DNA from: Pedosphaera sp.
Lineage (GTDB): Bacteria > Verrucomicrobiota > Verrucomicrobiia > Limisphaerales > F1-12-MAGs170
Assembly: GCA_009695275.1 (NCBI GenBank)
Contig: SIBF01000015.1
Coordinates: forward strand, 1-40,442
Direction of reading: 5' to 3'
Length of the DNA stretch: 40,442 nt
The position numbers and the translations under genes were made by a program. The notes beneath the pieces were generated by a model. The model searched no databases, had not been told where the DNA came from, and worked only from the letters and a program-made list of their open reading frames with translations. This document shows positions 1 through 40,442 of the stretch, piece by piece. Position 1 is the first letter of the stretch. Each line of letters starts with the position of its first letter.

Positions 1-127
1 CATAACACTGGTGATTGTAATAAGGTCCTTCCGGACCGTGGCGGATCACGCTGACGGTTCCGCGCTCCAAGCGTTGGATTTGGGCGATGTCCTGAAGGAT
101 TGATTCGGAACTGGGTTTTGCATTCAT
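1..127 (-). CDS. DUF6788-like protein, N-terminal part (runs off window)
   Basis: Reading leftward from the ATG whose complement is at 125-127 gives 42 codons without a stop, up to the window edge. The peptide has a short helical start followed by QRLERGTVSVIRHGPEGPYY. That run resembles small DUF6788-type proteins often found near mobile elements; this is my recollection of the family, not a search. Its start codon lies only 12 bases from the jetA start on the other strand, so the two genes are head to head with no room for two separate promoters. It may be a neighbour trapped at the edge of the defence island. The function is unknown. Confidence 0.55.
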   Translation of the reverse strand, partial: MNAKPSSESILQDIAQIQRLERGTVSVIRHGPEGPYYNHQCY

Positions 128-139
128 TGTCGGTAGTAT

Positions 140-1573
140 ATGTTAAACAAATACATTCCGGCTACAAAAAACAAGGGAATGTTCCCTTATGAAGATTTTT
201 GTCTTACGCCCAGTCTCATTGCCCCCGCGCCTATTCTTGAATTGGAGGCGAACAAGTCCCAGCGCGACCTCGATCTTTCACAACACGACTTGCGAATGCT
301 TTGCTTAGTTGCCCTCGACACAGTCATTGACCGCATGGGTTTCGGTTCCGGGGCTACACGGCGCAACATCCAGCTCGCCCTTGCTCCGATTCTCTACGCC
401 AGCGAACCGGACCTGTCGCCTGACCGTGAGCGCCTCCTGCTTGAGATCATTCTCGACGGCTTGCTGAACGAGAAAGGCCGTCGCCAACGATTTGTCGCCC
501 GCTATGCCACTCTTGAAGGCGGCGTGGTTCGCTGGCTTGAATTTGAATACGCGCTGATCGAGGAACGCCAGACCGAGGACGGCGAAGGCCGAGTCTTCCG
601 TGCCAGCAAAGAGGCCATCAATCTTTACACTTCGATGCTTGGTTTGGATCTGGAAGACGCAGCAATCGCCGATGCGGCGGTCCTTCGCTATCAGGCAGAG
701 CGCGGTCGTCTCGACGACGCAATCCAGACCGCGCACCAGGCTCAGATTCGCGCCAAACAGTATGCGGAACACATCCGCACACGCCTGGAGGTTGCGCGGC
801 GGGATGTGGAACAGGCGGCATGGGTCGGACAGGTTCTCCCGGTGATTGATGAGGCGCTCAAACTCATTGGCGACCGGTTGGAAAAGGAGCGTGACCTTCG
901 GCGCGGGATCGAACAACGTCGCGATCAGGCTAACGGACCGGACCTTGCGAAACTCACGCGGTTGCTCAATGAAATTGAGAAGTCCGAGCGCACCAATCTC
1001 GATCTGCATCGCCTGCTGCTCACCGCCAACCAGCAATTCCGCGACGAACACGCGCGTCAGCGTTTGCGCCGGCCTTCTTCTGCTTTGCTCCCGAACCTCG
1101 AAGCCGATGTGCTGTTGCCGTGGCTCGCTTCAACCTGTGCCGACGCGCGCGAACGATTTGCTTCCGCACTGAACACGGCGGCAGGGGTGCATGCTCCCTC
1201 TGTGATCGGATTGGATGCGCTCTGGAGCAAACTCCTCGCGCCGCCCGTGATCATTACCCCCGCCGAGGCGGATACGAATCTTCCAGCAACGACTGAGATG
1301 GAGAAATATCCTCCGCCGTTTGACCGTGGGGACTTTGAAGAATCTACGCGCTTCTTGCGCAACACGCTCACCGGTTCGCGTCGTTTGTCCGAGCTTCTGG
1401 TCACCGCAAGGGAACAGACATTGTCAGTTTCCGCGTGTCGTCTCGTGGTGCTTCTTTCCATGCAGCAGTTTGGCGCAGCGGCGGATCGTCGTCAGTTTAG
1501 CGTTGAGCATGGTGGTCAACCCCTCGCCACCGATGGCTTCGTCGGCGACGATCTCCTTCTATCTCGCTCATGA
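140..1573 (+). CDS. jetA: JetA, kleisin-like subunit of a Wadjet (SMC-type) anti-plasmid system
   Basis: This 477-residue protein opens a four-gene operon whose order and overlaps match Wadjet jetABCD. In Wadjet, JetA is the MukF/kleisin-like subunit that bridges the SMC heads and binds JetB. The N-terminal 150 residues read as a helical winged-helix-type domain. Residues of about 180-310 are rich in charged heptads, consistent with the coiled middle of MukF/MksF proteins. The stop overlaps the jetB start in an ATGA. The assignment rests mainly on context, since JetA sequences diverge strongly. The start is uncertain: the ATG at 140 has no clear ribosome-binding site, and a second in-frame ATG lies at 179. 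Confidence 0.78.
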   Translation: MLNKYIPATKNKGMFPYEDFCLTPSLIAPAPILELEANKSQRDLDLSQHDLRMLCLVALDTVIDRMGFGSGATRRNIQLALAPILYASEPDLSPDRERLLLEIILDGLLNEKGRRQRFVARYATLEGGVVRWLEFEYALIEERQTEDGEGRVFRASKEAINLYTSMLGLDLEDAAIADAAVLRYQAERGRLDDAIQTAHQAQIRAKQYAEHIRTRLEVARRDVEQAAWVGQVLPVIDEALKLIGDRLEKERDLRRGIEQRRDQANGPDLAKLTRLLNEIEKSERTNLDLHRLLLTANQQFRDEHARQRLRRPSSALLPNLEADVLLPWLASTCADARERFASALNTAAGVHAPSVIGLDALWSKLLAPPVIITPAEADTNLPATTEMEKYPPPFDRGDFEESTRFLRNTLTGSRRLSELLVTAREQTLSVSACRLVVLLSMQQFGAAADRRQFSVEHGGQPLATDGFVGDDLLLSRS

Positions 1574-2295
1574 GCAACCTCGCCACCATCGCACACGACG
1601 CCGGCAAGCTTGTCGCTTTCGCATTGCGCCCTCGCCAGACACCGTGGACTTCGACGGAATACGCCGAACTGCTCCGGCGCTATGAAGAAGATTCCCAATT
1701 TCGTTCCATCGTGGACGGAGTGACCGAGGGTTTGGGTATGCGGATCGTGGATGCCACGCGCAACGGCTTTTTCCTCACGGCCACCGAGGGCAGCCCGTTT
1801 CGTCTCGCCGCCGATGACTACAAGCAGAATATGTCTGCGCAGGAGCGCGTGCTGCATGGCGTGATTCAAGTCGCCGTCGCTGCGTTTAGTTTTCCCAAGG
1901 CCGACGTGCTGGATCAGGACGACACCGTCGCCCCCGCGCATATCACGCCAGCGAAATTGGCGGAATACATTCGAAAATTTGCCGAAGCCAACGCCGCCAG
2001 TTCGCCCGGCGAAGCAAACGGAGACGACGCTGCGGAACGTCGTGCTTGGCGCGAAGCGCTGGCTCGCGCAATGACGATGGAAACCTCCGGCGGCAAGGAA
2101 TCCACCCGTTCGCTCACGGGCATGTGCCGCCACGCGCTCGTTTTCCTCGAAAGTCAGGGCCTCATGCGCGTGGTGGATGAGGAAAATTCCGTCTATCAGG
2201 GCACAACCGCCTATCGCATCCGCCTGAAGTATCATGCCGCGCACGAATTACTCACGTTGATGCGCAGCACGCCAGCGCCGGCCACCACCCTTTGA
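1570..2295 (+). CDS. jetB: JetB, MukE/KITE-like subunit of Wadjet (DUF4194-type)
   Basis: This 241-residue protein is the size expected for JetB, the MukE-like tandem winged-helix subunit that binds the kleisin JetA. Residues 20-110 show a winged-helix-like region including TEGLGMRIVDATRNGFFLT. A second predicted helical region follows a variable linker near residues 130-165. It starts in the jetA stop codon (ATGA) and ends 4 bases before jetC, which indicates tight translational coupling and fixed stoichiometry. It acts in the cytoplasm as part of the plasmid-sensing SMC complex. I did not assign a Wadjet subtype, because that needs a profile search. Confidence 0.82.
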   Translation: MSNLATIAHDAGKLVAFALRPRQTPWTSTEYAELLRRYEEDSQFRSIVDGVTEGLGMRIVDATRNGFFLTATEGSPFRLAADDYKQNMSAQERVLHGVIQVAVAAFSFPKADVLDQDDTVAPAHITPAKLAEYIRKFAEANAASSPGEANGDDAAERRAWREALARAMTMETSGGKESTRSLTGMCRHALVFLESQGLMRVVDEENSVYQGTTAYRIRLKYHAAHELLTLMRSTPAPATTL

Positions 2296-2299
2296 CGCC

Positions 2300-5200
2300 A
2301 TGCCTCGCATTACTCGCATCCACTTCGCCGGCATCGGCCACCATGATGCGCGCTTCCCGGCGTTGAAACTAGATTTTCGGGGAGCGAACGGCCTGCCTGC
2401 GGATACTGTCATTTGGGCGGAGAACGGTGTCGGCAAGTCGTCCTTGCTCACGCTTTTCTTTTCGACTTACCAGACCAACCGGCGGCAGTTTCTCGGAGCG
2501 CGCGGCGTCGCCAAGGCGCGTGAGCTGGAAGACTACATTCAAGAGCGCGACCTTTCCTTCATCATTACTGAGTGGGACATCACCGATGACCGCGGCTCGG
2601 CCTCGCTTCTGACCGACGAACCGCGCGAATTGCTCGTCGTCGGGCAGGTGCTTTCTTGGAAGGGGCTTGACCGCAGCACCGGCGACTTGCGCCGCCGCTT
2701 TTTCACGTTCCGTCCCAATCGCGACCTCACTCTCGATGACCTTCCGGTTGCTGGCCTTGCCGAGCCGGTCAAATCCTATGAGGCTTTTCTCGACTGGCTC
2801 AACGCCCGCGCGAAGGAACATCCCAAACTCCAGATTGTCCACGAAACGAATCAGGGCGACTGGCGCGCGCACCTTGAATCCTGCCATCTCGATCCCGAGT
2901 TGTTCGCCTATCAATTGCGGATGAATCTTGACGAGGGTGGTGTGAACGAGATTTTCAACGAGTTGAAGGAGAACAAGGATTTCATCCGCCTCTTTCTTGA
3001 ACTCGGGCTTGATCCGGGAACGCCTACCCAGGTCCGCAATAATCTGGGTGACTTTCTGCCCCAGCACCGACGTTTGGAAGCCATGCGCGCCCAAGTCGCA
3101 TTCAACGACCGGCTGCTCGTGGAACTGAAACTGTTTCTCGACCAGCTTGGTTTGTTCCGCGAAGCCGAGTCGCTTGCCCGTGCCGCTGGCGCCACCGCTT
3201 CGCTGCTGTTGGCACAGTTGCAGGCCGCTGCGCAGCAGGCGACCACCGACTTGAAGAAGTTTGAACAACAAGCCAAAGAGCTTGCGGAAAGAGAGCGCGG
3301 TGTCAGCTCCCAGCGCGACAGCGTTCGTCGGCGTCTAAATTTCTTCGCGCACAAACGCGCTCATCTTGAAGTCAGTGAATCTCAGGAGGCGCTTCAAGCC
3401 GCCGAGCGGGAGGTCGAGAATGCCGACAAAGCTGTTCGCCTCGTCGCTTTGGCTGAACGCCTCTCCCAACTGCGTGATCGGGAAGCTGAGGCTGGCGTAT
3501 TGCAGGACGCCATTCATCGTGAGCAGGAGCAGGCACGTCCCGAACTCGAAACACTTGAAGCGTTGGGCGCTCACCTGCAAAAGGCTTTGAATCTCGAATT
3601 GTCGCGGGCCAGCGCGCGGCTGTCTGCGGCCCAGGATCGAAAGAAAAATCTTCGCAGCCGACAGACCGAGTTGCAGAAGCAACGCGAGGCCGCTATGCGC
3701 GAGCAGGCCGGCAAAGGCAGCGACCTTCGTAACGTCGAACAATTCTTCACCAACCGCGACCGCCAGCGCGACAAGTTGCGGCAGGAGGGTGTTCTGGATT
3801 CCAAGGAAGAAGCCGCTGCCGCGCACGAGCGCTGGCAGAACGCTGCTCGAAATTCCACCGATGCGGCCACGCGCGCCCGATCCGAGCGTGAGACCGCCCT
3901 CACCGAGGCGCGGCAGTTGGCGGAACAACGCGCCAAGCTGGCATTCCAAGCCTCTGAAACTGAAGGCCGCTTCAAACAACTTACTACTCGCGTTGGCGAT
4001 GCGGAACTGCGAGAGACGACGCTCGCCACGCATCCCGAGTTGCAGGCCGCCATCGAAGCGTCTCGTGCCGACCTCGAATTGCCAGCCACCTTGGACCGCC
4101 TTCGCCAGCGTGTGGCCGATCATTTGAACCATTTGCTCCGCCTGAACGCAGACATGGCCGAGGATGCCCGCGCCGAAAAGCATGTAGACCGTGATGGTTT
4201 GTTCCCTCCGACTCGCGATGTGGAAGCCGTGGTGGAACACCTCAAGAGTCAAGGCGTGGCCAGCGCTACTCCGGCGACGCATTGGCTTGCGCTCAATACC
4301 GATGTCGCTTCCGCCAATGCCTTGTTGGCTTCTGATCCCGCTCGTTTCCACGGCGTGATGTTCAACACCCTCGCTGACCAAGCCAGGGCCGAAGCCGCCG
4401 CAAAGTCCGCGCAGTCTCCGCAAGCACCCGTGCAGGTTTCGCCCACTCCCGAGCAGATGCCCAAGCCCTCCGAGTCAGCCTCGGTGGTCGTGCTCCCCCG
4501 CCATGCGGGTGCTTACAACCGTGACGCCGCCCAAACCGAACGCGTGTCTCTTCAGTCACGTCTGCAGTCCACCCGCACGACGCTTGATTCGCTTCGCGCA
4601 CAGCACAAATCTGCCGCCGAGTTGGAAACCAATCTGACCGCATGGCTCGCGGAATTCGGTGGCGGAAAGCTGACCACGTTGCGCGAGCAGCGTCGCGGTG
4701 AGGAGCAATCGCTCGCCAATCTCCGGGAGCGCGAAAAGGAGTCCGGAGAGCAGAGCGCGGCAAAACAAACGCTTGCCGAGGGTCTCGAAACTCAAGCCCG
4801 CCATCACGAGCAAGTCAGTCAGCGCGCCAGCACGATGGCCGGTAAAGCAGAGACGTTCATCGAACAATTCGAGACGTCACTCGAAGCCCGGCGGCAGGAA
4901 CGCGAGACGTTGAAGCAGCGCCTTGCGAGTTTGGAATCCGAGTTAGGAACGCTGCATGACTCTGCCGAGCAACTCAAGTTGTCCGAGCCGGGACTGGAAA
5001 GTGAGGAACAAGAGGCGCGCGATCAGGTTCGCGATTTGAAAAAGGAACTTACCACCATCACCTATGCGGCGGCGTCTGAACCGGAATCATTGACCGAGAC
5101 ACTTGCCGCCTTGCGCCAGCGTTACGCTTCCGAAGTTCAGCGATTCGATGGCCGTTTCAAGAATACCGCCGCCCAGGGCCAGCTTGATGAAAAGCAGAAG

Positions 5201-6700
5201 CAGATCACCGCGTTGAAGCAGTCCCTCGATGGCGAGGAGTTTCGCGATCTCAATCGAAAGGATGCGCAGGCTTTGGTGAACACGGGCAATTTGCTCGTGC
5301 TGCGGACTGACGCCAGACAGCGCCATGCCAACGCCCTGTCAGCTCGCGGCGCTGCCGACTTGCGCCTCAAACAAGCGCGCAGTGCGCTTGAGCAGCGCGG
5401 CACGCCGGCCGAGTTGGACAAACCCTTGCAAGGCGAACTTGTGCCCGAGATCGCTGCCGAGGTCGGCAGCATCGTAGGGAACTTGGAAGCCGAGGCCGCC
5501 CGTCTTGAGGGCGACCACCAGCGAGTTCGCCTCGACGTCGAGGCGAACGAAAAAGCCGCGCAGTCTTCGACTTCACGCAACGAAAGGCTGAAGGGACAAG
5601 CGAAACTCCTCACCAACTTGGACGTGCAGCCTTCTGCTGTGACGGAACTGCCCGCCCTGTTGGCTGACGATGCCTCCGTTGCCGCCACGGTGGATGACCT
5701 CTGCGCTTCATTGCACTCTGCGCGAAAGCAGGTCGAACAACAGCATGGGCGGATTGGCGAACGTCATTCGGCGATTCGCGATTTGACCCAAAGCGAGGAA
5801 TTTTCCCGCGAGTTGAACATTCCCGCGCGTTCACTGTTTGCCACGCTCACGTTGGCCGAGTTGATTCAGGGCAGCGTGGCGGTGGATCGCCAGCAGGCTG
5901 TGGCCGAGCAGACCGAAACCCTCAAAGTGGAACTGCAACAGATGCAGCAACACCGCGATTTGATTGTCAGTGAGTTGCTCACCGAGTCCGAGAAGGCTGT
6001 CAACCTCTTGGGGCGGGCCGCTCGTTTCAGCAAAATGCCGGAAACCATGACCGGCTGGGAAGGCGAGCCATTCCTCCGCATCCACCTCTCCATGCCGCAC
6101 AGTCAGGACGAGAAAATTCTGCGCCTCCGCGCTTATGTGGACGACTTGCTGACGCGCGGTAATCTACCCGACGGTGTGCGGCTGGTTTTTGATGCTCTCC
6201 TCGCGCTGGTGACGGAGCGCGGTATGGAGGCCAGCATTCTTAAACCCGAAACCCAACGCCGCAAAACCCGCTACCCCGTGCGCGAAATGAGCGGTTGGAG
6301 TGAGGGTGAACGCACGACCGTCGCCATCATTCTCTATTGCACACTCGTCAAACTTCGTGCTCAAAGTCGCGGCCTCGCCGAGCGGCGCGCCGAGGTCAGT
6401 GCGCTGCTGTTGGACAATCCCATTGGCAAGGCGTCCAAGCCCGAGTTTCTGGAAATGCATCGCTGGATTGCCGGTGCGCTCGGCGTGCAGCTCATCTACG
6501 CCACAGGCATCAACGATCCGCAGGCGCTGAGTGTATTCCCGAACCGCATCCGGCTCGCCAAGAATCGCATCGTCACCCAAACCGGCGAACTTGCCGTGGG
6601 CGTCGTGGGCGAGGAGGAGGAATCCGTCATCCACGACATCCGCATCTTCGACGGCCACGGCGAAGCGGATCGAGTTGCAACCCCTACCACCGAGGCATGA
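2300..6700 (+). CDS. jetC: JetC, SMC/MukB-like ATPase of Wadjet
   Basis: This 1466-residue SMC-like ATPase would extrude DNA loops and so sense small circular plasmids. The Walker A motif is AENGVGKSS near residues 40-48; the usual first glycine is alanine. About 1000 residues of Glu/Arg/Gln-rich coiled coil fill the middle, with a less helical, possibly hinge, part near residues 640-730. The C-terminal head has the ABC signature region GWSEGERTTVAI near residue 1330. The Walker B strand ALLLDNPIGKAS near residue 1368 has Asn where SMC proteins carry the catalytic Glu. It overlaps jetD by ATGA. The long coiled coil and head motifs make the SMC identity firm. Confidence 0.9.
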   Translation: MPRITRIHFAGIGHHDARFPALKLDFRGANGLPADTVIWAENGVGKSSLLTLFFSTYQTNRRQFLGARGVAKARELEDYIQERDLSFIITEWDITDDRGSASLLTDEPRELLVVGQVLSWKGLDRSTGDLRRRFFTFRPNRDLTLDDLPVAGLAEPVKSYEAFLDWLNARAKEHPKLQIVHETNQGDWRAHLESCHLDPELFAYQLRMNLDEGGVNEIFNELKENKDFIRLFLELGLDPGTPTQVRNNLGDFLPQHRRLEAMRAQVAFNDRLLVELKLFLDQLGLFREAESLARAAGATASLLLAQLQAAAQQATTDLKKFEQQAKELAERERGVSSQRDSVRRRLNFFAHKRAHLEVSESQEALQAAEREVENADKAVRLVALAERLSQLRDREAEAGVLQDAIHREQEQARPELETLEALGAHLQKALNLELSRASARLSAAQDRKKNLRSRQTELQKQREAAMREQAGKGSDLRNVEQFFTNRDRQRDKLRQEGVLDSKEEAAAAHERWQNAARNSTDAATRARSERETALTEARQLAEQRAKLAFQASETEGRFKQLTTRVGDAELRETTLATHPELQAAIEASRADLELPATLDRLRQRVADHLNHLLRLNADMAEDARAEKHVDRDGLFPPTRDVEAVVEHLKSQGVASATPATHWLALNTDVASANALLASDPARFHGVMFNTLADQARAEAAAKSAQSPQAPVQVSPTPEQMPKPSESASVVVLPRHAGAYNRDAAQTERVSLQSRLQSTRTTLDSLRAQHKSAAELETNLTAWLAEFGGGKLTTLREQRRGEEQSLANLREREKESGEQSAAKQTLAEGLETQARHHEQVSQRASTMAGKAETFIEQFETSLEARRQERETLKQRLASLESELGTLHDSAEQLKLSEPGLESEEQEARDQVRDLKKELTTITYAAASEPESLTETLAALRQRYASEVQRFDGRFKNTAAQGQLDEKQKQITALKQSLDGEEFRDLNRKDAQALVNTGNLLVLRTDARQRHANALSARGAADLRLKQARSALEQRGTPAELDKPLQGELVPEIAAEVGSIVGNLEAEAARLEGDHQRVRLDVEANEKAAQSSTSRNERLKGQAKLLTNLDVQPSAVTELPALLADDASVAATVDDLCASLHSARKQVEQQHGRIGERHSAIRDLTQSEEFSRELNIPARSLFATLTLAELIQGSVAVDRQQAVAEQTETLKVELQQMQQHRDLIVSELLTESEKAVNLLGRAARFSKMPETMTGWEGEPFLRIHLSMPHSQDEKILRLRAYVDDLLTRGNLPDGVRLVFDALLALVTERGMEASILKPETQRRKTRYPVREMSGWSEGERTTVAIILYCTLVKLRAQSRGLAERRAEVSALLLDNPIGKASKPEFLEMHRWIAGALGVQLIYATGINDPQALSVFPNRIRLAKNRIVTQTGELAVGVVGEEEESVIHDIRIFDGHGEADRVATPTTEA

Positions 6701-7731
6701 CTCCCGCCGACCAGTTCCATCGCTGCCTCCTCAATCATTCCGACGGGAAGGTGCGGCTAGAACTCGACGCAGTGCGAAAAGCCTTTCAGCAGGTTTACCC
6801 GGAACTGGCGGCGACACCTTCCGCGCGCGGAAGGTTGCGCGAACTGCTCGACATCCTCCAACTTGACGAACGGATCGAGCTGCCCAAGGGTCGCGAACTC
6901 TGGGATGTTTCCGCGCTGCCAGCGTTGCCTCGCTGGGTGAAGTTGCCCCGCGACACAGTGTCCGCAGAGAAACCTGATCTCCGCGCAATTCCCTGGTCGC
7001 CGGAACTGCGCTTTCTCGCCACGACCCGCGTGTTCGTCCCTTTGGCCGACTTGCTGAAGTTGCAGGAGTTCTTTGCGCGTGGCGGGCGCGAGCGCCCCCT
7101 TGTGCCAATCAAAGAACGCTCACTGGAAATCTTCGGCGACGAGAAGCGGCTCGATCCGTTGGCACGCGGCTCGGCCTTGTTTGGTGAAGGACGCCTCACT
7201 CCCGAAAAGCTTCGCTGCTTCATCGTCCCTGAACCGTTGCCGTGGACCGCCGGTTCAACATCGGACGGGCCAGTCATAGTCATCGAGAATGCCGCGACGT
7301 GGCACTCCTACTGTCGGTGGAACGCGGAACAAAAACTGTTCAGCGCCGTCATCTATGGCTGTGGCAATCGCTTTGTGGATGGGATTCGTTCGTTGAACGA
7401 CATCTTCGCGGCGCTCGGCGGCCCGCGCCGCGTGCTCTACTTTGGCGATCTCGATCCTCAAGGCTTGTTGATTCCGCAAGAAGCATCTGCCCGCGCGCAA
7501 GCCGCAAGCCTGCCCGCAGTCGAGCCGCATTTGTGGAGCTATCGTCAGTTGCTGATGCTCGGTGACGGGCGCGGTCAACCGTGGGGAGGCGAACCGCCGT
7601 CATCTACGCTTTGCGATTGGCTTGGAGAATGTGCCGAACCAGTTCGACAACTTTTCGCCGCCAGCCAACGCTTGGCTCAGGAACATGTCGGATGGGAGTT
7701 CCTTCGCGACCAAGCCGGAGCCATTAAATGA
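6697..7731 (+). CDS. jetD: JetD, Toprim-type nuclease of Wadjet
   Basis: JetD is the effector of Wadjet: a topoisomerase VI-A-like Toprim nuclease that cleaves the plasmid once JetABC has reeled it in. The 344-residue protein has an N-terminal winged-helix region (1-120). Its C-terminal Toprim domain shows VIVIENAATW near residue 195 (the conserved acidic strand) and VLYFGDLDPQGLLI near residue 247 (the DxD metal motif). I chose the ATG at 6697, inside the jetC stop, because it gives the family's normal length; the longer open frame upstream overlaps jetC. The stop sits directly against a purB fragment, so the operon ends at a recombination junction. Confidence 0.87.
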   Translation: MTPADQFHRCLLNHSDGKVRLELDAVRKAFQQVYPELAATPSARGRLRELLDILQLDERIELPKGRELWDVSALPALPRWVKLPRDTVSAEKPDLRAIPWSPELRFLATTRVFVPLADLLKLQEFFARGGRERPLVPIKERSLEIFGDEKRLDPLARGSALFGEGRLTPEKLRCFIVPEPLPWTAGSTSDGPVIVIENAATWHSYCRWNAEQKLFSAVIYGCGNRFVDGIRSLNDIFAALGGPRRVLYFGDLDPQGLLIPQEASARAQAASLPAVEPHLWSYRQLLMLGDGRGQPWGGEPPSSTLCDWLGECAEPVRQLFAASQRLAQEHVGWEFLRDQAGAIK

Positions 7732-8147
7732 GCGCGTGCGACATCAGCCACAGCAGCGTCGAGCGCATCATCTTTCCCGACAGTTGCACGCTGCTGGATT
7801 ACATGTTCGGCCTGCTCACGCGCCTGATGGACGGCCTCGTCGTCTATCCCGCGAACATGAAGAAAAACCTCGGCCTCTCGCTCGGCATGTGGAACAGCCA
7901 GACCGTCCTGCTCGCGCTCATCAAGAAAGGCCTCACGCGCGAAGCCGCCTACAAACTCTGCCAGGACGCCGCGATGAAAACGTGGGAAGTCAAACACGCC
8001 GGCCGCGATGACGCGGACTTCGTGGAGCAACTCCAGGCCGACCCCGCCGTGGCCAAACATTTCAAGAAAGGCGAGCTCGAAGCCCTCTGCTCGCTCGACT
8101 TCCATTTCAAAGAAGTGAACAACCGGTTCAAGAAGTTGGGGCTGTGA
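7728..8147 (+). pseudogene. purB: purB 3' fragment (adenylosuccinate lyase C-terminus)
   Basis: From about 7737 the frame reads as the last third of adenylosuccinate lyase: CDISHSSVERIIFPDSCTLL, then GMWNSQTVLLALIKKGLTRE, ending in EVNNRFKKLGL. Adenylosuccinate lyase works in purine biosynthesis and is normally about 430-480 residues, so only about 135 residues remain. The N-terminal two thirds, including the catalytic loop, are absent. The ATG overlaps the jetD stop and looks fortuitous. Homology starts almost exactly where jetD ends, so the island's right end lies here. The reading frame is intact to its natural stop. This suggests either a recent truncation or a purB tail carried by an integrating element. 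Confidence 0.85.
8053..8147 (+). repeat. purB-tail direct repeat, copy 1
   Basis: The last 95 bases of the purB fragment recur at 9205-9299 with scattered, mostly synonymous differences. The two copies bracket the nucleotidyltransferase module at 8199-9187 as direct repeats. Confidence 0.85.
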
Positions 8148-8198
8148 ACTGGCAGCTTGTTCGCAGTCTGCCGAAGGGCTAAATTCAGCGCCGTGGAC

Positions 8199-8399
8199 AT
8201 GACTCACGAGATTTCGGAAGGACGTCAGCGCCGCCTCGAACTCGCGCGCCTGGCGTTCAAGGAATTTTACGCGCAATGTTTCTGGTCCTCCGATCCTGAG
8301 CATGTCGTCGAGGAAACGGACCTGCCTTGGATCATCCGCAATCTCCGGCTGCATGGCGGACATCGCGGTTATCGCATCGTCGCTGAACTATGCCGCTAG
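8199..8399 (+). CDS. Small partner protein of a nucleotidyltransferase module (putative antitoxin)
   Basis: This 66-residue protein starts at the ATG at 8199; an upstream in-frame ATG at 8157 would add 14 unconvincing residues. It contains FKEFYAQCFWSSDP and ends LRLHGGHRGYRIVAELCR. Its stop overlaps the start of the downstream nucleotidyltransferase by 10 bases, the classic layout of a two-gene toxin-antitoxin operon with the antitoxin first. I know short proteins of this style beside AbiEii-like nucleotidyltransferases, but no named domain is certain. Antitoxin function is inferred from position and size. Confidence 0.6.
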   Translation: MTHEISEGRQRRLELARLAFKEFYAQCFWSSDPEHVVEETDLPWIIRNLRLHGGHRGYRIVAELCR

Positions 8400-9187
8400 G
8401 AGATTTCGAGCGCGAAGTGTTGCGGGTGCTGGCCGCGAACCGGAATCCCGACAGTTTCATTGCCGGGGGGACAGTTCTGCATCAGCGGGATGACACCCCG
8501 CGCCGTTCCGAGGACGTGGATGTGTTTCATGATTTACCCGAGGCGTTGCTGAACGCTTGCGAGGCCGACTCGGCCACGTTGATCGCGGCGGGCTTTGCGG
8601 TTGAGCCGGTGGGCCGGGTGCAGCCGGAATTTCGCCGCGCCATTATCCGGCGGCTTGATCTGCAAACCAAAATCGAGTGGGTGCAGGATGCCGCCTTCCG
8701 TTTCTTCCCGGTCGAACCCGACCTGGAGTTGGGCTGGCGTCTCAATTTCTGGGATGCCGCCACGAACAAGGTTCTGGCGATGACTGGCCGCCAGAAGATT
8801 CGGGACTTCCTGGATTGCCTCCATCTGCACGAGCGCCACTTGCACCTCGGCGCGCTGGTCTGGGCGGCCGGCGGCAAAGACCCCGGACTCACGCCCGAGT
8901 TCATCCTGGACTGGGCGCTGCGCGGGAATCGTTTCTTCCCCGAAGACTTGGCGGACGTACGTCTGGGCAAACCCATTGACCTCGTGGCCACCAAACAGGC
9001 GTGGTTTGCGGCGGTGCAAGAAGCGCGTGAACTGGTCGCCCTCCTGCCCGTCGCCGAAATGGGCTGCCTTTACCTGGACGCGACCGGCAAACCCGTCTGC
9101 CCCGATCCGGCTTTGCCGGAATTTGCGAAACTCACGCGCCACTACGGCAGCGTCAAAGGCGCATGGCCGTGCATTGTGGAAAACTAA
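8390..9187 (+). CDS. Nucleotidyltransferase, AbiEii/MNT-like (putative toxin)
   Basis: A 265-residue protein of the DNA polymerase beta-type nucleotidyltransferase superfamily. The signature is visible near residues 25-50: FIAGGTVLHQ followed by RRSEDVDVFHD, that is GG[ST] and a DxD metal-binding pair. AbiEii/MenT-type enzymes transfer nucleotides to tRNA or other targets and act as toxins or abortive-infection effectors. The rest (LNFWDAATNKVLAMTGRQKIRD) resembles the helical region of such proteins. It overlaps the small upstream gene, as expected for a toxin with its antitoxin. The module lies between two purB 3' ends next to Wadjet, so it belongs to the same defence patch. The substrate is unknown. 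Confidence 0.75.
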   Translation: MPLGDFEREVLRVLAANRNPDSFIAGGTVLHQRDDTPRRSEDVDVFHDLPEALLNACEADSATLIAAGFAVEPVGRVQPEFRRAIIRRLDLQTKIEWVQDAAFRFFPVEPDLELGWRLNFWDAATNKVLAMTGRQKIRDFLDCLHLHERHLHLGALVWAAGGKDPGLTPEFILDWALRGNRFFPEDLADVRLGKPIDLVATKQAWFAAVQEARELVALLPVAEMGCLYLDATGKPVCPDPALPEFAKLTRHYGSVKGAWPCIVEN

Positions 9188-9200
9188 GACCAGCAGGGTC

Positions 9201-9299
9201 ATGACAAAACATCTCAAGCAAGGCGAACTTGAAGCCCTCTGCTCGCTCGACTTCCATTTCAATGAAGTGAACAACCGGTTCAAGAAACTCGGCCTGTAG
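9201..9299 (+). pseudogene. purB: second purB 3'-end copy (32 codons)
   Basis: This 32-codon open frame reads KQGELEALCSLDFHF and ends EVNNRFKKLGL before a TAG. It is the same C-terminal tail as the purB fragment ending at 8147, and it begins just after the nucleotidyltransferase stop. The ATG at 9201 is probably fortuitous. Too little is left for any enzyme. It marks the far edge of the bracketed toxin module. Confidence 0.78.
9205..9299 (+). repeat. purB-tail direct repeat, copy 2
   Basis: Partner of the repeat at 8053-8147 in the same orientation. Differences such as ctc/ctt and ggg/ggc fall mostly at third codon positions. This fits an independently evolved purB tail rather than a very recent tandem duplication. 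Confidence 0.82.
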
Positions 9300-9326
9300 C
9301 CGCCGACGTGAGGAGGCGGAATGTTT

Positions 9327-9457
9327 TATACTCTGCGCGGCCATAGATTGCGCTTTTTGAAATCGAGCGAAAATGGTCGCTTCCCATTGATTGTGAGCTA
9401 CTTGACAACTCAAGTGTCACGGTGCCAAAAGCGCAGTTTGTGACCGCGCTCAGTATA
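9327..9457 (+). mobile_element. 127-bp MITE, copy 1 (TA-flanked)
   Basis: A non-coding 127-bp element (9329-9455) with imperfect terminal inverted repeats. The ends read TACTCTGCGCGG and, on the other strand, TACTGAGCGCGG, and the similarity continues for about 30 bases. TA lies on both sides, as expected for the TA target duplication of IS630/Tc1-mariner-type transposases. Near-identical copies occur at 26502-26632 (same orientation) and 31313-31443 (inverted). No transposase is present, so movement would need one in trans. Confidence 0.85.
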
Positions 9458-9649
9458 ACCACGGATGAACATGGATAATCCCGGATTCAATTCAGCCACG
9501 AAAGGGAACGAAGAACACAAGTTCAACCTTCTCCGCCTGGATCCGTTTTCGCTGGCCGGGCCAATGCCGCCGTCTCTGGAAGACGCGCTGACCAGAAGTG
9601 GACTGGACGCTGGCTTCTGAAGACCGCCTAACCGCCGAAGTGAAGTGAA

Positions 9650-9817
9650 GCTTCGTCCGTTCTCGACGATTCCCATTTCGCAACTTCTCTCGCCGAGTAT
9701 CCGAAGGCGAAGGAAGGCATCGTCATCTGCCGCACCCCGAGGCCGTTCAAACTCGTTCCCAAAATTACGGCCCTCCCGTGGCAGGAAATTCCAACTCTGG
9801 GCGAACGCATCACCTGA
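9650..9817 (+). pseudogene. C-terminal remnant of an AAA-type ATPase (DUF4143-like)
   Basis: In the frame ending at the TGA at 9815-9817 the translation reads SLAEYPKAKEGIVICRTPRP followed by FKLVPKITALPWQEIPTLGE. This resembles the C-terminal end of DUF4143-containing AAA ATPases, which often close with an ALPWQE-type segment. No start codon or upstream domain remains, and the preceding 190 bases from the MITE onward are not convincingly coding. I read it as debris of a gene cut by the nearby rearrangements. Confidence 0.55.
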
Positions 9818-9828
9818 GTGTCGGCACC

Positions 9829-9954
9829 GAACCTCCCAAGCTCGCTGCCGTCATATTCGCCCACATGGTGGGCTACAGTGCGGATGATGCGACGCCCCAG
9901 GAGCGCAATGTCCCGGGCAAGCCCGTCGGCCGTGGAGTCATACTTTACAAATAG
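9829..9954 (+). pseudogene. N-terminal scrap of a class III adenylate/guanylate cyclase domain
   Basis: Forty-one codons read EPPKLAAVIFAHMVGYSADD before losing similarity and ending at a TAG at 9952. LAAxxFxDMVGYS is the opening strand of class III nucleotide cyclase domains. That domain is commonly fused in this phylum to the same TolB-like and TPR modules found in the next gene. The conserved first metal-binding Asp of the DMVGYS motif is His here. The scrap is only a beginning and cannot fold alone. It may be the relic of a cyclase-TPR gene replaced by the kinase-TPR gene downstream. Confidence 0.45.
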
Positions 9955-10027
9955 TCCGGCCAAACGCACACTGCGCTGGCATGATTCCCGTTCGGATGCA
10001 AACTCTCTGAAACACGTTAAGACACTC

Positions 10028-12564
10028 ATGATTGGCAACTCGCTCACCCACTACCGGATCACCGCCAAGCTGGGCGAAGGCGGCATGGGCGCGGTGTATC
10101 GCGCGACTGACACGAAGCTTGGCCGCGAAGTGGCGATAAAAGTCCTGCCGCCGCACTTCAGTCGTGATGCCCAGAGCCTTGCCCGCTTCGAGCGCGAGGC
10201 TAGCGCGCTGGCTTCACTCAACCATCCGCAAATCGCCGCCATTTATGGCTTCGACTCGGATCATTCCTCGTGCTCGAACTCGTCGAGGGCGAGACTCTCG
10301 GAGAACGACTCCGGCGCGGAGCGCTTCCGCTCGACGAGGCGCTGAAGGTCGCCCGGCAGATCGCCGAGGCCATCGAAGCCGCGCACGAGAATGGAATCAT
10401 TCATCGCGACCTCAAGCCGGGGAATGTGAAGATCACGTCCAACGGCCGGGTCAAGGTATTGGATTTCGGGCTGGCGAAGATGACGGTAGGGACGCGTTCC
10501 ACCGCGTCCCCATCTGTTTCAAATGAGAAGGCCAGCGGAAAAATTGGGGACGCGGTGGAACGCGTCCTTACCAGCGCAAACATGGACGCTTCTACGCTCT
10601 GTGCAGACTCCACCACCCCCGGCGCTGTGATGGGCACCCCGGCCTACATGAGCCCGGAGCAGGCTCGCGGCCAGGAGGTGGACAAGCGAACGGACGTGTG
10701 GGCCTTTGGCTGTTGTTTGTATGAATGTCTGAGCGGAACCAAACCTTTCAGGGGTGACACGGTCAGCGACCTGATGGCCGAGGTGCTGCGCAGCGAGCCG
10801 GACTGGTCGTTGGTGCTGCCGGAAACGCCGCGCGAAGTGGTGACGTTATTGCGCCGGTGTTTGGAGAAGGAACAGACTCGAAGGTTGAGCAGTATGGGCG
10901 ACATCGCCCTCACGCTGGAGTCGGCAGGAGTTTCCAATGCGCTTCCAAGAGCCGCCTCGTCGGACAGTAGCAGCCGACGTGAGTCGGCTCATTCTGAACG
11001 CGGAACGGCAAGTCAGAGCCGACTCACGTCGGCTGCTACAAAGTTTGGTGGGATCGCCGCGCTCCTGTTGTTCGCCATCGGAGTTGGCTGGTGGTTCCCG
11101 CATCAATCGGGCAAGACGCCGAAGCCGAGCGCAAGTTCACCTGGCGTGACGAATTCTCCCGCCGCCGCCACGCCGATCGCCATCGACCAGAAATCCATCG
11201 CCGTGCTGCCGTTCGTGAACATGAGCGCGGACAAGGACAATGAGTATTTCAGCGACGGCATTTCAGAGGAAATTCTCAATGCGCTGGCCCGGACGCCGGG
11301 TTTGCGCGTGGCGGCGCGGACCTCGGCCTTTTCGTTCAAGGGCAAGAACGAATCGGTGCAGCACATCGGCGAGATGCTCAAAGTGGGCGTCGTACTCGAA
11401 GGCAGCGTGCGGCGCGCGGGCAACCAACTGCGCATCACCGCCCAGCTCATCAACGTGGCCGACGGCTTCAATATGTGGTCGGACACGTTTGATCGGAAAG
11501 CAGAGGATGTGTTCGCGATTCAAACCGAGGTGGCGCTGCGGGTGCAGGAGGTGTTGAAAGTGAAACTGCTGGCGGGAGACGGCTCCAGCGCCACGCTCGC
11601 CGGGACGGACAATCTGGAGGCGTACGACCTGTATATGCGCGGCCGGCAATTCTGGAACCTGCGCACCGGCGCCGACATCCAACGCGCCGTGGGTTTATTC
11701 CAGCAAGCGACGGAGAAGGATCCGAAGTTCGCCGCAGCTTACGCCGGGCTGGCGTCCAGCTACGTGCTGCTGCCGGAATACGCCGCGGTGCCGGGGCGCG
11801 AGGCGATTCCCAAGGCGCGGGCGGCGGCGCGGCGGGCGCTCGAACTGGATGGCCGGCTGGCCGAAGCCCACGCGGTGCTGGGCCAATGCGCGCAGAGTGA
11901 TTGGGATTGGGCGGGCGCGGAGCAGGAATATCAGGAGGCGCTGCGCTTGATCCCCAATCATGCCACCAGTCACCACTGGTATTCGACGCTGCTGCAAGTA
12001 CAGGGAAGGATGGATCAAGCCCTCGCTGAGATTCGCAAGGCTCTGGCGCTCGATCCGTTGTCCGCCGTGATTCAGGATACCGTTGGCTACCACCTTTGTT
12101 TTGCTGGTCGATACGAGGAGGCATTGGTGGAGGTTGATAAAGCGCTCAAGCTTTCGCCGGACTTCCTGTCGGCCTATGGTGATCGCGGTCGAATCTTCCT
12201 CGTGCAGAAGAAAATTCTGGAAGCCATTGCCGAGTTTGAAAAGGTCCGGAAAAAGACGGGTGACACGCCGTACGCACTTGGTTACTTGGGCCACGCTTAT
12301 GCCCTTGCGGGCCGGACGAATGAGGCGCGTCAAATCCTCGAGAAGTTGAAGAGCATCTCGGCCAGCGGCGGTTCCGCCGCCTATGAGATTGGGCTTGTTT
12401 ACCAGGGATTGGGTGAGCTGGATCAAGCTTTTCTCTGGTTAGAGCGTTCGGCCGATAGCCGCGACCAGGATCCGCGGTCGTGGAAAATCGAGCCGCTGTT
12501 GAGGGACGTGGTTAAAGACCCGCGCTACGCGGCGCTGCTCAAGAAATTCAGTCTGGACAAATGA
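10028..12564 (+). CDS. Serine/threonine kinase-TM-TolB-like-TPR protein (apparent frameshift near 10260)
   Basis: The kinase starts at the ATG at 10028 (MIGNSLTHYRITAKLGEGGM) with the glycine loop and the VAIKVL lysine. Near 10255-10270 the frame shifts: sequence through IAAIYGFDSD continues in another frame as FLVLELVEGETL. The rest runs unbroken to 12564. It has the catalytic loop HRDLKPGN, DFGLA, GTPAYMSPEQ, a transmembrane segment (IAALLLFAIGVGWWF, nt 11047-11091), a TolB/FlgO-like domain (SIAVLPFVNMSADKDNEYFS) and TPR repeats to the end. Such proteins are membrane receptors that sense outside and phosphorylate inside. Two palindromic repeats are inserted in frame. The shift is a true mutation or a sequencing error; if real, the kinase is dead. 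Confidence 0.82.
10485..10572. repeat. 28-bp inverted-repeat stem-loop inserted in the kinase activation segment
   Basis: Arms at 10485-10512 and 10545-10572 are complementary over 28 bases with one mismatch, around a 32-base loop. The core is GGACGCGTTCCACCGCGTCC. The element lies between DFGLA and the SPE motif and keeps the frame. It therefore adds about 30 residues to the activation segment, which is normally short and strictly structured. Confidence 0.85.
10967..11039. repeat. 24-bp perfect inverted-repeat stem-loop inserted between kinase and TM segment
   Basis: Arms at 10967-10990 and 11016-11039 are perfectly complementary over 24 bases around a 25-base loop. The core is CAGCCGACGTGAGTCGGCT. 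The element is translated in frame as part of the linker before the transmembrane helix. It is a different sequence family from the stem-loop at 10485-10572. Confidence 0.88.
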
Positions 12565-12763
12565 GCGCCAGCACCGAACAACGCAAGCCCGTCGCGGAAT
12601 GGCTGGAGCATCATCACTGGGTCGTGGGTGGTCTTCTGTCCAAGCACTCCGGTCGGGAGTCCAAGACGAAGGGCACTTGGTTAAAGCTCATCGTGGAGAA
12701 GAGCATCGAGGCTCTGAGAAACCCGGCTTGCCACGGTTCCTGTCCTGACGTTATTTTCGCGAT

Positions 12764-13015
12764 ATGAAGACTAGCAGCATGACGATCTCCGTTTCGCCGG
12801 CTGACGCCGCCATCATTCGGAACTTTCGCCAGGCCAGGCGCTACCCGACCAATGCTGGCGTGGTCCACGCGGCACTGCGCCGCCTGGAAGATACGGAATG
12901 GGACCCTGACTCATATCCGCCTGGTAGCCTGGCCCATCTTTACACGCCCTCGAGAAATCGAGAGGAACTGATGCTAAATAAAGTCAGCACGTTAAAGGTG
13001 GACCACGATGACTAA
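12764..13015 (+). CDS. Antitoxin-like protein upstream of a PemK/MazF toxin
   Basis: This 83-residue protein begins MKTSSMTISVSPADAAIIRN; a second ATG at 12779 is also possible. A beta strand followed by two helices at the N-terminus (AGVVHAALRRLED) suggests a ribbon-helix-helix-type DNA-binding antitoxin, with an acidic, disordered C-terminal tail for toxin binding. Its stop overlaps the start of the PemK/MazF-like gene by 8 bases, the usual antitoxin-first operon. Such antitoxins normally repress their own promoter. The fold is an inference from pattern; the role follows from the neighbour. Confidence 0.65.
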   Translation: MKTSSMTISVSPADAAIIRNFRQARRYPTNAGVVHAALRRLEDTEWDPDSYPPGSLAHLYTPSRNREELMLNKVSTLKVDHDD

Positions 13016-13343
13016 ATGTCAGTGGGACCTCTGGACGCTGGATTTCCCGGGGCGTGGCACCCATCCAGCCGTGCTGGTTTCTCACCCAGATCGGTGCGCC
13101 CGTTCGGCAGTCGTGAACGTGCTGTACTGCACCAGCCAGCGGCAGGGCAGAGCGCCGAAGGAAAATGAAGTCATGCTCAACAGCGCCGATGGATTGGAAT
13201 GGGAAACCTTCTGCCTCTGCGACCATCTATATTCGATAGAGGCTTCACAATTGAAGGCACGGCTTGGTCGCGTAGGTCCTGAACGGCGTCGCGCCATTCG
13301 CCGCAAGTTGATTCAATTCTACCGCCTGTTGGTTGACGACTGA
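13008..13343 (+). CDS. PemK/MazF-family toxin (endoribonuclease)
   Basis: This 111-residue protein matches the PemK/MazF pattern. It has an early strand carrying HPAVLVSHP, then VVNVLYCTSQR, then EVMLNSADGLEWETFCLCDH, and a C-terminal helical tail ERRRAIRRKLIQFYRLL. Members are sequence-specific endoribonucleases held inactive by a cognate antitoxin. It is the second gene of an overlapping pair with the antitoxin-like gene at 12764. Its length is normal and no key region is missing. The target sequence cannot be read from the protein. Confidence 0.75.
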   Translation: MTKCQWDLWTLDFPGRGTHPAVLVSHPDRCARSAVVNVLYCTSQRQGRAPKENEVMLNSADGLEWETFCLCDHLYSIEASQLKARLGRVGPERRRAIRRKLIQFYRLLVDD

Positions 13344-13418
13344 TGCCCCAAGGTGCGGCAGCATGGCTTTCACTGTCCTGTCATTTGCACGCCGGACCAA
13401 CTGCTCTCAATTTGAGCC

Positions 13419-13646
13419 ATGAAGAATCCGATTATCGCCGAACTGCGCCGGATCCGGGATGCGCGCGCCCAGCGTCACAACTTCGATATTGAGGCGATGG
13501 CGCGTGACTTGACAGAGCTCGCGCCTTGGATGCAAAGGCAGACCTGCACTCTGCGCCGCGGGCGGATGGTCTCTGTCGCATCGCTTCGCCCAAGAAAGCA
13601 GGCCCGGGTCGGCACCTCGAAAGTGGGAGTGATGAAGCACAAGTGA
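13419..13646 (+). CDS. Small hypothetical protein (MKNPIIAELRRIRDARAQRH type)
   Basis: A 75-residue open frame starting MKNPIIAELRRIRDARAQRH and continuing IEAMARDLTELAPW. Short proteins with this opening (a helix, then a tyrosine- or isoleucine-containing stretch and a DL motif) are common as orphan genes or toxin-antitoxin neighbours in GC-rich bacteria. The C-terminal half is basic and less convincing, so the real product may have been longer or frameshifted. It lies 76 bases after the PemK-like toxin and may belong to the same accessory patch. The function is unknown. Confidence 0.45.
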   Translation: MKNPIIAELRRIRDARAQRHNFDIEAMARDLTELAPWMQRQTCTLRRGRMVSVASLRPRKQARVGTSKVGVMKHK

Positions 13647-13740
13647 AGTGTCTATCTGTCGCGTGTTCCGGCTGCTGGTTGAAGCGATTTCGAGACGCCC
13701 TTGATCGTTTTTCAGCCAATCCTTCAACCAAAAATCCATT

Positions 13741-15219
13741 TTGAAAACATACCTCATCCTCTCGACCCTCCTCACCATCGGCCTGAACCCAGCCTCTGCC
13801 GCGGATTCAGCCCCGCCGAATTGGCCGCAGTTCCGCGGTCCGGGCGGCAATGCCATCGCTCCCGCGCAAACCATCCCGCTCGCGTTCGGTCCTGAAAAGA
13901 ATCTGCGCTGGCAAACCGCGATGCCCTCTGGTCATTCGTCCCCGTGCATCTGGGGCGACCGCATCTTTCTCACCGGCCATGTCGGCACGACCTTGAAGAT
14001 GCTCTGCGTGCGCCGCTCGGATGGGAAAATTCTTTGGGACCGGGAGCGGACAATTTCCAAACTGCTCACCTACGAACACGTGGCCGGCGGCCCGGCGAAT
14101 TCCACTCCGGCGACCGATGGCCAACGCGTGGCCTTCCTGTTCGACGACTACGGCGTGGTCGTCACCGATCTGGCGGGTGCGTTGGTTTGGGAAAGGAAGT
14201 TTCCCTCAACCGCGAATGCTTACAGCTACGGTGCCTCACCCGTCCTCGACGACGGCAACCTTTATCTGAACCGGGATGGCGGCCTTGATTCGAGCCTGAT
14301 CTGTCTGGAGGCCTCGACGGGGAAGGAGCTTTGGAAAGCCGCGCGACCAAACATGATTGGCAGTTTTTGCACGCCATACGTGTTGGGCGAAGGCGCGGCG
14401 AAACAAATTCTGGCAGGCGGCACCGGCTGGCTCCACGCCTACGCCGCTGCGACGGGTGATCCTGTCTGGCAAGTGGGCGGCTTGCCTGCCATCGTCTGTC
14501 CCTCACCGGTGGCTGCCGATGGCATGATCATCTTTGGTGGATGGACCACGGCACATGCGGCCGGTCGCAACCGTGTGGAATCCGCTTTCGATGAAGATTC
14601 CGGCGTCTCGGCTGAATCGATGAAGGATCCGGCAGCTTTCCTGGCGCAGTTTGATGCAAACAAGGACGGGAAGTTGTCAAAGGATGAGTTCCCCAGGAGC
14701 CGCGCGCGCGATGCCTTCAACTTCATCGACAAAAACAGGAATGGTTTTGCCGAGCTGGAGGAATGGGCTCCGCTTTACGGTGAACAACAGATGGCCCCGG
14801 GGCGGAACGTGATCCTTGGCATTACGACCGGCGGCAAGGGTGATGTCACCAAGACCCACGTGAAATGGGAGACGACCAAGGGCGTGCCTTATGTCGCTTC
14901 GACGCTGATCCATGGCGGGCGGGTGTACCTCGTGAAGACCGGCGGATTCGTCACCTGCCTCGATGCGAAGACTGGGAAGGCGCATTACGAATCGGAACGG
15001 CTGGGAGTTGCCGGAGAGTATTACTCTACTCCCATCGCGGTGGGTGATCACATCATCGTCTCTGCCCAACGAGGGACGGTGTTTGTGCTGAAGGACGGAG
15101 TGAAGTTTGATGTGGTCTCACGCAACGAACTTGGCGAAGCGATCTTCGCCACGCCTGCCGTGGTGGGGAACACTTTGTATCTTCGCGATGAGAAACACCT
15201 CTGGGCGTTTGGAGAATAA
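13741..15219 (+). CDS. Secreted PQQ-type beta-propeller protein with EF-hand pair
   Basis: A 492-residue exported protein. It starts at a TTG giving MKTYLILSTLLTIGLNPASA, a clear signal peptide cut after ASA. The mature start WPQFRGPGGN is typical of BamB-like PQQ-propeller proteins in Planctomycetes and Verrucomicrobia. Propeller strands recur as GKILWDRE, GALVWERK, GKELWKAA and GDPVWQVG. A calcium-binding EF-hand pair is inserted near residues 303-340 (DANKDGKLSKDEF and DKNRNGFAELEEW), after which the propeller resumes. It probably acts in the periplasm or on the cell surface; the ligand is unknown. No other ATG start fits the signal peptide. Confidence 0.85.
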   Translation: MKTYLILSTLLTIGLNPASAADSAPPNWPQFRGPGGNAIAPAQTIPLAFGPEKNLRWQTAMPSGHSSPCIWGDRIFLTGHVGTTLKMLCVRRSDGKILWDRERTISKLLTYEHVAGGPANSTPATDGQRVAFLFDDYGVVVTDLAGALVWERKFPSTANAYSYGASPVLDDGNLYLNRDGGLDSSLICLEASTGKELWKAARPNMIGSFCTPYVLGEGAAKQILAGGTGWLHAYAAATGDPVWQVGGLPAIVCPSPVAADGMIIFGGWTTAHAAGRNRVESAFDEDSGVSAESMKDPAAFLAQFDANKDGKLSKDEFPRSRARDAFNFIDKNRNGFAELEEWAPLYGEQQMAPGRNVILGITTGGKGDVTKTHVKWETTKGVPYVASTLIHGGRVYLVKTGGFVTCLDAKTGKAHYESERLGVAGEYYSTPIAVGDHIIVSAQRGTVFVLKDGVKFDVVSRNELGEAIFATPAVVGNTLYLRDEKHLWAFGE

Positions 15220-15553
15220 GCGCGGATCAGTTGTTGCGTATATGTGTGCGGTATAAACCCGCCCGGCACTGCGAAACTTTTGGAGTGCGGTGGCAAAGCG
15301 CAGAGACGACACCGCTTTCGCATAGCACCGGACATCCTTTCCCGTTCAAAAGCACCGTTGCACGGTGGAGCTGAAGGTCGAGACGGATCACTTCGCGATC
15401 AGTTGGCGCTCTGCCGGCGAAGTTCAAATCGAGCGGCGTGGTTGCCTCTATCGCCAAATTGAGAATGCACAGTTGTGTGGCGCTGCTTCGTTTTCCCATC
15501 GACGATCAGGCCTTGCCGAGACAAGCTCACAAATCAACTTGCCCATCCAATCA
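15220..15553. other. Intergenic stretch without a supported gene
   Basis: This stretch separates the PQQ protein and the first CotH gene. It contains a run near 15282-15330 (gtgcggtggcaaagcgcaga and onward) that resembles a repeat I recall as common in Verrucomicrobia genomes, but no second copy lies in this window. The open frame that would extend CotH upstream to 15365 lacks a signal peptide at its start, so I treat it as non-coding. Confidence 0.4.
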
Positions 15554-17338
15554 ATGATCAACCCAATCAACCTCCATCAGTTCATCGCCTCGTCCCGGCT
15601 CCAAACCCGCCTCGCTACTCTCCTGGTATTCGTTACCTGGGCCGCGAGCCTCGGTATGCTGAACGCAGCCGTGAAACCACAGACTCCCGTTGCTGATTCG
15701 TTTGCCCCGGATCATGTCCTCGATATTTCCATCATTCTGCCGGAGGCTGAATTTGAAAAGATGCGTAATCAATCGCGGGATCCGGCCTTGGAGTTCAGCA
15801 AGACCCGTCTCGAACACGCCGCCGAACGGCCTTACACATGGTTCCAAAGCGAGGTCACCATCGACGGCGCGCGTTTCGCGAAAGTCGGTGTGCGGAAACG
15901 GGGATTCTTCGGCTCGACCAGCCAGGAACGTCCCGCGCTGAACATCGATCTCGCGCACTACAAAAAGAAAAACCAGTTCGCCGGTGAGATGCGCTTCAAA
16001 CTCCATAACAACAACCAGGATGCATCGCAGATAAAGCAGGCGCTTTCCTATCAGGTGTTTGCTGCGGCGGGTGTGCCCAGTCCGCGTTGCAATTTTGCGC
16101 GAGTGAAAATCAACGGGCACGATCTTGGCGTCTATTCGCACATCGACCGCATCGACGATGAGTTTCTCGACCGGCACTTTGGTAGTCACGGGGGGAGTCT
16201 TTACGAGGCGGCGATCAGCGATTTCCGGCCCGGCTGGATCGAGACCTTTCAGAAGAAAAACGAGAACGGGCAAAATGGAAAAGCCGAACTCACCGCCGTG
16301 GTGGAGGCATTGCAAAGCACCGATGCTGAATTGTTGGAGCGATTGGACAAGGTGCTGGACATGGACGCTTTCATGAGTTTCTGGGCGGTGGAAAGCCTGA
16401 TCAACCATTGGGACGGATTCGCAGGCCATCAAAACAACGCCTTTGTTTATCATGATCCGAAAACCAAAAAGCTCCGGTTCATCCCATGGGGGCCGGACTC
16501 CACATTCGGGGACCACCATCTATTCGTGCCCTTTCAACCACCCGCCTCGGTCTTGGCAGTCAGCTACCTGACGCGCCGGCTCTACAACCATCCTGTGACC
16601 CAGGAACGCTATCGGCGTCGGATGAAGGAATTGCTGGCCACGGCCTGGGACGAAAAGAAGCTGCTGGCCGAAGTGGACCGCATGGAGAATTTGCTGCGAG
16701 GTAAGATGCTTGTGCCGGAACCGATGGTGAAGATGTCACTTGCAGGTGTGAGGAAATTTATCACCAATCGCAGGTCCGTTATCGAAGCAGAGCTTGCTCA
16801 ACCGGCTCAACCGTGGAACTTCACGCTGAGGCGCTCCATATCCATCGAGGATGTGGCCAAGTCGAAGGTGAGCTTCTCAGCGACTTGGAGTACGAATTTT
16901 TTCCGGCCACCCGACAAGAGCAGCATGGCGCAAGTGGAGCTCGACTTTTATGGCCGGCACTATTCGGGAACGTTCACTGAATTGAGAGCAGGCCCCGACA
17001 TGAGGACCCCGGGGAACGCAAGCGTCATATTGACCGGAATCTTCCCCGGAGTGTCGGTGCCAATCCATTTAGCGATCAGCACTCCCAGCAAGTTGTTTCA
17101 GAGCGGCACCCAGAAGTTCACACCCGGGGAGACCGGAGTGACGATGCTGGCGGGTCATTTTGAGCAGGAAGATTTCCGCATTTTAGGATTCTCCAGCACC
17201 GGCAACTTGAGCCTGAAGCAAACCGGCATGACCGAGGGCGCGGCTGTGGCGGGGGAGTTTGAAGGCAACTTCGCATTCCTGCCTTGGGAGGACGTCGATT
17301 TGAAGGCGCTGAAATCAGTCTCAGCTGAGAAAAAGTAA
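15554..17338 (+). CDS. CotH kinase-family secreted protein (paralogue 1)
   Basis: A 594-residue exported protein of the CotH family, atypical protein kinases first described in Bacillus spore coats. I chose the ATG at 15554 because it is followed by a signal-like helix (LATLLVFVTWAASLGMLNA). CotH landmarks follow: VGVRKRGFFGS, FKLHNNNQDASQIKQALSYQ, LGVYSHIDRIDDEFLDRHFG, then NHWDGFAGHQNNAFVYHDP and FIPWGPDSTFGD, which carry the presumed catalytic and metal-binding residues. The C-terminal 150 residues form an extra beta-rich domain. A close paralogue lies directly downstream, so this is a tandem duplication. The substrate is unknown. Confidence 0.87.
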   Translation: MINPINLHQFIASSRLQTRLATLLVFVTWAASLGMLNAAVKPQTPVADSFAPDHVLDISIILPEAEFEKMRNQSRDPALEFSKTRLEHAAERPYTWFQSEVTIDGARFAKVGVRKRGFFGSTSQERPALNIDLAHYKKKNQFAGEMRFKLHNNNQDASQIKQALSYQVFAAAGVPSPRCNFARVKINGHDLGVYSHIDRIDDEFLDRHFGSHGGSLYEAAISDFRPGWIETFQKKNENGQNGKAELTAVVEALQSTDAELLERLDKVLDMDAFMSFWAVESLINHWDGFAGHQNNAFVYHDPKTKKLRFIPWGPDSTFGDHHLFVPFQPPASVLAVSYLTRRLYNHPVTQERYRRRMKELLATAWDEKKLLAEVDRMENLLRGKMLVPEPMVKMSLAGVRKFITNRRSVIEAELAQPAQPWNFTLRRSISIEDVAKSKVSFSATWSTNFFRPPDKSSMAQVELDFYGRHYSGTFTELRAGPDMRTPGNASVILTGIFPGVSVPIHLAISTPSKLFQSGTQKFTPGETGVTMLAGHFEQEDFRILGFSSTGNLSLKQTGMTEGAAVAGEFEGNFAFLPWEDVDLKALKSVSAEKK

Positions 17339-17398
17339 TTGAGAACCCCGGCTGCTTGTCGCGATCAGGCATTCGATCCAAGCCTTAAACCACACATA

Positions 17399-19309
17399 AT
17401 GAACCTAACTCTACTGGGACGTTTCCTCGGAATTCTCAACCACGGATTTCACGGATGCTCACGGATTGGGCGGAATTTACCGTCATCTGATCCGTGCCAT
17501 CCGTGGTCAATTCTCCAGCGTGTCTCTGAAGTGCTAACCAGCAGCACAATACGATCCTGGCTGGTGCTTGCTTGCCTCCTCACCATCACCCTTCGCAGCC
17601 AGGCCGCCGAGCCATCGGGGGCCGTGTTGTCGAACGATGAGTTCTTCGACCCGAACCGGCTGCTGGAAGTGCAAATCACCTTGTCGGCGGAGGATTTTGA
17701 AAAGCTCCGCCAGCAACACCGCGACTTGAGCGCGCAGTTCAGCCAGAGCCGCACCGAGAAGGCTCAGGCGCTGCCCAAATCGTACGAATGGTTCAAGGGC
17801 GAGGTCACGATTGGCGGCGTCACTCTCAAGAACGTCGGCATTCGCAAGCGGGGCTTGCTCGGCTCGGACAACTCGACACGCCCCTCTTTCAACATCGATT
17901 TCGATCACTTCGTGAAGGGCCAGACATTCGCGGGTGAAGCGCGGTTCACGCTGCACAACAATAACCAGGATCCCTCGCAAGTGCAGCAAGCGCTGGGCTA
18001 CCGCGTGTTTGCGGCGGCCGGCGTGCCCGCGCCACGCTGTAATCTCGCCCAGGTGACCGTCAACGGGAAAAGTCTGGGCATCTACTCGCATATCGAAGCG
18101 GTGGACGAACGTTTTTTGCGGCGGCACTTTTCCAACGCCAAAGGAAACCTGTATGAAGCAACCGGCAGCGATTTTCGTCCCGGTTGGGTGAATGCCTTCG
18201 AGTCCAAGAACCACAAGACGACCAATGACCGCGGCGATCTGGAGCAGGTGGTTCGCGCTCTGGATTCCAAGGAGGGAATGATCGAGCGCGTCTCTCAAGT
18301 CGTGGATGTGAGCGCCTACCTTAACTTTTGGGCAACGGAGGTTCTCATCGGCCATTGGGATGGTTTCGCCGGCAATCAAAACAACGCATTCGTTTATCAC
18401 GATCCCAAGGCGGACAAGTTTCACTTCATCGCCTGGGGTGCTGATTCCACGTTCGGCGATTCGGATGTGTTTGTTCCCTTCGTGCCGCCAGTTTCGGTGA
18501 AGGCAAATGGTTATCTTGCACGCCAGCTCTACAACCATCCGCAGACGCGCGAAAAGTATCGTCAACGAATGCGCGAACTCCTGGCCACCGTCTGGAAAGA
18601 GCAGGAACTTTTGGCGGAAGTGGACCGCATGGAAGTTCTCGTGAAGGATCGGATTACCATTCCCAAGCCACAATTCGACGCCGGTTTGAAGAAAGTGCGA
18701 GAATACATCCGCACCCAGCGGGCGGCGATGGAGTCGGAATTGGCGCAGCCTGCCAAGCCCTGGATCTACCCGATGCGTCCGAACCGCTATAACGAATTCG
18801 CCGGCAAACTCTCGGCGAGTTTTTCGACCGTGTGGTCAACGAATCCGGTCAGCATGGAGCTGACCAATTTTCCTCCGCAACACCTTGGTCAATTGGACCT
18901 CGATTTCTATAGCCAGCGGTATTCAGACAAGCAGGCGCGGAGCCGAACCGGCATTCACCCTCGTCACCCGGACTTTGCTAGCGTTCAGGTGGTGGCAGCC
19001 GTGGATGGGGTCACAGCGCCAGTAACCGTTTCCATCTCCGTGGAAAAGGATGTTTTCCTGAAGGGTGGGACCATTCCCCTCGATGGCAGGCAGGCCATCG
19101 GCTACCTCGTGACGGGTGTGCGTGGGACGAAATCCTTCCGAGTTCTCAGTTTCCTTCAGAATGGCAAAGGGTCGATCACGCTGGATCGTTCGGGGCTGAA
19201 ATTGGGGGATGAGGTCAGTGGCCACATTGAGACGGAAGTCTGGGCGCGACTTTGGGAAGATTTCGATCTGAAGGTGCTGAACGCGGTGAGTTCAGCCAAG
19301 GTGAGATAG
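17399..19309 (+). CDS. CotH kinase-family secreted protein (paralogue 2)
   Basis: This protein is collinear with the upstream CotH: VGIRKRGLLGSDNSTRPSFN, FTLHNNNQDPSQVQQALGYR, LGIYSHIEAVDERFLRRHF, GHWDGFAGNQNNAFVYHDP and FIAWGADSTFGD. The signal segment SWLVLACLLTITLRSQAAEP starts well inside the open frame. The true start may therefore be the in-frame GTG at 17531, which gives 592 residues, almost the length of paralogue 1. The ATG at 17399 would add a leader encoded by a dispersed CCACGGAT inverted repeat. FIPWGPD of paralogue 1 is FIAWGAD here, so function may have diverged. Confidence 0.87.
   Translation: MNLTLLGRFLGILNHGFHGCSRIGRNLPSSDPCHPWSILQRVSEVLTSSTIRSWLVLACLLTITLRSQAAEPSGAVLSNDEFFDPNRLLEVQITLSAEDFEKLRQQHRDLSAQFSQSRTEKAQALPKSYEWFKGEVTIGGVTLKNVGIRKRGLLGSDNSTRPSFNIDFDHFVKGQTFAGEARFTLHNNNQDPSQVQQALGYRVFAAAGVPAPRCNLAQVTVNGKSLGIYSHIEAVDERFLRRHFSNAKGNLYEATGSDFRPGWVNAFESKNHKTTNDRGDLEQVVRALDSKEGMIERVSQVVDVSAYLNFWATEVLIGHWDGFAGNQNNAFVYHDPKADKFHFIAWGADSTFGDSDVFVPFVPPVSVKANGYLARQLYNHPQTREKYRQRMRELLATVWKEQELLAEVDRMEVLVKDRITIPKPQFDAGLKKVREYIRTQRAAMESELAQPAKPWIYPMRPNRYNEFAGKLSASFSTVWSTNPVSMELTNFPPQHLGQLDLDFYSQRYSDKQARSRTGIHPRHPDFASVQVVAAVDGVTAPVTVSISVEKDVFLKGGTIPLDGRQAIGYLVTGVRGTKSFRVLSFLQNGKGSITLDRSGLKLGDEVSGHIETEVWARLWEDFDLKVLNAVSSAKVR
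17430..17515. repeat. CCACGGAT inverted repeat
   Basis: Imperfect inverted arms at 17430-17456 and 17488-17515 share ACCACGGAT and CACGGAT. A half copy (accacggatgaacatggat) lies right after the MITE at 9458. The repeat occupies the leader of the second CotH gene and probably carries no coding function. Confidence 0.7.
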
Positions 19310-19364
19310 TGTCCAGCGGTTTGTAGAACTGCGGCAATCGTTCTAAAACCACGAACCACCCACA

Positions 19365-19555
19365 TTGAGCTCAACCAGCAAAGCAATTCGGATCTGCCTG
19401 AGGCTCGTCTGCGCCATAATCGGCTCCATCATTCTTCACGCCACCGCTCCGGCCCCATCTGCCTCCGCCGATCCTTTTGATCCCAGCCGCATTCTCGAAG
19501 TGCGGAATACGATGACGGAGGCGTATTGGGACAAGCTGCCACCCTACACCGCTGA
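19365..19555 (+). pseudogene. Truncated third CotH-family gene (N-terminus only)
   Basis: A third copy begins at a TTG with a signal peptide (CAIIGSIILHATAPAPSASA) and the family opening DPFDPSRILEVRNTMTEAYW. Compare DPNRLLEVQITLSAEDFEKL in the complete paralogue just upstream. After about 60 codons the similarity stops. The sequence then becomes the 3' end of the aldehyde dehydrogenase gene on the opposite strand. Everything after the N-terminal strand is lost, so the product cannot be functional. The breakpoint is near 19555. Confidence 0.65.
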
Positions 19556-19557
19556 CC

Positions 19558-21051
19558 TCAAGCCAGTGGCCTCAAAATGGATTGCGGGCGCAGGTAATCG
19601 TGGAACGTTTCAGGGCTGTTCACGCCGCCGCCCATGCCGCTGAGGTTGCAGCCGCCGTAGGGAACGCCCTGAGGAAAGCAGTTGTGAGCGTTGATCCAAC
19701 TGTTGCCTGCGATCATCGCCTCGGCGACACGGTTGGCGCGATCGAGGTTCGCGCTCCAGACGCTGTTCGCCAATCCGTAGGTGGAGCGGTTCACGATTTC
19801 GACGGCTTGATCTTCGTCCCGGAACGGCATCACGTAAGCGACCGGGCCGAAGATTTCTTCGCGGCAGGCCACGTTATCCGGTGACCCGGTGAGCAAGGCG
19901 GGTTTCACATAGAAACCGCCTTCGTGACCCTTGACGGTCGCCGGTCCGCCACTGAGTAGAAATTTGGCACCTTCCTTTTGGCCGCGTTCAAGATACCCAA
20001 GCACGCGCTGGCGCTGCTTCTCGCTGACGACGGGGCCCATCTGCGTCTCCGCATCCCACTCGTGGCCGATGCGAGTTGAGGAGAGGGCCTCTGCCGCAGT
20101 TTGGACCAGGCGGTCGAGAATCTTTTCGTGTACCAGCCAGCGGGTTGCGGTGCAGCATACTTGTCCGGCATTGAGCGTGATCGCGCCGGCGAGTGACCGT
20201 GCCGTGGCATCCACATCGACATCATCAAACACGATGGCCGCGCCTTTGCCGCCAAGTTCGAGCTTCACAGGAATAAGGTTGCGTCCGCTGGCTTCACCTA
20301 CAAGTCGTCCAACTTCGGGCGAACCGGTAAATGACATCCGCTTGATGCCCGCATGCCTTGAGAGCGCCGCGCCCGCCGTCTCACCCAGGCCGGTGACGAC
20401 GTTGACGACGCCTTTGGGAATCCCCACTTCCTCGACCAGTTTCGCGAAGTAGAGCGTGGAAAGCGGCGTGTCTTCGGCGGGTTTGATGACGACAGTGTTG
20501 CCCGCCGCCAGCGCCGGAGAAATGCCCCATCCGACAAGCAGCAACGGAAAATTCCACGGGAAGATGAATCCACAGACACCGTAGGGAACGCGGATCGAAC
20601 GCGCCTCGTACCCGGAGACGGCGATCGGCTCGCGACGGCGGGCGTGAACGGAGATGTCAGCAAAATAGCGCAGCGTCAAGGAGACGTTGGGGATGTCTCC
20701 GGCCATGGCGGCGGCGAGAGGTTTGCCCACGTCGAGCGATTCGATCTGGGCAAGCACTTCGCGACGCTTGTCCACGAGATCAGCAAGCCGGTGAAGGAAC
20801 ACGGCCCGCTCGTTTGAAGGCAGGGCGGCCCAACCGCTCTTGCGGAAGGCTTCGTGCGCCGCCTTCACCGCGCGGTCAACATCCCGTTCATCTCCAGCGG
20901 TGACGCGGGCTAGAAGTTTATTGTCGCCGGGATCGCGTGTCTCGAAGGTGCCGCCGCCCGCGGCCTCCACCCAGTCGCCCCCGATGAACATCCGCAGGGG
21001 TTGAGTAGCGAGGAATTTGGTGACTTCAGGAAGCATGGTTGTCATAGGCAT
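19558..21051 (-). CDS. NAD(P)-dependent aldehyde dehydrogenase
   Basis: A full-length 497-residue aldehyde dehydrogenase that oxidises an aldehyde to its acid with NAD(P)+. Visible motifs are PWNF near residue 165, [13 protein letters not shown] in the cofactor fold, ELGGKG with the general base Glu near 265, and NAGQVCC with the catalytic Cys near 299-300. EEIFGPV and the [13 protein letters not shown] ending also fit. The sequence resembles betaine-aldehyde or general aldehyde dehydrogenases, but the substrate cannot be fixed. The start choice is open between ATGs at 21051 and a few codons on. Its 3' end abuts the broken third CotH gene, which dates that rearrangement to this boundary. Confidence 0.95.
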
Positions 21052-21095
21052 TTGGGGTTCGTGGTGGTGACTGTATCGAAGTCGGTGCGCATGTC

Positions 21096-21340
21096 ATCGG
21101 GAAATTTTGAGGGGACGGAGCCTGGGGCGCATCCCGGAGTTGTTGGTTGGGTCGTCGTCCGCAGGCGTCTTCTCCCTCTCCCCGTCGGACGGGGAGGGGG
21201 TTGGGGAGAGGGGATTCCAAGCAGTCTGGACGGCCCTCCTCTCCCCGGCCCTCTCCTCCCTCGGAGGAAGGAGAGGGAGAAATCACCAACAACTTCGGGA
21301 TGCGCACCAGTGCCTGCCCTCCGAAAACTTCCTTCGCAAC
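21096..21340. repeat. Large imperfect inverted repeat (about 245 bp)
   Basis: Sequence rising through GGGGCGCATCCCGGAGTTGT near 21125-21150 is matched on the opposite strand by the stretch near 21285-21340. The outer parts (gaaattttgaggg and ccctccgaaaacttc) also pair. The centre is rich in CTCTCCCC/GGGGAGAG blocks. The whole could fold as one long hairpin between the divergent aldehyde dehydrogenase and the next gene. It resembles a dispersed palindromic repeat and would separate the two promoters. Confidence 0.65.
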
Positions 21341-21411
21341 TTTTAGGCTCGAGCGATGATGATAATGGAGGACAAGTCGTCACTCTGAAAACTGACATGC
21401 CAATCTAATTC

Positions 21412-22884
21412 ATGGAACAAAAGCCAGAGCATCACGGACATCACCCGGCGACTCATCGGAGTCATCGATGGATTTACGTGCTCCTGGGGATCGTCCTGTG
21501 TGGGGGCTTTGCCTGGCTGGCTTTGTTGAATTCGAGCGAACGTGATTGGGCGCGTTACAAGCAGGAAGCACAGTCGCGAGGCAAACCAGTGGAATGGGCT
21601 GCCTTTGCTGCGGAACCGTTGCCGCCTGAAGTGGAGAACTTTTTGACAACCCCACTCCTTCGCAGCGCCGTCCGAAAGGGACAGGGAAACGGAGAGTTTT
21701 CATACCGGCTCGCCGTTACCCGATTGATCGGGCTATCAGTACACATGGGCAACTGGCAGAAGGGGGAACGCTCAGATCTCCGAGCCATGCACTCTGCACT
21801 AGGCGGGTCGCGCGCCGAAGACAGCAATTCAGATGACCTGTCGGCAGAGGCGATCATTCGCGCTTGCGAACCGGAGATGGAAGATCTGGCGGAATTGCGC
21901 TCGGCCAGCGCGCGCCGCTTCGCAAGGTTCGAGTTTGTTTATCCGGATCCGATCTCGGCGGATGTTCCAAACTTTGTCTTTCTTCGCGAAATCGCACAGT
22001 TGGAATCCATCCACGGCATTGTATCGCTTCGACGGGGCGATGCGGAAGTGGCGTTTGGGGATGTGCGGGTGATTCATCGTCTGGCCGAAGCGTGTTTACA
22101 GGAACCAACCCTGGTCAGCGCGATGATCGGAGTGGCTTTGCATGGGCTCGCCCTACAATGCTTTTGGGAAGGCTGGATCGACGAGCGATGGACTGAGGCG
22201 CAATTCACGGAGTTCCAGAACCGGCTTGAGCGCGCCAATCTGTTCGCGAGCACGGTACGATCGATCCGCTGGGGTGAGCAGGCCAGCTTCACATATCTGA
22301 TGGAAAAGATGTCCAACGAAGAGCTGGCCTCAGTGTTCGGTGGAGCGGGCGGCACGGGATTTCGGGATCGAATTGTCACTCTGCTGTCTCTCCACGCGCC
22401 TCGAAGCTGGCGTTATCAGAATCTCCTTTTTTACAACCGCTTCTTCGATGAGATGGTTTTCCAGAATCTGGATGCCGGGCAAATGAGGATCTTTCCCGCG
22501 AAAGTCGAGAAAGGTTCGAGTTCGCTCGATCGCGCATTTACGATGTTGAGACCGTCCAATCTTTTCGCGACGAGAGCGCTTCCGAATTTGAGGAAGGCTC
22601 TCACTAACATGGCCCGCAACCAGACCGCGATCAGCCAGGCTGTCGTGGTTTGCGCGTTGGAGCGCTTCCGCAGGCAACGCAACCGATACCCCGAGTCACT
22701 CACGGAACTGACGCCTGAGTTCATCGCACGCCTGCCGCACGACGTGGTGACGGGACGACCGTTCATTTACAAACGTGGGGAAAACAACCGATTCACTCTC
22801 TACTCCGTCGGATGGAATGAAAAAGATGACGGTGGACGCGCCAGCGATGGGCACGATGACTGGGTCTGGCCGCAGCGAATGTGA
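21412..22884 (+). CDS. Membrane-anchored hypothetical protein
   Basis: A 490-residue protein with one transmembrane helix near residues 20-42 (WIYVLLGIVLCGGFAWLALL) after a His-rich cytoplasmic start. The remainder is probably outside the membrane and mostly helical. The C-terminal part reads ALERFRRQRNRYPESLTELT followed by LPHDVVTGRPFIYKR and FTLYSVGWNEKDDGG. That ending recurs in uncharacterised Verrucomicrobia and Planctomycetes proteins and recalls the pilin-like pseudopilus fold of type II secretion helpers. No enzyme motif is visible. It converges with the comEC fragment, leaving 10 bases between stops. Confidence 0.75.
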   Translation: MEQKPEHHGHHPATHRSHRWIYVLLGIVLCGGFAWLALLNSSERDWARYKQEAQSRGKPVEWAAFAAEPLPPEVENFLTTPLLRSAVRKGQGNGEFSYRLAVTRLIGLSVHMGNWQKGERSDLRAMHSALGGSRAEDSNSDDLSAEAIIRACEPEMEDLAELRSASARRFARFEFVYPDPISADVPNFVFLREIAQLESIHGIVSLRRGDAEVAFGDVRVIHRLAEACLQEPTLVSAMIGVALHGLALQCFWEGWIDERWTEAQFTEFQNRLERANLFASTVRSIRWGEQASFTYLMEKMSNEELASVFGGAGGTGFRDRIVTLLSLHAPRSWRYQNLLFYNRFFDEMVFQNLDAGQMRIFPAKVEKGSSSLDRAFTMLRPSNLFATRALPNLRKALTNMARNQTAISQAVVVCALERFRRQRNRYPESLTELTPEFIARLPHDVVTGRPFIYKRGENNRFTLYSVGWNEKDDGGRASDGHDDWVWPQRM

Positions 22885-22894
22885 CGAACAGCCA

Positions 22895-24584
22895 TCACCG
22901 GGTGTCGCGCTCGCCGGGATTTGGGTTCTTTGGACCGATTGAAGTTCGCACACGACCATCAGCGCGTCCTCCTCTGGCGGTCCGGACACTCCACGCGCCC
23001 TCATTGATAGCGATGGAGACTGCTCCCTTTTGTTGAGTCGAGAAAAGGCTGGTCTCGTTTTGCTCGAGCCGTTCCCGGAGTTTGGAGTTGAGGCGGGCTG
23101 TGACGGGAAATTCGGCCGTCGCCAGCACAATGACACCAGGTTTAATTCTTGAGAGCAGTGAATCGATCAGTGGTTCGCCGTCGTTTGGCATCCCGGCGAT
23201 CACGATGTCCGATTCCAGATCGAGTGCTCCCTCCAGAAGTTTCTGCTGACCTGATCTTGCCAGCACAGGCAGAATCAACACTCGAATCCCTCCAAACTCT
23301 CCCCGCAGTAACATTGCCGCGTCATCGGCGCGTGGAAATTGATCGCCGACCGCCGGGTGGATGATCTCCCACATTCCAATTCGTTCGCCCGCGCTCATCT
23401 GCTTATGCCAGCCAGGACGTGCATCAACTCCCTTTATCAACTCGCGGTAGGCCGGGGAACGGAAACGCAACGGACTGGTCACAACTTCACCGATGCTGAA
23501 ATCACCGAGAATTTCGTGGAATGCCTCCACATGTCGCAACCCACCATGACTGATCACAAGCCGAGGAAGATGATTGAAGCCGTGAGAGCGCAAGAAGGGC
23601 CTCAAAACAAACTGGGCTCCAGACCGGTCACTACAGTTCAAGAGAAGGTCGCTCGCGTCGCCGGGAGCATCCACGAGGATACCGCTGCCTCCCAAAGGCA
23701 GCACTGTGATCTCGACTCGCTTTCGTTCGAGCCATGTTTGGATCGCGACCGACGCGCACCAGATGCCGACCACACCAGCCATCCATTTCCAGCGACCACT
23801 ACGCCACGCCCAACCATTCAACACCGCTGCAAGGACACCGTAATAGATCACAAACTCATGCCAAAAGGGTGGGCGGACAAAGAAGAATGCTGACGGAAGT
23901 GAAGCGCACCACTGGCTCAGCCCGATCATCCATTTCATCCAGAGCCACGAACTGTGATTGAACAATTCCGTGAGCCACGGCAGCCAGTCGCCACAGGCCA
24001 GACTGCCCAGGCTGCTTGCCAAACCCACGCTGCTGAGGGGAACGATGAGCAGATTCGCCAGCAGACTCACCGGCGTGATCATGAAGAAGTAGTAGGCAAT
24101 CAAAGGCAGCGATCCGAGCCACGCCGCGAGGGAAGTCGCCAGGCTGGATGTCAGGTGTCCGAGCGCATAACGCAGAAAACGTTCCCAACGCGGACGAAGT
24201 TCATGAGGCAACAGCGGATCGGGCTCCAGCAGACGCCGGCGCAGCTTCTCAATCGGCGGTGTGATCAGGGCCAGACCCAGAACCACAAAGAACGAAAGCT
24301 GGAAGCCGGCCTGAAAAAGTTGTCGCGGATCCCAAACAAGGATGATCAATCCAGCCACTGCGAGGGAATTCAACAGGTTCGTTGGACGTCTGATCATCCA
24401 GCCGCCGATGATCACCGTCATCATCACCGTCGAACGAATTGCCGATGCCTGCCAGCCGGTTGCCGCCGTATAGAACCAGATCAATGGAATCGCCAGCAGG
24501 CCGCACGCTTGGCGGGGAATTCGCATCACACGAAACACACTCACAAGAATTCCCGCAATCAACGCGATGTGCAGGCCGCTGATG
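22895..24584 (-). pseudogene. comEC: comEC, C-terminal part (split by the integrated element)
   Basis: This is the larger part of the DNA-uptake channel ComEC/Rec2. At the element junction the frame begins ISGLHIALIAGIL, the conserved start of the Competence transmembrane domain. Many membrane helices follow, with the family run GWQASAIRSTVMMTVIIGG and later QLFQAGFQLSFFVVLGLAL. The last 250 residues are a metallo-beta-lactamase-like domain that has lost the HxHxD motif (VISHGGLRHVEAF instead). About 562 residues remain. The first 260 lie 10.7 kb away at 35262-36040 on the same strand. The frame is intact apart from the insertion, so excision would give a normal gene. An internal TTG at 24562 is the only local start. 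Confidence 0.88.
24582..24584 (+). other. Element left junction (attachment core ATG)
   Basis: ComEC-like sequence (gcaggccgctg) changes to element sequence (cttgactttacttaac) at this ATG. The same three bases stand at the right junction, and serine integrases exchange strands within a 2-3 bp core. The recombinase gene starts 35 bases further in. Confidence 0.8.
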
Positions 24585-24619
24585 CTTGACTTTACTTAAC
24601 TCTATGTAACGGTTGGGGC

Positions 24620-26185
24620 GTGAGAACGGCATACTCCTACGTCCGATTAAGCAGCAAACGTCAAACTAAAGACACGTCAACGGGACAAACTCGCCAACTA
24701 GAACGAGCCGCAGCAATCTGCAAGGAAAAGGGCTGGCATCTTTCCCCAAAGACATTTCTAGACTTGGGGGTTTCTGGATACAAGGGAGAGAACCGTTTGC
24801 AGGGTTCCCTTGCCAAGTTCATTAAACTTGCCAAAGAAGGAAAGCTTGGGGAACAGCCCGTTTTATTGCTGGAAGGGTTCGACAGATTTTCCCGGCAGAA
24901 TATAGACAAAGCGGAACCCGCCTTTGTGGATTTGCTCAAGTCGGGCGTGGACATTCACGTTTCGCTGACAAACAAGACGTTCACCAAAGAACACACCAAG
25001 GAGCTACTCAGCCGTGTTGAAATCCTCGTTTCCATCAAGCAAGCCCATGATTTTTCCGCTCTGCTTTCCTCCCGCATCAAATCCACTCAAGAGTTGCGGG
25101 ATAGGAAAATCCGTTCCGGGCAAGTGATACGGACATGCAATGTCCCCCGCTACTATGCTTTTGATGACGCAGCCAAGACGTACATTCAGACGCCGGCGGC
25201 AGACATTGTGAAACGCATCATCAAAGATTATTTGGACGGTAATTCGCTTTATAGAATCAGCCAAACATTGAACACGGAACAAATCCCGTGCATCGGTTAC
25301 AAGGCGAGGGTCAAGTGGAGCCGTATGACAATCAGAGGCATACTTCAAACCGAAGCTCTATACGGAATCCATAAGGGCAACGAAGCGTTTTTCAAAGACC
25401 CCATTTGCGACAAAGACACCTTTGATCGAATTAGAGTCTTGCTGAAACAAAACTCCGGCAACCGTGGCAGGTTCGGAAGCGACTTCGTGAATATGTTCCG
25501 TGGCATTGCAAAGTGCCCGGTGTGCAAAGGCTCAATGTCCGCAGGAGTTCAATTCATTAACAGCAAAACGGGCAAGGCCAAGAAGGAGCCTTACCGCTAT
25601 TTCCGTTGCAGTTCGGTTAGCAACTCAATTCCTTGCACTAATCGGCACAATTTTAACTTGAAGGAAATTGAAACGGAATTCTTTGCCGTGTTTATGCAGC
25701 AAGACCCGGAAGCGGTTTTCCGGCAAAACGATGACGGAGCCAACCAAAAGGAAATCACCCGCACGCAAACGGAACTGGACAAAGTCTCAAAGAAAATCAA
25801 GACCTTGTTGGAGGATGATGACTTGTCCGAAGTGAAGGCCAAACTTCAGGAACTTAGAAAGCAACGGCAGTCACTCAACACCAAGCTTCAAGGATTGCAG
25901 TTAAACAGATCCGCTCAAGTTGTCCGCATGGAAAACATCGTGGATTTCAAGAGGTTGCTGGCGGCCGTAAAGAAACCAACTGAAACCTTCACAACCGCAG
26001 ACAAAATGAACTTTGAAAAAGGCATTTCAAGCTTGGAACAGAAGCTTAAAAACAACGCAATCCGCATGAAAGTGCGGAATATACTGCCAAGCATCATTTC
26101 TCGTATTGATTTCAACGCAGTAAAGGGCTGGTGGAAAGTTTACGACTTGAACGGCAAAGATATTTATACATCAATGCCAAACTGA
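24620..26185 (+). CDS. Large serine recombinase (element integrase)
   Basis: A 521-residue large serine recombinase starting at GTG. The catalytic domain opens AYSYVRLSSKRQ with the nucleophile at Ser11 of the YxRxS motif, and the ELLLEGFDRFSR-type segment lies near residue 90. A recombinase DNA-binding domain follows (about 170-275: GNSLYRISQTLNTEQIPC). Then comes a zinc ribbon with CPVC near residue 299 and a second Cys pair near 329-340. A coiled coil rich in Lys/Glu at about 370-430 ends in a short tail, as in phage integrases. Its position 35 bases from the junction in comEC identifies it as the enzyme that integrated the element. Excision would require a directionality factor, not identified here. 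Confidence 0.92.
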   Translation: MRTAYSYVRLSSKRQTKDTSTGQTRQLERAAAICKEKGWHLSPKTFLDLGVSGYKGENRLQGSLAKFIKLAKEGKLGEQPVLLLEGFDRFSRQNIDKAEPAFVDLLKSGVDIHVSLTNKTFTKEHTKELLSRVEILVSIKQAHDFSALLSSRIKSTQELRDRKIRSGQVIRTCNVPRYYAFDDAAKTYIQTPAADIVKRIIKDYLDGNSLYRISQTLNTEQIPCIGYKARVKWSRMTIRGILQTEALYGIHKGNEAFFKDPICDKDTFDRIRVLLKQNSGNRGRFGSDFVNMFRGIAKCPVCKGSMSAGVQFINSKTGKAKKEPYRYFRCSSVSNSIPCTNRHNFNLKEIETEFFAVFMQQDPEAVFRQNDDGANQKEITRTQTELDKVSKKIKTLLEDDDLSEVKAKLQELRKQRQSLNTKLQGLQLNRSAQVVRMENIVDFKRLLAAVKKPTETFTTADKMNFEKGISSLEQKLKNNAIRMKVRNILPSIISRIDFNAVKGWWKVYDLNGKDIYTSMPN

Positions 26186-26237
26186 AAGGTTGCTCCACGG
26201 AGTCGCTAAAACCCAAAGTCAGCAAATACGAAGAAGT

Positions 26238-26447
26238 TCATCGCTTAAAGCATAGACCTGAGCCCCAACAGCTCCCACCACTGGAGAGTTGTGATAATTG
26301 CACATTTCCCCACCGATTTGGATTTGGTTTCAAGTGGGTGAACAAATTCCGAAAGTCAAGGAATTCATCCTTGGCATGGCCGGAATGAGCTGACAGACTT
26401 CTACCAGTATAAATCAGAATCAATGTAACGAATAACAAGAACAACAA
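26238..26447 (-). CDS. Possible small secreted protein
   Basis: A 69-residue frame starting at TTG with a strongly hydrophobic N-terminus (MLFLLFVTLILIYTGRSLSA) that would act as a signal peptide. A short polar tail follows, ending in SSGGSCWGSGLCFKR with two cysteines. It fills the otherwise gene-free 316 bases between the integrase and the second MITE. No family is recognised, the start codon is weak and no clear ribosome-binding site is seen, so it may be chance. Confidence 0.3.
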   Translation of the reverse strand: MLFLLFVTLILIYTGRSLSAHSGHAKDEFLDFRNLFTHLKPNPNRWGNVQLSQLSSGGSCWGSGLCFKR

Positions 26448-26501
26448 TTTTTTAGCGTAGCAACGGCTACGGTCTCACCGAAAACCGCCAGTTTTCCAAA
26501 C

Positions 26502-26632
26502 TATACTCTGCGCGGCCATAGATTGCGCTTTTTGAAATCGAGCGAAAATGGTCACTTCCCATTGATTGTGAGCTACTTGACAACTCAAGTGTCACGGTGC
26601 CAAAAGCGCAGTTTGTGACCGCGCTCAGTATA
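26502..26632 (+). mobile_element. 127-bp MITE, copy 2 (TA-flanked)
   Basis: The same 127-bp element as at 9327-9457 (26504-26630 plus TA on each side), in the same orientation. One difference is visible by eye (ggtcac here, ggtcgc in copy 1), and copy 3 shares this variant. It lies between the integrase and the membrane-protein cluster. Confidence 0.86.
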
Positions 26633-26644
26633 GAAGACCGTCCG

Positions 26645-26735
26645 AGCACGCACCACCTGGGTGCGTGCTTGGCGTATTCTTCTAGTAGGCGCCTTGCGGT
26701 GCCTCGGTGAGGGTGCGTTAGGTTCGCACCCTTTT
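26645..26735 (+). promoter_or_regulatory. Three consecutive hairpins ending in a terminator-like stem, upstream of the DUF2628 gene
   Basis: Hairpin 1 pairs AGCACGCACC (26645-26654) with GGTGCGTGCT (26660-26669). Hairpin 2 pairs AGGCGCC (26687-26693) with GGTGCCT (26698-26704). Hairpin 3 pairs GGGTGCG (26711-26717) with CGCACCC (26725-26731) and is followed by TTTT. The last stem could be an intrinsic terminator or an attenuator 43 bases ahead of the next start codon. I match no known riboswitch class. Confidence 0.55.
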
Positions 26736-26777
26736 GATTTCCGTGGCGGGAGCGAGGCTGAAACAACCAAAACGGAA

Positions 26778-27197
26778 ATGAAGACGTACAAAGTATTCGC
26801 ACGAGGTAACGAGACTGTGGCGGTCAAGCAAGGATGGTCATGGCCGGCATTCTTTCTACAGTGGATCTGGGCTTTCTCGAGGAAGCTCGCCGTGATTGGA
26901 GGCATCACGCTGGCAGTGAACATCGTCGTGTTGGTGATACCAGTCAAGAATCTGAATAACCCCTACCTCGTCATTGCAGGAGTGATATTTGGCTTGAAGG
27001 GCAACAAATGGCGAGAGGCAAGCCTGTTGAAGAGCGGGTTCTCCGATAAGGGGACGGTTCAAGCGAATAACCCGGCCGAGGCTGAGTCCAATTTCAAGTC
27101 TTCGTCTCAAGGCTTTCCATTCATCCAAGGCCAAACCGAAGTGGCAGGTAGCCGAGCTCCGAACACACCAGAGCAAAGGCCTGGGCAGTTTCGTTAA
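26778..27197 (+). CDS. DUF2628-like small membrane protein
   Basis: A 139-residue protein whose start at 26778 gives MKTYKVFARGNETVAVKQGW, then SWPAFFLQWIWAFSRKL and two hydrophobic segments (AVIGGITLAVNIVVLVIPV and LVIAGVIFGLKGNKWREASL). This is the DUF2628 arrangement: a short polar head, a WSWPAFF membrane entry and a GNKWRE loop. The polar tail of about 50 residues is variable. It is the first of a co-oriented series of small membrane proteins with GYF_2- and TM2-like modules. DUF2628 proteins have no established function. Confidence 0.72.
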   Translation: MKTYKVFARGNETVAVKQGWSWPAFFLQWIWAFSRKLAVIGGITLAVNIVVLVIPVKNLNNPYLVIAGVIFGLKGNKWREASLLKSGFSDKGTVQANNPAEAESNFKSSSQGFPFIQGQTEVAGSRAPNTPEQRPGQFR

Positions 27198-27212
27198 CAC
27201 GTGAGGTGCCAA

Positions 27213-28022
27213 ATGGACCGATATTGCTACATTGATGACCAGGGCAACATCAGCGATGCGCTGCCTATTGAGGCGCTTCGTAAGATCACCTTGCCCCCAC
27301 AGACCAAGGTGCTACCCGAAGGCGGAAGGAAGTGGATCACGTTTACTGAGGCATTAGAGGGTCAGTCAGCGATTGTCATCCCGGCAGCACCGGTTGATCC
27401 TCAAGCGGCATCGCAATCCTCCGTGTCAAGACCAGCATCGCCCAACCTCACCACCGATGACAAACTGCTGCTGGACCGCTACACCAAGCGTTGTGCAACA
27501 AGAGATCGGATAGCTCCGAATCAGAAATTCCGAAACATGGTGTGCGGCATCATCTCTGCGATTGGACTCCTGATCCTGATCGGCAGTTTGGCTGGCGGTG
27601 AGGATGCGGTAAGGAAGTCGCTTGGCGAACAGAATTCGGGGGAAGCCGGACGTGCCATGGGAATGTTGCCCGGCAGCGACGAGGCGAAGCGGTTAGCGGA
27701 GCAGGCAGCCGACATCACAGGCCTGACTAAGCACGAGTATCAAAGCAACTTGGGAATGGCAGCGGGTTTGATCGTCTTCGGTGGTCTGCTCTGGTGGCGT
27801 TGGAAATCCCTCTGGGAGGCGTGGCCGTTCATGAGGGCGAAGGCTTGGACCGGAGCCGTCTTCTTTCTACTGGGTTTGATGACGACTGTTACTGAGGCAG
27901 GAAGAGGCGATAATGGAAGCATCGGAGGAGCGGTTATATTCATCGGGATCGGCGTGTGGCTGTTCACGTCCGGCATCGCCAAGACCAAATCAATCATAGG
28001 TCACCTAACCGCACCTTTGTAG
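27213..28022 (+). CDS. GYF_2-like domain membrane protein
   Basis: A 269-residue protein. I chose the ATG at 27213 because a second gene at 29062 starts the same way (MNRYHYIDEEGNISDPLP against MDRYCYIDDQGNISDALP). The first 50 residues match the GYF_2/DUF4339 pattern of a Tyr-rich opening, an LP..AL strand and a KWITF ending. A linker follows, then three or four membrane helices (ISAIGLLILIGSLAGG, AAGLIVFGGLLWWRW, VFFLLGLMTTVTE, GGAVIFIGIGVWLFTSGIA). GYF_2 modules usually bind proline-rich partners or act as regulatory heads of membrane proteins. The specific role is unknown. Confidence 0.7.
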   Translation: MDRYCYIDDQGNISDALPIEALRKITLPPQTKVLPEGGRKWITFTEALEGQSAIVIPAAPVDPQAASQSSVSRPASPNLTTDDKLLLDRYTKRCATRDRIAPNQKFRNMVCGIISAIGLLILIGSLAGGEDAVRKSLGEQNSGEAGRAMGMLPGSDEAKRLAEQAADITGLTKHEYQSNLGMAAGLIVFGGLLWWRWKSLWEAWPFMRAKAWTGAVFFLLGLMTTVTEAGRGDNGSIGGAVIFIGIGVWLFTSGIAKTKSIIGHLTAPL

Positions 28023-28046
28023 CAGTACCGGGAAAGCGGACATTGG

Positions 28047-28157
28047 TAGCCTCATCACTTGGTTCCCACGACCAAAGTAGCCGTGGGTGGTGTGGGTCGT
28101 GTCGGATGTCTTGAAGTAATAACCGAGCATCCGTCCGGTCCTGTCGAAAATTTGGAT
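28047..28157 (-). pseudogene. Degenerate copy of the 61-residue FDRTGRMLG protein
   Basis: On the minus strand this reads IQIFDRTGRMLGYYFKTSD, then TTHTTHGYFGRGNQVMRL. It is almost the C-terminal two thirds of the intact 61-residue protein at 29820-30005. A TAA stands immediately before the homology and no start codon fits, so only a remnant is left. Unlike the intact copy it has no resolvase beside it. Confidence 0.7.
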
Positions 28158-28194
28158 TTATGTTCTCAAGTGCCAGAAGCGCTTTATTAACATC

Positions 28195-28350
28195 GTGGCC
28201 ACACTGGCTTTTAGCACTTTCTTTTATGCGGTCTCTCCCGATTTACTTGGAAATGGATACAGAATCGGCTTCGCGTTAGTGAGTCTGATGGGATTTTGGT
28301 TTGTAATGTCAATCATCCTGCGTTATTTAGCAAAAAAGCAAACCTATTAA
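28195..28350 (+). CDS. Possible small membrane protein (two helices)
   Basis: A 51-residue frame from an in-frame GTG: VATLAFSTFFYAVSP, a GNGYR turn, then FALVSLMGFWFVMSIILRYL and a basic tail KKQTY. Two hydrophobic helices with a short polar turn look like a genuine small membrane protein. The frame stays open upstream into the degenerate FDRTGRMLG remnant, so the true N-terminus may have been lost. It is co-oriented with the other small membrane genes. Confidence 0.4.
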   Translation: MATLAFSTFFYAVSPDLLGNGYRIGFALVSLMGFWFVMSIILRYLAKKQTY

Positions 28351-28395
28351 GGAATTGAATGCCGAGTAGGTTCAGAGTAATGAAGACAAACGCCT

Positions 28396-29010
28396 ATGAC
28401 AACTGAAGCTAACGCGGGCAAGTCAGGTTTCTACCCGACGTTTTTCTTGTGCCTTTTTCTGGGGGTGTTTGGTGTCCATAGGTTTTACAACAGGAAATTG
28501 GGCACGGGCGTCCTCCAGCTTGTGACATTTGGGGGATTGGGATTCTGGGTGCTTGTTGATCTACTCATGGTTCTTCTGGGGAAGTTCAAAGACAAGGGCG
28601 GCGTGCCCATCATAAACGTAAATCCGAAAATGTCGTGGATGGTTGTGGCAGTCGTTATCATCATCGGCGTTGCTTCTGGAAGTTCGGAAAAAGGAACGAC
28701 AAATGATAGTAGCAGTTCCCAGTCAATCAGTTCACACGGTAACAGCTCCACGTCTGTTTCGGCGTCAGATGTAGCCGGGCGATGGGTTGGAGAGTACCAA
28801 GGGCTGACTGCCATGGACATTACGCTTTTTCCGAACGGCTCCTACGTATCGTCTTCCGGTGACTTTGCCGGTGGTCAAGTTTCGTCAGGTAGTTGGCGTT
28901 TAAGCGGTAATCGTGTGACGGTCCAACTGAGCGACGGCTCACCGTTATCCTTTACATACAGTGGCGGGAGATTGGTGGCAGGTAATGGTCGGCCGTTGAA
29001 CCGACGTTGA
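28396..29010 (+). CDS. TM2-domain protein with extracytoplasmic beta domain
   Basis: A 204-residue protein. Residues 10-70 form a TM2 domain, two helices linked by a conserved turn (CLFLGVFGVHRFYNRKLGTG and GLGFWVLVDLLMVLLGKF). A third helix (MVVAVVIIIGVASG) leads into a Ser/Thr-rich linker. The last 75 residues (VAGRWVGEYQGLTAMDITLF, GSYVSSSGDFAGG, SGSWRLSGNRVTV) look like a small beta-barrel. A similar module ends the gene at 29278-29745 (GSYVLMFGESGSKHTGTWKV), so these neighbours share parts. The function is unknown. Confidence 0.72.
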   Translation: MTTEANAGKSGFYPTFFLCLFLGVFGVHRFYNRKLGTGVLQLVTFGGLGFWVLVDLLMVLLGKFKDKGGVPIINVNPKMSWMVVAVVIIIGVASGSSEKGTTNDSSSSQSISSHGNSSTSVSASDVAGRWVGEYQGLTAMDITLFPNGSYVSSSGDFAGGQVSSGSWRLSGNRVTVQLSDGSPLSFTYSGGRLVAGNGRPLNRR

Positions 29011-29061
29011 TCGTGCATGACCCCGTGACATGCACGGAACAACTGAACTGTGGAAATCAAA

Positions 29062-29241
29062 ATGAACCGATACCACTACATTGACGAGGAAGGAAACATC
29101 AGCGACCCGCTGCCTTTGGCGGCACTTCAACAAATTCGCCTGCATCCCTCAACCAAAGTCATGCTGGAGGGCACAAACACCTGGACCACTCTTGGGCAGG
29201 TATCGCAGAAAGGTCCGGTTGTTTTTCCTGCTCCTCCCTAG
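29062..29241 (+). CDS. GYF_2-like head, 5' part of a gene interrupted by an in-frame TAG
   Basis: This 59-residue frame (MNRYHYIDEEGNISDPLPLA, then LHPSTKVMLEGTNTWTTLGQ) is a GYF_2-like head closely matching the start of the protein at 27213. It ends at a TAG (29239-29241) in the middle of a proline-rich linker. The same frame then continues without another stop through a proline/serine linker and the membrane protein at 29278-29745. The two pieces probably form one original gene split by a nonsense mutation. Expression as two proteins or stop readthrough is possible but unproven. Confidence 0.6.
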   Translation: MNRYHYIDEEGNISDPLPLAALQQIRLHPSTKVMLEGTNTWTTLGQVSQKGPVVFPAPP

Positions 29242-29277
29242 GCATCCCCCCGTCCCCCTTCACTCCCATCAAATCCG

Positions 29278-29745
29278 ATGCCGCCATCTTTTGCTGCCGC
29301 GGTGGGTTCCTCGTCAACCAACAAATTACCCAAGGCTGTAAAAACCGGTTGTCTCGGATGTTTGGCGATCATTGTAATTGCAATTATCTTGGGAATCGTT
29401 GGTGCTATTATTGATAGTATGAAATCCACCGAAACGATTGCCAAAACTCAGCCCCCATTAGCAACCGATCCTGATGAGGCTTCTCGGAAACAATACGCAG
29501 GCGTTTATGCTACGATTTCCGGCCCGGTCACATTCGCAGGAGGATTAGGACTTTTCCAGAGCGGAAGCTACGTTCTTATGTTCGGAGAAAGTGGCAGCAA
29601 GCACACTGGGACTTGGAAAGTTGAAGGAGAAACCATACGATTGAAGGGCGAAGCATCGGGCGACACAGTATTGAAAATACTGGATTCTGATCGGTTGCTT
29701 TACGAGAAGAACGGGATTGAGGTTGTCTGGCGGTTGCGAGAATAA
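29278..29745 (+). CDS. Membrane-anchored beta-domain protein, 3' part of the same interrupted gene
   Basis: A 155-residue frame, in the same reading frame as the GYF_2-like head upstream. One transmembrane helix (CLAIIVIAIILGIVGAIID) is followed by a linker and a beta-rich domain (YAGVYATISGPVTFAGGLGL, GSYVLMF, HTGTWKVEGETIRLKG, NGIEVVWRL) similar to the end of the TM2 protein at 28396. The ATG at 29278 lies in the linker and has no obvious ribosome-binding site. It may be an internal start only made necessary by the upstream TAG. A terminator-like hairpin follows 43 bases after the stop. Confidence 0.65.
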   Translation: MPPSFAAAVGSSSTNKLPKAVKTGCLGCLAIIVIAIILGIVGAIIDSMKSTETIAKTQPPLATDPDEASRKQYAGVYATISGPVTFAGGLGLFQSGSYVLMFGESGSKHTGTWKVEGETIRLKGEASGDTVLKILDSDRLLYEKNGIEVVWRLRE

Positions 29746-29788
29746 TTTTAGCAAATCTAACGACATAGCCTGCTCATTATTTCGTTGG

Positions 29789-29822
29789 AAGCCCATCGGC
29801 TCTCGGTAATTGGGCTTTTTCA
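29789..29822 (+). terminator. Intrinsic terminator after the membrane-protein cluster
   Basis: AAGCCCA (29789-29795) pairs with TGGGCTT, followed by a run of five T (29816-29820). It lies between convergent genes, the membrane cluster on the plus strand and the resolvase operon on the minus strand. It may serve both directions, since A-rich sequence precedes the stem only weakly on the other side. Confidence 0.72.
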
Positions 29823-30005
29823 TTTCAACAACCGCATCACCTGATTCCCCCGTCCAAAGAATCCGTGGGTCGTATGAGTCGCGTCGCTTCCCTTGAGATA
29901 AAACCCAAGCATCCGTCCGGTTCTGTCAAAAATCTGAATTTGGGTGGAATTCTCAATCGTCCAGCCAACCACCGAATTGGTTCGGTCAAAAATGTTGGTT
30001 TTCAT
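29820..30005 (-). CDS. 61-residue protein coupled to a serine resolvase
   Basis: A 61-residue protein with an internal duplication: NIFDRTNSVVGW near the start and QIFDRTGRMLGF in the middle. It then continues ATHTTHGFFGRGNQVMRLL. Its ATG overlaps the resolvase stop (ATGA), so both come from one transcript and are translationally coupled. A degenerate copy lies at 28047-28157. The repeated FDRTGRMLG pattern resembles a short beta-hairpin family I cannot name. No function is known; a role with the resolvase is inferred only from coupling. Confidence 0.6.
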   Translation of the reverse strand: MKTNIFDRTNSVVGWTIENSTQIQIFDRTGRMLGFYLKGSDATHTTHGFFGRGNQVMRLLK

Positions 30006-30658
30006 AACCGAGCGAGAATCCGCCTAACTTGGGTGAAGTGCCACCGACCGCCAGAACGAGTTTTGATTCCCTCGGAATTCAGGCGGTTTGCAATCTCGTC
30101 AATGGTCAGGCGGTCGTTCCGAAGATTTTGAATTTTGGAAATGATCTCCGTCTCCCCTTCTTTTTGCCCAAATGGTTTCCGACCCTCACAACGTCCGGTC
30201 TTTTCTTTGGAACGGATTCTGGCGGCTCGGAGTTTTTGAACGATACACGACTTTTCCCACTCGCTGACGACACCGAGAATCTGGCGGATCATCTTCCGGC
30301 TCGGATCGTCCGAATCCACCGTCAAATCAGTGCCACCGTCAGCGGCCACGACTTTCACACCCAATTTTCTAAATTCCGCGAGCAAGGTTTCCGAGACCAC
30401 CAAGTCACGGGCGAGACGGTCGGCTTTCTCAACCAAAACGACTTTGACCCCATCCGCCTTGATGGCGACGAAAAGTTCGGTGAGACCGGGCCGATCAAAA
30501 GCCGCCCCAGAAACTCCCTCGTCTCGGAACTCCGTTACAATCTCCATTCGGTTGCGTCGGGCATAATCCGTCACCGATTGTCGTTGGCGGGGAAATCCGT
30601 CTCCGTCCACTTGGCCCTTGCCGGAAACCCGTAGATAACTGAAAGTTTTCGTTTTCAT
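30002..30658 (-). CDS. Serine resolvase/invertase-type recombinase
   Basis: A 218-residue serine recombinase of resolvase size. The catalytic opening is FSYLRVSGKGQ with the nucleophile at Ser12. GVSGAAFDRPGLTEL and VLVEKADRLARD, with the conserved Arg of the active site, follow. After the catalytic domain comes a short Recombinase-type segment and a helix-turn-helix (RLTIDEIANRLNSEGI, then WHFTQVRRIL). It is far smaller than the integrase at 24620 and may resolve multimers of a circular form or invert a segment. The 61-residue gene downstream overlaps by ATGA. No res site was recognised. Confidence 0.88.
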   Translation of the reverse strand: MKTKTFSYLRVSGKGQVDGDGFPRQRQSVTDYARRNRMEIVTEFRDEGVSGAAFDRPGLTELFVAIKADGVKVVLVEKADRLARDLVVSETLLAEFRKLGVKVVAADGGTDLTVDSDDPSRKMIRQILGVVSEWEKSCIVQKLRAARIRSKEKTGRCEGRKPFGQKEGETEIISKIQNLRNDRLTIDEIANRLNSEGIKTRSGGRWHFTQVRRILARL

Positions 30659-31025
30659 GTGCCTGGAGTCCTACGGGAGAGTGGTCCCGTCAAGCACGAT
30701 TTCTGTAGAATAAGTGCTTAATAATAGGCAACGTGTACAAGTGCAACTGGATCGGTAGAAAAAGTAGTTTTGGTCTGTTTTGGGTGGGGGGGGCAACCAC
30801 CACCGCCCCCACGGAAGACACGTTCGGACCGTCAACACCGTCTGGAATGGTCAGGGGAGGGGCTGGCATCGGTCACGAGGGGAGTTTCCGTTGATGGCGG
30901 TGTGAAGGCACCCCTCGGGAAGTGGATACGTTTAGATGGATTCCGACCGAGGAGGAAAATCTAGGTCGCAATGTAAAAGGGGCGGACCACCTTCAGGTCG
31001 CCGACCAGTTCCTACCGTCACGAAG
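30659..31025. other. Intergenic region, resolvase upstream side
   Basis: No gene is supported in these 367 bases. The region holds a long G-run (gggtggggggggcaaccacc near 30781-30800) and lies upstream of the resolvase start, so it should contain its promoter and possibly a res site. I could not identify clear paired subsites. The open frames here lack family features. Confidence 0.4.
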
Positions 31026-31310
31026 CTAACCGATGGCTCTCCCAACACCCCCCTTGCCCCCTCTGGGGTTCCGCCGGTCGTTATCCTTGGTCAACTCTCG
31101 TTTCCGGCTCTCAACGTCACGATGCTTGGCGACAACCGACTTAAGTCTAGCGATTTTGTCGCGGTATGATTGGAGTTTCTTCTTCAATTCCGTAGCACGA
31201 ACGTCTTCATGCAGATCGTTTGCAGCCGATAGTGTGTCCCCCAGTTGCATTAAAATAAGTTGAACGATCTGAATTAAGTTCTCAGGGTCAAATCCTGTTG
31301 ATGTTTTCAT
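31026..31310 (-). CDS. Small coiled-coil protein, last gene of the rep operon (cut off by a MITE)
   Basis: A 94-residue charged helical protein (NLIQIVQLILMQLGDTLSAA, then VRATELKKKLQSYRDKIARL) with a Lys/Arg/Gly-rich tail. Its ATG sits 2 bases from the TA flank of MITE copy 3. Taking the MITE out places ggagggg 8 bases before the ATG and puts the preceding gene's stop in an ATGA overlap with it. It was therefore the fourth gene of the rep operon and has lost its native ribosome-binding site. The function is unknown. Confidence 0.6.
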   Translation of the reverse strand: MKTSTGFDPENLIQIVQLILMQLGDTLSAANDLHEDVRATELKKKLQSYRDKIARLKSVVAKHRDVESRKRELTKDNDRRNPRGGKGGVGRAIG

Positions 31311-31312
31311 GC

Positions 31313-31443
31313 TATACTGAGCGCGGTCACAAACTGCGCTTTTGGCACCGTGACACTTGAGTTGTCAAGTAGCTCACAATCAATGGGAAGTGACCATTTT
31401 CGCTCGATTTCAAAAAGCGCAATCTATGGCCGCGCAGAGTATA
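31313..31443 (-). mobile_element. 127-bp MITE, copy 3 (inverted), inserted in the rep operon
   Basis: The same element as copies 1 and 2 in the opposite orientation (31315-31441 plus TA on both sides). It shares the ggtcac variant of copy 2. The insertion point is at the very end of the 66-residue gene, between the ribosome-binding site and the start of the 94-residue gene. Confidence 0.87.
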
Positions 31444-31624
31444 GTTCGCCCCTCCGTAATTGTGCCATCAATCGCTCGTGAAGGATTGCGGCGGTCATTA
31501 TGCGGGATATACGACGAAGCTCGTCTTTGCAAAAACGTTCGGGCTGCAAGATGTGGACTCCGATGGGCAATCCGGAAAGATCATCATCGGTATCGCTGAT
31601 CTCCACTTTAGAGGCAGTCTTCAT
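31424..31624 (-). CDS. Small protein, third gene of the rep operon (C-terminus altered by MITE)
   Basis: A 66-residue protein starting MKTASKVEISDTDDDLSGLP and continuing RFCKDELRRISRIMTAAILH. Its ATG overlaps the stop of the upstream gene (ATGA). The last five residues and the stop come from the MITE. Without it the frame would end RRGELA at a TGA overlapping the next gene's ATG. No family is recognised; small size and operon position suggest a replication or copy-control accessory. Confidence 0.55.
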   Translation of the reverse strand: MKTASKVEISDTDDDLSGLPIGVHILQPERFCKDELRRISRIMTAAILHERLMAQLRRGELYSARP

Positions 31625-31836
31625 GGCCGGTCCTTTTTGATGCTTTTTAATGCGGCCCTTTTCAATTCTTGAAACTGAGCTGCATTCTGAGTCTCCCTCC
31701 GCTCCATTTGCTTAATATGAGCAGAGTGGCGTTCGTTTCTTATCTGTTGCAGTTCCTCGTCAGATGGAAAGCCGATGAAGACCGGCGTTTCAGGATCGAG
31801 TGCTTTGAGCTCGTTAAAAAGTTCAGTCATTGTCAT
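31621..31836 (-). CDS. Small charged protein, second gene of the rep operon
   Basis: A 71-residue protein (MTMTELFNELKALDPETPVF, then SDEELQQIRNERHSAHIKQM) with a short N-terminal strand and a long charged helix. It overlaps the Rep-like gene by ATGA on one side and the 66-residue gene by ATGA on the other, so the operon is tightly coupled. No domain is recognised. It could be a replication accessory or transcriptional modulator, inferred only from position. Confidence 0.55.
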   Translation of the reverse strand: MTMTELFNELKALDPETPVFIGFPSDEELQQIRNERHSAHIKQMERRETQNAAQFQELKRAALKSIKKDRP

Positions 31837-32333
31837 TTTTTTCCTTTCTTCAAATCTAAGGTCAATTGCCGTGAATAATACGGCTTCTCCAATTCGGGGT
31901 TTCTAACGGTAATTTTTGTCACATATCTTAAACCAAGACGGACTCCCTCTTCGTCCTTCGATTCGTTATTGAACGGTTCAACCTTCACAAATATCCCAAT
32001 GGGTTTAGCCACATTGCGGCAGTGATTGCAGATTTCTTCTGGCGTCCACTGCGGAACGTGAGCAATGACAAAATGATTGTGAATGTCACCTTTACTTGAG
32101 GACTCTAACCTCCACCAATATCCAAGACGAGTGATCCCCAATCTGGTTGTCAGTTCGGAAAAGAACTTGTTCACCATCTGGTTTCTATTCGGTGATAAAA
32201 AAGAACACCTATTTTTTGCAGATTTGAAAGTTAAGCCACCGAAAACAGACCACTCCGGGACGAGCTCCAAATGATACAAATCGGGAATGTTTGTCTTGGA
32301 ATACCGAAGTAACTGTTGATCTGTAAGATTCAT
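31833..32333 (-). CDS. HUH-type replication initiator (Rep-like)
   Basis: A 166-residue protein with the three motifs of HUH rolling-circle initiators. Motif I is an FGGLTF strand. Motif II is KGDIHNHFVIAH, where His-x-His would bind the metal. Motif III is LRYVTKI with the candidate nucleophilic Tyr and the following Lys. HUH Reps nick one strand and stay covalently attached to start replication of small plasmids or single-stranded phages. It is short but in range for such Reps. It heads an operon of four coupled small genes, so the element was probably once a self-replicating circle. No search was run; similarity is judged by motif. Confidence 0.58.
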   Translation of the reverse strand: MNLTDQQLLRYSKTNIPDLYHLELVPEWSVFGGLTFKSAKNRCSFLSPNRNQMVNKFFSELTTRLGITRLGYWWRLESSSKGDIHNHFVIAHVPQWTPEEICNHCRNVAKPIGIFVKVEPFNNESKDEEGVRLGLRYVTKITVRNPELEKPYYSRQLTLDLKKGKK

Positions 32334-32741
32334 TTGGATTTTTACTCAGGAATGAATTTGGGCAAAGGTATTCATTCGAGATAATCCATGATACATAGTG
32401 TCAAAAAAATTAAAAATAGCAGTCGGAGAACTGCTGTGTCTGTAAAGCATTCATTATCAATGTGCTAAACTTGAAATAAAATTAATCGCAACTGAAAGAA
32501 AATTGCTTTTTCAAATTACGAAGACAGGAAACAGGAATCCGTGACAGCCTTTGAGTTCCTCCACGTTGAGCACGCTGACTCAGTCATGGGTGGATGCTGG
32601 TGGAAAACGGACAAAAGCTAATGATAACGCCTCAAAACAATTGGCGAAGCACAACCTGAAGACCTTGAAATCCTGTCTCTGACCGAAGATAAAAACAATT
32701 ACCAACAAAGTTTAGCCATGATCGTATAATTTAAGAAAGAA
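32334..32741. other. AT-rich region upstream of the rep operon (candidate promoter/origin)
   Basis: This is 408 AT-rich bases without a supported gene. It contains the hairpin AGCAGT-cggaga-ACTGCT at 32418-32435 and further short A/T tracts. As the upstream side of a Rep-like operon it should hold its promoter, and a nick site for the Rep could lie here. No iterons were recognised. Confidence 0.4.
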
Positions 32742-32763
32742 AAGGGGGACGCAAGTCCCCCTT
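32742..32763 (-). terminator. Intrinsic terminator of the DUF3102-like gene
   Basis: AAGGGGGAC and GTCCCCCTT form a perfect 9-bp stem around a 4-base loop. On the minus strand a TTTTCTTTC tract follows, 9 bases after the stop of the gene ending at 32772. Confidence 0.8.
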
Positions 32764-32771
32764 CTGAATGA

Positions 32772-33656
32772 TTAAGCCGCTACTGAAGCCGTCTTTGGAT
32801 CCTCAAGAGAGATAGGTTCTGCTCTTAACTCCTCGTTGATAAGAAAAGTGCGTTTTCTTGTTTCATTACTATACCATCTAAGAAACGGAGTAAGTTTATG
32901 ATAAAGATCATCGATCCCGGCTTGAGACAACGGTGTCACGGAGCCTTTTATTAAATCTCTTGCTAATAAATTACCATTGTCTGCGAATTGGAATTCTATG
33001 TCAGACAATTTCTTGTATTTGATGTCTGAAGTGCAAGGTTTTAATACTAATACCAACTCGGGCAAGACTCTATACGGTTGTTTTAGTTTTGGCTTCACCT
33101 GCTTTGACCTTTTGACAGGAGTTGGAAGCAAACTGGGGACGGTAGGCTCATCCTCGACTTTGGGAATTGCCACTTGAGGGTATAGATATACTTGACCTTC
33201 GATTGTGTTATCAACGGTATCATTTAATTCCTTTATCACACCTAAACGAATATAGGCGGATCGTAGAGATTGAATGCTACTATCCAACTCGTCTTTAGCG
33301 TTGAATAGTTTCATGTAGCGGGTTGCTGTTTTGTAGCACATAAGGTGTGACAAATGAGTTTCTACGAACTTGGTAAACAATCCGTTGTTAAGAGTGCGTC
33401 TACATTTTACTAGGTAATCACCGCAAAGTAGAGCTGATTCCAAAGCCTTCTTCTTCCAATGAGCGGTTTCAAGGTCGGCGGTGTTAGCATTAGCGTGGTG
33501 CGTTTTAATCTGTTGAATCCAATCCATTATTTCTAAAGTTACAATTTCCGGTGTTGGACTTGTTGGAGTAACACTGGACACTGTGTCCAGTATGCCGATA
33601 GGATCGTTTTGCTTGTCCTTCTGACACGGGCGGATGACATTGATTTGTTTTTTCAT
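32772..33656 (-). CDS. DUF3102-like plasmid/element protein
   Basis: A 294-residue protein. Residues of about 60-120 read KALESALLCGDYLVKCRRTL, then GLFTKFVETHLSHLM and YKTATRYMKLF. This is the pattern of DUF3102-type proteins of plasmids and integrative elements, with a helical region and an SxxTAxRYM-like helix that suggests DNA binding. The middle is basic and proline-rich (TPVKRSKQVKPKLKQPYR). A clean terminator follows. Base composition is clearly AT-rich compared with the host. It may take part in maintenance or regulation of the element; this is inference. Confidence 0.62.
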   Translation of the reverse strand: MKKQINVIRPCQKDKQNDPIGILDTVSSVTPTSPTPEIVTLEIMDWIQQIKTHHANANTADLETAHWKKKALESALLCGDYLVKCRRTLNNGLFTKFVETHLSHLMCYKTATRYMKLFNAKDELDSSIQSLRSAYIRLGVIKELNDTVDNTIEGQVYLYPQVAIPKVEDEPTVPSLLPTPVKRSKQVKPKLKQPYRVLPELVLVLKPCTSDIKYKKLSDIEFQFADNGNLLARDLIKGSVTPLSQAGIDDLYHKLTPFLRWYSNETRKRTFLINEELRAEPISLEDPKTASVAA

Positions 33657-34069
33657 ATTTGTACGCAGTTCTTCCGTGATTGGTTTTACAAGGGGAAAAA
33701 CCAGAACCCTTTTTGATGTTTCGCTTTTCTACTTTTACTTGTGTGAACTTACTTTAAGTCCCACATGACAGCGTCAGCGTATACATGCCGAACGCAAAAG
33801 TAAAGGCAAATCACGGAGACCGGTATTTGCTTTGTAGACAATGGTTTGTGTCACAAAGGTTGCCTCTTGTGCCTGAAGACCGACCGATAGAAATGTGCTT
33901 TAGATCCTTGTAGCAGGGAAAATTGAGAAGATTACCCTCGATTCAATGGCATAGCGTATTGTCGAACGGCTGCATCAAATCTGCCCACGCTTCAACTTGA
34001 TTAATCCACTCAGATTGATCTCTCGATGTTTGAACTTGCCAGCCAGGCGGATAGGGATAGCTTTGGGAT
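33657..34069. other. Intergenic stretch with a small coding remnant
   Basis: No complete gene is supported in these 413 bases. On the minus strand, about 34065 to 33943, a frame without a start reads SYPYPPGWQVQTSRDQSEWI and continues for 20 codons to a stop. It looks like the C-terminal end of a lost protein. The part next to 33656 should hold the promoter of the DUF3102-like gene. Confidence 0.4.
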
Positions 34070-34146
34070 GCGGTCGTAGTTTAGCGACAAGAATGTGAGC
34101 CTTCCGGGTTCAAGGTGTGTGGTTCAATTCCACGCCGACCGCTCCA
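34070..34146 (+). tRNA. tRNA-Gly-like gene, anticodon TCC, encoded CCA
   Basis: The acceptor GCGGTCG (34070-34076) pairs perfectly with CGACCGC (34136-34142), followed by T and an encoded CCA. The anticodon stem TGAGC/GTTCA frames the loop CTTCCGG with anticodon TCC (34103-34105), which reads glycine. The T arm is TGTGG-TTCAATT-CCACG. The D arm is weak (GTTT/GAAT, loop AGCGACAA without the usual GG). One extra C (34135) separates the T stem from the acceptor. At 77 bases it may be a degenerate or unusual element-borne tRNA. Confidence 0.6.
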
Positions 34147-34154
34147 GTTTTACG

Positions 34155-34975
34155 ATGGCCAGACTAAAGCAAATTTCTGAAGAGGAACTTGAGCAAGAAG
34201 CACAAGGTGTCATTCGTGATTTTACTGTGCCGCAGGAAGGCCTTCATTTGCAGCGAACACCGTTCGACAACGCCTATATTCAACTTCTCTGGCGTCAGCA
34301 TTATGTCGGTTCCAAAGGCACGGTTGGAAGGCAGATGTCCTACATGAGAGGGGGGATTCTGCAGACGTTATAGGAAAGAGCCGTTTTCACAACTATGAAT
34401 TCGTTGCTGACGCCAAAGTCTTTCGACTAAGTCGAACCGCAAAAAACCAGAAGGACTTCAAAGTTACCTCCATGAATCATTGGAAAGGTAACGCTGAACA
34501 TGCCGTAATCGTCTGCCCATTCTACCAGTACCCTTCAACATGCTCTCAGATTTACTCCCAAGTCTTGGATACGGGAGTTGCGTTGAGTTCGTTTGAGCAT
34601 CTTTTATTTTGCTTCCGATCTGGGATAAAGGAAACGAAGGATGTGTCTCTCCGTGAATTGTTTTCCTATCCGGTCGAATTGTCCGCAAGAGTCGCTCACT
34701 CAGAAAGGAAGCAAGCTCGTCACGTTATGAATGCGTTAGATACGACGGTTGCTAAAGTTTGTAAAGTGCCAGTCAAAGCGGTAGTTGAATCTAGAAATTT
34801 CCTTGCGAAGACGGTGCTGTCCCCTCGTGCTGAGGAAGAAGTTGCATTCTGGCAAACAGAAATACAAAAGATTGAGAAGCTGACAAGAGAGGAAGCCTTG
34901 GAGTCCTTGATTGAGAGTCGCAAGATCCACGGCAAGATTGAAAGTATTAAAGAGTTCATTATTTTGAGTACGTAA
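34155..34975 (+). pseudogene. HindIII-family type II restriction endonuclease, frameshifted and N-terminally short
   Basis: Between 34220 and 34975 one frame reads RQRLYSTSLASALCRFQ, then LHERGDSADVIGKSRFHNY, FVADAKVFRLSRTAKNQKDF and HAVIVCPFYQYPSTCSQIY. It ends with the helical run REEALESLIESRKIHGKIES. I recognise this as HindIII: RLSRTAKNQKDFKV is shared, and the catalytic Glu (ERGD) and the Asp-x-Lys of ADAK are kept. The frame has no upstream start. Another frame from the ATG at 34155 (MARLKQISEEELEQEAQGVI) probably gives the N-terminus, with a shift near 34250. No partner methyltransferase is seen. The gene starts 8 bases after the tRNA-like gene. Confidence 0.72.
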
Positions 34976-35258
34976 TGAAAGCGTTAAGTTTGCGTCCGCG
35001 ATGGGCGTGGTCGAATTCGTGACAATAACTGGGGTTGGTTCGACGGGCTCCAGCCAATCGTCTAAAGTTTTCCGTTTCGGTGGCATAGATCCAGAACGTA
35101 GCCGGTCCATTGACCCAGAGCAACTCGGCACCGGTTTTCAAGGGGAATCCATGTGAGCCGCACAGTTTAGGCCCGTGCGTCCTCACTTAACCGGAAAAAT
35201 CCCCTGTTTATCGCAGTTTGACTTTATTGCTTAAGAGTAGAGTAATGGCAGGACAGGC
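34976..35258. other. Right end of the element without a supported gene
   Basis: This stretch holds only short conflicting open frames on both strands. The one at 34959-35186 (minus, GAELLWVNGPATFWIYATET) is the best looking but matches no family I know. Bases 35233-35245 (aagagtagagtaa) partly mirror 24592-24604 (ttacttaactcta) at the other end, a possible recombinase-binding arm. Confidence 0.4.
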
Positions 35259-35261
35259 ATG
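35259..35261 (+). other. Element right junction (attachment core ATG)
   Basis: Element sequence (gtaatggcaggacaggc) changes to comEC sequence (gcgaaaatgtgcagcg) at this ATG. It is the same core as at 24582-24584. Confidence 0.8.
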
Positions 35262-36040
35262 GCGAAAATGTGCAGCGTCCCGCTTCGCATGAAGGGCTCT
35301 GACACCTCCTGGGTAAGCGCCGGCTTCCAACCCAGCACCATCGCCCAGATCAGCCGCAGCGGTTCATCTTCGACCGGCAGGCCACGCGCCAGAATGTCCT
35401 GTGCCCAATCCCGGAAGCGGTCCGACCACGGCCGCGCAGGTGCCGACTCCTCGTCCAGCAGTCGCCAGTCACCGGGCTGCTCGGCCTTCAGCAGATGATA
35501 AACTCCCTGCCCGGCGAGATAAGCCCGGTAATCAAACAATCTCTCGGCAGGAGGGCCGGGTGGAGTTTGAAGCGTGCCGGAAATCGAGACTTTGCGGCCT
35601 TCAAAATACCTGGCAGGGAGGATGCCGGGAGTCGCAACTGCCACAAGACCGTCCGTATTTGTTGTGGATTCGCCTCGCTTCAGCAAATGCGCCTCCACGA
35701 CCGCCAGTGTGCGCCACGAAGCCTTTTCATCCCGCATGAAAAGCCTCTGCTCTGGCGTCGCCTGCAAAGTGCCTTCAAGCGTCACGATCTCCAGCGAGTC
35801 GCCAAACACGAGCCGCAAATCTTGCGGCGAAACCAGCGCCGTCCGGCATGCCAGACTCGTCCAGCCGAACGATACCAGCAGAACGCAAAGCCAGAACTCC
35901 CTGCGCTTTGCATCCACCAGCGCAGCAACTGCCAGTCCCAACGAGAGGACCAAGATCCACCAGATGGGAGATCCCCAAACATTGCCGAGTAACACACCCG
36001 CCGTGTAGAGCAACGCCACCGTTGTCAACGGATGCTTCAT
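35262..36040 (-). pseudogene. comEC: comEC, N-terminal part (split by the integrated element)
   Basis: This is the first 260 residues of ComEC/Rec2. I chose the ATG at 36038-36040 (MKHPLTTVALLYTAGVLLGN), which begins the first membrane helices; a longer frame upstream to 36160 lacks this feature. A DUF4131/OB-fold-like region follows (VTLEGTLQATPEQRLF, then RKVSISGTLQTP and LFDYRAYLAGQGVYHLL). It then runs to PFMRSGTLHIFA, the segment just before the Competence domain. There it enters the element, picks up nine foreign residues (MPVLPLLYS) and stops at 35231. It is the exact upstream continuation of 22895-24584. Confidence 0.88.
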
Positions 36041-36430
36041 CCAAGCGTTGAATTTACGATCAGCTTTTTCACAGATGGGGCACACGTGAAATACACAAAA
36101 CCGGATGACTGCGAAAGCCGGAATTATGATTTCCAATGAACTTCTTGTGATCCGCACCAAAACATTACCCGGACGAAAAGCAGACTTCTAACGATACAAC
36201 CCTCACTCTGACTCTCCCGTCTGACGACAAAGGGAACCATTTAGGCCTTCGCCCGCTGTTTCTAGAGCAGTTGGAGCCCACGACCGACGGAGGACGTCTC
36301 TCCCTCGGCCATCGGATGGGCCAGGGTCGCGGATGTTCATCTCCGCGCGCGCTGTCTTGCTTGTGCGTGTGGAGCGCCCGCCCGCCTCGCTATTGTCAGC
36401 CGGTTTCAGCTCCGTTAGCATCACCTTCAA
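36041..36430. other. Divergent intergenic region between comEC and the lipoprotein gene
   Basis: These 390 bases separate the minus-strand comEC start from the plus-strand lipoprotein start, so both promoters should lie here. The minus-strand frame is open from 36160 to the comEC start, but I see no feature in it. No further gene is supported. Confidence 0.4.
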
Positions 36431-39400
36431 ATGAACACTTTGGTTTGCGCTCGTGATTTCTTCCTCCTGATTATTGTGGCCACTGTCACGGCACTCCTTT
36501 GCGGTTGCTCGCGCCCCTCCGGCACGGGCAGCGCAAGTGGTGATGAGTTCCTGAGCCTGATGAACGTGGGCCGGTCACTCTACGAAAAAGGGGACGCCGC
36601 CAAGGCAGTCGAAGCGTTTCAGAAAGCTGCGACCCTGGACCCTGCGAACACCGACGCCCGTTTGAATCTCGCCAATGCCCATCTGCTCGCCGGTGACGCT
36701 TCATCCGCGCTGCGGCAGGCGGCTGAGGTCCTCAATATGGAACCCAACTCCGCCGCCGCGCATTACCTCGAGGGTTGCGCTTATCTCCGGCTTGCGAAAT
36801 TCGAGGACGCCATCAAATCTCTTCAGCCGGCAAAGGACATCGATCGCTCGATCAATCCTGTGAGTTTCCAGCTTGGCCGGGCTTTCCAGGGTGCGGGCAA
36901 ATTCGACGATGCGCTCCAACAGTTCGATGAAATCATCCAGTTTGAAACCAATCATCTGTCGCCGCTCTACGTCGCCGCCCATTACAACTTAACGCAGTCG
37001 TTGCTCCGGCTTGGGCGTACCGATGAAGCAAAGCAGCGCCTTGAGGATCATCAGAAATTGGTGGCTCAATTGGTTGCCGCCGCTCCCACGGACGCTTCGA
37101 CCTACGAGCGCTGCATCTACACACAGGCTCGCGTCCCATTCTTCCTCGAACAACCCGACGCCGCTGGAATCAAAGTTCAATTCATCGATGCCACCAGCTC
37201 CTTTCTTGGTGACAGCGCAAAGTCTTTCCACGGACCGATGGCCATGCTCGACATCAACCATCGCGGCGCGAGTGATCTATTTCTACGCGAAGGCGACAAT
37301 GCCTTCCGCCTGCTCATGAACAACGGCGGGAAGTTCACGCCCCAAGGTGAACCGCTGCCGGTAACGCCCGGCGCCATTTATTCGCGCGTGCTCGTCGGCG
37401 ATCTCAACACGGATCGCAACGAGGATGTCATCGTCATCGGTGACAAGGGCCTGCACGCGTTTCGGTTCGCCACGAACGGCGCGGCGACGGATGCAACGGC
37501 GTTTGCCGGTTTGAAAAACTCTCCCGCGATTGACGGCGCTCTTGTTGACCTCGATTTCACCGGAAAGCTTGATCTTCTGCTGCTGCCGCCCGGATCCAAT
37601 TCCCTTCGAATCCTGCGCAATCTTGGCAACATGTACTTCAAGGACATCACCGCCACCTCCGGCGTGCCCACATCCGTCACGAGCCCGCGCCAGCTTGTGG
37701 TCGAAGATTGGAACAATGACGATATCATGGATCTGCTTATCGCTCGCGATGGCGCTGCTCCGCAGCTTATGATCAAACAACGTGGCGGTGCGCTCGCCAT
37801 CTCCAACGCGCCCGCCAACTGGCCGGCGACCCGCGTCATCGCCAGCGGCGATCTGAACAACGACCTGCGCGCTGACCTCATCTTCGCCTCATCGGATTCA
37901 ATCCAGTGCATGTTCAACGGGTTCACAAACAAAACCGTGATCCCGCTCGGAGTCTTCCGCGTGGATCATCTGAGCCTCGTCGATTACGACAATGACGGCT
38001 GGCTCGACATCATTGCAGCCGGCGAAGGACTGCGTGTCTGGCGCAATCTGGGTGTCTCAGGTTTTAGAGAAACAACAGCTCAACTCGGTTTTGATAAAAT
38101 TGGAAAGAGCCGTATCGATTCAATTGTCGCCGCGGACATGGACGGAGACTGTGACACAGATATTGTTGTCAGCATCGTCGGGGAGGGAATTCGCGTCCTC
38201 CGAAATGACGGAGGAAACGCGAACCGCCAGCTCAAGATCCGGCTCCTTGGCAATCGCTCGAATCCCACTGGCCTTGGCGTGCGAATCGAAGCCACAGCGG
38301 GGCACTGGCGCACCATTCGCACGGCGCAACAACTCCCGATCGAAATTGGCGTCGGTAATCGCAAGCAGCTCGACTCGGTGATGGTCAGGTGGTTCGACAT
38401 TGCGTGGAATGAATCCGAGGTGGACGTATCGAAGTGCGAGATTCGTTCCATGACCGAGCTGCTTCTGCCCACCGGCTCCTGTCCCTATCTTTACACCTGG
38501 GATGGCACGCGGTTCCGTTTCATCTCTGACATACTGGGTGCTGCACCAGTCGGCCTGCCGGTTGCCGAAGGCCATTACATCGAAGCGGACCCTGATGAGT
38601 TTGTGTGGATCGGAAACGAAAGCTCCGTTCAACCACGCGACGGCAGCTACGTCCTGCAGATCACCGAGGAACTCCGCGAAGTGCTCTACCTCGATGAGGC
38701 GCGATTGGTCGTCGTCGATCATCCGCCTGGCACTGAGATTTATCCGACGGACAAACTGCTGCCTGGAAAGCCCTTCCCCACCGGCGAACTCGTTGCTCTT
38801 CGAAGTGAGCGTTCTCTGATCAAGGCAGTCCGCAATGACGGCACCGATGTCACGGCTCAGCTTCGGGCGGCGGATGGCAATTTCGCCTCGCCCGTAGCTC
38901 TGCGCGCTCCACAACTTCGCGGCCTTGCGGAACCTTTCTCGTTCACGCTCGATTTCGGCCCGATCGATACCACCAGATCTCTCGTGCTTGGAATGACCGG
39001 CTGGCTCCGCTTCGGCGGCGGCATGGCCAACATCGGTGCCTCGCACAATCCCGACCTTCCGTTCCCATTCCCCGTACTCGAGGCCCAAACCTCCGACGGA
39101 CAATGGAAGAAGGTCGATGTCACCGTCGGCGCTCCAGCCGGCAAGACCAAGCGCCTCTTCGTCGATCTGACTGACAAGCTGCCGGGCGGAACCCGCCAGC
39201 TTCGCTTGAGCGCGGCGTTTGAGATTCACTGGGATCAAATCGCTCTTTTCGAAAAAGCTTCGAAGTCGGATATGCAAACAGTGACGTTGCTCCCGGACCA
39301 AACCGACCTTCACTGGCGTGGTTTTAGCGAGTTTGTCGATTTGCCGTGGACGCAACCGCTCACGCCTGACTACGACAATGTTCGAGCCCAAGCCAACTGG

Positions 39401-39766
39401 CGAGTCACTCCCTCGGGTTGGTGTACGCGCTACGGCCCCGTCAACGAACTCATCGGCACCCGCGACGACGCGCTGGCGCTGATCAACGGCGGTGACGAAC
39501 TCACCTTGAAATTCTCCGCGATGAAACTTCCACCCAAACCGGCAGGTCATGTGCGGGATTTCTTCCTCTACTCCGTCGGTTGGGACAAGGACTCCGATGT
39601 CCACGTGAAGCTCGGCACACAAGTCGAGCCGCTACCCTACACCGGAATGGATGACCAACAGTACGGCTCCGAGCCGCGTCCCGAACGTCTCCAGGCAGCA
39701 GACCGGTTGATGAAAAAGTACAACACTCGATGGGTCGGCCCCATGACAATCAGCCGCAAACAATGA
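36431..39766 (+). CDS. Very large lipoprotein with TPR and FG-GAP/VCBS repeats
   Basis: A 1111-residue exported lipoprotein. The signal segment LLIIVATVTALLCGCSRPS carries a lipobox with Cys near residue 25 or 27. Residues of about 40-230 are TPR repeats (AVEAFQKAATLDPANTDARL and EAKQRLEDHQKLV). FG-GAP/VCBS-type repeats follow, each with a Ca-binding DxNxDxxxD loop: VGDLNTDRNEDVIVIGD, VEDWNNDDIMDLLIARD, SGDLNNDLRADLIFAS, VDYDNDGWLDIIAAGEG and AADMDGDCDTDIVVSI. A region like the ASPIC/UnbV module comes next (residues of about 600-670), then about 400 residues of beta-rich C-terminal domain. It should form a surface propeller; the ligand is unknown. Confidence 0.82.
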   Translation: MNTLVCARDFFLLIIVATVTALLCGCSRPSGTGSASGDEFLSLMNVGRSLYEKGDAAKAVEAFQKAATLDPANTDARLNLANAHLLAGDASSALRQAAEVLNMEPNSAAAHYLEGCAYLRLAKFEDAIKSLQPAKDIDRSINPVSFQLGRAFQGAGKFDDALQQFDEIIQFETNHLSPLYVAAHYNLTQSLLRLGRTDEAKQRLEDHQKLVAQLVAAAPTDASTYERCIYTQARVPFFLEQPDAAGIKVQFIDATSSFLGDSAKSFHGPMAMLDINHRGASDLFLREGDNAFRLLMNNGGKFTPQGEPLPVTPGAIYSRVLVGDLNTDRNEDVIVIGDKGLHAFRFATNGAATDATAFAGLKNSPAIDGALVDLDFTGKLDLLLLPPGSNSLRILRNLGNMYFKDITATSGVPTSVTSPRQLVVEDWNNDDIMDLLIARDGAAPQLMIKQRGGALAISNAPANWPATRVIASGDLNNDLRADLIFASSDSIQCMFNGFTNKTVIPLGVFRVDHLSLVDYDNDGWLDIIAAGEGLRVWRNLGVSGFRETTAQLGFDKIGKSRIDSIVAADMDGDCDTDIVVSIVGEGIRVLRNDGGNANRQLKIRLLGNRSNPTGLGVRIEATAGHWRTIRTAQQLPIEIGVGNRKQLDSVMVRWFDIAWNESEVDVSKCEIRSMTELLLPTGSCPYLYTWDGTRFRFISDILGAAPVGLPVAEGHYIEADPDEFVWIGNESSVQPRDGSYVLQITEELREVLYLDEARLVVVDHPPGTEIYPTDKLLPGKPFPTGELVALRSERSLIKAVRNDGTDVTAQLRAADGNFASPVALRAPQLRGLAEPFSFTLDFGPIDTTRSLVLGMTGWLRFGGGMANIGASHNPDLPFPFPVLEAQTSDGQWKKVDVTVGAPAGKTKRLFVDLTDKLPGGTRQLRLSAAFEIHWDQIALFEKASKSDMQTVTLLPDQTDLHWRGFSEFVDLPWTQPLTPDYDNVRAQANWRVTPSGWCTRYGPVNELIGTRDDALALINGGDELTLKFSAMKLPPKPAGHVRDFFLYSVGWDKDSDVHVKLGTQVEPLPYTGMDDQQYGSEPRPERLQAADRLMKKYNTRWVGPMTISRKQ

Positions 39767-39966
39767 ACAAACGGGCAAGATCTGACGCGACGGTGGGAAG
39801 GTGTGTCTTCATAACGCTGCGGAGTGGCAAGGCCCGCCACACGCTCACGCTGCGGTGAGGGCTCACACCAAGAATTTGTCCGTCGCGCCGGTCGGATGCT
39901 TCTCGACACGACCATTGCCAGTTCCGGCACCATCAACACCACATCGCCCCAATTCAACTCCGGAGA

Positions 39967-40300
39967 ATGAACCCCCTCGAAAACGCGACCACAATCAATC
40001 CCCACGTCGGTAAATGGGTGGCCCGCATGGCCGAACTGTGCGAGCCCGAGCAAGTTCACTGGTGTGACGGTTCGGACGCAGAAAAAGTTTCATTGACGCG
40101 ACTGGCCGTGGCCGCAGATGTCCTGGTCCCGCTCGATCAGGCCAGGTGGCCCGGCTGCTACCATCATCGCTCCAGCCCGAACGATGTCGCCCGCGTGGAG
40201 CAATGCACGTTCATCTGCACCGAATCCGCCGAGGAAGCCGGCGTCACCAACAACTGGGCGCCGCCCGGCGAGATGTACGACAAGCTTCACGGCCTGCTAG
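39967..40300 (+). CDS. pckG: Phosphoenolpyruvate carboxykinase (GTP), N-terminal part, interrupted
   Basis: The first 111 codons read as GTP-dependent PEP carboxykinase: VARMAELCEPEQVHWCDGSD, PGCYHHRSSPNDVARVEQCT, FICTESAEEAGVTNNWAPPG, ending YDKLHGLL. The enzyme makes phosphoenolpyruvate from oxaloacetate in gluconeogenesis and is normally about 600 residues. A 138-bp element with a CTAG target duplication is inserted after LHGLL and supplies a stop seven codons later (TAG ending at 40317). The window ends right at the second CTAG, so whether pckG resumes cannot be seen. The gene is broken here. Confidence 0.8.
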
Positions 40301-40442
40301 GAGCCTGTCGGACTTAGCTCGTTTTCGGACAAAATCATTGATTTTGGACCATCAAAACACCTTCACCGAAAATCAAAACGCGTCATATCGAATCGTAGAG
40401 CGTCGGATTTAATACGTGTACGTAAGTCCGACAGGCTGCTAG
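40297..40442 (+). mobile_element. 138-bp MITE with CTAG target duplication, inserted in pckG
   Basis: The element (40301-40438) has terminal inverted repeats: AGCCTGTCGGACTTA at the left is perfectly complementary to TAAGTCCGACAGGCT at the right. It is flanked by CTAG at 40297-40300 and 40439-40442. It has no coding capacity. It is a different family from the TA-flanked MITE. The window stops at the last base of the right duplication. Confidence 0.88.

Follow-up and report, generated by a model that had tools for sequence, protein, structure and literature searches.

A probable remnant of a HindIII-type restriction-modification system, fused to the start of a phage DruA-family gene on an integrative element in comEC

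A decayed, non-functional remnant of a HindIII-type restriction-modification system is very probably carried by the integrative element that interrupts comEC in the window analyzed here (the whole stretch of 40,442 nucleotides from contig SIBF01000015.1 of Pedosphaera sp.). The endonuclease gene is reduced to its last three quarters: it begins at codon ~84, behind a phage gene start that reads in another frame, and therefore no HindIII-like enzyme would be made by ordinary translation. The coordinates of the relevant features are presented in Table 1.

Table 1. Features of the remnant and of the element that carries it
Feature	Position	Strand	Evidence
Integrative element in comEC, 10,675 bp	24584..35258		comEC flanks abut in L119; GC content
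Large serine recombinase, 521 aa, beside the left end	24620..26185	+	Pfam Resolvase, Recombinase, Zn_ribbon_recom; PHROG 95 integrase, E 1.5e-56
tRNA-Gly, anticodon TCC	34070..34146	+	ARAGORN; Rfam RF00005, 44.2 bits (low-scoring)
Phage DruA-family gene, 5' piece (~61 codons)	34155..34337	+	Frame 0; 80% identity to residues 1-64 of L089:5001-5690
Fusion point	34326..34337		Ungapped alignment and HMM scores of sub-pieces; GGAAGGCAGATG identical to the phage gene
HindIII-family restriction endonuclease gene, 3' part	34338..34975	+	Frame 2, from ~residue 84 of HindIII to the natural stop; Pfam PF09518, HindIII 2e52, conserved positions
Sole callable ORF of the HindIII part, 167 aa	34472..34975	+	Starts after the catalytic motif

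The frame-2 translation of positions 34220-34975 contains 251 open codons and is preceded by a TGA stop at 34217. A score of 167 bits (E 6.6e-49) was obtained with the Pfam RE_HindIII model (PF09518), which exceeds the family cut-off of 25.3. HindIII proper from Haemophilus influenzae (PDB 2e52) matches the same translation with E=2.3e-40 in phmmer, and a custom HMM constructed from 44 relatives scores it at 250 bits. No other HindIII-family match appears in the genome bin. At the level of sequence, this similarity is certainly far beyond chance. The identity given in the original prediction was thus confirmed by these searches and by alignment to the family. The peptides quoted there are present in the frame-2 translation, and the catalytic D...DAK residues, said to be retained, are found in the HindIII-like part as SADV and VADAK.

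The element was delimited by comparison with a genome of the same genus (G001), in which the comEC flanks abut exactly (L119, 1790/1791). The comEC gene, which encodes a DNA-uptake channel and lies on the minus strand, is split by an insert with a GC content of 0.48, compared with 0.57-0.59 outside. The insert is identified as an integrative element by the recombinase gene beside its left end and by the clean, uninterrupted comEC site in the related genome. About a dozen other genes are aboard, including a resolvase and small membrane proteins. A 166-aa ORF at 31833-32333 gives a weak match to the rolling-circle family REP_ORF2-G2P (E 4.3e-5, below the Pfam cut-off), and the element may contain a plasmid-like or phage-like replication module. 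An adjoining 294-aa ORF matches PHROG 6146. A search for further copies of the element gave none; relatives of the recombinase within the class are only 25-32% identical, and none was found in IMG/VR. The reverse-strand ORF at 34959-35186 has no relatives.

Two sets of repeats were also observed. A 110-nt direct repeat (28050-28159 and 29832-29941, 78% identical) is located inside the element near a TM2-domain gene. A 135-bp repeat, which contains an imperfect inverted repeat, occurs twice in the element in inverted orientation (26499-26633 and 31312-31446, 100% identical) and again at 9327-9457. There are 29 copies in the genome bin at 98-100% identity, and it is therefore regarded as a MITE- or REP-like repeat that was active recently. 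Elsewhere in the window, a Wadjet (type III) jetABCD defence operon was detected at 140-7731 using PADLOC models, with E-values of 1.1e-80, 1.8e-5, 1.2e-160, and 5.4e-79 for JetA, JetB, JetC, and JetD, respectively.

The remnant is located near the right end of the element together with the tRNA-Gly(TCC) gene, which is the feature described as tRNA-like in the original prediction. This tRNA is divergent, scoring 44 bits against 71.5 bits for the other Gly-TCC gene of the host, and is thus an extra copy. An exact copy occurs nowhere else in the genome bin, and an exact 25-base probe for a phage origin gave no match in IMG/VR. The tRNA ends 8 nt ahead of the start codon of the phage gene.

Two IMG/VR contigs (L088 and L089) carry a 229-residue ORF whose first 64 residues, from Met1 onward, align at 80% identity with the ORF that opens in frame 0 at ATG 34155. 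The 229-residue protein matches the Pfam family DruA (PF14236) with an E-value of 3.9e-8, and the DruA domain occupies residues 45-177. Support for this fusion partner comes from a single phage lineage, since the two contigs encode an identical protein. On these contigs a 785-residue ORF precedes the DruA-family ORF. It gave no match in PHROGs or Pfam and is taken to be a portal protein, judging by where it lies and how long it is. The phage contigs give no match to the region upstream of the DruA-family gene start, and no relatives of the region were found among annotated phages and plasmids.

The position of the join was obtained from two signals. Nucleotide identity to the phage gene, counted per 60-base block, runs 36, 40, 51, and 19 and collapses just past 34337; beyond the junction the frame-0 ORF stays open by chance up to a stop at 34373. 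The HindIII-specific signal begins at ~34328-34337, and the part from there alone scores 239-243 bits with the custom HMM. Inclusion of the upstream frame-2 residues (LYST...) adds only ~8 bits, and when these residues are replaced by the phage gene's own frame-2 residues, 245 of the 250 bits are still obtained. From the HMM scores and the phage identity, positions 34155-34337 were therefore assigned to the 5' end of the phage gene and the HindIII gene was taken to be cut at ~residue 84. The junction bases GGAAGGCAGATG are common to the phage gene and, in the HindIII frame, read K-A-D-V, which is close to the family consensus. The stretch fits both partners, and microhomology may thus have contributed to the join.

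The junction lies in a short stretch common to both partners, as it might also if the metagenome assembly had joined two unrelated molecules at 34337 that were never joined in the cell, and the bin is a fragmented draft of 232 contigs. However, the contig continues into the correct comEC flank on the other side, and the sequence on either side of the junction is therefore part of a single continuous element. The junction is not spanned by any repeat of at least 16 bases. A chimeric assembly is accordingly considered improbable.

The original prediction described a HindIII gene with a short, decayed N-terminus and a frameshift near 34250. The phmmer and Pfam frame-2 matches do nominally start at ~34259-34274, as such a gene would lead one to expect. 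However, frame 0 contains no HindIII N-terminus that the family HMM can match, even with filters off; frame 2 carries almost no HindIII signal before 34328; and the frame-0 segment resembles the start of the phage gene. The frameshift was rejected on these grounds, and the proposed gene structure is very improbable. Decay was correctly recognized in the prediction, but the N-terminus is neither short nor frameshifted: ~83 codons are absent and are replaced by the out-of-frame 5' end of an unrelated DruA-family gene.

The consequences of the cut were assessed at 68 near-invariant columns (at least 90% conserved in the 44 relatives). Eighteen of these belong to the lost N-terminus; of the 50 in the retained part, 43 are conserved and 7 altered. 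Other family members differ at 0-7 of these ~50 positions (6 in H. influenzae HindIII). Decay was therefore recent, or some constraint remained. A complete protein of ~285-300 residues with the N-terminal PE / EK / K..D..L positions was not found, and the HindIII-like sequence is a fragment of a family member and is predicted not to work as one.

The first in-frame ATG, GTG, or TTG codon of frame 2 is the ATG at 34472, downstream of the D...DAK motif. Ordinary annotation would therefore report a C-terminal ORF of 167 residues that lacks the catalytic residues, in agreement with the earlier suggestion that the HindIII identity would be missed. Ordinary translation would yield at most a 72-residue hybrid peptide from ATG 34155 and this 167-residue piece. 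Neither product should be able to cut DNA.

A HindIII-type methyltransferase gene is located directly downstream on the same strand in 80 of 90 HindIII-family loci, and the nuclease and methyltransferase are both intact at a locus from a genome of the same order (L116). In the window, the 283 bp from the remnant to the end of the element (34976-35258) contain no methyltransferase gene or remnant, consistent with the original prediction that no partner is visible. A search of the genome bin (66% complete), which had been proposed as a check, gave no M.HindIII-like gene; the methyltransferases of the bin are generic N6/N4 enzymes only, which resemble M.HindIII weakly and locally (E >= 0.001). 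The evidence that the genome lacks a HindIII-type methyltransferase is good but not final, as the missing third of the bin could hold an unlinked one. An active type II nuclease without its methyltransferase is toxic. The proposal that loss of the nuclease was required for survival would fit this established behavior of type II systems.

It is most improbable that the join is instead a living chimera, in which the phage DruA-type start supplies translation and an N-terminus and slippage on the G run at 34350-34355 shifts reading into the HindIII catalytic part, creating a novel nuclease that the element retains: frame 0 indeed stays open from the ATG through the junction and past the G run, as far as 34373, with the catalytic motif next in the neighboring frame, but the near-invariant N-terminal positions are lost, no protecting methyltransferase was found in the region or the bin, and no relative with the same arrangement of phage piece and HindIII part was found.

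The preferred reading, a dead gene remnant, can be compared with known systems. The remnant shares with the HindIII family (PF09518; HindIII, PDB 2e52) the region that runs from ~residue 84 through the C-terminal end and contains D...DAK, FRLSRTAKNQKDFK, and QYP..SQI, as well as the natural stop codon. It differs in the loss of the first ~83 residues, of a usable start before the catalytic motif, and of an adjacent methyltransferase. The 5' piece encodes the N-terminal 61-64 residues of a DruA-family (PF14236, formerly DUF4338) phage protein, whereas most of the DruA domain is cut off. Fragments are common among restriction genes that have no partner; in the survey of Ershova et al. (2012, PMC3488263), 99 of the 272 solitary genes were classed as likely fragments. 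The remnant resembles these in having no partner and in being more than 20% shorter than its homologues, the measure by which genes were called "probably truncated" in that study. In contrast to those genes, the cause of truncation is visible here as a fusion to a phage piece on an identified element.

Most simply, the nuclease gene would have been captured or truncated by illegitimate, possibly microhomology-assisted recombination, which may have taken place within a phage-like donor or on the element itself. Death of the nuclease would have come before or together with loss of the methyltransferase, because the reverse order would be lethal. As gene remnants go, the locus is ordinary; the clarity of its fusion point is unusual. 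It provides a record, with named parts, of the death of a restriction gene on a mobile element through fusion to a phage piece with the methyltransferase absent, and it illustrates that an apparent frameshifted N-terminus can be a different gene.
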